From NCBI GenBank assembly GCA_018715125.1, contig DVMF01000011.1, positions 1 to 64,000 on the forward strand: a stretch of DNA of 64,000 bases, read 5' to 3'. Numbering within the stretch: position 1 is the stretch's first letter; the number at the start of each line of letters is the position of its first letter. The position numbers were made by a program, and so were the translations under genes. Positions 1 to 64,000 of this stretch are shown here, piece by piece. The notes under the pieces were generated by a model, which saw nothing but the letters and a program-made list of their open reading frames with translations, was not told where the DNA came from and made no database searches. Source of the stretch: Candidatus Coprousia avicola (GTDB lineage: Bacteria > Actinomycetota > Coriobacteriia > Coriobacteriales > Coriobacteriaceae).

Positions 1-1001
1 CCGCGGTACTTGGCGCCGGCCACGAGGCCGGGCAGGTCGAGCGACCAGATATTCTGGTTCATCAGGTTCTCGGGCACATTGCCCGCCGCAACCTCTTGCG
101 CCAGCCCCTCGACGATGGCCGTCTTGCCCACACCGGGATCGCCCAGGATGAGCGGGTTGTTCTTGGTGCGGCGGGAGAGGATCTCCATCATGCGGGAGAT
201 CTCCTTCTCGCGGCCGATTACGGGGTCGAGCTCGCCGGCGCGCGCCTTCTCGGTCAGGTTGGTGGCATAGCGCTTGAGGGCCGAGGCGTCCTCGTCGCCC
301 TTGCCCGGCGCCGCCGCGCCCGAGAAGAACGGCAGCCCCGCGCCGGGACGCCCCGCGCCGGCGCCCGCGAGCGGACGCTTGCCGTCCTTGTCCTTGGACG
401 TGAGCTTCTCTACGGCCTGACGGACCGACGCCGCCGTGACACCGAGGCGCATCAGCAGGTCCATGCCGCGGCACTGCGCCTCGTCCACCATGCCCAGAAG
501 CAGGTGCTCGGTGGAGACGTAGGTCTGGTTGTTCTCGCGCGCCAAGCGGAAGGCCCGCTCCATCACCGTGATGACCAGCGGGGTGAAGGCGAGTTTCTGG
601 CGCGCGGAACCCGCGGGGGCGGAGCTTGCCGCGGACCCGGCGGCGTCGCCGTCCGCACCGGCGGCGCCTGCCGCGGCAGAGCCGGCATCGGCAGGCTGCG
701 CCGTGGACGCGTCGGGTGCATCCGCGACGGCGTCGGCAGCCGAGCGCTCAGCCGCCTCGGCGCCGCCCTCGGCCACCGGCTCCGCCGGGCCCTTGGTGGT
801 CGCCGAGCTCTTGAGCTCCTCGAGAATCTCATCGTAGGAAATATCGAGCGAGCGCAGCGCCTCGGCGGCGATACCCTCGTCCTCTTTGGCCAGCGCGAGC
901 AGCAGATGCTCGGTTCCGACTTTGGTGGTGTCGAGCGCAAGCGCCTCCTGCTTGGCGATTGCCATAACGCGCCGAGCGCGATCGGTGAATCTGTCCAGCA
1001 T
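1..1001 (-). CDS. clpC: ATP-dependent Clp protease ATPase subunit ClpC (partial, N-terminal 333 residues)
   Basis: Hsp100/AAA+ unfoldase that feeds proteins to ClpP. The frame runs off the left window edge, so only the N-domain and the start of the first AAA+ module are present. Two Clp_N repeats are recognisable (about residues 1-65 and 134-205), each with the TEHLLL signature. The Walker A GDPGVGKT lies at residues 288-295. The start ATG at 1001 is preceded by AAGAAGG at 5-nt spacing. Unusual: an Ala/Gly/Asp-rich stretch of about 65 residues (roughly 67-133) separates the two Clp_N repeats, where ClpC proteins normally have only a few residues. A second low-complexity Gly/Ala segment (210-240) leads into the ATPase. 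Family identity is secure; ClpC is preferred to ClpB because there is no sign yet of the ClpB middle-domain context and the N-repeats resemble ClpC. Confidence 0.93.
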   Translation of the reverse strand, partial: MLDRFTDRARRVMAIAKQEALALDTTKVGTEHLLLALAKEDEGIAAEALRSLDISYDEILEELKSSATTKGPAEPVAEGGAEAAERSAADAVADAPDASTAQPADAGSAAAGAAGADGDAAGSAASSAPAGSARQKLAFTPLVITVMERAFRLARENNQTYVSTEHLLLGMVDEAQCRGMDLLMRLGVTAASVRQAVEKLTSKDKDGKRPLAGAGAGRPGAGLPFFSGAAAPGKGDEDASALKRYATNLTEKARAGELDPVIGREKEISRMMEILSRRTKNNPLILGDPGVGKTAIVEGLAQEVAAGNVPENLMNQNIWSLDLPGLVAGAKYR

Positions 1002-1105
1002 AGGTACCTTCTTTACGTGCGCAGTCCGTCCGCGCGCAGCGGGCGGACCTGATGGGTGCAGTCTCTTCCGAAGATGATCGAGTGCGGTGTACCCGTAAGT
1101 GAGAA

Positions 1106-1135
1106 ATCATAACCCATTTTGTACCAATTCCACAA
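1106..1135 (-). promoter_or_regulatory. candidate clpC promoter
   Basis: On the minus strand a -10 TATGAT (1106-1111) is preceded by TTGTGG (1130-1135) at 18-nt spacing, which gives a leader of about 100 nt before the clpC ATG. This is the AT-richest part of the 182-bp spacer between clpC and the dehydratase activator gene. I found no CtsR-type heptad repeat or HspR inverted repeat that I could defend. Confidence 0.4.
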
Positions 1136-1183
1136 CTCACCCCGCGCGCCCCGGAGCGCACGGGCGCCCCGGCCGCGCCCGCA

Positions 1184-4100
1184 TCAGGAAGCGGACGCGG
1201 CGGCGCGAGCGTTCATGATGAGCATCTGCAAGCGGTTCTCGACGTTGGCGAAGCTCACGTCCGGATCGTAGTCGAGCGGCAGGATCTGCGCGTCGGGGTA
1301 GCGCTCCTTCAGCGCGCGGATGAGACCGCGGCCCACCACGTGGTTGGGAAGGCACCCAAACGGCTGCAGGATAACGAAGGCGCGGCAGCCCTGCGCGGCA
1401 TGCTCGAGGATCTCCGCGGGGATGAGGACGCCCTCGCCCGCATCAAACGTGTGGTGGAGCACCTCGTCGCTCACCGCGGCGAGCTCGGGCAGCCGGACGG
1501 GAGGCTCATAGAGCGGATGCGCCCGGGCGATGCGGTCCGCCCGGTCGTGCGCCACGTCGAAGAGCCTGTCGGCTGTGGCATACCAGGCGCGCTCGGCCAC
1601 CGGCAGGTCGACGTGATACTCGCGCACCTGCGCGTGCTTGTAGAAATAGCTCTTGCGTATGACGTCGGTCATGCGCGCCTCGATCACCTCGAGCCCGTTT
1701 CGCTCCAGATAGCGCTCGATGTCGTGGTTGGCGCCGGGGTGGAAGTTGAGCAGGTACTCTCCCACGATAAGCACCGTGGGGCGCGGGTGGGAGCGGTCGT
1801 AGGGCACGCCTTTCATGATGTCGATGGCCCGTGCGAAGCCCTCCTCCGCCCCGCGCAGACCATGGGCCTCGATGCCGTTCATGACCTCGTCGAGGGCGCG
1901 CTCGAAGGCGGCGTCCGCCGCACCGGGGACCGTCTCGTACGGGCGCATGCGGCGCAGCAGCGCCTCGAGCGCATCGATCATGGGCAGGCCCCAGGCGATC
2001 TCCATGCTCGCGGCGAGGGAGAGCTTGAAGCCGGGGTAGGCGCCGTGCGCGTCCGCATCGTCGTTGGTGGCGATGGGCACGTCGGCAAACCCGGCGTCGT
2101 CAAGCGCCTGGCGCAAAAGCGGCATGTAGTGCGTGAGGCGGCAGTCGCCGATGTACTTGCCCGTCATGATGGCCACGTCGCAGTCCTTGTAGCGCCCGCT
2201 CATGAGCGCCGCGAGCGATTCGCCGATGGTCATCTGCGCCGGGAAGCAGATGTCGTTGTGCACATAGCGCTTGCCCAGGCGGATGGCCTCCTCATGACCC
2301 ACGGGCAGCGGCTCGGCGCGCACGCCCTCGCGTCGCATGGCCGCGGTCATGAGCCGGCAGAAGGCATGGCTCGTGTTGGGCACGAGCATCACCTTCTCGC
2401 GCCGCATGGGGCGGGTGTACTTGACGGGATAGGGGTCGGGCAGCGGCCGCGGGCCGGTTGCGGCAGCCGGGCGGCCCGCCGCATCGCGACGGCGCCGGGC
2501 CACCGTCTCGATAAACGAGCGCACGCGGATGCGCACGGGGCCCGTGGCGTCGCTCTCGTCGACCTTGAGAATGAGGGGCGCCTTGTCGGCGATCTCGCGC
2601 ATAAGGCGGACGATCTCGTCGGAGAGGTACGCGTCATGCCCGCACCCAAAGCTCACGAGCTGCACGTACTCGAGCTCGGGCGTGCTCGCCGCGATGACGG
2701 CGGAGGCGAGCATGCGCGCGTGGAAGTTGTTGACCACGTCGAGCCGGCTCCGGCTGAGATCGACCTCGCGCACACCGGGCACCGCGTCCGGCGGGATGAC
2801 GGCGATGCCCGCATCGGAGAACAGCTTGGGGATGCCGTGGTTGACGAGCGGATCGTTGTGGTAGGGACGCGACGCCAGCACCACCGCGTAGGTCCCGCGC
2901 CGGCGCACGTCGGCGAGCACCTCCTCCCCGCGGCGGGAGAGCTCCTCGGTAAAGGAGCACTCGGCGGCGTCCGCCTGCGCGATGGCGCGGCGCGCCGCCG
3001 ACTCGCCCACGCCGTAGGTATCGCGCAGAAACGCCGTCAGCTGCCGGTCCCGGTCGCGGCGGGTGTACCAATGGAAGAGCGGCGTGTCGAAGGGGATGCC
3101 GAAGCGGCGCGCCGGGTCGTCCGAGTTCTTGAGCACGTACGGATAGCCCTTGACGACGGCGCACATCCATTCGCTCGTCTTCATGACGTTCTCGCTCGGC
3201 ACCGCCGTGATGATGGGCATGAGGATGCGGTCGACGTGCGCGGCGGCCAGGTCGCGGATGTGCCCGTGCACCAACTTGGCGGGAAAGCAGATGGTATCCG
3301 ACGTCACATGGGCGAGGCCCCGCTCGTACATGCGCCGCGTCGAGGGGCGCGAGATGCGCACGGTAAAGCCGAGCGCGCGCAGAAGCGTCGACCAGAACGG
3401 CATCTGGTCCCAAAACGCGAGGACGCGCGGTATACCGATGGTCTCGCCGCGGGACGGTGCGACGGGCTTGCACGGCCAATCCTTGAACAGGAGGCGGGCG
3501 CGCTCGTCAAACAGGTTGGGCGCCGGAGCGGGCGTGCGCGCCGGAGCGGGGCCCTCGAGCCGCTCTGCATCCGCCGCGCGGCGCTCCTCGGGTCGACGGG
3601 ACGCGCGCGGGGCGGCGTCTGCCGCGTCTCCGGGGCGCGCCGGGGCGCCGGCATCGGCCGCGGCAGCATCGCCCTGCTGAACGGTGAGCGAGCGCGCCGC
3701 CGGCACCTCGCGCACGAGCTCGTCGTAATCGATCTCCTCACCGCGGGGACAGCGGTTGCCCGTCACGTAGAGCGAGCCGTCGCCAAAGGCCACCACCGAG
3801 CGCGCGCAGCGGTTGTTGCAGCGGCGGCACGTCACGCCGGAGAACTCCGCATGCGTGAAGTCTTCGAGCGCGTCGAACCCGATGAACGTCGACGCCGTCT
3901 GCCTGGTCGCGCGCGCCTCGGTGCCATCGGCCTCCTCGGCCGCCAGAAGCGCCACACCGATGGCGCCCATGAGACCGGGGTGTGCCGCGCGCACGACGGG
4001 CCGCCCGAGATACTGCTCGAAGGCGCGCAGCACGGCGTCGTTTTGGAAGGTGCCGCCCTGCACCACGATGCACGCGCCCAACCGGTCGAGGTTCGCGACG

Positions 4101-5836
4101 CGGATGACCTTGGTGAAGACGTTCTCGATGATGGAGCGGCAGAGCCCCGCCATGATGTCGTCGGGTCCCTTGCCGCGCCGCTGCTCGGACACCACGCTCG
4201 AGTTCATGAACACGGTGCAGCGGCTGCCGAGCGCCGCGGGCTCCTTCGAGCGGAACGCCGCCTCGGCGATGCCCTCGACGGGGATGCCGAGGTTGGCGGC
4301 GAAGCCCTCCAAAAACGAGCCGCACCCCGCCGAGCACGCCTCGTTGACCACGATGTCGGTCAGCACCCCGTCGCGCAACCAGATGGCCTTCATATCCTGC
4401 CCGCCGATATCGAGCACAAACGTCGCGTCCGGCACCGCAAGCGCCGCCGCGCGCGCATGGGCGACGGTCTCGACGGTGTGGTAGTCCGCATGAAACGCGC
4501 GGGCGAACAGCTCCTCGCCGTAACCCGTCGTGCCCACGGCGCTTATGACAAGGTTCACCCCCGCGGCGCGCCACCGGTCGCGCAGGGCGATGAGGCCCGT
4601 GCGGGCCACGTCGAGCGGCTTACCCTCGTTGGAGGCGTAGAACGAATCGATCAACGCGCCCGCGCGGTCGATAAGGGCGAACTTGGTGGTCGTACTGCCC
4701 GAGTCGATGCCGAGGTAGGCATGCACGGTCTCGCCCGGGCGATATGCCGTCGGGCCCGGGGCGGGCACCTCTGCCGGATGTCGGCGCGCAAAGGCGGCGC
4801 GCTCGGCATCGTCGGCAAAAAACGGTGCGGCCGCCGCCTCGTCGGTCGCGGGCGGATGCGCCGAGAGGTCGCGCAGCGCGGCGATGCCCCGGGCAAGATC
4901 GAGGTCGCATGCGTTGTCCGCAAAGAGCTCGTCTAGGGCGAGGGCCGCCCCGCGGGCGATCATGACCTGGGGGTCCTCGGGCACCACGGCGTCGGCCCCG
5001 CCGAGCTCCAACTGCTCGGCGAACACGCGCACGAGCGTGGGGTGATAGGCGAGCGTCCCTCCCTCAAAGATGACGGGCGCCTCGATATCGATGCCCTGCG
5101 CCAGGCCGCCGATGGTCTGGCGCGCCACGGCGTGGAGCGCCGAGAGCGCGAGGTCGGCGCGGGAGATGCCCTGATTGAGCAGGGGCTGGATGTCGGTCTT
5201 GGCGTAGACGCCGCATCGGCCCGAGATCTCGTACACGCGCGCGCCCGCCGCCGCGAGCCCCTCGAACTCCTCCGGTGTCGCGCCGAGGAGCTTTGCCATC
5301 TCGTCGATAAAGGCGCCGGTACCTCCCGCGCACGAGCCGTTCATGCGCATGTCCGCCACCTGCAGCTCGCCTGTCGCCTCATCCGTGCGGAAGAAGATCA
5401 TCTTGGCGTCCTGCCCACCGAGCTCGATGGCGCAGCGCACCTGGGGATAGAGCGCCCGGACGGCGATGGCGTTTGCCACCACCTCCTGCACGTACGAGGC
5501 GCCGAGGGCACGGGCGATATCGCGCGCGCCCGACCCGGTGACCGCGATGCGCGCCCGCGCTTGGGGGAACCGCTCGGCAACCGCCGCGAGCGCATCGGCC
5601 GCGCTCTCGGCCTGACGCGCCCCATGGCGACGGTAGCGCCAATAGCGGACCTCCCCCGTCTGGGCATCGATGACGACGACCTTGGTGGTAGTCGACCCGA
5701 TGTCGAGACCGATTCGCACCGCCTCCGAGGCGCGCTCCGCGCCGGGGGAGCACTCCGCCCCGGGGTCGCCAGTCGATCCCGCACCCACCGCCCCAAGGGC
5801 GCTCTTCGCCGTGTCCTCTCGCTCCGTATGCAGCAT
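1184..5836 (-). CDS. giant 2-hydroxyacyl-CoA dehydratase activator/dehydratase-like fusion protein
   Basis: 1550 residues. Two BadF/BadG/HgdC-type ASKHA ATPase modules are in tandem. The first has GLDIGSTTTK near residues 43-52 and a GSCAGGTGAF loop near 165. The second has GIDSGSTTTK near 377 and NEACSAGCGSF near 507. The Cys in each loop is of the type that ligates the bridging [4Fe-4S] cluster of HgdC-like activators. A Cys-rich CRRCNNRC segment (about 665), then an Ala/Arg/Pro-rich linker (about 715-785), lead into a DUF2229/dehydratase-D-component-like half with further conserved Cys and NDICFPAQ-type motifs. Classical activators are about 260 residues; this full fusion class occurs in anaerobes and its substrate is not established. 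Start ATG 5836 has a GGTGAG site close by; the first 40 residues are variable, so a later start is possible. It probably couples ATP hydrolysis to low-potential electron transfer. Confidence 0.85.
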   Translation of the reverse strand: MLHTEREDTAKSALGAVGAGSTGDPGAECSPGAERASEAVRIGLDIGSTTTKVVVIDAQTGEVRYWRYRRHGARQAESAADALAAVAERFPQARARIAVTGSGARDIARALGASYVQEVVANAIAVRALYPQVRCAIELGGQDAKMIFFRTDEATGELQVADMRMNGSCAGGTGAFIDEMAKLLGATPEEFEGLAAAGARVYEISGRCGVYAKTDIQPLLNQGISRADLALSALHAVARQTIGGLAQGIDIEAPVIFEGGTLAYHPTLVRVFAEQLELGGADAVVPEDPQVMIARGAALALDELFADNACDLDLARGIAALRDLSAHPPATDEAAAAPFFADDAERAAFARRHPAEVPAPGPTAYRPGETVHAYLGIDSGSTTTKFALIDRAGALIDSFYASNEGKPLDVARTGLIALRDRWRAAGVNLVISAVGTTGYGEELFARAFHADYHTVETVAHARAAALAVPDATFVLDIGGQDMKAIWLRDGVLTDIVVNEACSAGCGSFLEGFAANLGIPVEGIAEAAFRSKEPAALGSRCTVFMNSSVVSEQRRGKGPDDIMAGLCRSIIENVFTKVIRVANLDRLGACIVVQGGTFQNDAVLRAFEQYLGRPVVRAAHPGLMGAIGVALLAAEEADGTEARATRQTASTFIGFDALEDFTHAEFSGVTCRRCNNRCARSVVAFGDGSLYVTGNRCPRGEEIDYDELVREVPAARSLTVQQGDAAAADAGAPARPGDAADAAPRASRRPEERRAADAERLEGPAPARTPAPAPNLFDERARLLFKDWPCKPVAPSRGETIGIPRVLAFWDQMPFWSTLLRALGFTVRISRPSTRRMYERGLAHVTSDTICFPAKLVHGHIRDLAAAHVDRILMPIITAVPSENVMKTSEWMCAVVKGYPYVLKNSDDPARRFGIPFDTPLFHWYTRRDRDRQLTAFLRDTYGVGESAARRAIAQADAAECSFTEELSRRGEEVLADVRRRGTYAVVLASRPYHNDPLVNHGIPKLFSDAGIAVIPPDAVPGVREVDLSRSRLDVVNNFHARMLASAVIAASTPELEYVQLVSFGCGHDAYLSDEIVRLMREIADKAPLILKVDESDATGPVRIRVRSFIETVARRRRDAAGRPAAATGPRPLPDPYPVKYTRPMRREKVMLVPNTSHAFCRLMTAAMRREGVRAEPLPVGHEEAIRLGKRYVHNDICFPAQMTIGESLAALMSGRYKDCDVAIMTGKYIGDCRLTHYMPLLRQALDDAGFADVPIATNDDADAHGAYPGFKLSLAASMEIAWGLPMIDALEALLRRMRPYETVPGAADAAFERALDEVMNGIEAHGLRGAEEGFARAIDIMKGVPYDRSHPRPTVLIVGEYLLNFHPGANHDIERYLERNGLEVIEARMTDVIRKSYFYKHAQVREYHVDLPVAERAWYATADRLFDVAHDRADRIARAHPLYEPPVRLPELAAVSDEVLHHTFDAGEGVLIPAEILEHAAQGCRAFVILQPFGCLPNHVVGRGLIRALKERYPDAQILPLDYDPDVSFANVENRLQMLIMNARAAASAS

Positions 5837-5996
5837 ATCTCACCAACACATCGAGCGCCGCAGCGCATATGCGGCGCACCTCGTCCTTTGATAAAACGCA
5901 CGTCTCTATACCCCGCCGCCGACCCGCTATTCGGTGTTTCGCAAATCTCTTTCGGTACCTCATTATTATTGACGAAGCGTCTGCGACACAGGGCTC

Positions 5997-6005
5997 TGCT
6001 ACCAT
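5997..6005 (+). promoter_or_regulatory. extended -10 promoter of the D,D-carboxypeptidase gene
   Basis: TG (5997-5998), one base, then TACCAT (6000-6005), 35 nt before the start codon. The wider GCTCTG-n-TAC-n-ATGGG context is shared with the promoters I propose for thrC (49242-49250) and ygiQ (52574-52582). No good -35 is found at 16-18 nt, as expected for extended -10 promoters. The 203-bp spacer is divergent, so it must also hold the promoter of the dehydratase activator gene. Confidence 0.5.
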
Positions 6006-6039
6006 GGGAGACCCTGCTCACCCGTACGAAAGGTGCTCC

Positions 6040-7404
6040 ATGGCCCTCTTGTTACGCGCGCATGACGTCACGTCCTCCCCCCACCCGCTCCGCGCTCGCA
6101 TCTGCGCGCTCGCCTGCCTTATCGCACTCACGCTCTCCGCGCTCGCCCCCACCGCCGCCGCGGCACTCACCGACCCCGCCCTCGAGGCGACCGCCGCGCT
6201 CCTCGTCGAGCCCACCTCGGGGACCGTTCTCTACGAGCTCAACGCCGACGAGACGCGCTACCCCGCCTCCACCACCAAGATCATGACGGCGCTCATAACG
6301 CTCGAGAACGCGGACCTCACCCAACAGGTCACCGTCGAGGAAGGCGACTTCACCAACGTGACCGCCGATAGCTCCGTCGCCGGCTTTGAGCCGGGCGAGG
6401 TGCTCACCGTCGAGCAGCTGCTCTACGGCCTCATGCTCCCCAGCGGCAACGACGCCTCCTACATCCTCGCGCGCGCCGTAGCCGGCGACGTCGACACGTT
6501 CGTGCAGATGATGAACGACCGGGCCGCCGAGCTCGGCTGCACGGGCACGCACTTTGCCAACCCCTGCGGCCTGCACGACGACAACCACTACACAACGGCG
6601 CGCGACCTCATGCGCATCACCCAAGCCGCCATGGCCAACCCCACGTTCGCGCAGATCGTCTCCACGCCGAGCTTTGAGCTCCCCGCGACCAACCTGCAGG
6701 AGGCGCGCACCCTCGAGAACTCCAATCTGCTGCTCGACAGCACGTCAAGCGTCTACTACGCACCCGCCCAAGGCATCAAGACGGGCAACACCACCGAGGC
6801 CGGCCGCTGCCTCGTGGCCGCCGCCAGCCAAGATGACGTCACGCTCTACTCCGTCGTGCTCGGCTGCGCGGACGCCGAGATTCCCGCGAGCCTCACCGAG
6901 ACGAAGCGCCTGTTCGAGTGGGCGTATGCCGAGTGGTCCGTACAGGAGATCGTCACGGCGGGCACGGCGCTTCAAACCGTCGATGTCGTCGATGCCCACC
7001 AGGGCGAGCAGCTCCAAGTTACCGCCGACGGCACCCTCGCCAAGCTGCTGCCCAACGACACCGACCACGCGGCCATCACCGTCTCCTTCGACCTACCCGA
7101 GGAGTTCTGCGCGCCCTACACGCAGGGCGACGTTATCGGCTCGGCGACCTATACGCTGAACGGCGAGCTCCTCGGCAAGGTCACGCTCTCCGCCGGCAAC
7201 GACGTCGACCTCTCGGCGCTGGCGCAGATCCGCCACATCGCCCTCGGCATCATCTCGAGCCCCATCACCTGGGTCGTATTGGGCGTCTTCGTCGTCCTCA
7301 TCATCGCGAGCATCATGCGCGGGTGGCAGCAGCGTCGCCGTCGCCTCACCTCGCAACCGCGCCACTCCCAGCCCCCGCGCTCGCGCGGCGCACACTTCAA
7401 ATAA
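6040..7404 (+). CDS. D-alanyl-D-alanine carboxypeptidase, DacF/PBP5 family (S11 peptidase)
   Basis: 454-residue low-molecular-weight penicillin-binding protein that trims the terminal D-Ala from peptidoglycan stem peptides outside the membrane. The three active-site motifs are present: STTK at 77-80, SGN at 135-137, KTG at 247-249. An N-terminal hydrophobic segment (about 19-44, ending in an Ala-rich cleavage-like region) is an export signal. A second hydrophobic helix near the C-terminus (about 405-425), followed by an Arg-rich tail, indicates membrane anchoring by a transmembrane helix, where PBP5 uses an amphipathic one. The frame is open further upstream, but ATG 6040 has GAAAGG at proper spacing and starts directly before the signal peptide. 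Monocistronic; a hairpin and a repeat field follow. Confidence 0.92.
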   Translation: MALLLRAHDVTSSPHPLRARICALACLIALTLSALAPTAAAALTDPALEATAALLVEPTSGTVLYELNADETRYPASTTKIMTALITLENADLTQQVTVEEGDFTNVTADSSVAGFEPGEVLTVEQLLYGLMLPSGNDASYILARAVAGDVDTFVQMMNDRAAELGCTGTHFANPCGLHDDNHYTTARDLMRITQAAMANPTFAQIVSTPSFELPATNLQEARTLENSNLLLDSTSSVYYAPAQGIKTGNTTEAGRCLVAAASQDDVTLYSVVLGCADAEIPASLTETKRLFEWAYAEWSVQEIVTAGTALQTVDVVDAHQGEQLQVTADGTLAKLLPNDTDHAAITVSFDLPEEFCAPYTQGDVIGSATYTLNGELLGKVTLSAGNDVDLSALAQIRHIALGIISSPITWVVLGVFVVLIIASIMRGWQQRRRRLTSQPRHSQPPRSRGAHFK

Positions 7405-7480
7405 GGCGTACCGCCGCCTCGGGCCTGCAGAGAGCGCGCTTCAGGCTAGCGACCCGCCGTCTCAGCCCCGCGCCCGCGAA

Positions 7481-7536
7481 AAAAGTCACGCCTGCGGTCA
7501 GCGGGAGCACCCGAACCGACCGCAGGCGTGACTTTT
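7481..7536. terminator. long perfect hairpin after the carboxypeptidase gene (bidirectional terminator-like)
   Basis: A perfect 19-bp inverted repeat (7481-7499 with 7518-7536) around an 18-nt loop. The stem ends in four A:T pairs, so each strand has a T run at the foot of the stem. It sits 77 bp after the carboxypeptidase stop. It could terminate transcription from either side, but its length and perfection also fit a repeated extragenic palindrome. Confidence 0.55.
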
Positions 7537-7642
7537 CCCAAAGGGCAACGGAAAATGGCGGGGGCAGACGGCCTGCCACATCCACGGTGGCTTGGCGGGT
7601 TGCGGAAAAGTAGGGGCAAACCACCAGGTTGCATGTCCGCAA

Positions 7643-7876
7643 TACCGCGGGGAGAAAACCGCCGGATTGCATAGTTTTCAGGGGACAGAACGGGCGGATT
7701 GCATCTTTCTATACAATCCGCCCGTTCTTTGCACGCCGCTTAGCTGGCATTTTGCTGGCCCAGAACCACGACATACAATCCGCCTATACAATCTGCCGCT
7801 TCTCGCCCCTCGGGGCCCGGGCATACAATCCGGCGGCTTTCTCCCCGCGGGGACCCCGGCATACAATCCGCCCCGC
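7643..7876. repeat. intergenic cluster of ATACAATCCGSC repeats
   Basis: The 723-bp spacer 7405-8127 has no credible gene. Within it the 12-mer ATACAATCCGSC or a close variant occurs about seven times: on the plus strand near 7711, 7773, 7786, 7823 and 7861, and inverted near 7661-7672 and 7691-7703. Two inverted copies form a perfect 15-bp hairpin (7687-7701 with 7714-7728). Units 7786-7822 and 7823-7860 are tandem copies of about 37-38 nt, each ending in a CCCC-GGGG palindrome, and a third unit begins at 7861. The block 7645-7672 is a near-exact inverted copy of 7822-7851. The pattern suggests a degenerated extragenic repeat family. Confidence 0.7.
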
Positions 7877-8127
7877 TCCCAGACCACCCCATCCTTCCCG
7901 GCGGCGCGACGCGCCACTTCGCCCCACGCAGTCGGCGGGCGCACGATGCGGCGCCGCACGCCCTTCCCGACGCCTGCCCTACCGTTCACCAATCAGCCGT
8001 TGCCCTCGCCGCGCGCGGGGGGCTAGAGTTGAGGCGATGCGTTGTCACATCGTCACTTAGGCGCTCATCTCCCGTCGCAGCGCCTTGGGATACGGCTAGG
8101 AAACGGCAACGAAAGGAGGCAGGGCTT

Positions 8128-10029
<1,902 letters not shown>

Positions 10030-10044
10030 GGACAGGCGAGCGAC

Positions 10045-11400
10045 ATGTTTAAGAAGATTCTCATCGCCAACCGCGGCGAGATCGCCCTGCGCGTCGTGCG
10101 CGCCTGCAAGGACCTCGGCGTGACGTCGTGCATCGCCTACTCCACCGCCGACCGCCTGACTGCGGCCGTCGAGGAGGCGGACGAGCGCGTCTGCATCGGC
10201 CCCGCGCCCTCCGCTCAAAGCTACCTCGACATGCAGCGCCTGATCGGCGCCGCCGTCTCACGCGGATGCGAGGCCGTGCACCCCGGCTACGGTTTCTTGT
10301 CCGAGAACGCCGAGTTTGCGCGCAAGTGCCTGGAGAACGGCCTCACGTTTATCGGCCCCGACCCCGACGTCATCGACCGCATGGGCGAGAAGAGCAACGC
10401 CAAGCAGACCATGAAGGCGGCGGGCGTTCCCACCGTACCCGGCTCGGACGGCGCCGTCGAGACCGTCGAGGAGGCGGCGAGGTTTGCCGAGGAGGTCGGC
10501 TACCCCGTGCTCATCAAGGCGAGCGCCGGCGGCGGCGGCAAGGGCATGCGCGAGGTCCACGACCCCGCCGACCTCGAGCACGAGTACCAGGCGGCCCGCG
10601 CCGAGGCCCGCGTGGCCTTTGCCAACGACGAGGTGTACCTCGAGAAGCTCATCACCCGCCCGCGCCACGTCGAGGTGCAGGTTATGGCCGACAACTTTGG
10701 CCATGCGGCCGCCGTGTGCGAGCGCGACTGCTCCGTCCAGCGCCGTCATCAGAAGCTCTGCGAGGAGGCGCCGAGCCCCGCCCTCACCCCGGAGCTCCGC
10801 CACAAGATGTGCGAGACCGCGGTGCGCGCCGTACGCGCCACCGGATACACCAACGCCGGCACCATCGAGTTCCTCCTCGACGAGGATGGCAGCTTCTACT
10901 TCATGGAGATGAACACGCGCATCCAGGTCGAGCATCCCGTGACTGAGGAGATCACCCGCACCGACCTCGTCTGCGAGCAGCTGCACATCGCCTCCGGCGA
11001 ACCCATGACCATCCCCGATGGCGGCATCGACACGCCGGACGGCCACGCCTTCGAATTCCGCATCAACGCCGAGGACCCCGAGCACAACTTCCGTCCGTGC
11101 CCGGGCACCATCACCAAGCTGCGCCTCCCCGGCGGCCCCGGCGTGCGCGTCGACACCCATGTGTACGAGGGCTACACGATACCCCCGACCTACGACTCGC
11201 TCGTAGCGAAGCTTATCGTGTGGGGCCCCACGCGCGACGCCGCCCTCGCCCGCGCCAAGCGCGCTCTCGACGAGTTTGAGATCGAGGGCATCAAGACGAC
11301 CCTGCCGTTCCACCGCGCCGTCGTCCGCGAGCCCGACTACGCCGCCGGCATCGTGTACACGGACTTCATCCCCACGCACATGCCGCAGTTCCTAGCATAA
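10045..11400 (+). CDS. accC: biotin carboxylase subunit
   Basis: 451 residues, the normal AccC length. It carboxylates biotin on the carrier domain with ATP and bicarbonate. The protein begins with the AccC-typical FKKILIANRGEIA. The ATP-grasp glycine loop GGGGKGM is near residue 165, and the EMNTRIQVEHPVTE catalytic segment is near 287-300. It follows the carboxyltransferase-carrier fusion by 15 bp with a weak AAGGA site, so translation is probably coupled. It could serve both a pyruvate carboxylase and an acetyl-CoA carboxylase; accA/accD are not in the window. Confidence 0.95.
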   Translation: MFKKILIANRGEIALRVVRACKDLGVTSCIAYSTADRLTAAVEEADERVCIGPAPSAQSYLDMQRLIGAAVSRGCEAVHPGYGFLSENAEFARKCLENGLTFIGPDPDVIDRMGEKSNAKQTMKAAGVPTVPGSDGAVETVEEAARFAEEVGYPVLIKASAGGGGKGMREVHDPADLEHEYQAARAEARVAFANDEVYLEKLITRPRHVEVQVMADNFGHAAAVCERDCSVQRRHQKLCEEAPSPALTPELRHKMCETAVRAVRATGYTNAGTIEFLLDEDGSFYFMEMNTRIQVEHPVTEEITRTDLVCEQLHIASGEPMTIPDGGIDTPDGHAFEFRINAEDPEHNFRPCPGTITKLRLPGGPGVRVDTHVYEGYTIPPTYDSLVAKLIVWGPTRDAALARAKRALDEFEIEGIKTTLPFHRAVVREPDYAAGIVYTDFIPTHMPQFLA

Positions 11401-11414
11401 CGCCGCCCCATAAC

Positions 11415-11483
11415 GGTCGGTCCACCAACGGGTGCGTCCTCGCCGCTTCGCGGACGGGGATGCGCCCTTTTGATGGACCGACC
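11415..11483. terminator. bidirectional terminator between accC and the DUF1016 gene
   Basis: Nested inverted repeats. An outer 10-bp arm (11415-11424 with 11474-11483) encloses a GC-rich inner stem (about 11430-11443 with 11453-11466) followed by CTTTTG. It lies between the ends of two convergent genes. Confidence 0.65.
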
Positions 11484-11568
11484 TCTTGCCGTGTTGCTGA
11501 TGGGCAGCACGTCGCAAGGCCCGCCTCTACCGCCTCAGTCCAAACAAGGCGCTAGCACCGCAGCGCAA

Positions 11569-12711
11569 TCAGTTGCCGCCCTCCTCCAACAATGCCTTGA
11601 GTTGGTCGATAGGTGGCAACGCATCCAACAGCTCCCGCGTCATATCCTTCGACGTCTTATAGGTGGCCACACCCATGGGTTTCGTAAAGTCTTGAATCAC
11701 GTAGTCAACAAACCCCTTGTCCATGTCTTTGCACAACACAAGGCCTATGGAGGGGTTCTCGTGCTCGCGACGCTCAAAGTCGTCCAAGATGCGCAGATAG
11801 CCGGAGAGCTGGCCGAGATATGCCGGCTTGAAGGGGCCGCTCTTAAGCTCAACCGCGACTAAGCAGTTGAGGTCGCGGTTGAAGAACAAAAGGTCGATGT
11901 ACTGATCGACGCCAAAGGCATCGAGATGATACTGGTTTCCCACAAATGTGAAAGCCCGTCCGAATGTCATGATGAACTGTTTGATGTTCTGCACGATGCC
12001 CTGCTCTAGCACGCGCTCGTCGATATCGTTCGCATCGCGCACGCCGAGCTCCTCAACATTGATAAAGTCGAGCAGATACTCGTCCTTGAACGTAGCGATA
12101 GCGCGCAGCGCCTGCTGACCCTTTGGCAGCGCCGAGAGGAAGTTGCTGGAGACCTCTCCTTGGTGATGAAAGTCATCCGCCTTCAGTGAGCGTTTGAGCG
12201 CCTCTACACTTAAGTGCTCAACAGCACACTTGTGGATGTAGAAGAGCCTCTCGTCGAAAGTCTTCGTCGCTGCCAAAATCGCACAATGATGAGTAAATCC
12301 AATAGAGAGAAAATCCTCTGGAGAGCACCCGCCGGAGTCCATCAATCGCAACTGATGAATTGCGAGAATATTCTCAAATCCTATTTCATCAGTTGCAACT
12401 GATGAAATAGAGGGTGCAGCGTCCTCGTGACAGCCCGCCCAGGCTTCAAAAAACATCCTCATGTAGCGAAGGTTTGTCTCTGAGAAGCCCCTCAGTCCCG
12501 GCAGCTCCTTCTGCAACTGTTCGCTGATGGTTTTAAGCGCACCGGTGCCCCATGCCCCATTGCGCGTATTGGCGGAAACGTAACCTCCCACGGCAAAGTA
12601 CAGCTGCAGCTGCTGAGCGTTGGCGCTCTTCGCTGCGGCATATTGCGCCTGGAAAATCGCCGTCTTGATGGTCTGAACTGCCTCGCGATAGCCCGTAATC
12701 TCCGGCGTCAT
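11569..12711 (-). CDS. YhcG/DUF1016-family PDDEXK nuclease
   Basis: 380 residues. The N-terminal DUF1016 domain (about 1-165) is helical and DNA-binding-like, with the family's LQLYFAVGGYVS and FSETNLRYMRMFF signatures. The C-terminal half (about 240-345) carries a PD-(D/E)XK core: Asp273 in a DLLFF strand, then Glu288-X-Lys290 in AVELKSG. The family occurs as accessory genes near restriction-modification loci and as solitary genes; its biological role is poorly defined. Here it is solitary and visibly less GC-rich than its neighbours, which suggests horizontal acquisition. The start has AAAAGGAGG at 5-nt spacing. A 30-nt perfect palindrome lies inside the coding sequence at codons 101-110. 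Confidence 0.88.
   Translation of the reverse strand: MTPEITGYREAVQTIKTAIFQAQYAAAKSANAQQLQLYFAVGGYVSANTRNGAWGTGALKTISEQLQKELPGLRGFSETNLRYMRMFFEAWAGCHEDAAPSISSVATDEIGFENILAIHQLRLMDSGGCSPEDFLSIGFTHHCAILAATKTFDERLFYIHKCAVEHLSVEALKRSLKADDFHHQGEVSSNFLSALPKGQQALRAIATFKDEYLLDFINVEELGVRDANDIDERVLEQGIVQNIKQFIMTFGRAFTFVGNQYHLDAFGVDQYIDLLFFNRDLNCLVAVELKSGPFKPAYLGQLSGYLRILDDFERREHENPSIGLVLCKDMDKGFVDYVIQDFTKPMGVATYKTSKDMTRELLDALPPIDQLKALLEEGGN
12381..12410. repeat. 30-nt perfect palindrome inside the DUF1016 gene
   Basis: Arms of 15 nt with no loop, reading identically on both strands. It sits in an AT-rich part of the gene, encodes residues about 101-110, and is flanked at 12349-12366 by a partial copy sharing CAACTGATGAA. 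Such a perfect palindrome is unlikely by chance and looks like a protein-binding or recombination site. Confidence 0.8.
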
Positions 12712-12831
12712 GGTGTCCTCCTTTTCTCACGAACTTATGTTCCATGATGCGTTCTATGCTACCAACGCGTGCGGACACAATAATGCGCGTACCATAGAGA
12801 CGTTTTCCGCTTCGCTTCGTTTGGGAGATGT

Positions 12832-13845
12832 ATGTCTAGACCCTCATCCGCACTCGACATCGGCTCTTTCGATGTCCGCACCAACTCCGCGCGCCCCGTT
12901 CTCACACGCACGTGGTGCGTGGCCGCGCTCGCCCTCATCTGCTGCGCGCTCTGGGGCAGCGCGATTCCCTGCATCAAGATCGGCTACGAGCTTCTCGGCA
13001 TCCAAGACGGCAACGTGCCGTCGGAATTCCTCTTCGCCGGCGTGCGCTTTATGCTTGCCGGCTCCATTGCACTTGCCGCCGCAGCCGTAACAAGACGTCG
13101 CCTGCCACGTATCTCACGTGCGGGATGGCCGCTCGTCATCAGGCTCTCACTCGCCCAAACCATCGTGCAGTATGCCTTCTTCTATATCGGCGTCTCGAAC
13201 GCCTCTGGCGTGCGCGGATCGATCGTCAACGCCATGAACACGTTTCTCTGCGTGCTGGTGGCAGCGCTCGTATTCCGGCAGGAACGGCTCACGGCGCGCA
13301 AGGTCCTCGGCTGCGCCGTGGGATTTGCCGGAGTCGTCATCGTCAACCTCACCGGTGGCGATAGCGGCGGCACCGTCACGCTCACGGGCGAGGGCTTCAT
13401 CCTTATTGCCGCCATCTCCTACGCTGTCTCATCCGCCCTCATCCACACCTACTCACAGCGCGAGGACCCCGTAGCGCTCAGCGGCTACCAGTTTGTGCTC
13501 GGTGGCGCGGTGCTCACCTTGGTGGGTGCGTTGCTCGGCGGGAGCCTTCCACGCCTTACGCCCGCAGGCATTGCCATGGTTCTCTATCTTGCCTGCGTAT
13601 CGGGCGTAGCGTACTCGCTCTGGTCGATTCTGCTCAAATACAACCCAACCTCGCGCGTAGCAATCTTTGGCTTTATGAACCCGGTCTTTGGTGTGGTGCT
13701 CTCGAGCATCCTTCTTGGCGAGGGCGCCTCCCTACCCTGGCTGCAGACCGCACTCGCCTTGGTGCTCATTGCCCTCGGCATCGTTATCGTCAATCGGCCG
13801 GAAGGCGATGCCGCACCCTCCCCTAGCGCAGAACGCGCCGGCTGA
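12832..13845 (+). CDS. EamA-family (DMT superfamily) transporter
   Basis: 337 residues with about ten hydrophobic segments arranged as two EamA repeats (about 30-160 and 180-320). The first begins with the ALWGSAIPCIKIG pattern typical of the family, and the repeat unit ends with the usual ILLGE-type segment near residue 290. It is an inner-membrane exporter of metabolites or drugs; the substrate cannot be told from sequence. GGGAGAT precedes ATG 12832. The 3' end overlaps the 3' end of the convergent MFS gene by 23 bp. Confidence 0.87.
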   Translation: MSRPSSALDIGSFDVRTNSARPVLTRTWCVAALALICCALWGSAIPCIKIGYELLGIQDGNVPSEFLFAGVRFMLAGSIALAAAAVTRRRLPRISRAGWPLVIRLSLAQTIVQYAFFYIGVSNASGVRGSIVNAMNTFLCVLVAALVFRQERLTARKVLGCAVGFAGVVIVNLTGGDSGGTVTLTGEGFILIAAISYAVSSALIHTYSQREDPVALSGYQFVLGGAVLTLVGALLGGSLPRLTPAGIAMVLYLACVSGVAYSLWSILLKYNPTSRVAIFGFMNPVFGVVLSSILLGEGASLPWLQTALALVLIALGIVIVNRPEGDAAPSPSAERAG

Positions 13846-15049
13846 TAAGAGCCTGAAGGCCGAGGCACAGTAGCACAAGCATCCAGAGGAGCGCATAGCC
13901 GCCGCAAGAAACGACTGCGGTTCCCACGGCCGAGCCGACGCCGCCGCAGGCAAAGACCGCAAAGCCTATAAGTCCCGTGCAAAGCCCGGACTGCGCAGGA
14001 TCCGCATCCATGGAGAGCGTCACGAGCGTGGGCTGCACCAAGATGTAGCCAAGGCCCAGACTCGCCGTCGCCACAAGTAACCGGATCCACGAGCCCGTAG
14101 CGCACGAAAGGGCAAGCGCAGCTGCGGACACCATACCTGCGCACTCGCCCACGGAGATGACGCCGCTGAGCCCGCGCGCACCGCCGAGTCTGCCGGCGAG
14201 CGCCCCGCCGATCAGGCAGAAGAAGCCGTAGAGCATCATCACCAAACCCGATTGCGTGGAGGTGAGCCCGCAGACCTCGGAAAGAAAGGTTCCCATCAGC
14301 CCGTACGTACCAAGGAACAGAAAGCCCGTCGAGCAGGCGAGCAAAAAGACCGCGCGATGCGGACCGAAGAAGATGCGCCATGCGTCCCGGAAAAACGAAC
14401 TGACAGGGTTGTTATGCGCCAGGCGTTTGCCGGCATGCGCGCTCGAGTGAACACTGTCTCGCACAGGGGAACGTCCAGCATCACGCAAGGTGAACAGGCC
14501 GAGCCAAGCGAGAGCTGCCAACATGCCAAATGCAGCAAAGGCCGCGCGCCAGCCCATCAGATCGGTGAGGATACCGCCGAGCCCCGCCGAGAGCCCCTGA
14601 CCGGTAAAGGTGATGCCCATGAGGATGCCCACCGCACCGGCACGATGCTCAGGGCCCACTACATCGCCCACAAACGCTTGCGAGACCGAGATGATACCCG
14701 CCGCAAAGCAGCCGGTTATGATGCGTGCCACCACTAGAAGTGGCAGGTTGGGCGCTACGGCGCAGAGAAACGTGCCCGCGCAAAGGCCGAGTACGATGAT
14801 GCGCAGCAGGCGTAGGCGGCCCACGCCGTCACCGATACGGCCGCATACCGGCTGCAGCGCCCCATAGGGTACGAGATAGGCCGTCAAGATGATGGCTGCC
14901 GCCGTCGGCGCTACGGCGAGCGTGTTTGCGATGGCGGGGAGCGCCGGAGAGACAAACCAGTTGTCCGCCGCAGAAACAAGCCCGCAAAATCCAAGCGTTG
15001 CAACCGTATGCATTTGCGCGGCAGAGAGCCGCCCTCTTCTTTGCTGCAT
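13823..15049 (-). CDS. MFS transporter (drug/sugar-efflux type)
   Basis: 408 residues, about twelve transmembrane segments in two halves joined by a cytoplasmic loop near 195-215. The early GRIGDGVGRLRLL stretch after TM2 matches the MFS motif A position (G-R-x-G-D-x-x-G-R-R-x). The profile resembles Bcr/CflA-like multidrug exporters, but the substrate is unknown. The frame is open upstream, but ATG 15049 is chosen because it is preceded by GGAGG; this site is the 3' arm of the hairpin at 15057-15086. Confidence 0.88.
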   Translation of the reverse strand: MQQRRGRLSAAQMHTVATLGFCGLVSAADNWFVSPALPAIANTLAVAPTAAAIILTAYLVPYGALQPVCGRIGDGVGRLRLLRIIVLGLCAGTFLCAVAPNLPLLVVARIITGCFAAGIISVSQAFVGDVVGPEHRAGAVGILMGITFTGQGLSAGLGGILTDLMGWRAAFAAFGMLAALAWLGLFTLRDAGRSPVRDSVHSSAHAGKRLAHNNPVSSFFRDAWRIFFGPHRAVFLLACSTGFLFLGTYGLMGTFLSEVCGLTSTQSGLVMMLYGFFCLIGGALAGRLGGARGLSGVISVGECAGMVSAAALALSCATGSWIRLLVATASLGLGYILVQPTLVTLSMDADPAQSGLCTGLIGFAVFACGGVGSAVGTAVVSCGGYALLWMLVLLCLGLQALISRRVLR

Positions 15050-15086
15050 ACAAAAACCTCCGCACCTCATTATAGGAGTGCGGAGG
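15049..15086 (-). terminator. terminator-like hairpin whose 3' arm holds the MFS ribosome site
   Basis: On the minus strand a 9-bp stem (15078-15086 with 15057-15065, 12-nt loop) is followed at once by TTTTT and then by the MFS ATG. The 3' arm contains the GGAGG ribosome site. It can therefore end transcripts coming from the DUF2798 gene and also sequester the MFS ribosome site in read-through transcripts. Confidence 0.7.
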
Positions 15087-15104
15087 TCAACAAACGACGC
15101 TTTG

Positions 15105-15608
15105 CTACGCTGCAACGGGTTTCTCGAGTACCGTGCCCACCGGGAACGCGCGACGGAAAGCCCAGCGCGACAAAGGCCCGGCAACAAGCAGGTTCCAAGG
15201 CAGAGCGGCAACGAAGTTGAACGGGATGTTTGCAATCCACATGCCCGGAATGGCGGCCACCACACCCGTATGAGAAAACGCCTCGATGGCGCCATAGAGC
15301 GACATGAAAAGGACCATCGGGAATACCATCATCGTGCTGATGGCAAGCGTTATGGAACGCGGCGAGCTCTTACCCGGCTTCACCAGGAAGCGAAACGCAA
15401 ACCACTTGGCAAAACGGCTTGCCACAAAGACATCGAGCAGCATGGCGACGATGTAGGCGGGCGGAAACCCCACCCATGCCTCGGCAACGATATCCAGATT
15501 GAGCTGCCAGCCGTGCACGCGCGCGACGTTGTATAGCGACATGCCAAGCACCATGCAGAAGCACATGATGACAGTGAAGATGAGACTCTCGCGTTTGTTG
15601 GTGGGCAT
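15105..15608 (-). CDS. DUF2798 family membrane protein
   Basis: 167 residues with four predicted transmembrane helices in two similar halves (about 8-30, 45-65, 88-110, 125-150). Each half contains an F-P-x-M/A-V/Y-x-V-M/A-type motif. DUF2798 proteins have no established function. It is upstream of the MFS gene on the same strand, 55 bp away, and separated from it by a terminator-like hairpin, so the two may be partly co-transcribed. No clear ribosome site better than AAAGGTATC precedes ATG 15608. Confidence 0.75.
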   Translation of the reverse strand: MPTNKRESLIFTVIMCFCMVLGMSLYNVARVHGWQLNLDIVAEAWVGFPPAYIVAMLLDVFVASRFAKWFAFRFLVKPGKSSPRSITLAISTMMVFPMVLFMSLYGAIEAFSHTGVVAAIPGMWIANIPFNFVAALPWNLLVAGPLSRWAFRRAFPVGTVLEKPVAA

Positions 15609-15773
15609 ACAGATACCTTTCTCGACGTAGATGGGCGCCGTACGAAACGGGCGGGACAGACGGTTCTTGTCCTAAATACCGCTCACCGACGTTTATCTAC
15701 CGTTCACGAGCGCTTTTCTACCCTATCCGAAATCAGGGATCTTCGTAAGCGGAAAGTTTATGAAGGCAGCGCG

Positions 15774-16241
15774 CTACAGCTCGCGCACGAGATACACCAT
15801 ATCGACAAGCTGCACGCCCGCCTCGTAGATGGGGTGGTCGTAGTTGTCGGTAAAGAAGTCGGGCACCACATGCGAGCGCCTGAAACCGCAACGCTCGTAA
15901 AATGGCACTGTAAGCGGGCTTTCGCCCGTGCCTACTTGGAGCGTGCGATAGCGTCCCGCATACGTTGCCGCAACGTGCTCGATGAGCGCCCGGCCGTAAC
16001 CTCGCCCCTGATAGGTCGGCCCCACCGCAAGGCTCTTGATCTCCAGCACGCCGTCGCCCTCGTCGACCACAAGGCACTCCGCAATCGCGGGCGCCTCCGT
16101 TGACGACATATCGTCGTCCCCGTCGACGAGCACCCACATGTCGCCTCGATCGATATAGCGAGCCACCATTTCCGGCTGCTCGTCCGCCAAGAGCAGAAAG
16201 GGCATATACCGTTCTCGGTCACCTTGAACAAGCTGGATCAT
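15774..16241 (-). CDS. GNAT-family N-acetyltransferase
   Basis: 155 residues. The acetyl-CoA pyrophosphate loop GPTYQGRGYGRALIEH (about 75-90) is the GNAT motif A, followed by an LQVGTGESPLTVPFYERCGF segment typical of the Yjab/YdhI-like small GNATs. The acceptor substrate is unknown. Start ATG 16241 is preceded by GGAGG at 5-nt spacing. A GTG two codons upstream would lie inside that site and is rejected. Monocistronic. Confidence 0.85.
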   Translation of the reverse strand: MIQLVQGDRERYMPFLLLADEQPEMVARYIDRGDMWVLVDGDDDMSSTEAPAIAECLVVDEGDGVLEIKSLAVGPTYQGRGYGRALIEHVAATYAGRYRTLQVGTGESPLTVPFYERCGFRRSHVVPDFFTDNYDHPIYEAGVQLVDMVYLVREL

Positions 16242-16295
16242 GAGCACCTCCGCTCGCGAGTCGACTGCTATATCGTACCTACTGAAACGAGCACG

Positions 16296-16329
16296 CAGCG
16301 GGCCCCGGGTGAATCCCCAGGGCCCGCTG
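16296..16329 (-). terminator. hairpin downstream of lysS
   Basis: A perfect 10-bp GC-rich stem (16296-16305 with 16320-16329), with a loop that can form a further GGG/CCC pairing. It lies 50 bp after the lysS stop in the minus direction. No U-run follows, so termination efficiency is uncertain. Confidence 0.5.
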
Positions 16330-16378
16330 TCATCAAAAGAAGTCTCTTACCGTTGGCTACTTAACGCCAGCCGCAACG

Positions 16379-18379
16379 TTAGCAGAGCTTGGCGCCCGCG
16401 GGGATGCGGTCGTCGAGTATAAGGAGGTTCAGACGCTCCTCGGCATCGTCGCCCTCGCCCTCCTTGTGGACGGCGCTAATGAGCATGCCGCAGGAATCGA
16501 TGCCCATCATCTTGCGCGGCGGGAGGTTCACGATGGCGACGCAGGTCTTGCCCACCAGGTCCTCGGGCTCGTAGAACGCATGGATGCCGGAGAGGATGGT
16601 GCGGTCGGTGCCAGAGCCGTCGTCGAGCGTGAACTGCAGCAGCTTCTTGCTCTTCTTGACCGCCTCGCACGCCTTGACCTTCACCACGCGGAAATCGCTC
16701 TTGCAGAACGTGTCGAAATCGACCAGGTCCTCAAAGAGCGGCTCCACCACCACGTTGCGGTAGTCGATGGTTGCAAGCTTGGGCGTCACAAACGGCGCAG
16801 GGCTCGCGGCGGCGTCGGCGGAAACCTCGTCCCCGGCGGCTGCGGCGGCGGCACCCGATGAGGCGCCCTTCTCCGGCTTCATGTGCGGGAACAGGAGCAC
16901 GTCACGGATGGACGCCGAGTCGGTCAGCAGCATGACCACGCGGTCGATGCCGATGCCGATGCCGCCCGCCGGGGGCATGCCGTACTCGAGCGCGCGCACG
17001 TAATCCTCGTCGTACTCCATGGCCTCGTCATCGCCGGCGAACTTCTCCTCCACCTGCTTGCGGAAGCGCTCGGCCTGATCGACCGGGTCGTTGAGCTCGG
17101 AGAACGCGTTGGCGTACTCGTGTCCGGCAATCACGAGCTCAAAGCGGTGCGTGAGGCGCGGGTCGTCCTCGTGACGCTTGGCGAGCGGAGAGACCTCGAC
17201 GGGATAATCGGTCACGAAGGTGGGGTTCACCAGCGACGGCTCACCGATCTCGTCGTAGAGCTCGGCGATGAGCTTGCCGGCCGTCCACTCGGGCTTGACC
17301 TCGATGCCGGCCTCTCGCGCGGCGGCCGCCAGCTCCTCCACCGGCGTGTCCAGGTCAACGGCGCGGCCCAGGGCCCCCGACACGACCTCGGTCATGGGGA
17401 TGCTCGGCCACGTGCCGGACAGGTCGATGGCCTGACCCTGGTACTCGATGACCTCGGGGTTGCCGATGGCGGCGTTGGCAGCCTTGATGACGCCCTCGGC
17501 GAGCTCCTTCATGCCGTCGAGGTCGGAGTAGGCGCGGTAGGCCTCCATGGTGGTGAACTCAGGGTTGTGCGTGAGGTCCATGCCCTCGTTGCGAAAGATG
17601 CGGCCGATCTCAAAGACGCGCTCAAACCCGCCCACGAGCAGGCGCTTCAGGTGAAGCTCAGTGGCGATGCGCAGATAGCACTCCTGGTTGAGCGCGTTGA
17701 AGTGCGTGATGAACGGCTTGGCCGTGGCGCCGCCCTGGATGGTCTGCAGGATCGGCGTCTCGACCTCCATGTACCCCGTCTCCTCCATGTAGCGGCGGAA
17801 GGCGGAGATGATCGCGGAGCGCTTGGCGAACGTCGCGCGCACGTCCTCGTTGACGATGAGGTCGACGTAGCGGCGACGGTAGCGGGTCTCCTTGTCCGAG
17901 AGACCGTGGAACTTCTCGGGCAGAGGGCGCACGGCCTTGCTGAGCAGGGTGAGCGCACGGGGCGCCACCGAGAGCTGCCCGCGGCGGGTGCGCACGACGA
18001 CGCCCTCGGCACCCACGATATCGCCCAGATCGAGCTCGCCCAGAAGCTCCCACGCCTCTGCGGGCATGTCGTTGATGCGGCAGAAGAGCTGGATGTCACC
18101 GGTGGGGTCGCGCAGCACCACGAACATGATCTTGCCCTGGCCGCGCTTGGCCACCACGCGGCCGCCGATCTTGACGACGTCGGTGGTATCCTCGCCGTCG
18201 GCGAGCGTCGCATAGCGCTCCTCGATGGCGGAGGCGTAATCGGTCACATCTGAGTGCTCGGGATAGGGGTTGCGTCCCGCATCGATCATTGCGGCGCGCT
18301 TGGCAAGGCGGTGCGCGCGCTCGTCGTTTAAGGTATCGGGCGCCGCCTCAGCGGCTTGGTTCATCTCGGTATCTGCCAT
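16379..18379 (-). CDS. lysS: class II lysyl-tRNA synthetase with C-terminal tRNA-binding domain
   Basis: 666 residues, about 150 longer than ordinary LysRS. The N-terminal OB-fold anticodon-binding domain spans about 60-165. The class II catalytic domain spans about 170-500, with motif 2 FRNEGMDLTHNPEFT (near 262) and motif 3 GGIGIGIDR (near 470). An Ala/Ser-rich linker (about 505-535) then joins a Trbp111/EMAP-II-like tRNA-binding OB domain (about 555-666), the module usually found at the C-terminus of MetRS. It would add nonspecific tRNA affinity. Cytoplasmic, charges tRNA-Lys. greA lies just upstream on the same strand and is separated by a strong terminator. Confidence 0.95.
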   Translation of the reverse strand: MADTEMNQAAEAAPDTLNDERAHRLAKRAAMIDAGRNPYPEHSDVTDYASAIEERYATLADGEDTTDVVKIGGRVVAKRGQGKIMFVVLRDPTGDIQLFCRINDMPAEAWELLGELDLGDIVGAEGVVVRTRRGQLSVAPRALTLLSKAVRPLPEKFHGLSDKETRYRRRYVDLIVNEDVRATFAKRSAIISAFRRYMEETGYMEVETPILQTIQGGATAKPFITHFNALNQECYLRIATELHLKRLLVGGFERVFEIGRIFRNEGMDLTHNPEFTTMEAYRAYSDLDGMKELAEGVIKAANAAIGNPEVIEYQGQAIDLSGTWPSIPMTEVVSGALGRAVDLDTPVEELAAAAREAGIEVKPEWTAGKLIAELYDEIGEPSLVNPTFVTDYPVEVSPLAKRHEDDPRLTHRFELVIAGHEYANAFSELNDPVDQAERFRKQVEEKFAGDDEAMEYDEDYVRALEYGMPPAGGIGIGIDRVVMLLTDSASIRDVLLFPHMKPEKGASSGAAAAAAGDEVSADAAASPAPFVTPKLATIDYRNVVVEPLFEDLVDFDTFCKSDFRVVKVKACEAVKKSKKLLQFTLDDGSGTDRTILSGIHAFYEPEDLVGKTCVAIVNLPPRKMMGIDSCGMLISAVHKEGEGDDAEERLNLLILDDRIPAGAKLC

Positions 18380-18408
18380 GAATGGTGCTCCTCAGACTCT
18401 CATCAACA

Positions 18409-18441
18409 AAAAGCTCCCCGGGGCATGCGGTCCCGGGGAGC
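18409..18441 (-). terminator. intrinsic terminator of greA
   Basis: A perfect 10-bp stem (18413-18422 with 18432-18441), 9-nt loop, followed on the minus strand by TTTTTG. It stands between the greA stop and the lysS start, so the lysS promoter must lie inside this 93-bp gap or lysS relies on read-through. Confidence 0.85.
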
Positions 18442-18472
18442 AAAGCGTACGTGCACAGCGCCGGACCGCAGC

Positions 18473-18946
18473 CTAGCGCGAGATCTTGGTGATGGTGTAG
18501 ACGCGGCTCTTGCCCGACGGGGTCACGACCTCGACGGTCTCGCCCTCGCCGTGGCCGATGATGGCGCGGCCGACGGGGCTCTCGTTGGAGATCTTGTGCT
18601 CGAGCGAGTTGGTCTCGGTGGTACCCACGAGGGTAACGGTCATCGCAACGCCGTCGCCGTCCACGAGGTCGACGGTGCAGCCGATGGAGACGGTGAGCGT
18701 ATGATCGACCGTCTCGGCATCCTTGGCGTTGGCCAGGATGGACTGGATCTCGGCGATGCGGGCGGCGTTTTTAGCCTGCTCTTCCTTGGCGTCGTCGTAC
18801 TCGGAGTTCTCCGAAAGGTCGCCGAAGTCGCGCGCGGTCTTGATGCGCTCGACGATCTGCTTGGTAAGATCGCCCTCACGCCACTCGAGCTCGTCGATGA
18901 GCTTCTGACGGCCCTCGGCTGTCAGTACGATGTCGCTTACCGCCAT
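18473..18946 (-). CDS. greA: transcription elongation factor GreA
   Basis: 157 residues. It stimulates transcript cleavage by backtracked RNA polymerase. An N-terminal coiled-coil (about 1-75) carries the family motif DFGDLSENSEYDDAKEEQA; the acidic tip residues lie in DLSENSEYDDA. The C-terminal FKBP-like domain contains NSLEHKISNESPVGRAIIGH. ATG 18946 is preceded by AAGGAG at 6-nt spacing; upstream in-frame starts lack one. Confidence 0.96.
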   Translation of the reverse strand: MAVSDIVLTAEGRQKLIDELEWREGDLTKQIVERIKTARDFGDLSENSEYDDAKEEQAKNAARIAEIQSILANAKDAETVDHTLTVSIGCTVDLVDGDGVAMTVTLVGTTETNSLEHKISNESPVGRAIIGHGEGETVEVVTPSGKSRVYTITKISR

Positions 18947-19000
18947 GTTGTGCTCCTTGCTCTTGTTCTTGGCGATGGCCCTATTGGACCTAGATGACAA

Positions 19001-19033
19001 GGCGACCGGTACCCCCAGGGCACGCCGGTCGCC
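19001..19033 (-). terminator. hairpin downstream of tatA
   Basis: A perfect 9-bp stem (19001-19009 with 19025-19033) with a 15-nt loop, 24 bp after the tatA stop, followed on the minus strand by TTGTCATC. The U-run is poor; partial read-through into greA is possible. Confidence 0.5.
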
Positions 19034-19056
19034 ACACGCTCCCTATAGGCGCGGGA

Positions 19057-19320
19057 CTACTCAGCGTCCTGCTCCTCTTTCTTCTTCTTAGCCTCGGCGA
19101 GCTGCTCCTCGAGCTCGCGGATCTTGGCGTCGTTCTCGTCCTCGACGGGAGCCTCGGCCTCCTCGGCGGTAGCCTCGTCGTCACCCTGCATGCCCTCGCG
19201 GAGGTTCTTCACCGTCTTGCCCAGCGAAGCACCGAGCTTCGGCAGGTTCTTAGGCCCAAAGATGACCAGAACGATGACGAGGATGATGATCCACTCGGTA
19301 CCCTTCGGCAGAAAACCCAT
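19057..19320 (-). CDS. tatA: twin-arginine translocase subunit TatA
   Basis: 87 residues. One N-terminal transmembrane helix (about 8-22) is followed by the FGPKNLPKLG hinge and an amphipathic helix, then a charged, Glu/Lys-rich coiled tail (about 45-87). TatA oligomers form the conduit for folded proteins in the cytoplasmic membrane. ATG 19320 has GGGAGG at 7-nt spacing. tatC is not nearby. TatA is preferred to TatB because of length and the FGPKxLP hinge. Confidence 0.93.
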   Translation of the reverse strand: MGFLPKGTEWIIILVIVLVIFGPKNLPKLGASLGKTVKNLREGMQGDDEATAEEAEAPVEDENDAKIRELEEQLAEAKKKKEEQDAE

Positions 19321-19514
19321 TGTTTTCCTCCCAATGATTCGTCGAAACAACTCGCAAGAGTATACCGCGCGAGCGCGGGCCGAACAACCTCGCCACAATT
19401 TACACGTGCGGCCCCGCGGACTCGCTATGCGCCCCCAACCTGCGACGTTGCCGGCGCCATGGGACACGCACGGTAAGGCTTGCGTAAGCAGACGGGCATG
19501 ACCCGAGCCTCTAC

Positions 19515-19595
19515 GCAAACAGGCCAGCGCGGATATCCGCACTGGCCTGCAACATTGCAATGGTCTGGTTGACTGGATTTGAGCCGGCGAGCTCC
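19515..19595 (-). repeat. tRNA-Pro 3'-end remnant with its own terminator (possible att site)
   Basis: About 80 nt closely resemble 32341-32420, where the intact tRNA-Pro gene ends. On the minus strand the remnant has a T-arm (with GGCTCAAATCC), a 3' acceptor strand ending in ACCA, the same downstream CATTGCAATGTTG-like spacer, and a CAGGCCAG-type terminator stem (19520-19549) with different inner bases. No D-arm, anticodon arm or 5' acceptor strand is present. The same orientation as the intact gene 12.8 kb away makes the two a direct repeat, as expected when an element integrates at a tRNA 3' end. This remnant, with tatA-upstream sequence, fills the 309-bp gap 19321-19629. Confidence 0.7.
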
Positions 19596-19629
19596 GCGAT
19601 GGCGCGCGGACGACCGCCTCTCGCGCCTT

Positions 19630-20307
19630 CTAGAGCTCAACGACCTTCGTGCCGTGGACCTCGGATACGCCCAGGGCCTCGGCGACCTGCTCGGCGTTGC
19701 CGTAGGTGATGCCGCCGCCCGGCAGGATGATGATGCGGCCCGCGGCGTGATCGATCAGGCGGCGCAGGCGCTCGACGTTGCCCATGATGGGCGTCCCCGC
19801 GGCACCGCCGTGGGTGAGGATGCGCTCGACGCCGAGCTCGGCCAGGTAGTCGATGGCCTCGAACTGACGCTCTTCGTCGAGCTCGTCGAACGCCATGTGG
19901 AACGTGACCTGCACGGGGTCCGCCGCCTCGGCGTCGCCCTTCGCCGCCTCGACAAGCCTCGCCGTCATGGCGCGGTCGATGACGGGCTCGCCGGTCGCGG
20001 GATCGGCTGTGAGGCAGCCGAAGACCACGCCCGTCGTGCCCAGGCGGCGCGCGCAGACGATATCGTCGAGCATCATCTGTTCCTCTTCCGGCGTGTAGAC
20101 GAAATCCCCGCCGCGCGGGCGGGCCATGGCCATCACGGCGACGTCGTGCTCGCCGGCGAAGGCGACGGCGGCGCGGATGACCCCGACGCTCGGGCTCGTG
20201 CCGCCCACAGCGAGGTTGTCGCACAGCTCGATACGACCCGCGCCGGCCGCGACCGCAGCGCCCACCCGCTCCATGTTCTCCGCGCAGAACTCCCTCAGCA
20301 ACGCCAT
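19630..20307 (-). CDS. cutC: CutC family protein
   Basis: 225-residue TIM-barrel protein. Family marks are the N-terminal EFCAENMERVGAA and RIELCDNLAVGGTSPS stretch, the R-P-R-G-G-DFVYTPEE segment (about 63-75) and the C-terminal GGGITYGN. CutC was named for copper homeostasis, but a metal role is not proven for most members and an enzymatic role is suspected. ATG 20307 has AGGAGG at 4-nt spacing. It is divergent from the MupG/PTS genes and closest to the tRNA remnant; its gene context suggests a link with sugar metabolism. Confidence 0.88.
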   Translation of the reverse strand: MALLREFCAENMERVGAAVAAGAGRIELCDNLAVGGTSPSVGVIRAAVAFAGEHDVAVMAMARPRGGDFVYTPEEEQMMLDDIVCARRLGTTGVVFGCLTADPATGEPVIDRAMTARLVEAAKGDAEAADPVQVTFHMAFDELDEERQFEAIDYLAELGVERILTHGGAAGTPIMGNVERLRRLIDHAAGRIIILPGGGITYGNAEQVAEALGVSEVHGTKVVEL

Positions 20308-20563
20308 GGCTCCTCCTATCGCCGTCGCGCCGCGGCATCCGGCAGCAGCGCATAACCCTATTCGTGATGGTATACCCGGGCCAGCGCGCGGAAACCCCGC
20401 GCTACGTTCACCTTCGCTGCCGCCTCGCGCGCAGACGGACGGCATCTCATCCGATTGAGTCGCCCATCCTCCGCCATTAGCATATATAGATATTGGGGAG
20501 CATGCCCGCACCGCGACCGCAGTGCACGCCGCGCCCCGCGGGCAGCAAGAGAAAGGCCGTGTT

Positions 20564-21475
20564 ATGAAGCGTCTACTCAACTGCGATACGTCCGACCTCG
20601 CGCATATGAGTCGCCAGGAGCGCCTCGACGCCATCGAGGCGAGCGAAGGGCGCGTGATCGTTCAGGAGCTCTCGCTGTTTCGCAATACCATGATGCTCGA
20701 GCCCATCTCCGATCCGGAGGTCGCCTGCGCGTTCGGTGCGGACCTCATCTTGCTGAACGCCTTCGACTGCGAGCACCCGCACATCGCCGGCATCGACTGC
20801 GAGCCGGCCGAGACCATCCGCACCCTCAAGCGCTACACCGGCCGCCTGGTCGGTCTGAACCTCGAGCCGGTGGGCGACTCCGCTATGCTCGGCGAGCAGG
20901 AGGACATGCCCGCCGGTCGCGCCGGCACCGTCGAGAACGCCCTGCGCGCCCGCGACCTCGGCTTCGACTTCATCCTGCTCACCGGCAACCCCGGCACGGG
21001 CGTCGACAACGCGACGATCCTTAAGGCCGTTCGCTCCATGCACGAGGCGGTGGGCGACACCATGATGATCTTCGCCGGCAAGATGCACGCGGCCGGCTCC
21101 AAAGACGAGGCGGGCGTGAACATCGTCTCCCGGGACATGGTCCGCGCGTTCGCCGATGCCGGCGCCGACGTCATCCTGCTGCCCGCCCCCGGCACCGTCC
21201 CCGGCGTGACCTTCGAATTCGTGCACGACATGGTCTCCTACATCCACAGCCTGGGCAAGCTCTCGCTCACGGCCATCGGCACCTCGCAAGAGGGTGCGAG
21301 CGCGGCCACCATCGAGCAGATCGCGCTCATGTGCAAGATGACGGGCACCGACCTGCACCACGTGGGCGACGCCGGCGTGGGCGGCCTGAATCCCGAGAAT
21401 CTCATGGCCTACAGCATCGCCATCCGCGGCAAGCGCCACACCTACCTGCGCATGGCCCGCTCCATCAACCGCTGA
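20564..21475 (+). CDS. predicted TIM-barrel protein of unknown function, first gene of the MupG cluster
   Basis: 303 residues with alternating beta/alpha pattern and strand-end motifs of a phosphate-binding barrel: LILLNAF, GLNLEPVGD, FILLTGNPGTGVDN, MMIFAGKMH and DVILLPAPGTVPG. No signal peptide. I recall such proteins (now given DUF numbers) beside MupG-like and lactose/cellobiose-PTS genes in Firmicutes and Coriobacteriia, but I cannot assign a reaction. The position directly before mupG and the sugar-phosphate-like barrel suggest a step on a phosphorylated amino sugar. ATG 20564 is preceded by GAGAAAGG. A 22-nt palindrome (21480-21501) follows the stop and may act as a weak terminator. 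Confidence 0.72.
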   Translation: MKRLLNCDTSDLAHMSRQERLDAIEASEGRVIVQELSLFRNTMMLEPISDPEVACAFGADLILLNAFDCEHPHIAGIDCEPAETIRTLKRYTGRLVGLNLEPVGDSAMLGEQEDMPAGRAGTVENALRARDLGFDFILLTGNPGTGVDNATILKAVRSMHEAVGDTMMIFAGKMHAAGSKDEAGVNIVSRDMVRAFADAGADVILLPAPGTVPGVTFEFVHDMVSYIHSLGKLSLTAIGTSQEGASAATIEQIALMCKMTGTDLHHVGDAGVGGLNPENLMAYSIAIRGKRHTYLRMARSINR

Positions 21476-21479
21476 CGCC

Positions 21480-21501
21480 GGCGCGGGCACGTGCCCGCGC
21501 C
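21480..21501. terminator. GC-rich palindrome after the TIM-barrel gene
   Basis: A perfect 22-nt palindrome begins 5 nt after the stop codon. It would fold as a short stem with a tight loop. There is no U-run, so it is more likely to slow or process transcripts than to end them before mupG (149-bp gap). Confidence 0.45.
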
Positions 21502-21624
21502 CCCATCGCGCCCGCACCGTCGCACCTCTCGAGATGGCTCCTCGCGATGGCGCGTGCGCACGCAAACCGGCCGCATCCGGCTGCAGGCAGCTGCCGGCGG
21601 AACCCATAAGAGAAAGGAATTACC

Positions 21625-22713
21625 ATGCATCGTCTCGGCATCTCGCTCTACCCCGAGCATTCCACCCCCGACAAGGACTACGCCTACATGGAGCTCGCGG
21701 CGGCGAATGGCTTCAGTCGCATCTTCACCTGCCTGCTCTCGGTAGAGAAGGACGCTGAGGGCACCATCGCCGAGTTCGGCGACTTCATGAAGAAGGCCCA
21801 CGAGCTCGGCTTCACGGTCGCCGTCGACACGAACGAGAAGGTCTTCGAGCGCCTGGGCGCCACCCCCTCCGACCTCACCCCCTTCAAGGAGCTCGGCGTC
21901 GACATCATCCGCCTCGACGGGCATTTCGGCGACATGGGCGACATGATGCTCACCCGCAACCGCGAGGGCATCCAAATCGAGTTCAACGGCAGCTCGAACC
22001 TGCCCATCGACCTGCTCGCCGAGCGCGGCGCCGACAAGCGCAACATGGTCACCTGCGCTAACTTCTATCCCGAGCCCTACACCGGCATGTCCGAAGAGCG
22101 CTTCTGGGAGCTCTCGTACAAATACAAGTCCCTGGGCTTCCAGACCGCCGCGTTCGTCTCGAGCCAGCAGGAGGGCACCTTCGGCCCCTGGCCGGTGTTC
22201 GCGGGCCTGCCCACCTGCGAGGACGACCGTCATCGCCCCATCGACCTGCAGGTGCGTCACATGATCGCCACCGGTCTGATCGACGACATCATCATCGGCA
22301 ACGCCTTCGCCAGCGCCGAGGAACTCGCCGCCATGGCGGCCGTCGACACGACGCGCACCACCATGCGCATCGACCTCGACGAGGGCGCAACCGAGACCGA
22401 GTGCCGCGTCCTGTGGGACTTCGACCACACCGAGCGCCCCGACTCCTCCGCCTACCTGCTGCGCTCCAGCTGGCCGCGCATGGAGTTCCGTGACACGAGC
22501 ATCCCGGCGCGCACCGCGCCTGAGGCGTTCCATCGCGGCGACGTCCTCGTGGTGAACGACAACCTCGCGCACTATCGCGGCGAGCTCCATGTCGCCCTGC
22601 GCGATATGGCCAACGACGGTTCGCGCAACCTCGTGGGCCGCATCCCCGCCGAGGAGCTCTTCCTGCTCGATTACATCAGAAGCGAGCATCCCTTCGCATT
22701 CGTGCGCGCATAG
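21625..22713 (+). CDS. mupG: MupG-family 6-phospho-N-acetylmuramidase-like protein (DUF871)
   Basis: 362 residues. Family features: GISLYPEHST near residue 5, the FSRIFTCLLS strand (about 30-40), VAVDTNEKVFERLG, IIRLDGHFG, and NFYPEPYTGMS (about 150). A TIM barrel (about 1-240) is followed by the smaller beta-rich C-terminal domain. MupG of Staphylococcus splits intracellular MurNAc-6P-GlcNAc, delivered by a PTS, into MurNAc-6P and GlcNAc. The adjacent PTS fits, but the substrate here may be another 6-phospho-disaccharide. ATG 21625 has GAGAAAGGA. Cytoplasmic. Confidence 0.85.
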   Translation: MHRLGISLYPEHSTPDKDYAYMELAAANGFSRIFTCLLSVEKDAEGTIAEFGDFMKKAHELGFTVAVDTNEKVFERLGATPSDLTPFKELGVDIIRLDGHFGDMGDMMLTRNREGIQIEFNGSSNLPIDLLAERGADKRNMVTCANFYPEPYTGMSEERFWELSYKYKSLGFQTAAFVSSQQEGTFGPWPVFAGLPTCEDDRHRPIDLQVRHMIATGLIDDIIIGNAFASAEELAAMAAVDTTRTTMRIDLDEGATETECRVLWDFDHTERPDSSAYLLRSSWPRMEFRDTSIPARTAPEAFHRGDVLVVNDNLAHYRGELHVALRDMANDGSRNLVGRIPAEELFLLDYIRSEHPFAFVRA

Positions 22714-22750
22714 CGGCCGCGCAGGGGCATCCATAGCCACCTCCCTTTCC

Positions 22751-22789
22751 ACGGCGGCGCCGTCTCCCTCATGGAGGCGGCGCCGCCGT
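22751..22789 (+). terminator. terminator-like hairpin after mupG
   Basis: A perfect 12-bp stem (22751-22762 with 22778-22789), whose 15-nt loop holds a further CTCC/GGAG pairing. It separates mupG from the regulator gene. The rest of the 438-bp gap (22714-23151) has a small dyad, TGTCGG/CCGACA at 22824-22841, and the regulator promoter; I see no gene in it. Confidence 0.55.
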
Positions 22790-23098
22790 CATGGCGCGGC
22801 CTTCTTCCCCATGACGCGACAGTTGTCGGTTTTGTCCGACATAATCTGCCGGCAGGTAAAGATCACGTAAGCCCCGCGGAGGAATGGTCGTGCATCGTCA
22901 CAAGCCGTCCGGCCCCGAAAACGAACCGTTGGGCATGGCGGCAGTTTCTCTGGCAGAGTGGGAAAATCCGCCCTTCCCGGCGCCGATGCGCCCGCATGTC
23001 GCCGTATCCCGCAACATCGCCGCAGGCCATAGCCTATGCGCACGCAATCTCGAAAACTCGTGCAGCATCGCTGCCGCGCAAACCGGCACAAAAGCGCT

Positions 23099-23127
23099 TT
23101 GAGACCTTTCGTCGTTGCCTATAGGAT
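23099..23127 (+). promoter_or_regulatory. candidate promoter of the PRD regulator-PTS operon
   Basis: TTGAGA (23099-23104), 17-nt spacer, TAGGAT (23122-23127). Transcription would start about 18 nt before the ATG. It would drive the regulator and, through tight spacing, the PTS IIA gene. Confidence 0.5.
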
Positions 23128-23151
23128 GATATGTGAAGGGATGGTGAAGGC

Positions 23152-25071
23152 ATGCAGGACACCCGATTGGTGCGACATATCCTCAAGTGCGAGGGAATCG
23201 CCCCGACTGATCTTTCTGCCTACCTGGGCACCAAGGAGCGTGCGATGCGCGACCGCATCCGGCACGCCAACGATGCCATGGGGGGCTCCGCCCTCATCGT
23301 CTACAGCCGCGCGAAGGGCGGCTACGTCGTGAAGGTGTCCGACGAGCGCGCATTCAAGTCGTGGCTCGAGGGGACCGTCCCGCGCGACCCGTTCGACCGC
23401 CTGCCCTCCACCCCGCAGGAGCGCGCCGACTACCTGCTGCAGGACCTCCTGTCGCGTTCCGACTGGATCACCCTCGAGGACCTCGCCAGCCTGCTCTTCG
23501 TCTCGCGCTCCACGATCTCGAGCGACCTGCGCCATATCGAGCAGGTGCTCGAGCGCTTCCACCTCACCATCGAAAAGCGCCCGCGCTATGGCATCCGCGT
23601 GGCGGGCGACGAGATGAACCGCCGCATCTGCCTGGCGAGCATCGCCGTCGACACGCGCCTGGCCGATGACGAGCTGTCCGGGGCCATCTCCCCCAAGATG
23701 CTCGACGCCGTGGGCGCCTGCGTGAGCGATACGCTCGAGGCCGAGCAGTACAAGATCAACCCCGTGTCGCACCAGAACCTCGTGGTGCATATCGCCATAG
23801 CCATCGCGCGCATCCGCAAAGAGTGTTACGTGCCCATGGAGGCCGCGCACCTCGAGCACGTCCGCGGCACGCGGGAATACGCCGTCGCCGGCACCGTCGC
23901 CGGTGAAATCGAGCGCCGCTTCGATATCGACCTGCCCGAGGAGGAGATCGCCTACATCGCGATTCACCTCGCGAGCAAGCACCTTGTTGAGAGCGGCAGC
24001 CCGTCGCACCTTGAGGACGCATCCGACGAGAACCTCGAGATCACCGACGAGGCATGGAACCTCGCCGCGGACATGATCGAGACCGTCTGGCGTGCGTTCC
24101 GCTTCGACTTCCGCAACGATGCCGAGCTACGCATGAACCTCGCGCGCCATACGATGCCGCTGATCGTGCGTCTGCGCTACAACATGGCCTACGAGAACCC
24201 GCTGCTGCCCGACATCAAGGCCCGCTATCCGCTGCCGTTCTCCATGGCGGCCGACGCCCTGAGCCTGCTTGCCGACCGCATGGGCGCAACGGTCTCCGAT
24301 GACGAGATCGGCTACGTCGCCCTGTTCTTCGCGCTCGCCCTGGAGCGCTCGAAGACCGAGCACGCCAAGAAGCGCGTGCTCGTGATCTGCGCGTCGGGCG
24401 CTGGCAGCGCGCGCCTTCTGGCCTACCGCCTGCAGAGCGACTTCAGTGCCGACTTCGAGCGCGTCGAGACCTGCGACGCCTCCGAGTTCGCTGACCGCGA
24501 CTTCGACGGCATCGACTACATCTTCACCACGGTGCCCCTCACCCGCCGCGTGAACATCCCCGTTGTCCACATCAGCCTGTTTCTGGACGACACGAGCCGC
24601 CGCGACGTCAAGCGCGCGCTCGACCAGGACAGCGCGGCGAGCGTGAAGACGTACTTCTCACCCGACCTGTTCTTCCCCCATCTCGCGCTGCACACGCGCG
24701 AGGAGATCATCTCCTACCTGTGCGCAGCCTGCGCCGCGCACGATGAGCTCCCCGAGAACTTCGAGGAGCTCGTGTGGCAGCGCGAGCGCGCGGCAGCGAC
24801 CTCCTTCGGCAATCTGGTCGCGCTCCCCCACCCCTACGAGGCCGTCAGCTCACGGACCTTCGTGGCTGCGGCGCTTCTCGATGACCCCGTCGACTGGAAC
24901 GGCACGCCCGTCCAGGCGGTGTTCATGATCTGCGTCGCACGCGACGCAGGAGCGGACCTCGAGGCGTTCTACCGCGCCATCGGGGGACTGCTCACCCAGC
25001 AGTCAGCAATTCAGAAGCTCATAGGCGACATGCGCTTCGATGTGCTTCTGAGCGAGTTGGAAGGAGAATAA
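23152..25071 (+). CDS. PRD-containing transcriptional regulator (LicR/MtlR type) with PTS EIIB and EIIA domains
   Basis: 639 residues. Two N-terminal winged-helix HTH regions (about 1-60 and 85-140, with DLASLLFVSRSTISSDLRHIE) are followed by two PTS regulation domains (about 150-270 and 285-395). Then come an EIIB-like domain, with Cys413 in VICASGAGSARLL, and an EIIA-like domain, with His560 in ALPHPYE. Phosphorylation of the PRD His residues by PTS components sets activity. The HTH architecture makes it a DNA-binding activator, not an RNA-binding antiterminator. The stop codon abuts the IIA start. It probably controls the PTS and mupG genes. Confidence 0.92.
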   Translation: MQDTRLVRHILKCEGIAPTDLSAYLGTKERAMRDRIRHANDAMGGSALIVYSRAKGGYVVKVSDERAFKSWLEGTVPRDPFDRLPSTPQERADYLLQDLLSRSDWITLEDLASLLFVSRSTISSDLRHIEQVLERFHLTIEKRPRYGIRVAGDEMNRRICLASIAVDTRLADDELSGAISPKMLDAVGACVSDTLEAEQYKINPVSHQNLVVHIAIAIARIRKECYVPMEAAHLEHVRGTREYAVAGTVAGEIERRFDIDLPEEEIAYIAIHLASKHLVESGSPSHLEDASDENLEITDEAWNLAADMIETVWRAFRFDFRNDAELRMNLARHTMPLIVRLRYNMAYENPLLPDIKARYPLPFSMAADALSLLADRMGATVSDDEIGYVALFFALALERSKTEHAKKRVLVICASGAGSARLLAYRLQSDFSADFERVETCDASEFADRDFDGIDYIFTTVPLTRRVNIPVVHISLFLDDTSRRDVKRALDQDSAASVKTYFSPDLFFPHLALHTREEIISYLCAACAAHDELPENFEELVWQRERAAATSFGNLVALPHPYEAVSSRTFVAAALLDDPVDWNGTPVQAVFMICVARDAGADLEAFYRAIGGLLTQQSAIQKLIGDMRFDVLLSELEGE

Positions 25072-25383
25072 ATGGACGAGCTGGTACGCATTAGCTTCCA
25101 GATCATCGCTGCAGTAGGCGGTGCCCGAAGCTCCTATGTCGAGGCCGTCGGCGCCGCCAAGGAAGGCGACTTCGACCGCGCCGACGAACTCATGAAGAGG
25201 GGCGAGGAGAGCTTCCTTGCCGGCCACGATGCCCACACCTCGCTGATCCAGCGCGAGGCCGGCGGCGACCCCGTGGCCATGACCCTCATGATCACCCACG
25301 CCGAGGACCAGCTCATGGCCGCCGAGACGTTCAAGATCGTCGCCATCGAGCTGATCGACGTCTACCGCCGTCTGGCGCAGTAG
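25072..25383 (+). CDS. PTS lactose/cellobiose-type EIIA component
   Basis: 103 residues, all-helical EIIA of the lactose/N,N'-diacetylchitobiose family. His76 in ITHAEDQLM is the phosphorylation site, and the N-terminal QIIAAVGGARSSYVEA matches the trimer helix. It accepts phosphate from HPr and passes it to IIB. ATG follows the regulator stop directly, so translation is coupled. Confidence 0.93.
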   Translation: MDELVRISFQIIAAVGGARSSYVEAVGAAKEGDFDRADELMKRGEESFLAGHDAHTSLIQREAGGDPVAMTLMITHAEDQLMAAETFKIVAIELIDVYRRLAQ

Positions 25384-25407
25384 GCGCGCCCGATCACCCG
25401 CTGCTCC

Positions 25408-25461
25408 CCGCGCAGGCAGGAGGTCTGCGCGGTTATATGTCCGTGCGGCCGCTTGAGGCCG
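25408..25461 (+). other. intercistronic hairpins between IIA and IIB
   Basis: Two short GC stems: 25408-25415 with 25425-25432, and GCGGCC/GGCCGC at 25446-25461. They lie in the 98-bp gap between co-directional PTS genes. Neither has a U-run. They probably adjust mRNA stability. Confidence 0.4.
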
Positions 25462-25481
25462 CAGACAGAAAGGAAGGGACT

Positions 25482-25817
25482 ATGGCAGACAAGAAGAAGA
25501 TCTACCTGTTCTGCAGCGCCGGCATGTCCACCAGCATGCTCGCCCAGAATATGCAGCAGGTGGGTGACTCCCACAATCTGCCGGTGGAGGTCCGCGCCTT
25601 CCCCATCGGCAAGGTCGACGAGATCGCCGCGGCCGAACACCCCGCGTGCGTCCTGCTCGGCCCGCAGGTCCACCATCAGTACGAGGAGACCAAGAAGCGC
25701 ATCGAGGGCACGTTCGACATTCCCGTCGGCATCCTCGACCAGCAGGCGTACGGCCTTATGGACGGCGAGGCGTCCCTCAAGTACGCCGTGAAGCTCATCA
25801 AGACGTACAAGAAGTAA
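25482..25817 (+). CDS. PTS lactose/cellobiose-type EIIB component
   Basis: 111 residues. Cys11 in LFCSAGMSTSML is the phosphorylated residue of the IIB fold. The remaining core (GPQVHHQYEETKKRIEG, PVGILDQQAYGLMDG) is typical of the lichenan/cellobiose class. ATG 25482 has GAAAGGAAGG; the frame is open upstream but without a site. Confidence 0.94.
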   Translation: MADKKKIYLFCSAGMSTSMLAQNMQQVGDSHNLPVEVRAFPIGKVDEIAAAEHPACVLLGPQVHHQYEETKKRIEGTFDIPVGILDQQAYGLMDGEASLKYAVKLIKTYKK

Positions 25818-25865
25818 AGACCGACATCCCCATCCCCGTGTTTCATACACGGAAGGAGGCATACT

Positions 25866-27236
25866 GTGTTTGATAAGCTCGAGAAGGTACTGATGCCCCT
25901 CGCCGAGGCAATCGGCAACAACAAGTACCTCGTCTCCATCCGCGACGGCTTCCTCATCTCCACGCCGCTGCTGATCGCAGGCTCCATCTTCTTGGTTATC
26001 GCCAACCTGCCCATCCCCGGCTTCTCTGACTGGGTGGCGAGCATCCCCATCGCCGACGGCACGCTTGCGACCTACCTGTCCAAGCCGTCCGACGCGACGT
26101 TCTCCATCATGGCCATCTTCGCCACCTTCGGCATCGCGTACAGCTACGCCAAGCAAATCAAGAGCGACTCGCTGTTCTGCGCCGCCGCGGCCCTCATGGC
26201 GTGGTTCCTCATCATGCCCTACACCGTGACCGGCACCGCCGAGGTCGGCGGCGAGGCCGTTGACGTCGCGCTCTCCGGCATCCCGCTGGGCTGGGTCGGC
26301 GCCAAGGGCATCTTCGTCGGTATCTTCAGCGCCTTCGGTGCGACCGCCATCTACACGTGGGTCAAGAACCGCGGCTGGGTCATCAAGATGCCCGCCGGCG
26401 TGCCGCCCACGGTGACCGAGTCCTTCTCGTCCCTCATCCCCATCACCGTGACCATGACGATCTTCTTCGTCATCAACGTGGTCTTCGGTCTCGCTGGCAC
26501 CAACGTGTTCGACATCGTGTTCACCTTCCTGCAGACCCCGCTGCTGGGCCTGGGCGACACCCTCGGCGCCATGATCGTGGCCTACCTGTTCCTGCATGCC
26601 TTCTGGTTCTTCGGCATCAACGGCGGTTCTGTCGTCGGCGCCGTGTTCAACCCGATCCTCCAGACGCTCGCCGCCGAGAACCTCGAGTTCTTCCGCACCG
26701 GTGTCGGTGAGGGCCACATCATCTGCCAGCAGTTCCAGGACCTGTTCGCCACCTTCGGCGGCTGCGGCTCCACCCTCTCGCTGCTGATCGCCATGGTCCT
26801 GTTCTGCAAGTCCGCCCGTATCAAGCAGCTGTCCCGCCTGGCGTTCATCCCCGGCGTCTTCAACATCAACGAGCCGATCGTCTTCGGTCTGCCCATCGTC
26901 ATGAACCCGGTCATCATCATCCCGTTCGTGCTGGTGCCGACGCTCAACATCATCATCTCCTACTTCGCCATGGACTGGGGCATCGTGCCCATCTGCTCCG
27001 GCGTCCAGATCCCGTGGACGATGCCGCTCGGCATCTCCGGCCTGCTGGCCACCAACTGGGTGGGCGGCGTCCTGCAGATCCTGCTGCTGATCATGGGCGT
27101 CTTCATCTACCTGCCCTTCATCAAGACCATCGACAACCAGTACCTGCATGACGAGCAGCTGGCTGCCGAGCAGGCCGCCAACGAGCCCGACGAGGACGAC
27201 ATCGACCTCGACGACCTGTCCTTCGACGACCTGTAA
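25866..27236 (+). CDS. PTS lactose/cellobiose-type EIIC permease
   Basis: 456 residues with about ten hydrophobic segments. The substrate-binding region has the conserved FWFFGINGG (about residue 245) and NINEPIVFGLPIVMNP (about 335-350) motifs of the Lac/Cel family. An acidic tail rich in Asp (about 440-456) ends the protein. It translocates and phosphorylates a disaccharide or amino sugar. With MupG next door, MurNAc-GlcNAc or a chitobiose-like sugar is the leading inference. Confidence 0.94.
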   Translation: MFDKLEKVLMPLAEAIGNNKYLVSIRDGFLISTPLLIAGSIFLVIANLPIPGFSDWVASIPIADGTLATYLSKPSDATFSIMAIFATFGIAYSYAKQIKSDSLFCAAAALMAWFLIMPYTVTGTAEVGGEAVDVALSGIPLGWVGAKGIFVGIFSAFGATAIYTWVKNRGWVIKMPAGVPPTVTESFSSLIPITVTMTIFFVINVVFGLAGTNVFDIVFTFLQTPLLGLGDTLGAMIVAYLFLHAFWFFGINGGSVVGAVFNPILQTLAAENLEFFRTGVGEGHIICQQFQDLFATFGGCGSTLSLLIAMVLFCKSARIKQLSRLAFIPGVFNINEPIVFGLPIVMNPVIIIPFVLVPTLNIIISYFAMDWGIVPICSGVQIPWTMPLGISGLLATNWVGGVLQILLLIMGVFIYLPFIKTIDNQYLHDEQLAAEQAANEPDEDDIDLDDLSFDDL

Positions 27237-27294
27237 GATGCACGGACGCGCCGGGGTCCCCGGCCCCGGCGACCGCGCGCACCTGCTCTTCTGA

Positions 27295-27347
27295 GCATTG
27301 CCGCCCGCGTTTCCCCGGCAATGCCGACGGATACGCGGGCGGTTTTC
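27295..27347 (+). terminator. terminator with a competing upstream hairpin (attenuator-like)
   Basis: Terminator stem 27301-27310 with 27333-27342, followed by TTTTC. A second 9-bp stem, 27295-27303 with 27316-27324, uses three bases of the same left arm and part of the loop, so both cannot form fully. The structure lies between the PTS IIC and glycosylasparaginase genes and could set relative expression of the two halves of the cluster. Confidence 0.6.
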
Positions 27348-27407
27348 GATGCGGGCCGTATCGGCCTGCATCAGCAAGCGCAACCCCTACAGAGGCAAGG
27401 AGTAGTC

Positions 27408-28460
27408 ATGTGGGGCATCATCGCAACCTGGAGGATGGCACGCGAGGGCGTTGAGAAGGCCGCGGCATCGCTCGCCGCGGGCGGCAACGCCGCCGACGCC
27501 ATCGAGATGGCCGTACGCGAGGTCGAGGACTTCCCGTACTACAAGTCGGTGGGCTTTGGCGGCCTTCCCAACGAGGACATGCAGGTCGAGCTCGACGCTT
27601 CGTTCATGAACGGCGACACGCTCGAGTTCGGCGCCGTGGGCGCGGCGAAAAACATCGCCAACCCCGTGAGCGTCGCCCGCGCGCTCGCCCACGGCGACGC
27701 CAACAACCTGCTTGTGGGTGCCGGTGCCGAGAAGTTCGCCGACGAGATGGGCTTCGAGCGCAAGAACATGCTCACCGACCGCGCCAAGATCCATTACGCC
27801 CGCCGCGTCGCCGAGGAGGGCGGTCGCCTTCCCAACGCCGCACGCGTGCTGGGCGAACCCGAGGCCGAGCAGGAGACCGCCCGCGGCGCCATGCCCGAGA
27901 AGGAAACGCGGCCGGGCATCGACCAGGAGGGCACTGATCCCTGCGGCCACGACACCGTGGGCATGGTGTGCCTCGACGCGACGGGCACCATCACGGCGGC
28001 CACGTCCACCAGCGGCCTGTTCATGAAGCACGCCGGCCGCGTGGGCGACTCCTCCATCCCCGGCGCCGGCTTCTACGCCGACTCCGACGCGGGCGGATCT
28101 GCCTCCACGGGCCTGGGCGAGGACGTCATGAAGGGCTGCGTGGGCTACGAGATCGTCCGCCTCATGAGCGAGGGCATGCATCCGCAGCAGGCCTGCGAGA
28201 AGGCGATCGCCGCCTTCACCGCGACGCTCGTACGCAAGCGCGGACATGCAGGTGACATCAGCTTCGTGGCGATGGATGGCCAGGGCCGCTGGGGCGCGGC
28301 GAGCAACATCGAGGGCTTCTCGTTCGTCGTTGAGACCGAAACCGAGCCCGCCTGCGTGTACCTGGCGCACCCGCAGCCCGACGGGACCTGCGCGCACGAG
28401 GTCGCGAGCCAGGAGTGGCAAGACGAGTACATGCGTTCCCGCATGGCGCCTTTGACCTAG
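27408..28460 (+). CDS. N4-(beta-N-acetylglucosaminyl)-L-asparaginase / isoaspartyl peptidase family enzyme
   Basis: 350 residues, Ntn-hydrolase asparaginase-2 family. Autocleavage and catalysis are expected at Thr183 in CGHDTVGMV; GGSASTGLGE and the SGLFMKHAGRVGDS segment belong to the beta-subunit. Residues 1-182 would be the alpha chain, with a charged insertion (about 140-175) before the cleavage site. There is no signal peptide, so it acts in the cytoplasm, unlike the periplasmic or lysosomal relatives. The reaction would be release of GlcNAc or ammonia plus aspartate from GlcNAc-Asn. The neighbourhood (PTS, MupG, dipeptidase) favours glycosylasparaginase over plain isoaspartyl peptidase. 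ATG 27408 has AAGGAG. Confidence 0.87.
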   Translation: MWGIIATWRMAREGVEKAAASLAAGGNAADAIEMAVREVEDFPYYKSVGFGGLPNEDMQVELDASFMNGDTLEFGAVGAAKNIANPVSVARALAHGDANNLLVGAGAEKFADEMGFERKNMLTDRAKIHYARRVAEEGGRLPNAARVLGEPEAEQETARGAMPEKETRPGIDQEGTDPCGHDTVGMVCLDATGTITAATSTSGLFMKHAGRVGDSSIPGAGFYADSDAGGSASTGLGEDVMKGCVGYEIVRLMSEGMHPQQACEKAIAAFTATLVRKRGHAGDISFVAMDGQGRWGAASNIEGFSFVVETETEPACVYLAHPQPDGTCAHEVASQEWQDEYMRSRMAPLT

Positions 28461-28502
28461 CACCTCCGCCGCCATATCGTTTCCATCCGTAAAGGAGTTG
28501 TC

Positions 28503-29717
28503 ATGAGCAGCACCGACTGCCTTGAGAACGAGGAACATATCGCTATCGACGCCGCACTCGAAGAGCGCATTCTCGCTGAGGTCGACGCCATCTCGGACGA
28601 GATGATCGACGCCATCCGCGCCATCGTGCGCCAGAAGAGCGTCCAGGGGGATGCCGCCGAAGGCGCACCCTTCGGCACCGACGTTCGCGCCGCCCTCGAC
28701 CAGACGCTCGCGCTCTGCCGCAAGCTCGGCTTCGAGACCTGCGACGTCGACGGATACATGGGCTACGCCACCTGGAAGGCCGAGCCCGGCTCGAACGGCG
28801 AGCCGGTCCTTTCCGGATACGTGTGCGCCCTCGGCCACCTCGATGTCGTGCCCGAGGGCACGACCGGCTGGAAGGTCCCGCCCTACAGCGCGCATCTGGA
28901 GGACGGCCGCATCACGAGCCGCGGCGTCCTCGACAACAAGGGTCCCATCTATGCGTGCCTCTACGCGCTGTGGGCCCTGAAGCGCCTCGGCCTCACCCCG
29001 CGCCGCGACGTCCGCATCATCTTCGGCTGCAACGAGGAGACCGGCTTCGGGGACCTGCGCTACTATCTTGAGCACGAGCCCGCACCGGTCATGGGCTTCA
29101 CACCCGACTGCAAGTACCCCGTCGTGTACGCCGAGCGCGGTCGCATGGGGGTCCGCATGACCGCCCGACCCGATGAGAGCGAGGATCGCGAGGCCCTGCT
29201 CGCGCGCTTCTTCGCGTTCATGAACGAGTACGTGCTGAACGCCAAGCCGAACGGCGAGCGCTTCGGCGTGGACTGCACCGATCCCGAGTTCGGCATCACC
29301 GAGGTGCGCAACTACAAGCTCGTCATGCACGAGGGCGCGCCCGCCGTCGAGTTCGCCATCAGCTACCCGGCGGCCATGACCGCCCAGGAGCTGGAGGAGC
29401 GCCTCACCAAGGTCGCCGACAAGCAGAAGCTCTCCTTCGAGGTCACCGGCAACTTCAACCCGGTGCGCTTCGAGAAGGACTGCCGCCTCGTGCGCACGCT
29501 CGTCTACACCTACGAGCACGCCACCGGCGCCGACGGCTCGCCCGTCACCACCACCGGGGGCACCTATGCCAAGCTCATGCCCAACATCGTCCCCTTCGGC
29601 CCCTCCTTCCCCGGCCAGAAGGGCATCGGGCATCAGCCCAACGAATGGATGGACGTAGCTGATATCATCACCAATGCCAAGATCTACGCGCTGAGTCTCT
29701 ATCTGCTCTCGCGGTAA
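28503..29717 (+). CDS. M20 family dipeptidase (Sapep/PepV-like)
   Basis: 404 residues. Metal-site motifs: GHLDVVPEG with His112 and Asp114, and NEETGFGD with Glu178 (general base) and Glu179. The lid domain is present between. Sapep/PepV enzymes hydrolyse dipeptides in the cytoplasm with two Zn or Mn ions. It lies 42 bp after the asparaginase gene with its own AAAGGAG, so it probably finishes degradation of imported short peptides or glycopeptides. Confidence 0.9.
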   Translation: MSSTDCLENEEHIAIDAALEERILAEVDAISDEMIDAIRAIVRQKSVQGDAAEGAPFGTDVRAALDQTLALCRKLGFETCDVDGYMGYATWKAEPGSNGEPVLSGYVCALGHLDVVPEGTTGWKVPPYSAHLEDGRITSRGVLDNKGPIYACLYALWALKRLGLTPRRDVRIIFGCNEETGFGDLRYYLEHEPAPVMGFTPDCKYPVVYAERGRMGVRMTARPDESEDREALLARFFAFMNEYVLNAKPNGERFGVDCTDPEFGITEVRNYKLVMHEGAPAVEFAISYPAAMTAQELEERLTKVADKQKLSFEVTGNFNPVRFEKDCRLVRTLVYTYEHATGADGSPVTTTGGTYAKLMPNIVPFGPSFPGQKGIGHQPNEWMDVADIITNAKIYALSLYLLSR

Positions 29718-29723
29718 GAGCAC

Positions 29724-29757
29724 GACGTCTGGCGGGAGCGTTCCCGCCAGACGTCGG
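29724..29757 (+). terminator. strong hairpin between dipeptidase and RDD genes
   Basis: A perfect 15-bp stem (29724-29738 with 29743-29757) around a GCGT tetraloop, 7 bp after the dipeptidase stop. No U-run follows; it may act as a processing or factor-dependent site. Confidence 0.55.
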
Positions 29758-29791
29758 CGCGACCGCATGACCCGATCCGAACGGACGTGAT

Positions 29792-30448
29792 ATGAGTTCC
29801 AAGAAGAACAAGAAGAAGCGCCATCACCCTAACGCGCAAGCGGCTGACGCACCCGAGGCGCAGGCCTCCCGTGCGACCAAGACGGTCACGAAGTTCACGG
29901 ACCGCGCAGGAGCCCCCGCCCCGGTGACCCGCCGCTTCTTCGCCTATCTCATCGATTGGTACGTCGGCGCCCTGTGCACGGCCATCCCCATCTCCATCAT
30001 CGCCTACCAGACGACCGGAGATATGGCCAACCAGTACCTCACCGACTTCCCCTCCCCGTTCGGTATCGTCGCCGGCGTGCTCGCGCTGCTGTTCGCCTTC
30101 GCGTACTACATCGGGATCCCGCTGTTCGTCTGGCGCGGCCAGACGCCCGGCAAACGCCTGTGCGGCATTAAGATCGTGCGCTTCGACGGTGCCCCCGTCG
30201 ACTTCGGCCATCTGGCGCTCCGCCAGATCGTGGGCGTGACGATCATCGAGGGTATCATCGCCAACGCGAGCGCCATCTGGCATCAGATGCTCACCATCGC
30301 CACCGGCATCAACTTCGTCCACCCGCTCATGTACGTGGGCTTCGCCGTCACGCTCGTGAGCTGCATCATGATCCTCGTGCGCAAGGACCATCGCTGCCTG
30401 CACGACTTCATCGGGGATACCAAGGTGGCCCTAGTCGAGAAGGCTTAG
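29792..30448 (+). CDS. RDD family membrane protein
   Basis: 218 residues. A Lys-rich N-terminus (about 1-45) is followed by RRFFAYLIDWYVGAL with the family Arg/Asp/Asp pattern, three or four hydrophobic helices, and WRGQTPGKRLCGIKIV (about 120-135). RDD proteins are small integral membrane proteins, some with ion-antiport activity. The substrate is unknown here. The ribosome site before ATG 29792 is weak. Confidence 0.85.
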   Translation: MSSKKNKKKRHHPNAQAADAPEAQASRATKTVTKFTDRAGAPAPVTRRFFAYLIDWYVGALCTAIPISIIAYQTTGDMANQYLTDFPSPFGIVAGVLALLFAFAYYIGIPLFVWRGQTPGKRLCGIKIVRFDGAPVDFGHLALRQIVGVTIIEGIIANASAIWHQMLTIATGINFVHPLMYVGFAVTLVSCIMILVRKDHRCLHDFIGDTKVALVEKA

Positions 30449-30554
30449 GGCGGCCGCGCGCTGAGCCGGACGGCATGAGGGAGCACCCATGTCGTATGCC
30501 ATCGCGCATCCGGAGTTGTTAGTCGCAACCACTGCGTCAAGAAAGGAAACCACT

Positions 30555-31076
30555 ATGAAAATCGTCATGATCTACGACCAGATCCAGTCCGGCCTCGGCG
30601 CCAAGGACGACCGCAACCTGCCGCTCGGCATCCTGAAGGAGCCGGTCGGCCCCGCGGTCATGATGGAGAACCTGCTCAAGCAGGTAGGCGGCAAGGTCGT
30701 CGCCACGCTCTACTGCGGCTGGGGCACCTATGCCGACAACCCCGACGAGGTCGCCCGCAAGCTCGAGGCCATGTGCGTGAAGATCAACCCCGATGTCGTC
30801 ATGTGCGGTCCCACCTTCAATTACGCCGAGTACGCCGAGATGGCATGCCGCATCGCCTCAGACCTCGAGGCGGGCGGCAAGGTTCACGCGATCGCCGCGG
30901 TGAGCCAGGAGAACACCGACGCCATCGCCAAGTACAAGGACAAGGTCCTCATCGTCAAGACCCCCAAGAAGGGCGGCACCGGCCTGAACGAGTCCCTGAA
31001 GAACATGTGCCTCGTCGCCAAGGCCCTTGTCGACGGCACCGACACCACCGAGCTCAAGCAGAAGGCATGCTTCTAA
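30555..31076 (+). CDS. GrdB-like protein (glycine/betaine/D-proline reductase component B N-terminal domain)
   Basis: 173 residues. The sequence resembles the N-terminal portion of GrdB: IVMIYDQIQSGLG near the start, GPAVMMENLL, the CGWGTY and VVMCGPTFNYAEYAEMAC stretches and the C-terminal IVKTPKKGGTGLNESL. Full GrdB is about 430 residues and contains selenocysteine; this protein stops early and has no in-frame TGA. Five Cys residues remain. Stand-alone versions are known in gut anaerobes without a settled role. ATG 30555 has GAAAGGA. The next gene starts 1 bp after its stop. Confidence 0.78.
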   Translation: MKIVMIYDQIQSGLGAKDDRNLPLGILKEPVGPAVMMENLLKQVGGKVVATLYCGWGTYADNPDEVARKLEAMCVKINPDVVMCGPTFNYAEYAEMACRIASDLEAGGKVHAIAAVSQENTDAIAKYKDKVLIVKTPKKGGTGLNESLKNMCLVAKALVDGTDTTELKQKACF

Positions 31077-31077
31077 G

Positions 31078-32169
31078 ATGACTGATCCCAAGACCTCTTC
31101 TTCCAAGAACAGGCGCCGCCGCGCCCACGAGGTCTCGAGCGAGCGGCGGCGCGCCCGTCGTCAACGTGCCGTCGAGCACCTGCACGAGGAGCGCGCCGCC
31201 AAGCAGGCGGCCGTCATGGAGCAGCTCGAGGAGGTTCCCGAGGAGCCCCTCTTCACCTTCCCCGAGGTCAAGGTCGACCTCAAGGCGGAGATGGAGCGAC
31301 TGAAGAACTTGCGCCGCTTCGTGTTCATCCGGCGCTGCATGACGCTCGCCTCGGTGGTGCTCTCCGCCCTCATCCAGGCCTACACCATCCAGGCGTTCGT
31401 CAATCCGGCGAACCTGCTCTCGAGCGGCTTCACGGGCCTCGCCATCCTCATCGACCGCATCACGTCGCTGTTCGGCTTCTCCTTCCCCACCTTCGTGGGC
31501 ATGGTGGCGCTGAACATCCCCGTGGCGCTCATCTGCTGGAAGTCCATCAGCCGCCGCTTCGTGGTCTTCTCGATGATCCAAGTGTTTCTCGCCTCGTTCT
31601 TCCTGCGCGTGTTCACCTTCCAGCCGATTGTCGACAACCTCATGCTGCAGGTGATCTTCGGCGGCTTCCTATACGGTTTCGCCATCGCGGTGGCGCTGCG
31701 CGGCGGCGCGAGCACCGCTGGCACGGACTTCATCTCGCTCATGGTGTCCAACAAGACCGGTCAGTCCATCTGGGGCCTGATTTTCGCGGGCAACTGCGCG
31801 GTGCTCCTCATCTTCGGCGCCCTGTTCGGCTGGGAGGCGGCAGCCTACTCCATCATCTTCCAGTTCATCTCCACCAAGGCAATCGAGATGTTCTACACCC
31901 GCTACGACCGCGTGACGCTGCAGATCACCACGACGCGCCCCCAACAGATTCTTGCGGACTACAACGAGATCCACAAGCACGGGTCCTCTGTCGTGGAGGT
32001 CATGGGCGGCCGCAGCCGCAAGCGCTACTGGCTGATCACCACCGTCGTATCCTCGTACGAGATCGACGACATCATGCACCTCATCCGCGTGCACGATGGC
32101 AGCGCGGTGGTGAACGTCTTCCGCACGGAGAATTTCTTCGGCAACTTCTACCGCGCCCCCATCGACTGA
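31078..32169 (+). CDS. YitT family (DUF161/DUF2179) membrane protein
   Basis: 363 residues. An Arg/Glu-rich cytoplasmic N-terminus (about 1-80) precedes five or six transmembrane segments with the FVNPANLLSSGFTGLAILI and RGGASTAGTDFIS motifs, then a soluble DUF2179 domain (about 275-355) ending EIDDIMHLIRVHDGSAVVNV. The transported molecule is unknown. Start ATG 31078 follows the GrdB-like stop by one base; AGAAGG lies 11 nt upstream, so translation is probably coupled. Confidence 0.9.
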   Translation: MTDPKTSSSKNRRRRAHEVSSERRRARRQRAVEHLHEERAAKQAAVMEQLEEVPEEPLFTFPEVKVDLKAEMERLKNLRRFVFIRRCMTLASVVLSALIQAYTIQAFVNPANLLSSGFTGLAILIDRITSLFGFSFPTFVGMVALNIPVALICWKSISRRFVVFSMIQVFLASFFLRVFTFQPIVDNLMLQVIFGGFLYGFAIAVALRGGASTAGTDFISLMVSNKTGQSIWGLIFAGNCAVLLIFGALFGWEAAAYSIIFQFISTKAIEMFYTRYDRVTLQITTTRPQQILADYNEIHKHGSSVVEVMGGRSRKRYWLITTVVSSYEIDDIMHLIRVHDGSAVVNVFRTENFFGNFYRAPID

Positions 32170-32223
32170 GGCGGGTCGGACCGACCCCGGCCCCTCGCGC
32201 GACGGCACACCGACCGCACGGCA

Positions 32224-32272
32224 GCCTCCCATCGCCCGGACTCGACGCGTCCGGGCGATGGGAGGCTTTTTT
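32224..32272 (+). terminator. intrinsic terminator after the YitT gene
   Basis: A perfect 17-bp GC-rich stem (32224-32240 with 32250-32266) followed by TTTTTT. It marks the end of the PTS/glycopeptide gene block. Confidence 0.95.
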
Positions 32273-32342
32273 CATTCCGTAACCGGTCCCGTCGCGCCGA
32301 GCGGACAGGGATACAGTTGAGGGTTAACACCGCCTTGATAGC

Positions 32343-32375
32343 AAAACAGGCCAGAGGAAATATCCCTCTGGCCTG
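32343..32375 (-). terminator. terminator of the tRNA-Pro gene
   Basis: A perfect 11-bp stem (32347-32357 with 32365-32375), 7-nt loop, followed on the minus strand by TTTT. A related hairpin follows the tRNA remnant at 19520-19549. Confidence 0.85.
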
Positions 32376-32386
32376 CAACATTGCGA

Positions 32387-32463
32387 TGGTCGGGTTGACT
32401 GGATTTGAACCAGCGACCCCCGCGTCCCGAACGCGGTGCTCTACCAAACTGAGCCACAACCCG
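32387..32463 (-). tRNA. tRNA-Pro (anticodon CGG), CCA encoded
   Basis: 77 nt including CCA. The 7-bp acceptor stem pairs 32457-32463 with 32391-32397; discriminator A. D-arm GCTC/GAGC; anticodon stem CCGCG/CGCGG with loop TTCGGGA, giving CGG; T-arm with TTCAAAT loop. It is the right boundary of the putative island, which lies at its 3' side. Confidence 0.95.
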
Positions 32464-32510
32464 AAGCGGAGGACATGATAGCACAAAGCCACCGCGCGTG
32501 GCTAGAGTTT

Positions 32511-33410
32511 TTAGCCGACCGAGATGTAGGGACCCGACTTCTCCATTTGGGCGACCTCGCCCCACCAGCCGCGTGCGCGAGCGGCGAGCACGATGGCCTC
32601 GGCCGCCATCTGCGTGTTGCAGATGGCGAAGACGGTCGAGCCGGAGCCCGCGACCGCAGAAGCGCGCACATCGCGCTGATCGCCGATCCAGGCAAGCGCC
32701 TCCGCCATAGCGGGATGCAGCTCGCAGCTCGCCGGCGCGAGATTGTTGGCGACGTGGGAGAAGATCTCGGTCTCGTCGTGCTTGCGGAGAGCCTCGAGCA
32801 GGGGCTCGAGCGGCGGCAGGGCGACGGGGCTCTCATCAAAGCGACGGTACGCCGCAGCCGTGGAGACCCCGGGGCCCTGGGGACGCACGAGCGCGACCGG
32901 CGTGCCCGTGAGCGGGCGGAACATCTCGCGCACGGTATCGCCCGCGCCGTCGCAGTACGCGGGCGGGCCGTACAGGAAAAACGGCACGTCGGCACCTATG
33001 CGGCGCGCAACCGCATCGATGCGCGGGTCGCGGGCATCCAGCCCCCAGTACGTCACCATGCCCAGGATGGTCGCAGCCGCGTCGGTCGAGGGGCCTCCCA
33101 GCCCCGCCTGCTGCGGGATGTGCTTATCGATAAGAATCGCGAAGTTGGGCTCGCGCCCAAACGCCTCGCCCATCGCGCGCGCCGCCCGATAGGCGGAGTT
33201 CTGCTCCATGGGGTAGTCGGCGGCGGGCACCGTGTGGACCGAGAGCTCCTCGGCGGGGGCAATCGCCACCACGTCGGACAGGCTGATGGTGGTCATAACC
33301 GAGTCGACGCGATGGTAGCCGCGGTCATCCGTCTCCGCGTGCACGCCCAGGTACAGGTTGATCTTAGCCGGAGCGGAGATGAGGATGAACTTACCCGGGG
33401 TCCGCGGCAT
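32511..33410 (-). CDS. ispE: 4-diphosphocytidyl-2-C-methyl-D-erythritol kinase
   Basis: 299-residue GHMP kinase of the MEP isoprenoid pathway. APAKINLYLGV (about 13-23) forms the substrate site. QAGLGGPSTDAAATI (about 105-119) is the ATP loop, and a C-terminal GSGSTVFA motif near 270 completes the fold. ATG 33410 lies 1 bp after the veg stop and has GAGGAG, so the two genes are co-transcribed. Two candidate upstream starts lack sites and would lie in veg. Confidence 0.94.
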   Translation of the reverse strand: MPRTPGKFILISAPAKINLYLGVHAETDDRGYHRVDSVMTTISLSDVVAIAPAEELSVHTVPAADYPMEQNSAYRAARAMGEAFGREPNFAILIDKHIPQQAGLGGPSTDAAATILGMVTYWGLDARDPRIDAVARRIGADVPFFLYGPPAYCDGAGDTVREMFRPLTGTPVALVRPQGPGVSTAAAYRRFDESPVALPPLEPLLEALRKHDETEIFSHVANNLAPASCELHPAMAEALAWIGDQRDVRASAVAGSGSTVFAICNTQMAAEAIVLAARARGWWGEVAQMEKSGPYISVG

Positions 33411-33411
33411 G

Positions 33412-33708
33412 CTAGTGCTCCTCAAGCTGGTTGCCGAGCGGCGTGAAGATGTGCTGGCCGCTCTCGATGTCGAACAGCTCAACCGTGCCGGTCAGCACGT
33501 CGACATACTGGTAGGACTGGCGCGAGGTGCGGCCACGGCGCTCCGTGGACTCCACCACGAACACCGACGGGTGCACGGTCTTGATCGTGCCCATGCGCTC
33601 GACGACGCGTGTGCGGCCCATATTGGCCTTGACACGCACCCGCTCGCCCACCATGCTGGCAAGCGTGTCCTTGATCTCGTCGACGTGATTGACCGGCATC
33701 TCTTCCAT
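33412..33708 (-). CDS. veg: Veg family protein (DUF1021)
   Basis: 98 residues, small beta-rich protein with the family core IKDTLASMVGERVRVKANMGR and the RTSRQSYQYVDVLTGTVEL segment. Veg of Bacillus influences biofilm formation and spore outgrowth; the veg-ispE pairing seen here is common in Gram-positives. ATG 33708 has GGGAGG at 7-nt spacing; the later ATG 33699 is less favourable. Confidence 0.92.
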   Translation of the reverse strand: MEEMPVNHVDEIKDTLASMVGERVRVKANMGRTRVVERMGTIKTVHPSVFVVESTERRGRTSRQSYQYVDVLTGTVELFDIESGQHIFTPLGNQLEEH

Positions 33709-33859
33709 TGACAAGCCTCCCGCGGCCAGAGGGCGCGCTGCAAAGGGGCAGCATACCCCCAACATAGACAAACGCGGGCATTATAGCAGGTTATCGCTGC
33801 ATTTGCACGCACGCGTCGGCCTATGGTGGGGATGCGGTGGAGAAACGGCATCCCCCGGC

Positions 33860-33917
33860 GAGTGGTTTTCTGCCATCCCAGACGGTTTTGGAGGCCCGGA
33901 ATGGCAGAAAACCACTC
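33860..33917. repeat. long dyad element, copy 1 of the GAGTGGTTTTC family
   Basis: Perfect 17-bp arms (33860-33876 with 33901-33917) around a 24-nt centre, placed between the dtd stop and veg. Related elements occur at 54836-54903 and, in part, at 43471-43529. No U-run follows, so this is a repeated extragenic palindrome and not a typical terminator. Confidence 0.8.
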
Positions 33918-33972
33918 CGTGGGCCCTAGCGCCACGCGCGGTACCGGCCGGCCGACGTAAAGAGGTGCCAAG

Positions 33973-34431
33973 CTAGGCGCGCGGCGCCAGCTCGTCGGTA
34001 TCGAGCACGATGGTGAAGGGCCCATCGTTCACCAGGCGCACCTGCATATGCGCGCCGAAGGACCCCGTTTGCACGTGTCCGAGGTCGCGGCGCGCGAGCT
34101 CGGCAACATACCGGTAGAGCTCCTCGGCATGCGCCGGGTCGCCCGCCGCGGTGAACGAGGGACGGCGCCCGCGGCGGCAGTCCGCATAGAGCGTGAACTG
34201 CGACACCACGAGCACCTCGCCCGCCGTCTGCGCGAGCGAGAGGTTGGTCTTGCCCTGCTCGTCCTCGCAGATGCGCAGGTCGCGAATCTTCGCCCACAGG
34301 CGGTCGGCATCGGCTGCCGTGTCTGCCGCGCCCACGCCCAACAGGATGAGATAGCCCCGCCCGATGGCGCCAACGGTCTCGCCGGTGACGGTGACCTCTG
34401 CCTCCGCCACGCGCTGGATGACGGCGCGCAC
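33973..34431 (-). CDS. dtd: D-aminoacyl-tRNA deacylase
   Basis: 152 residues. It hydrolyses D-aminoacyl-tRNAs (D-Tyr, D-Asp and also Gly-tRNA-Ala). The [23 protein letters not shown] core and the LVNDGPFTI cross-subunit Gly-Pro motif identify the family. The start is GTG 34431, one base after the rdgB stop, because the conserved RAVIQRV N-terminus begins there. Third gene of rph-rdgB-dtd. Confidence 0.93.
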
Positions 34432-34432
34432 C

Positions 34433-35074
34433 CTAGGCCCCCGCCGCGAGCTTGCCGCAGAGGTCCTCGAGCGCGTGGAACCGGTGGCTGATGGCGTTCT
34501 TCTCCTCCGGCGTGAGCTCGGCCATGGTCTTGCCCGGGGTGTCCGCCGGCAAGAAGAGCGGGTCGTACCCAAAACCGTTGGTGCCGCGCCCGGCAAAGCC
34601 CACCGTGCCCTCGCAGGCGCCCGTGCCGGTGAGGACCCTCCCGTCCGCATAGACGAGCGCGACCACGCTCATGAAGCGCGCCGTCCGCTCAGCGGCGGGC
34701 ACCTCGCCAAGCTCCTCGAGCAGCTTGGCGTTGTTGGCGGCGTCGTCCCCATGGACGCCCGCGTAGCGCGCCGAGTACACGCCGGGCGCGCCGTCGAGAG
34801 CGTCGACCACGAGCCCCGAGTCGTCCGCCACGGCGGTAAAGCCCGTCTCGTCCACCGCCGCGCGGGCCTTTATGAGGGCGTTCTCGGCAAACGTGGTGCC
34901 CGTCTCCTCAGGGTCCGCAAAATCGCCGAGCTGCCCCACCGCGACAAAGCGCGTACCGGGCAGCGCCGCACCGAGGATGGCCTCGATCTCGGTGAGTTTG
35001 TGAGCGTTGCCCGTCGCGACCACGATGGTCTTCTGCGGATCGAGCTCAGCGGGATCGATGTGCTCCAGCGCCAT
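34433..35074 (-). CDS. rdgB: XTP/dITP diphosphatase (RdgB/HAM1 family)
   Basis: 213 residues. It removes non-canonical purine triphosphates (ITP, XTP). Motifs: [12 protein letters not shown] (about 19-30), [33 protein letters not shown] (in two parts, about 83-107), GFGYDPLF near 178. ATG 35074 is preceded by GAGGAG that overlaps the rph stop region. rph-rdgB adjacency is common in actinobacteria and Firmicutes. Confidence 0.95.
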
Positions 35075-35076
35075 GG

Positions 35077-35820
35077 CTACTCCTCCTCGTCGCGAAAAGC
35101 CGTTACCTCGTTTTGCAGGGCGATGAGGCGCTTGATGCCCGCCTCGCCCAGATCGATGAGCCGGTTCAGACGGTCGCGCGTGAACGGCGCCTGCTCGCCC
35201 GTGCCCTGGATCTCGATGATCTCGCCGGTATCGGTCGCGACGAGGTTCATGTCCACCTCGGCGTGGCTGTCCTCGCGGTAGTCGAGATCGAGGAGCTCCG
35301 CCCCGTCGACGACGCCCATCGACACGGCCGCAACCTGGCCGGTGAGCGGCAGACGGGGGATCTTGCCGGCATCGACCCACGTCATGAGCGCGTCGTGCAG
35401 CGCCACCCACGCGCCGGTGACGCTCGCCGTGCGCGTGCCGCCGTCGGCTTGGATGACATCGCAGTCCACGGTCACCGTGTACTCGCCGAGGGCGCGCATG
35501 TTGACCACCGTGCGGAGGCTGCGGCCGATAAGCCGCTCGATCTCCATGCTGCGGCCCTTGCGCTGCCCGCGCTCGCGGGGCGAGCGGCGGCCGGTCGAGG
35601 CGGGGAGCATCGCGTATTCGGCCGTCACCCAACCCTGCCGGCTCTGCCGGCGCCACCCGGGAACGCCCTCTTCGATGGTGGCGGCGCAGAGCACCTTGGT
35701 GTCGCCGAAGGTCACAAGGCACGAACCCAGCGCGTGCTTGAGCACGTCGCGGGTGAGGGTGACGCGCCGCAGGGCGTCGGCGGCGCGCCCGTCGGCGCGG
35801 TTGTACGGGATGATGTCCAT
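35077..35820 (-). CDS. rph: ribonuclease PH
   Basis: 247 residues, phosphorolytic 3'-5' exoribonuclease that trims tRNA 3' ends. The N-terminal R-x-x-T-x-x-x-L-K-x-A-x-G-S segment, the GTRTASVTG motif and the catalytic DLDYREDSHAEVDMN stretch (about 180-194) are intact. AAAGGAG precedes ATG 35820. The gene is divergent from pfkA across 175 bp. Confidence 0.96.
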   Translation of the reverse strand: MDIIPYNRADGRAADALRRVTLTRDVLKHALGSCLVTFGDTKVLCAATIEEGVPGWRRQSRQGWVTAEYAMLPASTGRRSPRERGQRKGRSMEIERLIGRSLRTVVNMRALGEYTVTVDCDVIQADGGTRTASVTGAWVALHDALMTWVDAGKIPRLPLTGQVAAVSMGVVDGAELLDLDYREDSHAEVDMNLVATDTGEIIEIQGTGEQAPFTRDRLNRLIDLGEAGIKRLIALQNEVTAFRDEEE

Positions 35821-35951
35821 CGGATAGCTCCTTTAGTGCGTAAAGCCTCTCTTGCGTGCCGTCAGTATCGCACAAATCGAGGGGAGCGCATAAATCGCCC
35901 CCGTCCCGGCAGCGTCCCGGCAGCGTCGCGCACCCGCCCGCGCGGGAGGAC

Positions 35952-35957
35952 TATACT
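35952..35957 (+). promoter_or_regulatory. candidate -10 of pfkA
   Basis: TATACT at 35952-35957, 39 nt before the pfkA ATG, in an otherwise GC-rich spacer. No convincing -35 lies at 16-18 nt. Confidence 0.35.
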
Positions 35958-35995
35958 TTTCGCATCTGCATCTTCTGTCCTTTAGGGGGAACCGT

Positions 35996-37075
35996 ATGTT
36001 GCGAATCGGCCTGCTCACGAGCGGCGGCGACTGCCAGGCGCTCAACGCCACCATGCGTGGTATCGTCAAGACCCTCATCAACAAGAGCAAGGAGCCCGTG
36101 GAGATCTACGGCTTTGAGAACGGCTACCAGGGCCTCATCTACGGGCGCTACCGCCGCATGACCGCGCACGACTTCAGCGGCATCCTGACACGCGGCGGCA
36201 CCATCTTGGGCACCAGCCGCACGCCGTTCAAGCGCCTCGACATCCCTGAGGCCGACGGTGTGGAGAAGGTCCCCGCCATGATCAAGACGTACCAGTCCCT
36301 GGAGCTCGACTGCCTCTTCATGCTCGGCGGCAACGGCTCCACCAAGACGGCGAATCGCCTGCGCGAGGAGGGGCTGAACGTCATCGCCCTCCCCAAGACC
36401 ATCGATAACGACACCTGGGGCACCGACATGACCTTCGGCTTCACGAGCGCCGTGGAGGTCGCCACCAAGTGCATCGACGACATCCACACCACCGCATCGA
36501 GCCACGGGCGCGTCTTTGTGATCGAGATCATGGGTCACAAGGTGGGTTGGATCCCGCTGTACGCCGGCGTCGCCGGCGGTGCGGACGTCATCCTCATCCC
36601 CGAGATCCCCTACGATATGAAGAACGTCATCGCGACCATCGAGAAGCGCATGAAGACCGGCAGCCGCTTCACCATCATCGCGGTGGCCGAGGGCGCCATC
36701 TCCAAGCAGGACGCGAAGCTCTCCAAGAAGGAGTACAAGAAGAAGGTCGCCGAGCGCACGAGCCCGTCGATCGTCTACGACATCGCCCGCGAGATCGAGG
36801 AGAAGACCGGGCGCGAGACGCGCGTGGCCATCCCCGGCCATACCCAGCGCGGCGGCGCGCCGGATGCGCAGGACCGCGTCTTTGCCACGCAGTGCGGTGT
36901 GGAGGGCGCGCTCGGCTGCCTCGACGGCGAGTACGGCTTCATGGTCGCCCAGGTCGACGGCAAGATGTGCCGCGTACCGCTCGGGGAGGTCGCCGGCAAG
37001 CTCAAGTACGTCGACCCCAAGAGCGATCTTGTGCGCGAGGCAAAGGCGCTCGGCATCAGCTTCGGCGACGAGTAG
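35996..37075 (+). CDS. pfkA: 6-phosphofructokinase (PfkA family, clade with GGNGS/PKTIDND)
   Basis: 359 residues. It phosphorylates fructose-6-phosphate in glycolysis. GLLTSGGDCQALNATMRG opens the protein. The phosphoryl-donor loop reads GGNGST (about 110-115), with Asn where the usual enzyme has Asp, and Gly at the position taken as ATP-type. The PKTIDND motif (about 130-136) has the Lys usually seen in PPi-dependent enzymes. The mix matches a known subgroup of actinobacterial and clostridial PFKs; ATP use is likely but not certain. GGGGGA precedes ATG 35996. Confidence 0.92.
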   Translation: MLRIGLLTSGGDCQALNATMRGIVKTLINKSKEPVEIYGFENGYQGLIYGRYRRMTAHDFSGILTRGGTILGTSRTPFKRLDIPEADGVEKVPAMIKTYQSLELDCLFMLGGNGSTKTANRLREEGLNVIALPKTIDNDTWGTDMTFGFTSAVEVATKCIDDIHTTASSHGRVFVIEIMGHKVGWIPLYAGVAGGADVILIPEIPYDMKNVIATIEKRMKTGSRFTIIAVAEGAISKQDAKLSKKEYKKKVAERTSPSIVYDIAREIEEKTGRETRVAIPGHTQRGGAPDAQDRVFATQCGVEGALGCLDGEYGFMVAQVDGKMCRVPLGEVAGKLKYVDPKSDLVREAKALGISFGDE

Positions 37076-37121
37076 GCGCTCCTCGGCACACCTGCGGCCT
37101 CACGACTCGCCCCTCAAGCCG

Positions 37122-37221
37122 CCTCATGCCCTGCAGCTGCCAGGACATGAGGGGCTACGGCCGCAGGACCGGGCAGCACCTCTCTGCTGTGTCGCCCCGG
37201 TCCTGCGGCCTCGTTTTCTTT
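37122..37221 (+). terminator. tandem hairpins ending pfkA
   Basis: A first imperfect stem uses CCTCATG/CATGAGG (about 37122-37152). A perfect 15-bp stem follows (37159-37173 with 37196-37210), then TCGTTTTCTTT. The second is a strong intrinsic terminator. Confidence 0.88.
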
Positions 37222-37248
37222 CATGCCCGTTTCTTTACCGCCTGCATC

Positions 37249-37279
37249 TTGACATTGAGCGCGCTCGATGCGCTATACC
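37249..37279 (+). promoter_or_regulatory. MerR-type promoter with 19-bp spacer and central dyad
   Basis: TTGACA (37249-37254), a 19-nt spacer holding GAGCGCGCTC (37257-37266), then TATACC (37274-37279). A 19-bp spacer with a dyad between -35 and -10 is the hallmark of promoters remodelled by MerR proteins. The gene it drives encodes a MerR regulator, so autoregulation is likely. Confidence 0.75.
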
Positions 37280-37306
37280 TTACACAGGAGCGTGGAAAGG
37301 ATTCTC

Positions 37307-37678
37307 ATGCGCATCGCCGAAGTAGCCCAGCAGTTTGACATCACCCCCGACACCTTGCGGTATTACGAGCGCATCGGGTTGCTGCCCCGCATCAAGCGCA
37401 CCGCCAGCGGCGTGCGCGACTACTCGGAGGCCGACTGCGGGCGCATCGAGTTCATCAAGTGCATGCGCGGCGCCAACGTCTCGATCGAGGCCCTGCAGGA
37501 GTACATGCGCCTACTCGACCTGGGCGATGCCACCATAGCCGAGCGCAAGGCGATTCTCGAGAAGCAGCGCGACATCGCGCAGGCGCGCATCGCGGAGATG
37601 CAGGCGGGGCTCGACCGGCTCAACCACAAAATCGATAACTACGGCAAAATACTCGACGCCGAGAAGCGCCTCGGCTAA
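37307..37678 (+). CDS. MerR family transcriptional regulator
   Basis: 123 residues. An N-terminal winged HTH (about 1-70, with IAEVAQQFDITPDTLRYYERIGLLP) is followed by a coiled-coil dimer helix (about 75-120). No Cys cluster for metal binding is visible in the short C-terminus, so the signal is not obviously a metal; resemblance to AdhR/NmlR-like regulators is weak. ATG 37307 has GGAAAGG. It overlaps the convergent TetR gene end by 4 bp. No target gene other than itself is adjacent on the same strand. Confidence 0.9.
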   Translation: MRIAEVAQQFDITPDTLRYYERIGLLPRIKRTASGVRDYSEADCGRIEFIKCMRGANVSIEALQEYMRLLDLGDATIAERKAILEKQRDIAQARIAEMQAGLDRLNHKIDNYGKILDAEKRLG

Positions 37679-38241
37679 GGTCTCCCCGGACACGGCTCGC
37701 TCGGCAGCGCGACGGCAACTACGAGCGAGATAAGCCGATCGATGGGCATGCGGCCCTCCTGCACCATCCAGGTGTTGATGGCGGCAAGCAACCCCGACAG
37801 GTAGAACTCGCGCAGAATCTCCTGTTCGGGCGCATTGAGTCCGCGCTCCGGAATGATGAAGCGGTCGAGCAGCGGGGCGATGATGCGCTTGAGCCGCTCG
37901 CCGAAGGTCGGGTCCCCCGCGATAAGGCGCGGCATAAATCCATCGAAACGCTGCGCCATCCCCACGATAAGCCCCATATGCTGCGAGAAGTCGAGGGTGT
38001 CCCCCGCGAGCAGATGCTCATCCACGAGCACCTGCACCTGCGTGAGGATATCGCGCTCCAGTTGCTCGAAGAGATCGTACACATCGTGATAGTAGAGGTA
38101 GAAGGTCGCCCGGTTGTAGCCGGCGCGCTCGGTTATCTCGCGCACGGTGATCTTCTCGATGGGACGCTCGAGGTAGAGCGACCAGAACGCCTGGGTAAGG
38201 TTGGCCCGCGTTTGCTCGGTAACCTGCGGCTGCTTCTTCAT
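37675..38241 (-). CDS. TetR/AcrR family regulator
   Basis: 188 residues. HTH at about 10-55 (VREITERAGYNRATFYLYYHDVYDLFEQLE) and a variable helical ligand/dimerisation part of the TetR_C_8-like type. The chosen ATG 38241 has GGGGAG at 8-nt spacing; upstream in-frame starts would place Arg-rich random sequence ahead of the domain. Divergent from the ABC exporter genes, which it probably represses along with itself. Confidence 0.9.
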   Translation of the reverse strand: MKKQPQVTEQTRANLTQAFWSLYLERPIEKITVREITERAGYNRATFYLYYHDVYDLFEQLERDILTQVQVLVDEHLLAGDTLDFSQHMGLIVGMAQRFDGFMPRLIAGDPTFGERLKRIIAPLLDRFIIPERGLNAPEQEILREFYLSGLLAAINTWMVQEGRMPIDRLISLVVAVALPSEPCPGRP

Positions 38242-38306
38242 CGTGCACGCTCCCCTCGCACAGCCCGCGCCTGTATCGCCGCGGCGACGGACACGCCCGC
38301 GCGTCC

Positions 38307-38335
38307 ACTCGACAATTACGCGGCCGGTGTCGAGT
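38307..38335. promoter_or_regulatory. candidate TetR operator dyad
   Basis: ACTCGACA (38307-38314) and TGTCGAGT (38328-38335) form a perfect 8-bp inverted repeat, 13-nt centre. It lies just downstream of a proposed tetR start site. A further TGTCGAGT half-site is at 38385-38392, after the TATACT (38364-38369) that would serve the ABC genes. Confidence 0.6.
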
Positions 38336-38350
38336 CTCCACCGTGAGCGG

Positions 38351-38379
38351 ATGATGCCCCCACTATACTGGGTAGACAA
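38351..38379 (-). promoter_or_regulatory. candidate tetR promoter
   Basis: On the minus strand TTGTCT (38374-38379), 17-nt spacer, CATCAT (38351-38356). The spacer overlaps the opposing TATACT of the ABC genes, so the two promoters are back to back. Confidence 0.45.
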
Positions 38380-38448
38380 CACGATGTCGAGTAATCAACC
38401 CGGCGGCTGCCCCGCGCAGCGCCCCGACACCGAGCGGGCAGGTGGCCC

Positions 38449-39150
38449 ATGGCATATATCGAGTTCACGAACGTCGTCAAAGCCTATGGATCGGGCGAGG
38501 CCCTCATCCACGCCCTCGACGGCGCAAGCTTTGAGGTGGAGCGTGGCGAGCTCGCCGTCATTCTCGGCGCATCGGGCGCGGGCAAGACCACCGCGCTCAA
38601 CATCCTCGGCGGCATGGACACCCTCACCTCCGGCACCGTCCGGGTCGATGGGCGCGACATCTCGCATGCCAGCGAGGCCGAGCTCGTTGAGTACCGGCGC
38701 ACCGACGTGGGCTTCGTCTTTCAGTTCTACAACCTCGTCCCCAACCTCACCGCACTCGAGAACGTCGAGCTCGCGAGCCAGATCTGTCCGGGCGCGCTCG
38801 ACGCGGCAGAGACCCTGACCAAGGTGGGGCTCGCCGACCGCCTCGGCAACTTCCCCGCCCAGCTCTCGGGCGGCGAGCAGCAGCGCGTCTCCATCGCGCG
38901 CGCCATCGCCAAAAACCCCAAGCTCCTGCTCTGCGACGAGCCCACGGGCGCGCTCGACTACCAAACCGGCAAGCAGATCCTGCAGCTTCTGCAGGACACC
39001 TGCCGGCGCGACGGCATCACCGTCATCATCATCACGCACAACTCGGCGCTCGCGCCCATGGCCGACCGCCTCATCCGGTTCAAGAGCGGCAAGGTCACGG
39101 AGATGAGCCTCAACCCCGCACCGACGCCCATCGCCGAGATCGAGTGGTAG
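38449..39150 (+). CDS. ABC transporter ATP-binding protein (MacB/LolD-like)
   Basis: 233 residues. Walker [10 protein letters not shown] (about 42-50), Q-loop [18 protein letters not shown], signature [16 protein letters not shown] (about 139-154), Walker [13 protein letters not shown] (about 162-173), H-loop ITHNSA. Powers the large FtsX-type permease encoded 12 bp downstream. The class includes antimicrobial-peptide and lipid-associated mechanotransmission pumps. Confidence 0.95.
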
Positions 39151-39162
39151 CGCGAGGGCCCC

Positions 39163-42100
39163 ATGAACGCGTTCACCAAGGACATCGTCCGCACCATCCG
39201 CCACACCAAGAAGCGCTTCATCTCCATCGCCGCAATCACGGCACTCGGCGCCACCATGCTCACGGGCCTCTCCATGGCCTGCCTCGATTTGCGCGAGGCG
39301 GCGGACGCCCTGTACACCCGCCAGGATCTCTTTGACATCTCGGTGCAGTCGACCTACGGCCTCACGCAAGACGACGTGGACGAACTCGCCGCCATCGACG
39401 GCGTGTCGGCTGCCGAGGGCGGCTATGAGCAGGAGGCCTACACGCGCGTGGACGGTTCGCGCGCCACGGTCTCCGTCAAGGCGCTCTTAGACTCCAACAT
39501 CAACGAGCCGTACGTGAGCGAGGGGCGCCTCCCCGAGGGTACGGACGAAGTCGCGGTAACGGAGAACTACCTCCACGCAACGGGCAAGCAGGTCGGCGAC
39601 ACGCTCACGTTTGAGAGCAGCCCCCAGGACGACCCGACCGGCCTCTCCGATATCGGCGACACCGCGAGCGGAGATACGGGCGAGGACGATTCTTCGAGCG
39701 ACAGCGCCACCGACCCCACCATCCCGAGCGGCACCTACACCATCGTGGGGTCCGTCATCGATCCCACCAACATCACGCAGCCCGAGGGGCCGGTTGCCTT
39801 CCGCGCTGCGACCTCATCGGACTACACCTTCTTTATGAGCCGCGATGCGGTGTCTGATGACGCTGCCTTTACCATCGCGTACCTGCGCGTTTCGGGCACC
39901 GAGGGGCTCTCCGCCTATTCGGAGGAGTACGAGGCGCGCGTTGACGAGGTGCAGGACCGTGTTGAGGAGCTCGCACCGCAGCGCGAGCGCGCACGGGCCG
40001 ACGAGCTCAAGGCCGATGCGCTCGACACCATCGCCGAAAGCGAGGCCGATGCCGAGCAGCAGCTCGCCGACGCGGAGCGCGAACTGGACGATGCGCAGGC
40101 CACGCTCGACGAGAGCCTGGCCGAGGCGCTCGACGGAAAGGCCGAGCTCGACCGCCAGGAGGCCGATGCGCTCGCCCAGCTCAACGACGCCCAAGCGGTG
40201 ATCGATACCAATCGCACGAGCCTCGCCGAGGGCCTGGCGCAGCTCGAGCAGGGGCGCGCCGACCTCGAGGCGGGTATCGCCGCCTACAACGCCGCGCTCC
40301 CCGCCGCCCGGCAAAAGCTTGAAGAGGGACAGGCGCAGCTCGATGCCGCACGAGAAGAGTTCTACAACACGACCATTGCCGACCTCGAGGCAAAGCGCAA
40401 CGAGGCGCAGACAGCTGTCGACACGTTGCCGGGGATAATTAACGAGATGGACAACGGTGTGACACAGCTGACCGATGGGTTGACGCAACTCGCCGATGGG
40501 CTAGAGCAAATCGGAGCCTCAAGTGGGGCGGACGACGGAACAACCGGCTCCGGCCCAGATTCTGACGTATCCACCATGCTCACAGGCCTCGCTGCGCAGC
40601 TCCGCGGTGTGGCGACGAACATCAGCACCGCATGGGATGCCGTCAAGGCCGTGGACGCCCCGGAAACGGCCGAAGCCGACCAAGCGACGCAAGCTTTTGT
40701 TCAAGCCGTGAGCGAAGCGAATACCGCTATTGAGCAAGCGGAACCGATGATTGCTGGCGCGCTCAACACCAAGATTCAGCAGATTGAAGCCGGTATCACG
40801 AAGGCGGAGACCGACCTTGCCTCCCTCGACCAGCTACTCCAAACGCTCGCCGATGACATCGACGCCACGCAAAGCGAGCTCGATGAGGTCAATGCCAAGC
40901 TCGAAACTATCCCTGCGGATGACCCCGCCAGAGCCGATCTTGAGGCGAAGCGTACTGAGCTCACCGAGACACTCGTGCAGAAACGCGCCGAGCAGACTAG
41001 CACGCAGCAACAGCGCGACGCCCTAGCAGCCGGCCTCGGACAACTTCAAGCCACTCTCAACGGGCTCAATGCTCTCAAAGAAGGCCTGAGCGACCTCAGC
41101 GAGAGTCTCTCCAACCTCGCCGACCCCGCGCACGAGGAGAGCGCCACCGTCCTCGCCAACGGCCGCATCGAAGCGGCATCAGGGGTCGCTCAAGCCGAGA
41201 GCGCCCTCCCACTGCTTTCTGCAGCCATCGAGCAGGCCATACGCGTCGCCGAGCAGGAATTCGCCACGCAACAGGCCAAAATCGACGCGGGGTGGCAGGA
41301 GCTGCAGGACTCCTACGACCAGCTTGTCGCCGCACAGCAGCTTCTCGACGCCAACGCCGCAACCATCTCCGCCGGCCAGACCGAGCTCGCTCAAGGCCAG
41401 GCCGAGCTCAACCAGCGACGCGCCGACGCCCTCGCCCAGCTTGCCGATGCCCGTGCCACGCTCGAGGACGGCCTCGCCCAGATTGCCGACGGGCAGGCAG
41501 AGATCGACGAGGGCCGCGCCACCCTTGAGGAGGAGCGCCAGAACGCCGCCGACCAGATCGCCGACGCGCGCCAGCAGGTGTCCGAGGTGGAGAACGCCAC
41601 GTGGTACGTGCAGGACCGCTCGGGCCTCGGCAGCTTCTCGAGCGTCGACTCCGATGCGTCCTCCATCGAGGCCATCGCGCGCATCATCCCCGTTATCTTC
41701 TATGTGGTCGCCATCCTCGTGAGCCTCACCACCGCCACGCGCATGGTGGACGAGGAGCGCGGGCTCATCGGCCTGTACAAGGCGCTCGGCTACTCCAAGG
41801 CGCGGATTCTCTCCAAGTACCTCGTCTACACCGTCTCCGCGGCGCTCATCGGCGGCATCATCGGCGATATCGCGGGCTTTGTGCTCATCCCCTACATCCT
41901 CTACTACATCTTCCAGGCGATGTACCTGCTGCCGCTCTTCAGCCTCAACTTCAGCGCCTTCTACGCGGCGCTCGGCATCCTTGCCTTTGTGGTGGGCATC
42001 GGCGGCTCGACGTTCTTAAGCTGCCGCGCCGACCTGCGCGAGACCCCGGCCACACTCATGCGCCCCAAGGCCCCGCGCGCTGGGTCGCGCATCTTCCTCG

Positions 42101-43251
42101 AGCACATCGGACCCATCTGGCGCCGCATGGGCTTCCTCAACAAGGTGACGGCGCGCAACCTCTTCCGCTATAAGAAGCGTCTCGCCATGACCGTCTTTGG
42201 CATCATGGGCTGCACGGCGCTGCTCATCTGCGGCTTTGCCATCAAGAACACCGTCGAGTCGCTGGCGCCCCGCCAGTACGAGCAGATCTACCGCTACGAC
42301 CTCATGGCGGCGACCACCACCGACGACTACGCTTCCTGTCTGGCAGAGCTCGAGGACGCGCCCGAGGTCACGAGCATCCAGCCCATCGGCGTTGACACCA
42401 TCACCGTGGAGTACTCGGGCGCCAAGGAGAGCATGCAGCTCTACGTGATCCCGCGCGGCGCCTCGATTACCGATTACGTCTCGCTCGAGGAGCTCGGCGG
42501 AACCGCGATCGACCTCGAGGAGGCCGGTGCGGTCATAACCAACAACGCCGCCACGGTGCTCGGGCTTGCCGAGGGCGATACGGCGCAGATCACCACGAGC
42601 GCGCTCGACGAGGCCGAGGTCGCACTCACCGCGATCACGCGCAACTACCTCGGCAATGCTGTCTATATGACCGAGGACGCCTACGAGGAGCTCTTCGGGC
42701 CGCTTGAGCTCAACGGGTTCTTCTGTCACCTCTCGGGCACCAACGACGAGCAGGCGGCCTTTGCCGACACGCTCGACGGCGAGGAGCAGTGGCTCTCCAT
42801 CACGAGCGTCGCCAAGATGCACGAGCAGTTTGAGCAGAGCTTCACGCTGATCAACGTGGTGGTCTACGTGGTCATCGCGCTCGCGGCGGGGCTCGCCTTC
42901 GTGGTGCTCTTCACGCTCTCGACCGTCAACATTGGCGAGCGCGAGCGCGAGATCGCCACCATCAAGGTGCTCGGATTCCGCAAGCGCGAGGTGCGCACCT
43001 ACATCAACAAGGAGACGCTCGTGCTCACGCTTCTGGGTATTCTGGTGGGGCTCCCCGCCGGATGGGCGCTCTCCGAGAGCTTCACGGTCATCCTCAAGAT
43101 GCCCTCGATCTACTTCGACGTGGTGGTCGACCCGTGGTGCTACGCGCTCGCGGCGGCGTTCTCGACCGTCTTCGCCATCGCCGTGAGCAAGATCTGCAAC
43201 CGCATGCTCGACCGCGTGGTGATGGTGGAAGCGCTGAAGAGCGCCGAGTAG
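39163..43251 (+). CDS. FtsX/MacB-type ABC permease with giant coiled-coil extracytoplasmic domain
   Basis: 1362 residues. An N-terminal transmembrane helix (about 17-38) is followed by an extracytoplasmic region to about residue 840. Within it, about 255-835 is Ala/Gln/Glu/Leu-rich coiled coil. A first FtsX domain has three helices (about 840-960). A second unit has one helix at about 1007-1030, an ectodomain, and three helices at about 1227-1345. Permeases of this build (YhgE/Pip-like periplasmic length) may span the cell wall. Bases 40410-41110 (residues about 416-650) differ in composition and codon choice from both flanks and look like a recombined segment. Partner of the preceding ATPase; substrate unknown. 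Confidence 0.88.
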   Translation: MNAFTKDIVRTIRHTKKRFISIAAITALGATMLTGLSMACLDLREAADALYTRQDLFDISVQSTYGLTQDDVDELAAIDGVSAAEGGYEQEAYTRVDGSRATVSVKALLDSNINEPYVSEGRLPEGTDEVAVTENYLHATGKQVGDTLTFESSPQDDPTGLSDIGDTASGDTGEDDSSSDSATDPTIPSGTYTIVGSVIDPTNITQPEGPVAFRAATSSDYTFFMSRDAVSDDAAFTIAYLRVSGTEGLSAYSEEYEARVDEVQDRVEELAPQRERARADELKADALDTIAESEADAEQQLADAERELDDAQATLDESLAEALDGKAELDRQEADALAQLNDAQAVIDTNRTSLAEGLAQLEQGRADLEAGIAAYNAALPAARQKLEEGQAQLDAAREEFYNTTIADLEAKRNEAQTAVDTLPGIINEMDNGVTQLTDGLTQLADGLEQIGASSGADDGTTGSGPDSDVSTMLTGLAAQLRGVATNISTAWDAVKAVDAPETAEADQATQAFVQAVSEANTAIEQAEPMIAGALNTKIQQIEAGITKAETDLASLDQLLQTLADDIDATQSELDEVNAKLETIPADDPARADLEAKRTELTETLVQKRAEQTSTQQQRDALAAGLGQLQATLNGLNALKEGLSDLSESLSNLADPAHEESATVLANGRIEAASGVAQAESALPLLSAAIEQAIRVAEQEFATQQAKIDAGWQELQDSYDQLVAAQQLLDANAATISAGQTELAQGQAELNQRRADALAQLADARATLEDGLAQIADGQAEIDEGRATLEEERQNAADQIADARQQVSEVENATWYVQDRSGLGSFSSVDSDASSIEAIARIIPVIFYVVAILVSLTTATRMVDEERGLIGLYKALGYSKARILSKYLVYTVSAALIGGIIGDIAGFVLIPYILYYIFQAMYLLPLFSLNFSAFYAALGILAFVVGIGGSTFLSCRADLRETPATLMRPKAPRAGSRIFLEHIGPIWRRMGFLNKVTARNLFRYKKRLAMTVFGIMGCTALLICGFAIKNTVESLAPRQYEQIYRYDLMAATTTDDYASCLAELEDAPEVTSIQPIGVDTITVEYSGAKESMQLYVIPRGASITDYVSLEELGGTAIDLEEAGAVITNNAATVLGLAEGDTAQITTSALDEAEVALTAITRNYLGNAVYMTEDAYEELFGPLELNGFFCHLSGTNDEQAAFADTLDGEEQWLSITSVAKMHEQFEQSFTLINVVVYVVIALAAGLAFVVLFTLSTVNIGEREREIATIKVLGFRKREVRTYINKETLVLTLLGILVGLPAGWALSESFTVILKMPSIYFDVVVDPWCYALAAAFSTVFAIAVSKICNRMLDRVVMVEALKSAE

Positions 43252-43275
43252 CGCATAAAGACGCCCTAACAGATG

Positions 43276-43316
43276 CGGCGGCGCGACCCTCTCAGGCGGG
43301 TCGCGCCGCCGTTTTC
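43276..43316 (+). terminator. intrinsic terminator of the ABC exporter operon
   Basis: A perfect 14-bp GC stem (43276-43289 with 43298-43311) with 8-nt loop, followed by TTTTCC. Confidence 0.9.
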
Positions 43317-43470
43317 CGCAGGTATGGACCCTCGCAACAGAAGGTGGGACCTTATCCGACAAGCACCGCGGTCCCACAGCCAGCGGCGCGGGAATCGAAC
43401 GGCGCGCTCTCGTATGCCAAACCCCCTGTTTCAGAAACAAACGAGACATGCCGCGACGTACCCGGGGCGA

Positions 43471-43529
43471 GGTGCTCGCCCAGACGGTAGAGAAAACCAC
43501 TCGCCACCTTGGATTTTACGGCGAGCACC
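43471..43529. repeat. partial copy (3) of the GAGTGGTTTTC dyad family
   Basis: A 10-bp inverted repeat (43471-43480 with 43520-43529) encloses GACGGTAG and AAAACCACTCGCC, which match one arm of the dyads at 33860 and 54836. The second arm is absent. It lies in the 525-bp gap 43252-43776 between convergent gene ends. I see no convincing gene in this gap beyond the terminator; a 90-codon minus-strand frame is noted as rejected. Confidence 0.6.
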
Positions 43530-43776
43530 ACAAACTCGACCGTCGGCATGCTCGCGCGATGCCAGTCGAGGAACTCCATCATCAGGGCGGATGGAAGACC
43601 CGACCACGCATCTACTACCACCACGAACCGCTAGACCCCTTGAAGCGTCTCGGAGACATCCGTCGGCTCCACCATAAGGCCGACGAGACCCCACAGCGCC
43701 TCGAAGCTGCGCTGCGCGCGCGTATTGCACGAATTGAACCCGTCCCCACATGTGCATGTGCACCCACATGCACACG

Positions 43777-45186
43777 CTATCGACGCGCGACCGCAATGTA
43801 GTCATATTCGCAATACCAGAAAGCTCGCTCGCAAAATTGCTGCTCGAATAGTTCGAGCGCCGCCCTCATCCATTCATAGTCGTTCCTACGCGCCAAGTCG
43901 GTCGGATCCTTTTCGTACGCCTTCCGAAAGTAATCGCTCCGATACGCGAAGCTCTCCTCAAAAAGCGCCTCGCGATCATCGTAGTCTATTGCACTCAGGT
44001 CCTTCATGTTGCTGAACACGCGAATATCGTGAAAGCCAGAGTCGGCCGGCTGGGTAAAGAGCTTCCTGCCATTCAAACGGTCCGAGACGCCCTCGGCAGT
44101 GAGGCTCTTCTCGATGATCTGCTTCATGAGGTTATGGGGGTCAGGGTAGCAGAGCTTGCTGCCATCATCGGACCCGCGCAAGATGACCCAGCCGTCCCGT
44201 GACACAAACTTGCGGAGCTGACGCAGCACCTTACGCGGGTTCTTGAGATGATGCAGGGTAAGCGCCGAGAAGAGCACGTCGATAGCATCGATGCCGTGCG
44301 CGTCGAGCACGGCGCGAAACTCCTCGGAGAAGCGCTCGCTCTCAAGATCCACAACCTCAAAAATCATCTTGGGGTTGTCGTGCATCTTGCGCGCCTGCTC
44401 GATGACCTCGGCATTGTTGTCGATGCAAAGAATCGTATCGACACGGTCCATGTTGCCAAAACGGTCCTCGGCCACATACCCGTATGCACAACCCGCGTCA
44501 AGCACCACGGCATGCTCGGGCAAACCGCCGGAGCGCTCGATGAAGTCGAGCGCAAGCTCATCCGAAGACCGCGAATTCGACGCCTGGACCTTGAGGCGCG
44601 ACGCCTCATGGTGGTACGTCGAGGAATACGCTGATTTGCGGTGCCGCTTTGCCTCGAGAAACACACTGGAGAACGGGTCTTGGGCATCGAGATCATCCAC
44701 GGGTTGCGGCATCTTAAGATCCGGTGCAACCGCGGGCTTTTCGAGTTTCCGGAGCGCCTGCTCTACAAAATCGCAGAATGCGTCGACGTTCATCTCGGCC
44801 GCATTGCAGTTCTGGTAGCTCCTCAGCGCACGCGGCAGGGCACGCGGGTCAATATCGCGCGTATAGGTAATGATCTCGCCATCCGGCTTGACTCCGTCGA
44901 GCAGGTCGGAATGGAAGCTCTGCCACTCGTAGCCAATCCAGCGTGACTCGATATACTCGAGCCGCGTACCTATCACGATGAGTACTTTCGCCGTATCAAG
45001 CGCGCCGTCGATCGAGCGCTTGTAGACGCTCTCGCCAAGCTGAAGCAAGGTCACATTGCTGTAGAAGGTTGGGATCTTGCGCGCGCAAAGCTCCCGGTAG
45101 ACGAGCTCTGCCAGCATCGCATCGTCGGCACGACGGCCGTCGTCGCCCGTGTTCTTAAAAGAGATGAAAACATCGAACGTGTCCAT
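43777..45186 (-). CDS. TIR domain - SAM-dependent methyltransferase fusion
   Basis: 469 residues. Residues 3-140 are a TIR domain: DVFISFKNTGDDG opens it, LGESVYKRSIDGAL and VLIVIGT follow, and ESRWIGYEW (80-88) carries the likely NADase Glu87. Residues 215-345 are a class I methyltransferase: motif I VVLDAGCAYGYVAE (227-240), acidic loop IDNNAE (255-260), and VLFSALTLHHLKNP (304-317). A helical C-terminus (400-469) is unassigned. GC is below that of neighbours, suggesting transfer. TIR domains in bacteria cleave or cyclise NAD+ in phage defence and toxicity; the fused methyltransferase target is unknown. GAGAGGTGGG precedes ATG 45186. The gene stands alone between a convergent ABC operon and an aldo/keto reductase; no Thoeris or CBASS partner is adjacent. 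Confidence 0.88.
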   Translation of the reverse strand: MDTFDVFISFKNTGDDGRRADDAMLAELVYRELCARKIPTFYSNVTLLQLGESVYKRSIDGALDTAKVLIVIGTRLEYIESRWIGYEWQSFHSDLLDGVKPDGEIITYTRDIDPRALPRALRSYQNCNAAEMNVDAFCDFVEQALRKLEKPAVAPDLKMPQPVDDLDAQDPFSSVFLEAKRHRKSAYSSTYHHEASRLKVQASNSRSSDELALDFIERSGGLPEHAVVLDAGCAYGYVAEDRFGNMDRVDTILCIDNNAEVIEQARKMHDNPKMIFEVVDLESERFSEEFRAVLDAHGIDAIDVLFSALTLHHLKNPRKVLRQLRKFVSRDGWVILRGSDDGSKLCYPDPHNLMKQIIEKSLTAEGVSDRLNGRKLFTQPADSGFHDIRVFSNMKDLSAIDYDDREALFEESFAYRSDYFRKAYEKDPTDLARRNDYEWMRAALELFEQQFCERAFWYCEYDYIAVARR

Positions 45187-45387
45187 GCGAACCCACCTCT
45201 CAAGCTACGCTCCTCAGAAGGCGCCCGAGTCAATTGTAAGCCGAACGGAAAGACGTTCAAAGCCGCAGGCAAAACAAGCCTGCGGAGAAATCCGTCCTCA
45301 GCCACGACGAAATCGGCCCAAGGGACGGGCCGCGGCGTCGCGCCCGTCCCCACATGACCGAAAACAGGGCCGTCCCCCGCCGCCCGC

Positions 45388-46308
45388 TTACGGCAGGTCG
45401 TTGCCCGCCGCCCGGTAGAGCTTCCACCACTGCGCGCGCGTAAGTTCGATGTCGGCACCGGCTGCCGCCTCCCGAATGTGCGCGGGCGAGGTCGAACCGC
45501 AGATAACCTGCATCTCGGCAGGATGCCGCAAGATCCACGCCGTCGCCACCGCCGTAGGCGTGGAACCCACCTCGTCCGCGACCTCGGCCAGGGCGGCATT
45601 GAGCTCGGGGAAGTCGGGGTGGCCGATGAAGCACCCCGCAAACGTGCCAAACTGATACGGGCTCCACGCCTGAATGGTCATGCCGTAGAGGCGCGCGCAC
45701 TCGATAAGCCCCGTCCCGCGCTCGGCGGCGGTGTCGTCGTCCATGTTGACATGCAGGCCGCTGCTGATGAGCTGCGTGTGACCGAGGCCGAATTGCAGCT
45801 GGTTGACCTCGAGCGGCACATCGATTGCCGCCTGCACCAGGTCGATCTGCCAAGGGTTCATGTTGCTCACGCCCAGATGGCGCACCTTGCCCGACTCGAC
45901 CATGGCGCCGAGCGTCTCGGAGAGCTCATCGATATCCAAGAGCGGGTCGGGGCGGTGAAGCAGGAAGAAGTCGACGTAATCGGTCTGAAGCCGCTTGAGC
46001 TCCGCATCAAGCGCCGCCTCGAGATGCGCCCGCGAGAAGTCGTAGCGCTCGCCCGGCACGATACCCGCCTTGGTCTGCAGGACCACCTCTTCGCGCGGAA
46101 CCCCGAGCTCCTTCAGCGCCGCTCCGAGCACCTCGGAGCTCTTGCCGCCGCCGTAGATGTCTGCGGAATCGAAGAAGTCGATGCCCGCCTCGAGCGCCGC
46201 GGCGATCGAGGCCGTCGCATCCGCGGGCGACAGGCCCGCAAAGCGCATGACGCCCAGTGCCACGCGCGAAGCCTCAACACCTGTCTGGCCGATTTCCTGC
46301 ATGTTCAT
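45388..46308 (-). CDS. aldo/keto reductase
   Basis: 306 residues. The AKR catalytic tetrad is complete: Asp47 and Tyr52 in DSADIYGGG, Lys80 in QTKAG, His118 in LLHRPD. Barrel strand ends (HLGVSNMNPWQ, VNQLQFGLGH) are conserved; the closest subgroup is the YdhF/oxidoreductase type. It reduces carbonyls with NADPH; the substrate is unknown. AAGAGG precedes ATG 46308. A 201-bp gap separates it from the TIR gene on the same strand; read-through is possible. Confidence 0.93.
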   Translation of the reverse strand: MNMQEIGQTGVEASRVALGVMRFAGLSPADATASIAAALEAGIDFFDSADIYGGGKSSEVLGAALKELGVPREEVVLQTKAGIVPGERYDFSRAHLEAALDAELKRLQTDYVDFFLLHRPDPLLDIDELSETLGAMVESGKVRHLGVSNMNPWQIDLVQAAIDVPLEVNQLQFGLGHTQLISSGLHVNMDDDTAAERGTGLIECARLYGMTIQAWSPYQFGTFAGCFIGHPDFPELNAALAEVADEVGSTPTAVATAWILRHPAEMQVICGSTSPAHIREAAAGADIELTRAQWWKLYRAAGNDLP

Positions 46309-46451
46309 GGTGACCTCTTTTCTATGGAGCGGATGGATGACGCTCCCCCATGGTAGCGAATACCCTGGCGGCGATTCCGAGCGCGGCGCACCTTGCCGCG
46401 AGCGGCAGCATATGGGCCGTCATCGGGCGCGGACGCGGGGCACTTTTGCCC

Positions 46452-46590
46452 TTCGACGCTCGAATGTGCATCACATTCCGCATGCCCCTGGTAGCCTTGG
46501 CCGACGCGCATAGAAAGACGCACGTTCCGAGCTCCGGGACGCGACGTTTACATGCCCTTTCGCAGATTTGATGCACATTTGAGCGTCGAA
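46452..46590. mobile_element. MITE-like element with 22-bp terminal inverted repeats
   Basis: 46452-46473 and 46569-46590 are inverted copies differing at one position; the span is 139 bp. There is no coding capacity inside, and no obvious target-site duplication flanks it. It sits in the 428-bp gap 46309-46736 between asd and the aldo/keto reductase gene, which otherwise holds only the asd terminator. A regulatory or attenuating dyad is an alternative. Confidence 0.5.
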
Positions 46591-46644
46591 CGGCGCGCCC
46601 GTGAAAAACGACGAAGACGTCCTTTCCATCCTTCCTGGACATGC

Positions 46645-46690
46645 AAAAGCCCGCCCCCCGGCACCGTACGGGACGGCGCAAGGGGCGGGC
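46645..46690 (-). terminator. intrinsic terminator of asd
   Basis: Stem 46649-46657 with 46682-46690 (9 bp, GC only), with a 24-nt inner part that can pair further, followed on the minus strand by TTTTGC. Confidence 0.8.
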
Positions 46691-46736
46691 GGCAAGCCCA
46701 TCTGAGGATGATAGCTCGTTTGATGAGGACGCCGGC

Positions 46737-47762
46737 TTACCGGGTGAGCAGCTCCGCGATCTGTACGGCGTTGGTCGCCGCGCCCTTGCGAATCTGGTCG
46801 CCGCAGCACCAGAAGGTGATGCCGCGCGCCACGTCCGGGTTGGAGATATCGCGCCGCACGCGCCCGACCCAGATGAGGTCCTGGTCGGAGGTGTCGAGCG
46901 GCATGGGGTACCGGTCGTGCGCGCTTACGGCCGCGCGATCGTCCACCAGCTTGACACCGGGCGCGGCCTCAAGCGCCGCGCGAACCGCCTCGAGCTCCAC
47001 CGGCCGGTCGAGCTCGAGCGTGACGCTCTCGGAGTGCGAGCGCAGCACCGGCACGCGCACACAGGTGCAGCACACCGCAAGCTCGGGCAGGTGCATGATC
47101 TTGCGGCCCTCGTTTTGGAGCTTCATCTCCTCGGAGGTGTAGCCCTCGTCGTTGAACCCGCCGATCTGCGGGATGAGGTTGCTCACGAGTTGCGCGGCAA
47201 AGGCGCGGGGCTCCGGCAGGGGCTCCCCCTTGCCCATGGCCTCGATCTGGGCCACCAGCTCGGCCATCCCCGGCGCGCCGGCGCCCGAGGCCGCCTGATA
47301 CGTCGACACGATCATGCGGCGCACGCCGGCGAGCTGATGGATGGGCCACGTGGGCACGAGCGCGATGATGGTCGCGCAGTTGGGATTGGCGATGATGCCC
47401 TTGTGCCAGGCGATGTCGCCGCCGTTGATTTCGGGGATGACGAGGGGCACATCCGGATCCATGCGGAAGGCGTGGCTGTTGTCGACGACCGTCGCCCCCG
47501 CATCGACCGCTGAGGGCAGAAGCGCCTTGGCAATGGCGTCGTCTGCCGCGCCGAGCACGATGTCGCACCCCTCGAACGAGGCGGGCGTCGCCTCCTCGAT
47601 TACGATGTCCTCACCGCGAAACGCCATGGTCTTACCGGCCGAGCGCGCGCTCGCCAAGAGCTTGAGCCTGCCCACGGGGAAGCTGCGCTCCTCGAGACAT
47701 TGCAGCATCTGCGTGCCCACGGCACCCGTTGCTCCCAAGATGGCGACGGTGTACTCCTTCAT
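46737..47762 (-). CDS. asd: aspartate-semialdehyde dehydrogenase
   Basis: 341 residues. It reduces aspartyl phosphate to the semialdehyde for lysine, threonine, methionine and diaminopimelate. The N-terminal NADP loop GATGAVG (10-16) and active-site Cys129 in ANPNCATI are present, with the STYQAASGAG segment after it. GGGAGG precedes ATG 47762. It follows lysC by 42 bp on the same strand, forming lysC-asd. Confidence 0.96.
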   Translation of the reverse strand: MKEYTVAILGATGAVGTQMLQCLEERSFPVGRLKLLASARSAGKTMAFRGEDIVIEEATPASFEGCDIVLGAADDAIAKALLPSAVDAGATVVDNSHAFRMDPDVPLVIPEINGGDIAWHKGIIANPNCATIIALVPTWPIHQLAGVRRMIVSTYQAASGAGAPGMAELVAQIEAMGKGEPLPEPRAFAAQLVSNLIPQIGGFNDEGYTSEEMKLQNEGRKIMHLPELAVCCTCVRVPVLRSHSESVTLELDRPVELEAVRAALEAAPGVKLVDDRAAVSAHDRYPMPLDTSDQDLIWVGRVRRDISNPDVARGITFWCCGDQIRKGAATNAVQIAELLTR

Positions 47763-47804
47763 AGGTCCTCCCTCTCCCCAGCGGGCGCCGCTCCCTGCGC
47801 GCGC

Positions 47805-49193
47805 CTACTTGTCGTCAACAACATGCGGCCGGGACTCGTCCGCGGTCTTCTTCAGGTCCTTCAGCTCCAGCAGATGGTCGCCATCGGAGAATGCCCGGTA
47901 GATGGCGCGGATGGCGTGCTCGAAATCGTCCTTGTGCACGCCGACGATGATGTTGATCTCGTCCGAGCCCTGGGCGATCATGCGGATGGAGATGCCCTCG
48001 TTGCCGAGCGCCGCGAACAGCTGACCGGAGATGCCCGGCCGGCCGATCATGTTGCGGCCCACGGTAGAGATGAGCGAGAGGTCGTCGACCACCTTGATGG
48101 CATCGGGCGCGACCTCGGTCTTGATGTCGGCGACAATGGACCAGATGCAGTCCTTCACGTCGTCGCCCTGCACCACGACGGCAAAGCTGTCGATGCCCGA
48201 CGGGATGTGCTCGACCGACACGTGGTAGCGCTCGAAGATCGTCAGCGTGCGGCGGATGATGCCCACCTCGTTGGACATGTGGTCTTTGAGGACGTGCACC
48301 GCCACGAAGTTCCTCTTGCCCGTGACGCCCGTGATGATGGGCTCGTCCTCCACGTAGTCCTCGCGGTCGGAGATGATGGTGCCGGGGTCCTGGGGGCGGT
48401 TGGTGTTGCGCACCGCGATGGGGATGCCCGCCTCCATAACGGGAAAGACGGCCTCCTCGTGCAGCACGCTCGCGCCCATATAGGAGAGCTCGCGCATCTC
48501 CGAATAGGTGATGCGGCTGATGGGCTGCGGGTTCTCCACGATGCGCGGGTCGGCCGAGAGGAAGCCCGACACGTCCGTCCAGTTCTCGTACAGGTCGGCG
48601 TCGAGCGCCTGCGCGAGGATAGCGCCCGAGATGTCGCCGCCGCCTCGGTCGAGGAGCAAGATGCGGCCCTCGCGCGTGGCGCCGTAGAAGCCCGGCATCA
48701 CAAAGCCCCCGGGGATGCCGCGCTCCTGGATGAGCTCGTGCGTGCGCCCCATGGCGAGCGTACCGTCGTGATGGAAGGCGACCACATCGGCCGCGTCGAG
48801 AAACGGCAGCCCCAGGTACTCGGCCATAAGCTGGGCGGTAAAGTACTCGCCGCGGCTGACGAGCTCCTCGGTGGAGAGGGCGCCCGCCTTGGCCTTCTCG
48901 GCAAACGCGGCAAACTCGTCACGGATGGGATAGGCGAGACCGAGCTCGTCGGCGATAGCGAAGTAGCGCGCGCCGATATCGGCCAGCAGGTCGTCGCACG
49001 AAACGTGATAGCGCACGTGGGCGGCGACCAAGTAGAGCAGGTCGGTGACCTTAGCGTCGCCCGAGAAGCGCCGGCCGCACGCCGACACCACGATAAAGCG
49101 GCGCGCGGGGTCGGCCTCCACGATGGCGCGGATCTTCTTGAAATGCGCGGCGTCGGCGACCGAGGACCCGCCGAATTTTGCAATCTTAATCAT
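47805..49193 (-). CDS. lysC: aspartate kinase
   Basis: 462 residues. First step of the aspartate family pathway. KFGGSSV near the N-terminus, the SRGEYFTAQLMAEYLG helix (about 112-127), GRGG-type loop in DRGGGDISGAILA, and two C-terminal ACT repeats (about 320-455) that bind lysine and/or threonine. The chosen ATG 49193 lies 12 nt after AAAGG, longer than usual; the frame is open upstream without a better site. Divergent from thrC across 101 bp. Confidence 0.95.
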   Translation of the reverse strand: MIKIAKFGGSSVADAAHFKKIRAIVEADPARRFIVVSACGRRFSGDAKVTDLLYLVAAHVRYHVSCDDLLADIGARYFAIADELGLAYPIRDEFAAFAEKAKAGALSTEELVSRGEYFTAQLMAEYLGLPFLDAADVVAFHHDGTLAMGRTHELIQERGIPGGFVMPGFYGATREGRILLLDRGGGDISGAILAQALDADLYENWTDVSGFLSADPRIVENPQPISRITYSEMRELSYMGASVLHEEAVFPVMEAGIPIAVRNTNRPQDPGTIISDREDYVEDEPIITGVTGKRNFVAVHVLKDHMSNEVGIIRRTLTIFERYHVSVEHIPSGIDSFAVVVQGDDVKDCIWSIVADIKTEVAPDAIKVVDDLSLISTVGRNMIGRPGISGQLFAALGNEGISIRMIAQGSDEINIIVGVHKDDFEHAIRAIYRAFSDGDHLLELKDLKKTADESRPHVVDDK

Positions 49194-49241
49194 GACGAAC
49201 GAGTTACCTTTCCGGGTAGTGCACGTGGGGCGCGGCAGCTC

Positions 49242-49250
49242 TGATACCAT
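49242..49250 (+). promoter_or_regulatory. extended -10 promoter of thrC
   Basis: TG (49242-49243), one base, TACCAT (49245-49250), 45 nt before the thrC ATG. The surrounding GCTCTG-n-TACCATGGG matches the promoter proposed for the D,D-carboxypeptidase gene. I see no T-box or other leader structure in the 101-bp spacer. Confidence 0.5.
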
Positions 49251-49294
49251 GGGCGCATACCTTGAGCGTCCGAGGCATTTAAGGAGCTACCGAT

Positions 49295-50818
49295 ATGAGT
49301 CTGTACCATAGCACACGTTCGCGCGCGCACGCATGCTCGGCAAAACAAGCTATCCGCACGGGTCTCGCCCCGGACGGGGGCCTTTTTGTCTCCGATGCCC
49401 TCGGCACGCAAAAAGTCGACGTAGATACCCTCGCGGACAAAGACTATGCCGCCATAGCCCGCGAGGTCCTCGGTTTGTTACTACCTGATTACACGGCAGA
49501 CGAGATCGCTGCCTGCGTGGACGAGGCCTATACCGGCACGTTCGCGAGCCCCGAGGTGACCCCCGTGGTCGACATCGCCCCCGTCGGCGGCGAGGGCGCC
49601 CCGCACGCGCACGTGCTCGAGCTCTACCACGGCCCCACGAGCGCCTTTAAGGACGTCGCCCTCCAGATGCTGCCGCGCCTCATGGCGCGCGCGCAGGCGG
49701 GCGCGGGCGCAGGCGAGCGCATCATGATCGTCACCGCCACCTCGGGCGACACGGGCAAGGCCGCCCTCGCCGGCTTTGCCGACGCCCCAGGCTGCGGCAT
49801 CACCGTCTTCTACCCCGAGGGCAAGGTCAGCCGCGTGCAGGAGCTGCAGATGACAACGCAAGCGGGGGCGAATGTGGCCGTCGCCGCCGTGCGCGGCAAC
49901 TTTGACGATGCGCAGAGCGCCGTGAAGCGCATCTTCGCCGACCGCGCGCTCGCAGACCGCCTCGCCAGCGCGGGGGTTGTGCTCTCGAGCGCCAACTCCA
50001 TCAACGTCGGGCGCCTCGTTCCGCAGGTCGTCTACTACTTCGCCTCCTACGCGCAGCTCCTGCGCGCGGGCGCCATCGCCGCCGGCGACGCCGTCGAGTT
50101 CTGCGTGCCCACCGGCAACTTCGGCGATGTGCTCGCCGGGTACTACGCCAAGATGCTCGGCCTGCCCGTCGAGCGCCTCATCGTGGCGAGCGATAAGAAC
50201 AATGTGCTCTTCGACTTCCTCACCACCGGCGTCTACGACCGCAATCGCCCGTTTTTCACCACCACGTCGCCCTCGATGGACATCCTCATCTCCTCGAACC
50301 TCGAGCGCATGCTCTACTACGTCTCGGACGGCGACTGCGAGCTCATCGCCGGCCTTATGGCCGACCTGGCCGAGACCGGGCGTTTTGAGGTGCCGCCCGC
50401 GCTCCTCGCCAAGATTCGGGAGACCTTTGCGTGCGGCTGGGCGGACGAGGACGAGGTTGCGGGAGCCATCGCCGCCTGCTGGCGCGACAACGCCTACCTC
50501 ATCGACCCGCACACGGCCTGCGGCTACCACGTGATGGAGCAGCTGCCCGCCGCTCCGGGTGCCGCAGCGCGCGTGCTCCTCTCCACCGCAAGCCCCTACA
50601 AGTTCCCGCGCGCCGTGCTCCAGGCACTCGGTGCCGAGGTCCCCGCCGACGACTTCGCCTGTATGCGGGCTCTCGAGGAGGCGACCGGCACCACGGCGCC
50701 CGCGCAGCTCGCCGCCCTCGAAGCGGCCGCGGTGCGCTTCGCCGACGTCGTCGATGTGCCCGGCATGGGTGCCTATGTGGAGAGCGCGGCGCAGCGCCTC
50801 GAGGAGGCGGCGCGATGA
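49295..50818 (+). CDS. thrC: threonine synthase
   Basis: 507 residues. PLP-dependent conversion of O-phosphohomoserine to threonine. Lys119 in HGPTSAFKDVALQ binds PLP. The TATSGDTGKAALAGF loop and NSINVGRLVPQVVYYF segment match the longer (E. coli/yeast-type) threonine synthases. AAGGAG is 8 nt before ATG 49295. The stop overlaps the thrB start. Confidence 0.96.
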   Translation: MSLYHSTRSRAHACSAKQAIRTGLAPDGGLFVSDALGTQKVDVDTLADKDYAAIAREVLGLLLPDYTADEIAACVDEAYTGTFASPEVTPVVDIAPVGGEGAPHAHVLELYHGPTSAFKDVALQMLPRLMARAQAGAGAGERIMIVTATSGDTGKAALAGFADAPGCGITVFYPEGKVSRVQELQMTTQAGANVAVAAVRGNFDDAQSAVKRIFADRALADRLASAGVVLSSANSINVGRLVPQVVYYFASYAQLLRAGAIAAGDAVEFCVPTGNFGDVLAGYYAKMLGLPVERLIVASDKNNVLFDFLTTGVYDRNRPFFTTTSPSMDILISSNLERMLYYVSDGDCELIAGLMADLAETGRFEVPPALLAKIRETFACGWADEDEVAGAIAACWRDNAYLIDPHTACGYHVMEQLPAAPGAAARVLLSTASPYKFPRAVLQALGAEVPADDFACMRALEEATGTTAPAQLAALEAAAVRFADVVDVPGMGAYVESAAQRLEEAAR

Positions 50819-51696
50819 TCAAGATCTCCGTTCCCGCCACGAGCGCGAACCTCGGCATCGGCTACGACACGCTCGGCATGGCGGTCTCGCTCTACGCGCA
50901 CATCACGATGGACCGCGCCGACGAGCTCACCATCACGGGCTGCCCCGATGAGTTCCGCGGACCCGACAACATGGTCTACCAGTCCTTTGTATTTGCATTG
51001 GAATCGTGGGGCGAAGAGCCCTTCCCCGTCGCCATCCACATCGAGACCGAGGTGCCCGTCGCACGCGGCCTGGGCTCCAGCTCCACCCTCGTGGTCGCCG
51101 GCATCATGGGGGCCGCTGCCCTCACGAGCCACACGGTGACGCGCGAGGAGCTCGTAGCGCTCGCCACCAAGCTCGAGGGCCACCCCGACAACGTCGCGCC
51201 CGCGATTCTGGGCGCCGCCGTATGCTCGTTCACACCCGAGGGCGAGCTGCCGCGGTGCCTCCGCTACGACGTCTCCCCGCGCCTGCGCTTCATCACCGTC
51301 ATCCCCCCGTACGAGGTCCACACCGCGGACGCCCGCAAGGTGGTGCCCACCGAGGTGCCGCTCGCCACGGCGGTATGGCAGATGGGTCGCATCGCCGGCC
51401 TCACCCGCGGGCTCGAGACGGGCGACACCGCGCTCATCGCCGCCGCCAACGACGACCGCCTGCAGGAGCCCTACCGCCGCGCGCTCATCCCCGACTACGA
51501 CGCCATCCGCACGGCGTGCCTTAACGGAGGGGCCAAAACGCTCTGGATCTCGGGCTCCGGCTCCACCCTTATGGCCGTGACCGACGACACCATCGTGGCG
51601 AAGTTCCTCCAGGTGCGGCTGCGCGAGGCGTTCCCCGCCTGCGAGACGCATATCCTCACCTGCGACACCGAGGGCGCGCAGATCGAATACCTGTAA
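50815..51696 (+). CDS. thrB: homoserine kinase
   Basis: 293-residue GHMP kinase. ATP loop VARGLGSSSTLVVAG (about 82-96), N-terminal ATSANLGIGYDTLG and C-terminal GSGSTLMA are conserved. It makes the substrate of ThrC. ATGA overlap (50815-50818) and GAGGAGG inside thrC show translational coupling. Homoserine dehydrogenase is not in the window. Confidence 0.96.
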   Translation: MIKISVPATSANLGIGYDTLGMAVSLYAHITMDRADELTITGCPDEFRGPDNMVYQSFVFALESWGEEPFPVAIHIETEVPVARGLGSSSTLVVAGIMGAAALTSHTVTREELVALATKLEGHPDNVAPAILGAAVCSFTPEGELPRCLRYDVSPRLRFITVIPPYEVHTADARKVVPTEVPLATAVWQMGRIAGLTRGLETGDTALIAAANDDRLQEPYRRALIPDYDAIRTACLNGGAKTLWISGSGSTLMAVTDDTIVAKFLQVRLREAFPACETHILTCDTEGAQIEYL

Positions 51697-51704
51697 CGCG
51701 TGGC

Positions 51705-52376
51705 TCACGCCACTTCGTCGAGCGTGAACACCGGTTCCATAAGGTCCTCTATCGCGCAATGGAGGACACGGGCAAGGCTCTGCAACGTTTGAGCCTGGGC
51801 CTTGTTGATGTCCTTCCTGCGCTGCTCGTACATCTGGACGGAACGCAGGCCCACACGGGATCGGTGCGCGAGCTCGCGTTGCGAGAGGCGCAGGGCGCTG
51901 CGCGAGGCAGCGAGCCGAGTGGGTACTCTCGCCTCGTTATCTCGCGCTACCTCGGCAAAGAGCTCGCAGAAGCGCTCCTCAGACGCTTCGTGCCAGGGAT
52001 GGTACCGTGCTACGAGCTCGTCGTAGGGCATAACGCGAAATAGCTCGTCGAAGGAAAGCGCCAAACGCCACTGAATGTATGCGGCAACCCACCCCACCCA
52101 GTAATGGGGCGTCTTTTCAAACCTGAACAGAGGCTTGGGAAGCGCCGCGTCATCATATCCCAGCTCACGCGTAAGGCGTGCAAACAGCTCCGGACCCGAT
52201 AGACCCGAGACAACCGACGGATTGCCTTTGGCAAACATGTCGCTCAGCGGACTCATACAGAACAAATCAGAGACCTCATCGCCCTCCGCCCCATAATCAT
52301 CCACCGCATACTCGAAGAATTCCGCGAGCACAGCCATAGCATCAGCCAGATACAGGCGGTCGTATGCGCACATCAT
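51705..52376 (-). CDS. XRE-type helix-turn-helix protein with N-terminal domain of unknown function
   Basis: 223 residues. The C-terminal part (about 155-215) is an HTH_3 domain: RLAASRSALRLSQRELAHRSRVGLRSVQMYEQRR (split across two helices). Residues 1-150 are helical with aromatic patches and no family I recognise. The layout (HTH at the C-terminus) is seen in Coriobacteriia antitoxin- or regulator-like genes, but no toxin gene is adjacent. An 8-bp inverted repeat, GTAATAGC/GCTATTAC (52403-52410 with 52433-52440), lies 27 bp upstream and may be its own operator. The gene's first two codons are both Met; either may start. Confidence 0.75.
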   Translation of the reverse strand: MMCAYDRLYLADAMAVLAEFFEYAVDDYGAEGDEVSDLFCMSPLSDMFAKGNPSVVSGLSGPELFARLTRELGYDDAALPKPLFRFEKTPHYWVGWVAAYIQWRLALSFDELFRVMPYDELVARYHPWHEASEERFCELFAEVARDNEARVPTRLAASRSALRLSQRELAHRSRVGLRSVQMYEQRRKDINKAQAQTLQSLARVLHCAIEDLMEPVFTLDEVA

Positions 52377-52402
52377 CCCGCTTCATCCCCTCCGACAGAA
52401 TC

Positions 52403-52440
52403 GTAATAGCGCAATAGCAAGGATGAAGAATGGCTATTAC
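52403..52440. promoter_or_regulatory. candidate operator of the HTH gene
   Basis: Perfect 8-bp inverted repeat with an extra AATAGC in the centre, in an AT-rich stretch directly upstream of the HTH start. Autoregulation is inferred from position only. Confidence 0.4.
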
Positions 52441-52521
52441 CGTGGACGGATATTGATGTTATGACCACCTATCTCAAGGGCGGGCGCCCTCATTAACAAG
52501 ATGGTCGCTACCAGAATCAAC

Positions 52522-52573
52522 GAGCCGCATCACCGCTCTGACTAAAGACTTTGTCTGAGCGGTGATGCGGCTC
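52522..52573. promoter_or_regulatory. 17-bp inverted repeat overlapping the ygiQ promoter
   Basis: Perfect arms 52522-52538 and 52557-52573 with an 18-nt centre. The right arm ends directly before the extended -10 (52574-52582), so a bound protein or an extruded cruciform there would affect ygiQ expression. There is no U-run on either side. Confidence 0.55.
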
Positions 52574-52582
52574 TGATACGAT
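52574..52582 (+). promoter_or_regulatory. extended -10 promoter of ygiQ
   Basis: TG (52574-52575), one base, TACGAT (52577-52582), 30 nt before the ATG, with GCTCTG before and GGG after as at the thrC and D,D-carboxypeptidase promoters. Confidence 0.5.
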
Positions 52583-52611
52583 GGGGCAAACGAACGTCAG
52601 ACAGGAGTATC

Positions 52612-54792
52612 ATGCCCGCATCGCATCGCAAGCGCAGCAATCCGCTAAAGGCAACCGGCACCTTACGTCCTAAGGCGCACTCAAACCGGCCCCAGCTCGA
52701 CCCCACCGGACCCACGGCCCTCGGCTTTACCCGTGCGGACTTTCCGCCCACCACACGCGCCGACATGGATGCGCGCGGCTGGGACGCCTGCGACTTTGTA
52801 TACGTGTGCGGCGACGCCTACGTGGACCATCCGAGTTTTGGCTGCGCCATTATCGTGCGGCTGCTCGAGGCCCACGGCTACCGCGTAGGCGTCATCGCGC
52901 AGCCCGACTGGCGCGACCCCGCGAGCGTAACCGTCCTCGGCAAGCCGCGCCTCGCTTTTCTCGTCTCTGCCGGCAACATGGACTCCATGGTGAACCACTA
53001 CAGCGTGAGCAAGCACCGCCGGCGCACGGACGCCTACACCCCCGGCGGCGAGGCGGGGCACCGGCCCGATCACGCCGCGGTGGTGTACGGCAACCTCATC
53101 CGCCGCACCTACAAGGAGACGCCCATCGTGCTCGGCGGCATCGAGGCGTCGCTCCGCCGCCTCGCCCACTACGACTACTGGTCGGACAAGCTCAAGCGCT
53201 CCATCCTGCTCGACGCGGGCGCCGACCTTATCATCTACGGTATGGGCGAGCTCGCCATCGTGGAGGTCGCCGACGCGCTCGCCGCCGGTCTGCCGGCAGA
53301 GCAGCTCACCTACATCGACGGCACGGTCTTTCGCACGCGCTCACTCGACGAGGTATACGATTACGCGCTGCTGCCCAGCTGGGACGAGCTTCTGACCGAT
53401 AAGCTCACCTATGCGCGGAGCTTCAACACCCAGTACGAGAACATGGACCCCATCCGCGGCGGGAGGCTCGTCGAGCCGTACCCGCATGACGTCTATGTGG
53501 TGCAGAATCCGCCGGCGCGCCCGCTCACGCAGGAGGAGTTCGACGAGGCGTACGACCTCCCCTACACGCGCACCTACCATCCCGATTACGAGGAGGCAGG
53601 CGGTGTCCCCGCCTTAGCCGAGGTCAAGATGTCGCTCATCTCCAACCGCGGCTGCTTTGGCGAGTGCTCGTTCTGCGCGCTCACGTTCCACCAAGGGCGC
53701 ATCGTGCAGGCGCGCAGCCACGAGAGCCTCATCGCCGAGGCGAAGAAGATCTGCGCCGAGCCCGACTTCAAGGGCTACATCAACGACGTGGGCGGCCCCA
53801 CGGCAAACTTCCGTCAACCCGCATGCAAAAACCAGCTCAAGCACGGCGCGTGCCTGCGCAAGCGGTGCCTGTGGCCCAAGGTCTGCCGCAGCATGACGGT
53901 CGACCACACGGACTACGTGGCGCTCCTGCGCGAGCTGCGAGCCCTACCCGGCGTCAAGAAAGTCTTTGTGCGCAGCGGCATACGCTTCGATTACGCCCTC
54001 GCCGATGCGGACGACACGTTTTTGCGCGAGCTCTGCGCCCATCATGTCTCCGGGCAGCTCAAAGTGGCCCCGGAGCACGTTTCCGACGCCGTGCTCTCTG
54101 TCATGGGCAAACCCAGCCGCGCCGTATACGACCGCTTTGTCGAGACGTACCGCGCCATCAACCGCGAGCTCGGCAAAAAGCAGTACCTCGTCCCCTATCT
54201 CATGAGCAGCCACCCCGGCTCCACCCTAAAGGAGGCGGTGGAGCTCGCCGAGGCGGTGCGCGACATGGGGTACATGCCCGAGCAGGTGCAGGATTTCTAC
54301 CCCACGCCAAGCACGATGTCGACCTGCATGTATTACACCGGCGTCGATCCGCGTACGATGCAGCCGGTGTACGTGCCGCGCTCGGCGCATGAGAAGGCCC
54401 TGCAGCGCGCGCTCATCCAGTACCGCAAGCCCGAGAACTACCCGCTGGTGCGCGAGGCGCTGGAGCGGGCCGGGCGCACGGACCTCATCGGCTACGGACC
54501 GAAGTGCCTCATCCGTCCCGTACCGCCCCACGGAGTGCGGAGCGGAAAGCACGCCGGAACCGGGACCCGTGGCAATACGGGCGAGGGGCGCGGGCGTGGG
54601 GCAGATGGCCCGCGCGGCACCGCGACCCGCAACGCGAGCGGTACCGCTAGCCGCGGCCGCGTCGGAGGACACAGAGCGGACGATCGAGGTGGCAACGCGG
54701 GGCGCGGTGCCGGCAAGCGCGGCGCCAACGCGGCGGGCCGCAACCGCGCCGGCCAGGGACGCGAAGCTAACCGCGGCGGCCATCGCGGTTAG
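52612..54792 (+). CDS. YgiQ family radical SAM protein
   Basis: 726 residues. The N-terminal DUF3362-associated YgiQ domain (about 50-320) has VYVCGDAYVDHPSFG and VLGGIEASLRR. The radical SAM cluster motif is Cys348-X3-Cys352-X2-Cys355 in NRGCFGECSFCA. An additional Cys cluster follows (about 405-425). YQDFYPTPST-like EQVQDFYPTPSTMSTCMYY and the C-terminal KPENYPLVREAL segment are family marks. The natural reaction is not known. The last 75 residues are Arg/Gly/Ala-rich with RG repeats, unlike the typical C-terminus, and suggest RNA contact. CAGGAG precedes ATG 52612. Confidence 0.9.
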   Translation: MPASHRKRSNPLKATGTLRPKAHSNRPQLDPTGPTALGFTRADFPPTTRADMDARGWDACDFVYVCGDAYVDHPSFGCAIIVRLLEAHGYRVGVIAQPDWRDPASVTVLGKPRLAFLVSAGNMDSMVNHYSVSKHRRRTDAYTPGGEAGHRPDHAAVVYGNLIRRTYKETPIVLGGIEASLRRLAHYDYWSDKLKRSILLDAGADLIIYGMGELAIVEVADALAAGLPAEQLTYIDGTVFRTRSLDEVYDYALLPSWDELLTDKLTYARSFNTQYENMDPIRGGRLVEPYPHDVYVVQNPPARPLTQEEFDEAYDLPYTRTYHPDYEEAGGVPALAEVKMSLISNRGCFGECSFCALTFHQGRIVQARSHESLIAEAKKICAEPDFKGYINDVGGPTANFRQPACKNQLKHGACLRKRCLWPKVCRSMTVDHTDYVALLRELRALPGVKKVFVRSGIRFDYALADADDTFLRELCAHHVSGQLKVAPEHVSDAVLSVMGKPSRAVYDRFVETYRAINRELGKKQYLVPYLMSSHPGSTLKEAVELAEAVRDMGYMPEQVQDFYPTPSTMSTCMYYTGVDPRTMQPVYVPRSAHEKALQRALIQYRKPENYPLVREALERAGRTDLIGYGPKCLIRPVPPHGVRSGKHAGTGTRGNTGEGRGRGADGPRGTATRNASGTASRGRVGGHRADDRGGNAGRGAGKRGANAAGRNRAGQGREANRGGHRG

Positions 54793-54835
54793 CGAGAAAT
54801 GGCAACATTCCACTCCTCGGCATTTCGCCAACGTT

Positions 54836-54903
54836 CCCGCGAGTGGTTTTCTACCGTCTTAGCTCTCTAATCAGCCCGGGAATGGCGGAAAACCACTCGC
54901 GGG
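54836..54903. repeat. long dyad element, copy 2 of the GAGTGGTTTTC family
   Basis: Perfect 16-bp arms (54836-54851 with 54888-54903), 36-nt centre, between the convergent ygiQ and engB genes. The 280-bp gap 54793-55072 has nothing else I can support. Confidence 0.8.
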
Positions 54904-55072
54904 CAACATAGGGTCGGGGCCGTTCTTGTTGCGCGCGGCAAGAGCGAGCCCGACCGCGAGCGGGCGGACGAGACGCGCCCCGACAGCGAGCGCGCCGCGG
55001 AAAACCTCGTACCGCGGAATCGTGCCCGCCTGCGTGATGCTCTTTGCAACGAACGCACAGGGAACGCACGCG

Positions 55073-55663
55073 CTACAGACAGCGCTCGGCGATAACGCGC
55101 TTGAGCTCGTCGATGCCCGTACCGTCCTCGGCAGACGTGACGATGATGTCTTCGGCGGGCACATTGAGCTGACGGCGGACGGCAGCGGCCTGCTGCGCGC
55201 GCTTCCCACGGCTGAGCTTATCCGCTTTGGTGAGGCAGACGATGAACGTGAATTCGTTCTCCTGCAGGTACTCGATCATCTGGTGGTCGAGCGCGCTCGG
55301 ATCGTGACGGATGTCCACGAGGGACACCACCAGGTTGAAGCTCCGCTCGCTCTCAAAGAAATCGCCGATAAGACGGGCCCAGCGGTCGCGCTCGGCCTTT
55401 GAGCGCCGTGCGAAACCGTAGCCCGGAAGGTCCACAAAGTGCACGCCGTCCGCCTCGAAAAAGTTGATGTTGGCGGTCTTGCCCGGCGTGCTCGACACCT
55501 TCACGAGGCCCTTGCGCCCAAAGAGCTTGTTCATGATGGACGACTTGCCCACGTTGGAGCGACCGACAAAGCTGACCTCGGGGCAGGTCGACTCGGGGAT
55601 CTGAGAGACCGCGCCGTAGCTCGCCACAAAATGAGCCAGCTGGTAATTGATGGAATCTGCCAT
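55073..55663 (-). CDS. engB: ribosome biogenesis GTPase EngB (YsxC/YihA)
   Basis: 196 residues. Circular order G1 GRSNVGKSS (34-42), G2 TPGKT region (about 60), G3 DLPG (about 79-82), G4 TKAD (about 148-151). It assists late assembly of the large ribosomal subunit. The start ATG 55663 lies 5 bp after the nucleosidase stop, so the two genes are co-transcribed. Confidence 0.96.
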   Translation of the reverse strand: MADSINYQLAHFVASYGAVSQIPESTCPEVSFVGRSNVGKSSIMNKLFGRKGLVKVSSTPGKTANINFFEADGVHFVDLPGYGFARRSKAERDRWARLIGDFFESERSFNLVVSLVDIRHDPSALDHQMIEYLQENEFTFIVCLTKADKLSRGKRAQQAAAVRRQLNVPAEDIIVTSAEDGTGIDELKRVIAERCL

Positions 55664-55668
55664 GGCAT

Positions 55669-56490
55669 CTACCCTTCGCGTGAAAGACCGAGGCGGGCGG
55701 CGACGCGCCGCACGATGGCCAGCGTCAGCGAGCTCGCGGTGCGCGCGTACTCGTCGAGGTCAAACGTGCGCTCGCAGAAGGCGTCGTACTCCTCGTCGCA
55801 ATTATCGCTGATGGCGCGCAGCACCAGGCAATCGACGCCGTTCTTGGCAGCGATGTGCGCCACGGCCGCACCCTCCATCTCGACGCAGTCCGCCTGCGTG
55901 GCGGCGATGACCTCGGCACGCATCGCGGCGCCCGTGCAGAAACGGTCGCCCGTGGCGATGGTGCCGCGCAGGTAGCGCCTAGGGTCGGCAGACTCGCCCT
56001 CGCGCCGGAAGCGCGCAAACGGGGAGCTGCCGGCGGTCTCGAGGGCGGCATCGAGGGCGTCGCCGTCAAGCTCGGCGGAGACGAAGCCCCATGCCTTAAG
56101 GGTCTCCTCGGCGACGTCGACGAGATAATCGGTCGAGGCGAACTCCTCGAGGGACGGAGCGGACTCCGCGATGAGGGCCGTATCGGTATCGAGATAGCGC
56201 AGGCGCTCGCCCACCACGACGTCACCGATATGGAGCGCCGGGTTGAGACCGCCCGCGATGCCGGAGAAGATGACGGCGTTTGCCCCATACACGCTGATGA
56301 GATGCTGCGTGGCGGCGGCCACGTTAACGGTGCCCATGCCGGCCGTGGTAGCAACCAAGTTGAACCCGTGGTACGCACCGCCGACAATCTTGAGCCCGGC
56401 CTCCTCGGTAACGGTCCCGTTGTCGACTTCGGTATAGATCTGGCGCACTTCCTTCTCAAGCGCGCCGATGATGGCAATAGTTGGCGTCAT
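55669..56490 (-). CDS. mtnN: 5'-methylthioadenosine/S-adenosylhomocysteine nucleosidase
   Basis: 273 residues, slightly longer than the usual 230. Glu12 in IIGALEKEV, the CVEMEGAAVAHIA substrate loop and the RAISDN segment with catalytic Asp are conserved. An insertion of about 35 residues (about 135-175) accounts for the extra length. It recycles MTA, SAH and 5'-deoxyadenosine, the by-product of radical SAM enzymes such as YgiQ and PflA in this window. ATG 56490 has GAGGAGG. Confidence 0.92.
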   Translation of the reverse strand: MTPTIAIIGALEKEVRQIYTEVDNGTVTEEAGLKIVGGAYHGFNLVATTAGMGTVNVAAATQHLISVYGANAVIFSGIAGGLNPALHIGDVVVGERLRYLDTDTALIAESAPSLEEFASTDYLVDVAEETLKAWGFVSAELDGDALDAALETAGSSPFARFRREGESADPRRYLRGTIATGDRFCTGAAMRAEVIAATQADCVEMEGAAVAHIAAKNGVDCLVLRAISDNCDEEYDAFCERTFDLDEYARTASSLTLAIVRRVAARLGLSREG

Positions 56491-56625
56491 GATGGCCTCC
56501 TCGGTTTGGTCACGCCCCACGATACCAAAAAACGCGCCAAGGTGGCCGACCTCCCCGGACTCTCCCGGCACTTGCGCCCCTTGCCACCGGCAGCCGCCCA
56601 AAACAGGGCGCACCTAGACCGCGCG

Positions 56626-57264
56626 CTATCGGCGCCAGTAGGCTATGGCGATCTGCGTGCGGTTCTTGAGGTGCAGCTTCGCGAGAATCGAGCTGATGTG
56701 GTTGCGGACGGTCCCCTCCCCGAGATACGCAGCCGCCGCGATCTCGCGGTTGTCGAGCCCCTCGGCGATAAGTTCGGCCACCTCGCGCTCGCGCTCGGTT
56801 AGGCAGGCAAACGGATCGGCAGCAGCGCGTCCGGCGTCCGAGGCCTCCACCGGCGCGCCGCCACGGTGTGAAACGCGCGCCAGCACCTCCCCCTCGAGTA
56901 CGCTCTGCCCGCTCATAACCGCCCTGAGCGCCGGCGCGATGGTGCCGACATCCTGTTTGATGAGGTATCCGCGCGCTCCGAGCGCCAATGCGCGCACGAT
57001 GTACTCGTCGTCGGAAAACGTGGTGAGAAACACGATGCGGGCAGCGGGATCGCGTGCGAGGATCTCCTGCGCCGCAGAAAGGCCGTCGCGTCCGGGCATC
57101 TGGATGTCCATGAGCAGGATATCGGGGCGCTCGGCAGCCGCAAGGCGCACGGCGTCGTTCCCATCGCCTCCGATGCCGACGACGTCGATATCGGGCTCGT
57201 TGCCCAAGATGATGCTGAGCGAATCGCAGATAAGACGGTCGTCATCGATGATGGCAATGCGCAT
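56626..57264 (-). CDS. NarL/LuxR-family response regulator
   Basis: 212 residues. Receiver domain 1-120 with acidic pocket DDD (7-9), phosphoryl Asp53 in LLMDIQMPG and Lys near 103. LuxR-type HTH at about 150-212 (LTEREREVAELIAEGLDNREIA). Co-transcribed with the upstream sensor kinase (12-bp gap). Likely binds the TGACA dyads upstream of the divergent ABC genes. Confidence 0.95.
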   Translation of the reverse strand: MRIAIIDDDRLICDSLSIILGNEPDIDVVGIGGDGNDAVRLAAAERPDILLMDIQMPGRDGLSAAQEILARDPAARIVFLTTFSDDEYIVRALALGARGYLIKQDVGTIAPALRAVMSGQSVLEGEVLARVSHRGGAPVEASDAGRAAADPFACLTEREREVAELIAEGLDNREIAAAAYLGEGTVRNHISSILAKLHLKNRTQIAIAYWRR

Positions 57265-57276
57265 TTCTGCCCCTTT

Positions 57277-58659
57277 CTACCTGCTGTTTCCCGTCGTGCA
57301 CGAGTCGTTTGGAAACACATCGGCCCCACCTGCCGGCTCCGCATCGCCACGTGGGGCGGCATTGCCCCCGACGGTCGCGCCGCACGGTTTGGGGATGCTC
57401 ACGAACACTCGCCAGCCATGCCCCGCGGCATCGGGGCCGGCGCGAAACGTGCCGCCGAGCGCATCCACCCGCTCCTCCATGGAAGTCAGGCCCAAACCGC
57501 GCCCAAAAAAGGGCGTTGTGGCGGGCGGGCGCCCCTCTGGCAAAGGGGTATTGCGCACCGCATCGCCGGAAGCCGTGGCAGGCGCGCCCGCTTGAGACGA
57601 GACGGCCGCCCGATTCTCGACGCCCTGGGCTGCCCCGCCATCGTCTGTGACGGTCAGCTGCCAGAAACCGGGATGCTCGACCAAGCGCACCTCGGCGCGC
57701 GCGGCGGGCCCCGCATGATGCGCGACGTTGGAGAGCGCCTCGCGCGTCACCGCCGCCAAGCAGCTCGCAACCTCGGGCGGGGCGGCAGCGACATCGGTCG
57801 CGCAATGCGTGGGCACCGGAGCCTCCGCGGCGATGCGAGCCACCTGAGCGCCCGCATCGATACGGTCCTCATGCAGGTCGCGCACGCTCGCACGCACCGT
57901 GCCGAGCGCTTCGTCCACATCGCTCGCGAGCGCCGAGAACGCCGCGCGGGCGCGCTCGTCCGAGGCGAACACGACTTCATAGGCCTTAGCCTGCAATAGC
58001 GTCCGCGTCAGAAGATGTCCCACGTTATCGTGTATCTCGCGAGCGATGCGGGTACGCTCCTCGAGCACGGCCACGCGCACGGCAAGCTCGCGCTTATCGA
58101 CAAGATCGCGGTTCTGGGCCTCAAGCTTGAAGGAGCGCTCCCGCAGGCGATCACGCTCGCGCAGGTTGCGGTCGCGCTGACGACGGGTCTGATCGGTACG
58201 ACGAGCGAGCACCACAGTGGCTGCGCTTAAGAATGCCGCAAATACGATGGGAAGCACATCGAGTCCCGCCCGATTGATGCCAACGAGGAACATGGTAAAC
58301 GGAACGGCGATGAGAGCACGGGGAGGACGGCGCGCCAAATCATACGCTGCGAGCGGAAGGGCAAGGAGCGTCTCCGGCAGCGCCAGGGCAAGCGCGCAGC
58401 AGGCGAGCGGGAGTGCCGTGGGGACGCGCTGCCTCAACACGGAAACCGCCCCGCCGTCGGAACTGCCTCGAAGGGACCTGCTGCCCGCGATTTCGCCAGC
58501 GGCGTCATCGTCCCCGGAATCCACGTCCGCAACTTCAACCGCAATCGCCGCGGTAGCGCATATGAGCAGCGCCGCAACCGTCGCCGCACGCGGGGCGAAG
58601 GCGATGGCGGCGGCGAGGCAGCATGCAAAGAGCATCAGCTTGTCAGTCAATCGTTCCAT
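57277..58659 (-). CDS. sensor histidine kinase (HisKA_3/LiaS-DesK type)
   Basis: 460 residues. Four or five hydrophobic segments (about 8-42, 80-105, 115-150) form the membrane sensor with almost no extracytoplasmic loop, as in intramembrane-sensing kinases. A coiled linker leads to His210 in REIHDNVGH (HisKA_3) and a HATPase_c domain (about 300-450, with TREALSNVAHHA and GRGLGLTSMEERV). A charged loop of about 35 residues sits near 45-80. No good ribosome site precedes ATG 58659. A TAGACT 6 nt upstream could be a -10 of a leaderless transcript. Confidence 0.92.
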   Translation of the reverse strand: MERLTDKLMLFACCLAAAIAFAPRAATVAALLICATAAIAVEVADVDSGDDDAAGEIAGSRSLRGSSDGGAVSVLRQRVPTALPLACCALALALPETLLALPLAAYDLARRPPRALIAVPFTMFLVGINRAGLDVLPIVFAAFLSAATVVLARRTDQTRRQRDRNLRERDRLRERSFKLEAQNRDLVDKRELAVRVAVLEERTRIAREIHDNVGHLLTRTLLQAKAYEVVFASDERARAAFSALASDVDEALGTVRASVRDLHEDRIDAGAQVARIAAEAPVPTHCATDVAAAPPEVASCLAAVTREALSNVAHHAGPAARAEVRLVEHPGFWQLTVTDDGGAAQGVENRAAVSSQAGAPATASGDAVRNTPLPEGRPPATTPFFGRGLGLTSMEERVDALGGTFRAGPDAAGHGWRVFVSIPKPCGATVGGNAAPRGDAEPAGGADVFPNDSCTTGNSR

Positions 58660-58731
58660 GGGGCAAGTCTAGCGCACGAGCCGCGCCGCACGCCGTGCGA
58701 TACCGCACGCGGTGCGACCTTGCACCCAATT

Positions 58732-58819
58732 CGTGACAAATGTCATGTCCAACCGAGATCAATGGCGCTACGAGCACCGTAGCTGGCGCCCGTCGCGGCA
58801 GAACTCGTGACAAACCTCA
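58732..58819 (+). promoter_or_regulatory. paired response-regulator boxes upstream of the ABC exporter
   Basis: CGTGACAAATGTCA at 58732-58745 contains the dyad TGACA-AA-TGTCA. CGTGACAAACCTCA at 58806-58819 is a degenerate direct copy 74 bp (about seven helical turns) away. The second lies just before the proposed -35. Binding by the divergently encoded response regulator is inferred. Confidence 0.55.
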
Positions 58820-58820
58820 C

Positions 58821-58849
58821 TTCCGCTGCGCCGCCTCACGGCCGATACT
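58821..58849 (+). promoter_or_regulatory. candidate promoter of the ABC exporter operon
   Basis: TTCCGC (58821-58826), 17-nt spacer, GATACT (58844-58849). The poor -35 fits an activator-dependent promoter, and the proximal response-regulator box abuts it. Confidence 0.4.
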
Positions 58850-58880
58850 GCTTTCATGCCGCGTTAGCAAGGAGGTCCCC

Positions 58881-59954
58881 ATGTCCGCGCAGCACCAACC
58901 CCAGGGCACCGCGCCCGTCATCTCCGTCCGGCAGCTCGTCAAACGCTACGGCGATCTCACCGCACTCGACCACTTCGACCTCACCGTCCGGCGCGGGGAG
59001 ATCTTCGGCCTCCTCGGACCCAATGGCTGCGGCAAGACCACGGCAATCAACTGCATGCTCCAGCTCCTCAACTACCAGAAGGGCTCAATCGAGCTTTTCG
59101 GCGAACCCATGAGCCCGCGACGGTACGACCTCAAGCGGCGCATCGGCATCGTTCCCCAGCAGGTGGCCGTTTTTGACGAGCTCACCGTCACCGAGAACAT
59201 CGATGCCTTCTGTTCGCTCTACGTATCCGACCGCGCCCTCCGCCGCACGCTCGTAGAGGACGCCATCGCCTTCACCGGTCTCGAGCGCTTTCGGCGCTTC
59301 CGGCCTCGCAAGCTCTCCGGCGGCCTGCTCCGGCGCCTCAACATCGCCTGCGGAATCGCGCACCGCCCCGAGCTCATCTTCTTCGACGAACCCACCGTTG
59401 CCGTCGACCCGCAGAGCCGCAACGCCATCCTCGGGGGCATCTTGCGCCTGGTAGATGAGGGCGCGACCGTGGTCTATACGAGCCACTACATGGAAGAGGT
59501 CGAGCAGATCTGCGGGCGCGTGATGATCATGGACCGAGGGCGCGCCATCGCCGAGGGGACGGTCGGCGAGCTCAAGGGCATGATCGATGTGGGCGAGAAA
59601 ATCGTGGCCGAAATTCCCGACCTGCCCGATTGCGCACTCGAAGCCGTTCGCTACCTGCCCTGTGTGCTGCGGGCAACCTACCGCGGCCATGAGCTGCATG
59701 TGGCATGCGGGCAGGGGCAGGGGCACCTCGCCGAGGTGCTCGGCGTGCTCGCCGGCACGGGAATCGAGCCGGTCCGCGTGTTCTCTGAGCCCCCGACGCT
59801 GAACGATGTCTTCCTCGAGATGACCGGTAGCGACCTGCGCGACGGCGACGGCGCACCGGGCGCCGATGTCAGAGCCGCGACTGAAGACGGAGCGGCGGGG
59901 GCGGAAGAGTCGCCCGGCCTTGTGGCCCGCCTCCTACGGCGCGGCGGGAGGTGA
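58881..59954 (+). CDS. ABC transporter ATP-binding protein (DrrA/NatA type)
   Basis: 357 residues. Walker A LLGPNGCGKTT (about 49-59), a Q-loop IVPQQ, a variant signature LSGGLLRRLNIA (about 149-160) where most proteins have SGGxxQR, and Walker B LIFFDEPTVAVDP. A C-terminal extension (about 230-357) is typical of exporter ATPases and ends in a Gly/Arg-rich tail. AAGGAGG is 5-6 nt before ATG 58881. First gene of a three-gene exporter operon under the divergent two-component system. Confidence 0.94.
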   Translation: MSAQHQPQGTAPVISVRQLVKRYGDLTALDHFDLTVRRGEIFGLLGPNGCGKTTAINCMLQLLNYQKGSIELFGEPMSPRRYDLKRRIGIVPQQVAVFDELTVTENIDAFCSLYVSDRALRRTLVEDAIAFTGLERFRRFRPRKLSGGLLRRLNIACGIAHRPELIFFDEPTVAVDPQSRNAILGGILRLVDEGATVVYTSHYMEEVEQICGRVMIMDRGRAIAEGTVGELKGMIDVGEKIVAEIPDLPDCALEAVRYLPCVLRATYRGHELHVACGQGQGHLAEVLGVLAGTGIEPVRVFSEPPTLNDVFLEMTGSDLRDGDGAPGADVRAATEDGAAGAEESPGLVARLLRRGGR

Positions 59955-59959
59955 GGGGC

Positions 59960-61195
59960 ATGCTCTCGCTCATCGCCTGCAACATACGCACGAGCCTGCG
60001 CAACACGAGCATCGTCATCTGGGCGTTTCTCTTCCCACTTATCATGGCGACCATCTTTATGACGATGTTCTCCAACTTCTCCAGCTCGCAGTACACGAGC
60101 GGTATCGCACTCGGGGTCGTCACCGATACCAACTGGTCCCGCGCCACGGGTTTGCGCACGCTGGTCGAGAGCCTTTCCGGGGAGAGCTCCGGCGGAGGTA
60201 CCGCCGAGGCCGACGGCGCCGAAAAATCAGTCGAGACCGACGATGAGGCGCTCTTCGCCCTTACCCGCTACGCCTCGTCCGATGAGGCCCGCTCCGCCGT
60301 GCTCGCCGGCGAGGTCGTCGCCTACCTCGCGGTGGACAGCGACGGGGAGCCCACGCTCTTTGTCTCCCCCAGCGAGACGGGAACCACCAGCCAGGCCATC
60401 ATCCAAGTTGTGCTCGACCGCTATCTGCAGGGCGAGGCCATCGTCCAAGACCTTGCAGAGCGGGATCCCACGGCGCTCGCCATGCCCGGCGCCGTCGCCG
60501 CGCTCTCCCAGAATCTCTCCGGCTCCAACGCCGACACCGCTGAGCTCGACCTCCTCCGCGAGCCGCCGCAAGAAATGGGACGCTATTACTACGCACTGCT
60601 GGGGTACACGTGCATCATGTGCGCCGACGTGGCCAAGACGCTCATCGAGCGCACGCGCTCCGGCGCCTCCGCCCTCGGAGACCGCTGCCAGGTGAGCGCC
60701 ACACCGCCGGGCAGACAGCTTGCGGCAGCCCTTGTGGCGAGCTGGCTCATCGTGATGGCGAGCACGCTCACCTCCGTCGCCTACCTGTGGCTCGCAGCGG
60801 GCGTGTCGTTCGGCGGGCGCATATGGCTGACCCCGGTGGCATGCGCCGCGATCTCTCTGGTATCGTGCGCGTTCGGCGCGCTCATCGGCTCGCTGCCCGG
60901 CGCTACCCCGCGCGTGAAGGATGCGCTCGTCACCATCTGCACGCTCGGGCTCTCGCTCCCGGCGGGTCTCTTTGGCGAGCCCGCGGTAGAACTCGGAAAC
61001 TGGCTTACGCAAAACGTCCCGCTGTTGCAGCTCGTCAACCCGGCTACGCAGGCGTCTGAAGCGCTGTTCGCCCTCACCTTCTACGATTCGCTCGTACCGT
61101 TTGCCCAGGCCCTTGCCGCACTCGTCGCCATCGCCGCGGTGCTCGCCGCCGGCGCCGTGCTCTGCATGAGGAGGACCCGCCATGCCTATCGTTAG
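59960..61195 (+). CDS. ABC-2 type permease (first subunit)
   Basis: 411 residues. An N-terminal helix (about 12-32), a large extracytoplasmic domain (about 33-215) and five or six helices (about 220-405), the ABC-2/YhgE layout. A GTG at 59951 overlaps the ATPase stop, but ATG 59960 is preferred because GGGAGG lies at 7-8 nt and the protein then begins at the hydrophobic segment. Its 3' end overlaps the next gene by 14 bp. Confidence 0.88.
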   Translation: MLSLIACNIRTSLRNTSIVIWAFLFPLIMATIFMTMFSNFSSSQYTSGIALGVVTDTNWSRATGLRTLVESLSGESSGGGTAEADGAEKSVETDDEALFALTRYASSDEARSAVLAGEVVAYLAVDSDGEPTLFVSPSETGTTSQAIIQVVLDRYLQGEAIVQDLAERDPTALAMPGAVAALSQNLSGSNADTAELDLLREPPQEMGRYYYALLGYTCIMCADVAKTLIERTRSGASALGDRCQVSATPPGRQLAAALVASWLIVMASTLTSVAYLWLAAGVSFGGRIWLTPVACAAISLVSCAFGALIGSLPGATPRVKDALVTICTLGLSLPAGLFGEPAVELGNWLTQNVPLLQLVNPATQASEALFALTFYDSLVPFAQALAALVAIAAVLAAGAVLCMRRTRHAYR

Positions 61196-62363
61196 GATCG
61201 CCTGCCGTCTCGTCCGCGAGCACCGCATGCTCTTCGCCGTGTACGTGCTGCTGTTCTCGCTGCTCGGCGCCTTTGCTGCGGGCAGCCTCGGGTCCTCGGC
61301 GACCGCGGCGGGCTATGTGTCGGCGCGGCCCACGGTCGCCGTCATCGACCGCGACGGGAGCGCCGTCTCGCAGGAGCTCGCCTCGTATCTCGCCGATACC
61401 GGAGAGATGGTCGAGGTCGATGACACCCTCTACGCCCTGCAAAAAGCCGCCGCTAACAACTTTGCCAACTATGTGCTCATCATTCCCGAGGGCTACGGGG
61501 CCGAGCTTATCGATGCCGCGCGCGCCGGACATGATGCACCCGACCTCTCATGCATCGTGAGCTATATGAGCGCATCCGGCGCCCTCGTCGACCAGCGCGT
61601 AAGCGCCTGGACTCAAGAGCTCTACGCGCTTGCCGCCGCCAGCGATGCCCCCGCGTCGGAACTCGTGCAGATGGTCGATGCCGCACAAGAGACCGGCGTC
61701 GCCGTCGAAAGCGTCCCCACCGAGGAGACGGGCCTGCCCATCACCTATTTGGTGTACTGTCAGTTTGCCCTCTACGCGCTTTTTGGAGGAATCGCCGCGA
61801 TCGTGGGCACGGGGCTCTTCAGCTTGCGTCAAACCGAAATCAGGCAGCGCATCGGCGTCTCGTGCGTGGCGCAGACGCACTTCGATGCGCAGGTAGTGGG
61901 GGCGATCTCCCTCTGCGGGATGGCGGTGTGGGCCATCAACGCCTGCGTGGGACTCGTGCTGTACCGCGACGCACTCAGCACCGTACCGCCCCTGTTTGTG
62001 CAGCTCATGCTGGTAATCCTGCTCGCGCTCATGCTGGTGGGCATGGCCTTTGGGTTTCTGGTATGGCAGCTCAATGTGCGCCATGAGCTCATCCACGCCA
62101 TCTGCAACATCGCCGCGATGATCGTAGCGTTTTTGGGCGGCACGTGGATCCCCCTCGACAACATGTCGGAAGCGGTCACGGCCGTGGCGCGCTTCACCCC
62201 CGGGTACTGGGCGGTAAGCGGCATGCAGGAGCTGGTGCGCGCCACCAGCGTGTCCGGCGAGCTGATTGCATCCGTGCTGACGGACGTGGGGCTGGTGGTG
62301 CTCTTCGCCGCGACCATCGCGGCCGCCGGGCTCGCCGTAGGGCGTGCGCAACGGGCCGCGTAG
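61182..62363 (+). CDS. ABC-2 type permease (second subunit)
   Basis: 393 residues with the same layout as the preceding permease: one N-terminal helix (about 17-38), an extracytoplasmic domain to about 180, then five or six helices. The two presumably form a heterodimer. Overlapping start (ATG 61182) shows coupling. The substrate may be a toxic peptide or lipid, as for LiaRS/BceRS-linked exporters, but this is inference. Confidence 0.88.
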   Translation: MPIVRIACRLVREHRMLFAVYVLLFSLLGAFAAGSLGSSATAAGYVSARPTVAVIDRDGSAVSQELASYLADTGEMVEVDDTLYALQKAAANNFANYVLIIPEGYGAELIDAARAGHDAPDLSCIVSYMSASGALVDQRVSAWTQELYALAAASDAPASELVQMVDAAQETGVAVESVPTEETGLPITYLVYCQFALYALFGGIAAIVGTGLFSLRQTEIRQRIGVSCVAQTHFDAQVVGAISLCGMAVWAINACVGLVLYRDALSTVPPLFVQLMLVILLALMLVGMAFGFLVWQLNVRHELIHAICNIAAMIVAFLGGTWIPLDNMSEAVTAVARFTPGYWAVSGMQELVRATSVSGELIASVLTDVGLVVLFAATIAAAGLAVGRAQRAA

Positions 62364-62379
62364 GAGCCGCGCCGACCAC

Positions 62380-63183
62380 CTACCGCCCGCGCGCCGCCTT
62401 CATGCCGCGCAGAACCGCTTGACGAAGCTCCGGGATGCGCGCCTTGTCCATCTCCGGCACGCCGGCGAGCGGATAGGCGATGCCCAGCTGCTCGTATTTT
62501 GCGACGCCGAGCGTGTGGTAGGGCAGCATCTCGAGCCCCGCGACGTTGCGCCACGGGGCGATCAGGCGCCCGAGCGCCTCGCACTCGTCCGTCGTGTCGG
62601 TGTACCCCGGCACGATCACGTGGCGAATCACCACCGGGATGCCGCGCCGCGCCAGCTCGTCACCGAAGGCGATAATGCGCGCCGGGTCGCGCCCCGTGAG
62701 CGCGCGATGCCCCTCCGGATCGGCATGCTTGATGTCGAGCAGCACCAAATCGGTCTCATCGAGAGCGCGCGACCACCGCTCGGGATGCTCGGGATTGAAG
62801 GCGTACCCGCAGCTGTCGAGGCACGTGTGGACCCGCCCCGCCGGCCGCGCATGCATCGCGGTAAAGAGGTCGGCCAGAAACTCCGGTTGCAGGAGCGGCT
62901 CTCCGCCCGATACCGTGATACCGCCGTTTCGGTAGAACTGGCGATTGCTCTCAAACTCCCCGACCAGCTGCTCGACCGTCACCTCGGTGCCGGCGTGCGC
63001 GCCCGTCTCCCACGTATCGGGGTTATGGCAATAGAGGCAGCGCATCGGGCAGCCCTGGGTGAAGACGACGAAGCGGATGCCCGGACCGTCGACCGTCCCC
63101 ATGGTCTCCACCGAGTGGATGCGTCCGTGGGCAAACTGCGACGTCTGGATGTCGTCGTGAGCATCGAGTTGGATACGAGCCAT
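62380..63183 (-). CDS. pflA: pyruvate formate-lyase activating enzyme
   Basis: 267 residues. Radical SAM motif Cys45-X3-Cys49-X2-Cys52 in QGCPMRCLYCHN, preceded by GTVDGPGIRFVVF, and followed by ITVSGGEPLLQPEF. It installs the glycyl radical on PflB under anaerobic conditions. pflB is usually adjacent but is not seen here. The chosen ATG 63183 has AAGGGG; a longer open frame upstream has no site and no homologous sequence. Convergent with the ABC permease gene, 16 bp apart. Confidence 0.93.
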   Translation of the reverse strand: MARIQLDAHDDIQTSQFAHGRIHSVETMGTVDGPGIRFVVFTQGCPMRCLYCHNPDTWETGAHAGTEVTVEQLVGEFESNRQFYRNGGITVSGGEPLLQPEFLADLFTAMHARPAGRVHTCLDSCGYAFNPEHPERWSRALDETDLVLLDIKHADPEGHRALTGRDPARIIAFGDELARRGIPVVIRHVIVPGYTDTTDECEALGRLIAPWRNVAGLEMLPYHTLGVAKYEQLGIAYPLAGVPEMDKARIPELRQAVLRGMKAARGR

Positions 63184-63222
63184 GGCTACCCCTTCCACAG
63201 GCGCGAGCGCGCCCGCACCAGT

Positions 63223-63228
63223 ATTGTA
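63223..63228 (-). promoter_or_regulatory. candidate pflA -10
   Basis: TACAAT on the minus strand, 40 nt before the pflA ATG, with TTCGGC 18 nt further upstream. The 329-bp divergent gap 63184-63512 holds this and the start of the cyclase gene; no gene is evident in it. Confidence 0.35.
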
Positions 63229-63512
63229 GTCCATGCGCAGGACGGGGCCGAATGTGGCCGTGCGCCGACACGACTGCGCACCACCACACCCCAAGCGTTT
63301 ATGTCGCCCGGGTTTCCGGGTCATATCTGGGCCTTTGCCAAGCGGTTTCCATTCAAGGCGCAACGCGGCGGAAAAGAGCCCGACATACTCCGCCCCTACG
63401 ATGGGCCGCAACGGGGTGCGGAGCATAGGGCCGCCCCATCGCCCTGCGGTGCATCGGCCGCCTCCTCGCTCCGCGACCCGGGCCCAACGCACGTCTCGAG
63501 AAGGGAATCGCC

Positions 63513-64000
63513 ATGTCTGCCACCAGCCCGTCCACGCACACCACGTCGACCGCCCGCTCCCGCACCGCCGTCCGCGGGCTCTGGGACCTCGTCGCCGAGC
63601 TCAAGGGAGAGCGCTACCGCTGGGTCGATCTCACCCACACGCTCTCCGCCCAGACACCGCACTGGTACGGTTTCAGCCCCTTCGCGAGCAAGCTGCTCTT
63701 TGACTACCTGCCAGGCACCCCCGATGCCATGGCCGCTCCGATGCGCTGCTACGAATACTCCGTCGCATCGCAGTACGGCACGCACGTCGACGCGCCGCGG
63801 CACTTCTGGGCAACGGGGCGCGCGCTCGACGCCATCGGCCCGAGCGAGCTTATCATGCCGCTGTGCGTCATCGACCGGCACGAGGCATGCGCGGCAGACC
63901 CCGACTACGTGCTCACCACCGACGACCTCACCGCTTGGGAAGACGAGCACGGACGCATCCCGGAGGGTTCGTTCGTGGCGTTTCGCTCCGATTGGTCGCG
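63513..64000 (+). CDS. cyclase family protein (kynurenine formamidase-like), partial
   Basis: First 162 residues; runs off the right edge. The metal-binding motif H-x-D-x-P-x-H appears as GTHVDAPRHFW (about 89-99), and a WVDLTHTLS segment near 34 is the family start. The fold covers kynurenine formamidases and other Zn/Mn amidohydrolase-like cyclases. The substrate cannot be fixed. AAGGGA precedes ATG 63513. Confidence 0.85.
   Translation, partial: MSATSPSTHTTSTARSRTAVRGLWDLVAELKGERYRWVDLTHTLSAQTPHWYGFSPFASKLLFDYLPGTPDAMAAPMRCYEYSVASQYGTHVDAPRHFWATGRALDAIGPSELIMPLCVIDRHEACAADPDYVLTTDDLTAWEDEHGRIPEGSFVAFRSDWS

Follow-up and report, generated by a model that had tools for sequence, protein, structure and literature searches.

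A horizontally acquired metabolic island associated with a duplicated tRNA-Pro(CGG) 3' end in Candidatus Coprousia avicola

The gene order ispE - tRNA-Pro - tatA - greA - lysS is conserved among relatives of Candidatus Coprousia avicola (family Coriobacteriaceae), and in the window (the whole stretch of 64,000 nt analysed here) a block of metabolic genes lies between the tRNA and tatA. The locus raises the question of whether this block was inserted at the tRNA and, if so, from which source and by which route. The initial annotation had described a nutrient island bounded by direct repeats of the tRNA-Pro 3' end; ARAGORN and a blast search of the own genome confirmed the repeats, and the coordinates first given were right to a few bases.

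The window contains a single tRNA, tRNA-Pro(CGG), which was located by ARAGORN (Table 1). When region 32341-32463 was compared with its own genome by blast, positions 19517-19598 matched the tRNA repeat with 85% identity over 82 nt (E 8.5e-20). This was the only such copy of the tRNA-Pro 3' end with terminator in the 2.42-Mb draft genome, and the remaining matches were ordinary tRNA-like sequences on other contigs. The repeat copies (19517-19598 and 32344-32424, with 19599-32343 between them) contain the final 38 nt of the tRNA, which start at the first nucleotide past the anticodon loop and end with the CCA, and about 43 nt with a terminator hairpin, CAGGCCAG...CTGGCCTG. The hairpin was found at two places in the own genome, both of them here, and a search with shuffled sequence gave 0 matches; the next-best match to the 38-nt tRNA end in the window reached 22/38. 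In the direction of the tRNA, the intact gene and its terminator come first, followed by 12.7 kb of DNA, the tRNA 3' fragment, a terminator and tatA. Such an order and orientation are those of an island at the 3' end of a tRNA, as the initial annotation had proposed. When the repeats were joined in silico, a tRNA accepted by ARAGORN was obtained, which was identical to the intact gene at 77/77 positions in the closest relative (G006) and at 72/77 here, where the fragment carries 5 mutations, and the distance to tatA became 240-241 bp, an ordinary empty-site length. Given the perfect 77-nt tRNA in G006 and the normal distance to tatA, the tatA-side copy is best read as the original tRNA 3' end. 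Exact duplication of the tRNA 3' end was found in only 2/299 genomes of the order; the other one is G071, whose second tRNA copy was rejected as an island end, being a full-length tRNA at another locus. One spacer base after the CCA differs between the window's genome (G000) and G006 but is common to both copies inside each genome, which hints at gene conversion between the two repeats.

Table 1. Positions of the repeats, the acquired block and its genes in the window
Feature	Position	Strand	Basis or remark
Displaced tRNA-Pro 3' fragment, 38 nt (33/38 identical here, 38/38 in G006)	19561..19598	-	
Second terminator hairpin, tatA side	19517..19560	-	Fragment end to tatA 240-241 bp, like empty site
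Horizontally acquired block	19617..32169	.	92.6% identical full length to Collinsella tanakaei An368 (L069); trees
cutC-family gene	19630..20307	-	PF03932
DUF7916 protein	20564..21475	+	PF25509
MupG/GH170-type 6-phosphoglycosidase	21625..22713	+	PF19200+PF05913; PDB 1x7f
PRD/EIIA transcription regulator	23152..25071	+	PF00874, PF00359, PF05043
PTS EIIA, lactose/cellobiose type	25072..25383	+	PF02255
PTS EIIB, lactose/cellobiose type	25482..25817	+	PF02302
PTS EIIC, lactose/cellobiose/chitobiose type	25866..27236	+	TIGR00410 over cut-off; PDB 3qnq
Glycosylasparaginase (Asparaginase_2), HDTVGM nucleophile motif	27408..28460	+	PF01112; best PDB matches glycosylasparaginases, E 1e-50
Sapep/PepV-like M20 dipeptidase	28503..29717	+	TIGR01887 over cut-off
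RDD-family membrane protein	29792..30448	+	PF06271
GrdB-related protein without selenocysteine	30555..31076	+	NF041545 over cut-off
YitT-family-like membrane protein	31078..32169	+	Name from sequence reading; conserved as cluster part
Insertion-sequence end remnant, 44 bp, outer terminus abutting tRNA terminator	32293..32336	-	89% to terminus of multi-copy IS in G009
Terminator hairpin of intact tRNA, tRNA-side half of repeat	32344..32386	-	
Intact tRNA-Pro (CGG)	32387..32463	-	ARAGORN; Rfam RF00005 66 bits

Of the 61 relatives in which both anchors were located, 45 had no more than 500 bp between the tRNA and tatA, one had 662 bp, and the other 15 had 850 bp to 12.3 kb. Empty sites, with 139-331 bp between tRNA and tatA, were present in more than 40 relatives, including two genomes of the same genus, G002 and G003; in these two the gap is 173 bp, which confirms the empty site that the initial annotation had predicted. 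That annotation had also named two patterns that would speak against an island, and neither occurred: gene order varies among relatives, and the repeat is not scattered, its only further copy in the own genome being 19517-19598. Where the gap is occupied, the cargo is unrelated, and a tRNA fragment was found only in the window's genome and G006. In G001 (L045), the gap is filled by another PRD/PTS cluster, which includes a GH4 enzyme gene, and in G004 (L047) the start of a similar PTS cluster was found. G016 (L056) carries an M20 peptidase with a DcuC-type carrier, G012 (L057) a like-looking set, and G005 a resolvase-domain protein with a pilin-like protein. The tRNA-Pro/tatA gap is thus a family-wide hot spot for cargo. 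Around this gap, some further observations were made. G016 and G012, which belong to one genus, both have the M20 peptidase, together with carrier and LuxR-type regulator genes that resemble each other; between rph and rdgB of G005, on the opposite side of the same neighbourhood, lies a single MupG-type gene (L155:13497-14576); and in G070 (L209), the segment with tRNA-Pro, ispE and veg has an inverted orientation with respect to tatA-greA-lysS.

The source of the block was indicated by DNA alignment and by trees. Its alignment with Collinsella tanakaei An368 runs in one piece, from a point 19 bp inside of the fragment to the stop codon of yitT, at 92.6% identity, compared with 74-78% for the flanking genes. 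The cluster proteins share 95.2% identity with An368 and 82% with the copies in the same-genus G003 and G007, whereas the core proteins share 78% with An368 and 90% with G003. In the core tree, the window's genome groups with G006 and then with G003/G007/G002 (100% support), while in the cluster tree it groups with An368 (100% support). Since the two trees conflict at full support, horizontal transfer follows, and the comparisons identify the C. tanakaei lineage as the source and the ancestor of G000 and G006 as the recipient. Composition gave no signal (the GC content was 0.654 inside the island and 0.647 and 0.673 on its two sides). G006 has kept both repeats, and all that is left between them is DUF7916, MupG, pieces of the regulator and the C-terminal part of yitT; this cargo is 94-98% identical to that of the window, with at least four gaps. 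The alignments thereby mark the G006 locus as the same island after deletions.

The same cluster was also found at other loci. In the donor clade, its locus is a different one, and the stretch examined there contains no tRNA; G002, G003 and G007 have a diverged copy (79% DNA identity) at a second locus, whose flanks are joined directly (about 94-150 bp) in G000, G006 and G005. Direct repeats flanking the cluster were not found at the second locus in G003. The PTS/glycosylasparaginase cluster thus moves in one piece and reaches different sites. The same gene set, reordered, is present in the Bacillota (for instance in Thomasclavelia, Lachnospiraceae, Clostridium, and in part Enterococcus), and part of it in Leptotrichia; judged from these sequences, the cluster is conserved in Coriobacteriia and Bacillota. 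A glycosylasparaginase (47.6%) in an unannotated 161-kb Enterococcus phage record was set aside as irrelevant to the transfer at this locus.

The enclosed genes form a coherent PTS/glycosylasparaginase cluster between housekeeping genes, as the initial annotation had stated. Searches of gene content and protein families revealed neither an integrase nor a relaxase nor a phage gene within the island or next to it, which bears out the reported lack of an integrase; by gene content, the block has none of the conjugation, mobilization or phage genes of an ICE, IME or prophage. In Lacticaseibacillus casei, a glycosylasparaginase whose gene cluster also contains pepV is used for fucosyl-GlcNAc-Asn (PMC6960285), and the use of diacetylchitobiose involves a PTS with a MupG-family enzyme (PMC12791066). 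From these precedents we infer, as a working guess, that the cargo probably serves PTS import and cleavage of N-glycan stubs with Asn, namely the GlcNAc-Asn or chitobiose-Asn stubs of N-glycoproteins. A literature search found no paper on this exact cluster.

The insertion, its foreign origin, both repeat ends and the later deletions are directly supported by these comparisons, and for the route we propose the following. In the common ancestor of G000 and G006, the complete 12.55-kb cluster, cutC to yitT, would have come from a Collinsella tanakaei-like donor and been inserted at the tRNA-Pro(CGG) 3' end. The tRNA would have remained intact because the incoming DNA brought a new 3' half and terminator; the original 3' half, together with its own terminator, would have been displaced and left beside tatA. 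Recombination at the tRNA 3' end by an enzyme of the tyrosine-integrase type, since lost or provided in trans, would be the likeliest mechanism; we infer both the enzyme and the vehicle. Because identity begins past the anticodon loop, the crossover site would lie 3' of that loop, in the T arm or the 3' end, in line with the att classes of PMC4383910. Afterwards the island would have been fixed and decaying, as the fragment mutations here and the loss of most cargo in G006 suggest. The precise scar argues for recombination of the integrase kind, and we assign the account as a whole a probability of about 0.6. Against an integrase stand the cluster at another locus of G002/G003/G007 without flanking repeats and the other cargo in the same hot spot without a tRNA fragment; the element would also be unusually tidy, stripped to bare cargo on both sides. 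No tyrosine integrase was found at tRNA-Pro in the 16 genomes checked (15 of them relatives), no duplicated tRNA end together with an integrase in 299 genomes, no attP-like copy or exact tRNA 3' end in viral contigs, and no donor with a tRNA-flanked cluster. The plasmids searched did not contain the island, and the phages searched gave only generic tRNA-Pro genes. Of the initial reading, the acquisition of foreign DNA at a tRNA 3' end therefore stands on the empty sites, the identity to An368 and the trees; integration as an element at an attB site and a domesticated or satellite-type nature stay hypotheses, considering the missing integrase at the tRNA, the missing attP-like viral copy, the cluster at tRNA-free loci and the scarless other cargo.

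The scarless cargo in the same gap, together with near-identical hairpins beside different cargo, makes homology-assisted capture a serious rival, which we consider possible but doubtful. Here, tRNA-Pro, identical in most of the family, and its conserved surroundings would have offered imported DNA a place to recombine, either homologously or by homology-facilitated illegitimate recombination, with no integrase ever involved; one end would have paired at the tRNA 3' end and terminator and the other would have been joined by chance, giving the duplicated 3' end. Such capture would suit the 15/61 gaps with different cargo, no integrase and no repeat outside G006. The near-identical hairpins by different cargo in G001, G007, G016 and G021 suggest tRNA-anchored exchange, and hairpin type is weakly associated with gap occupancy (p 0.02, with classes chosen post hoc after seeing the data). 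However, the duplication runs exactly from the edge of the anticodon loop to the CCA and restores a perfect tRNA, which is integrase-like and would rarely arise by chance joining. A wider idea, that the tRNA-Pro(CGG) 3' end and shared hairpin of the Coriobacteriaceae are a port through which catabolic clusters are swapped between genera without a resident integrase, seems to us rather improbable. As to the hairpins themselves, the 30-nt terminator hairpin 3' of tRNA-Pro is identical in G007, G001, G021 and G016, which represent three genera (L040, L045, L055, L056); the cargo beside it differs, and ispE is only ~60-75% alike among these genomes.

The 170 bp from the cluster to the tRNA terminator are not donor DNA and contain a second hairpin and the insertion-sequence remnant, whose end is the sole copy in the own genome. 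The matching element in G009 codes for a zinc-ribbon protein of 361 aa, the sequence of which resembles a transposase of the IS1595 type. The cluster might have come with such an element, leaving the 44-bp end, the tRNA repeat being older or unrelated; the terminus placed against the tRNA terminator and the intact multi-copy relatives in G009 would fit. However, only a single end is present, with no second end near 19600 and no target duplication seen, and such a move makes no tRNA repeat, so that we regard it as very unlikely; the remnant may be a later visitor. Least credible is a tandem tRNA-Pro duplication with one decayed copy and an ancestral cluster in between, for which the similar terminators on both copies would speak and which is contradicted by the empty sites in most relatives, the foreign phylogeny of the block and the abrupt start of the fragment at the anticodon stem in both genomes.

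Insertion by tRNA 3'-end recombination remains our preferred account. The locus documents operon transfer between genera of gut Coriobacteriaceae cleanly and with full bracketing: donor clade, empty site, scar and decay can all be seen. A largely unstudied PTS/glycosylasparaginase cluster, common to Coriobacteriia and Bacillota, moves whole to several chromosomal sites, and the tRNA-Pro/tatA gap, as a hot spot of metabolic cargo, would be useful when mining these genomes.

Among known systems, the tRNA islands of the Islander class (PMC4383910) share with this locus an intact tRNA and a displaced 3' fragment in the same orientation, on the correct side and 2-200 kb apart, as well as empty sites in relatives. 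The tRNA/fragment layout, the empty site and the horizontal origin were all found here; unlike in that class, there is no tyrosine integrase gene inside, and no attP or mobile relative is known. Under the strict Islander filter the block is not a member, though it carries the scar of one. Cis-mobilizable elements, the att-flanked remnants without an integrase, likewise hold cargo between att-like repeats and no mobility genes; here, no parent element with the same att sequences was found, and any mobilization would be hypothetical. The cargo recalls two Lacticaseibacillus clusters: alf-2 (PMC6960285), with a glycosylasparaginase and a PepV-like peptidase, and chb (PMC12791066), with a cellobiose-type PTS and a MupG/GH170 enzyme. 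The glycosylasparaginase family enzyme with conserved nucleophile motif, expected of an alf-2-like GlcNAc-Asn cluster, is present. In contrast to both, there is no fucosidase and no sugar kinase here, the substrate is a predicted one, and all functions stand in one cluster, together with cutC, GrdB-like, RDD and YitT-like genes and a PRD regulator. The 12.6-kb block is therefore a real, horizontally acquired, tRNA-associated genomic island without an integrase, of a familiar kind, and its tRNA scar is genuine.

Follow-up and report, generated by a model that had tools for sequence, protein, structure and literature searches.

The window, i.e. the whole stretch of 64,000 nucleotides that was analysed, carries on its reverse strand a gene whose product joins a TIR domain to a class I methyltransferase domain. 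The gene and the features in and around it are the following.

43777..45186, (-) strand: TIR-methyltransferase gene, 469 aa, complete ORF with ATG start and full-length homologues
44737..45186, (-) strand: TIR domain, residues 1-150 (AlphaFold pLDDT 92, Foldseek and profile matches)
44926..44928, (-) strand: codon of Glu87, the putative catalytic residue, which aligns with the Glu of AbTir and BtTir
44938-44940, (-) strand: codon of Trp83
44620..44736, (-) strand: flexible linker, residues 151-189 (pLDDT below 50 at 151-173 and 175-189)
43780..44634, (-) strand: class I methyltransferase domain, residues 185-469 (Pfam, and Foldseek match to 3mgg)
44467..44508, (-) strand: SAM-binding motif I, VVLDAGCAYGYVAE, residues 227-240, intact here and lost in six relatives
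44077..44079, (-) strand: codon of Arg370, the one residue that all aligned family members share (51/51)
43819..43998, (-) strand: helical lid, residues about 397-456 (secondary structure of the model)
45233..45260, (-) strand: sigma-70-like promoter TTGAAC-16-TACAAT (sequence pattern)
43254..45387, no strand: segment missing from the same-genus genome G050 (comparison of flanking stop codons)

A Shine-Dalgarno-like GAGGTGG lies immediately upstream of the ATG (about 45193-45200), and the sigma-70-like promoter pattern was found at 3 sites, where 0.5 were expected in shuffled sequences. The fusion gene has an ABC/FtsX transporter on one side and an aldo/keto reductase on the other, next to genes of lysine/threonine biosynthesis; the flanks comprise Asd, aspartate kinase and threonine synthase as well. 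Its GC content is 0.571 and its GC3 0.73, compared to 0.65-0.69 and 0.85-0.92 for the neighbours, which bears out the sequence-only reading that the gene is AT-richer than its surroundings; the description as a solitary gene holds as well, and no conserved partner was found. In G050, which does not carry the gene, the two flanking stop codons are about 47 bp apart, and the 2.1-kb segment therefore represents a clean presence/absence difference. All genus copies whose flanks were compared (L001, L005, L006 and L007) occupy the same place as the window gene. In the more distant three of these, most neighbours (the aldo/keto reductase, Asd, aspartate kinase and the ABC ATPase) are 80-93% identical, against 68-69% for the fusion and 66-67% for the FtsX-like gene. 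The FtsX gene is followed by a unique non-coding stretch of 525 bp (window 43252-43776), which opens with a G+C-rich hairpin and then TTTT, likely a terminator, and which measures about 280 bp in the near-identical L001.

The protein model consists of two rigid domains with a disordered linker (about 151-189) between them. For the window protein alone, the Pfam match to TIR_2 (E=3e-4) falls below the curated cut-off. A profile of 17 related TIRs, searched against the PDB, recovered BtTir (7uxr, 7e-5) and AbTir (7uwg, 2e-3), and W83 and E87 align with the conserved Trp and Glu of the W-x-x-x-E element of both proteins. Because Foldseek searches with the full model were dominated by the methyltransferase, the TIR domain was also modelled and searched alone. 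The isolated model (pLDDT 92) matched the TIR of SARM1 with E=6e-6, and all PDB fold matches at E<=0.001 were SARM1, TIR-1, RPP1, AbTIR or SPARTA, with MyD88 ranking only 44th. By profile and by predicted fold the TIR assignment is secure, though borderline by single-sequence Pfam. The domain combines a flavodoxin-like TIR fold with a Glu at the W-x-x-x-E position, as catalytic TIRs do, and the earlier claim of a TIR with a catalytic-type Glu87 was thus upheld by fold and alignment. A catalytic-type Glu alone is not proof of NADase activity, which we infer, and the domain is probably an NAD+-consuming enzyme.

The C-terminal half, residues 190-469 past the linker, was recognised by Pfam (PF13847, 1.5e-9), and its best Foldseek match was 3mgg (E=3e-15), with LahSb (6uak) also among the best-matching structures. 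The motif I residues of the D-x-G-x-x-x-G pattern (D230, G232 and G236) and the acids D256 and D280 are all present in the window protein. With the Rossmann-like seven-strand fold of the model, motif I and the ribose-binding acid, the domain has the hallmarks of class I enzymes, methyl transfer itself being predicted. A complete SAM methyltransferase with motif I at 227-240 had been proposed from the letters alone, and Pfam, Foldseek and the motif residues agree with this; structure prediction and fold search, suggested at the time for both halves, thus returned a TIR fold and a methyltransferase fold. The helical C-terminus that had been set apart as unassigned does not constitute a third domain: in the model, strands 386-396 and 457-468 are the last two of the methyltransferase sheet, and the helical lid (402-451) lies between them.

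Fourteen loci came from one scan of 84,980 species genomes, and whole-genome searches added further members. In the resulting alignment of 51 family members from Coriobacteriia and Clostridia, Pfam recognised a methyltransferase in 49 and TIR_2 in 48. Most carriers are bacteria of the gut. Within the genus of the window genome the fusion is present in 5 of 8 genomes, and within the Clostridia in 26 of 297 genomes of one order, 2 of 188 of another and 1 of 397 Lachnospiraceae; a sample of 378 genomes of the window's phylum contained no carrier besides the seed genome. The nearest locus is that of Collinsella sp. An268, with a fusion protein that is 98% identical, which points to Collinsella as the genus of the window genome. 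Searches of plasmids, phages and viral contigs recovered no TIR-bearing relatives and no copies of the fusion, and an origin from a mobile element was rejected on this basis. Pfam, NCBIfam and PADLOC hold no model that spans the fusion, and searches of the open-access literature turned up neither a family name for such a fusion nor a paper that describes it. Accordingly, the earlier statement that no characterised TIR-methyltransferase is known stands for PADLOC and open-access full text.

Comparison within the alignment revealed what is kept and what is swapped. The Glu at position 87 occurs in all 49 TIR-bearing members, across TIR clusters that are separate by BLAST, the remaining two (L089 and L107) being methyltransferases that lack a TIR. 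SAM motif I is intact in 45 of the 51 members and destroyed in six (L024, L102, L103, L104, L105 and L111; L102 has retained the acid at 256). On the methyltransferase tree three changes account for these losses, and neither the TIR Glu nor Arg370 is missing from any of the six. By BLAST, TIR clusters with 35, 11, 2 and 1 members were distinguished; only the TIR part went into this clustering, which preceded the building of the methyltransferase tree. On that tree, where the long branches of L024, L111 and L012 are less surely placed, the TIR cluster changes 9 times where 3 changes would suffice, and the 11-member cluster as a single clade was rejected (p-AU 4.6e-54). Given these results, we conclude that a lasting methyltransferase-fold partner has repeatedly been joined to different TIRs, the methyltransferase being the constant module and the TIRs interchangeable. 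As judged by a dN/dS of 0.13 against the nearest homologue, and of 0.03-0.06 in sister lineages, the fusion gene is under purifying selection. The values per half (methyltransferase 0.09, TIR 0.15) indicate that selection on the methyltransferase half is at least as strong as that on the TIR half.

The window protein can be compared to several known systems. SpbK of Bacillus subtilis ICEBs1 is also a single-gene protein with a TIR and a second domain, and its NADase is active on TIR clustering; TIR NADases in general work on TIR association, and in SpbK the TIRs are clustered by the second domain when it binds the phage portal (PMC12847820). That domain is an N-terminal helical bundle, however, whereas the window protein has an unrelated, C-terminal methyltransferase fold. 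AbTir and BtTir share the TIR fold and the aligned Trp and Glu, but are not joined to a methyltransferase, and overall identity with the window TIR is low. Thoeris (ThsB), CBASS TIR-SAVED and SPARTA TIR-APAZ have a TIR domain in common with the window protein, other family members match their TIR profiles weakly, and the SPARTA TIR is among the fold matches of the window TIR. Unlike in Thoeris, no adjacent ThsA effector and no Thoeris gene were found by PADLOC at the window flanks. CBASS TIR effectors are fused to SAVED or STING and neighbour a CD-NTase; the C-terminal half here is a methyltransferase, and no SAVED, STING, CD-NTase or Argonaute gene was found in the window neighbourhood or the fusion. 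On the methyltransferase side, 3mgg (Methanosarcina mazei) and LahSb lack a TIR, and the family-invariant Arg370 is absent from 3mgg in the sequence alignment. The methylation-associated defence protein Mad2 of PADLOC weakly matches the methyltransferase stretch of 32 of the 51 members, but the match is partial and generic (window residues 204-336 against 271-394 of 492 only); a full-length mad2 with other mad genes was not found, and the mad3/mad8 matches near the window gene are an ordinary ABC ATPase. We class the fusion among the TIR effectors, with a methyltransferase fold as its distinct partner domain.

The neighbours of relatives elsewhere are mostly unrelated housekeeping genes. When 138 neighbour proteins of 19 relatives were compared to 127 proteins from control places on the same contigs (PADLOC, E<=1e-10), no enrichment of defence genes was found, with 11 PADLOC families near the relatives versus 42 at the control places. 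Likewise, clustering of the neighbours at 48 loci gave no conserved operon partner beyond related genomes, the larger clusters being ABC transporters and antisense or low-complexity ORFs, and no conserved biosynthetic neighbours were found around the relatives. The neighbourhood survey that had been called for thus placed the homologues neither in defence islands nor consistently in biosynthetic operons, and the neighbourhood lends the defence claim no support. Some loci (L002, L004 and L097) have another TIR gene close by.

Considering the above, the reading we prefer, at a probability of around 50%, is that of a stand-alone TIR effector, in which a probable NADase TIR is combined with a methyltransferase-fold sensor or scaffold. 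The N-terminal TIR would consume NAD+ when TIR domains are brought together, and the C-terminal domain would keep it inactive until binding of a ligand or phage component clusters the TIRs, the outcome being either a loss of NAD+, with growth arrest or abortive infection, or the release of a signalling nucleotide. The sensing and clustering role is proposed by analogy with the second domain of SpbK, and as a guess the ligand or protein might be bound by the lid region around Arg370. Computation shows both folds, the kept Glu, the swapping of TIRs, the recurrent SAM-motif losses and an orphan gene that is patchy in occurrence, with the empty site in G050; all of these were counted in favour of this reading, as were the disordered linker and the GT4-conflict/NACHT neighbour at L012. 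The lack of defence-gene enrichment near the relatives and of phage, plasmid or viral-contig copies was counted against it, as was the intact, selectively constrained methyltransferase half of the window protein; lacking a defence-island context, a defence role is less likely. Gating, the trigger and an anti-phage role are what we infer here, and the trigger may be either a phage or a metabolic state. The gating of the TIR by the methyltransferase, proposed earlier, has gained comparative support in that the Glu is never lost and SAM binding is lost repeatedly, with the gating itself still conjectural. More tentatively, the methyltransferase fold may have become a sensor of infection or of a metabolite, with exchangeable TIR NADases under its control. 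The fusion would then represent an immune architecture of gut bacteria that needs a single gene, and some members would be ligand-binding pseudo-methyltransferases that do not use SAM.

A similar switch could serve metabolism or stress rather than phage defence; the methyltransferase fold would then sense SAM/SAH or some housekeeping metabolite, and under such stress the TIR would lower NAD+ or make a signal. The housekeeping neighbourhoods, with their lack of defence-gene enrichment, fit this idea, but a patchy presence within one genus, together with TIRs that were exchanged repeatedly, is what one expects of conflict genes and not of core metabolism, and we regard the idea as unlikely, if worth keeping in mind. 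In three Lachnospiraceae-type loci a luxS-like gene (SAM cycle, recognised by eye) adjoins the fusion; it lies upstream at two loci and on the opposite side at the third, and as the side differs the adjacency may be chance, so that the linkage was dropped as evidence. It is also rather unlikely that the protein is a bifunctional enzyme, with methyltransferase and TIR working in sequence, e.g. by methylating an NAD-derived product or target, and with methyl transfer as part of the output. The intact SAM motif in the window protein and most members, the strong purifying selection on the methyltransferase half and two Clostridia loci with ATP-grasp/radical-SAM proteins, as in small-molecule pathways, speak for such an enzyme; the about three losses of the SAM motif with the TIR Glu kept, and the want of conserved biosynthetic neighbours, speak against it. 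Since SAM binding is lost in members that retain the catalytic Glu, methyl transfer is unlikely to be the output common to the family, and the earlier suggestion of two successive activities on a single product is at odds with the members whose motif is gone. In the window protein, where the motif is intact and the methyltransferase half under purifying selection, methyl transfer or SAM sensing may nevertheless matter.

Many animal TIRs are adaptors, and with the methyltransferase motifs mostly intact one could picture a TIR without catalysis, which through protein interaction would recruit an ordinary methyltransferase or regulate it. Given that the catalytic-position Glu is fully conserved across the exchanged TIRs, that the nearest folds are NADases and MyD88 ranks so low, and that some members have no SAM motif at all, this is very improbable. 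Least probable of all is a TIR effector directed against the animal host or against rival bacteria of the gut. Its appeal lies in the gut habitat of most carriers and in the NAD products that gut bacterial TIRs yield, which were studied in gnotobiotic mice and children (PMC9092222), but the TIR begins at the very N-terminus, leaving no room for a signal peptide, and no secretion genes were recognised near the window gene.

TIR proteins are common to bacterial, plant and animal immunity, and the varying part is the sensor of danger. If the preferred reading of a stand-alone effector is true, the methyltransferase fold would be a class of sensor that is absent from the sources searched, constant while the TIRs are swapped and SAM binding is sometimes lost, and NAD+ signalling would be linked to SAM or to a methyltransferase substrate. 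The recurrence of the fusion in many gut bacteria, with interchangeable TIRs, suggests an NAD+ switch that is triggered by stress or phage. As only one gene is involved and natural variants already separate the two activities, this is easy to test.

Several loci of relatives deserve description in their own right. In two Clostridia MAGs (L012, 1-9353, and L013, 2239-11159), ATP-grasp/radical-SAM proteins and a 900-aa pentapeptide-repeat protein stand in a row with one or two TIR-methyltransferases per locus, of different TIR type; this looks like an undescribed conflict or biosynthetic operon. Beside the locus with two members, L012 encodes the GT4-conflict/NACHT protein (12719-17275; PF20706, 2.5e-77). 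In L004, a row of genes (4053-7957) immediately precedes the TIR-methyltransferase; it encodes a methyltransferase, a C-terminally extended TIR protein, a squalene-cyclase/prenyltransferase-like product and a TrpF-like one. Convergent to the TIR-methyltransferase of L002 lies a gene (9442-12417) for a protein of 991 aa that begins with a TIR and ends in an HD domain (nucleotidase-like). In both L092 (9990-15344) and L097 (9569-13908), the TIR-methyltransferase adjoins a common cluster of large proteins that lack a Pfam match (783, 700 and 638 aa), accompanied by a protein that looks like ParA/MinD; L097 has a further TIR protein there. A DUF4062-like start of the L023 methyltransferase was discarded, as Pfam gave no support for it in that protein. 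Finally, same-order genomes (L025, L026, L028, L029, L030, L032 and L033) encode members of the same methyltransferase family (E 1e-31 to 1e-38) that carry a C-terminal RimI-like GNAT acetyltransferase in place of the N-terminal TIR.
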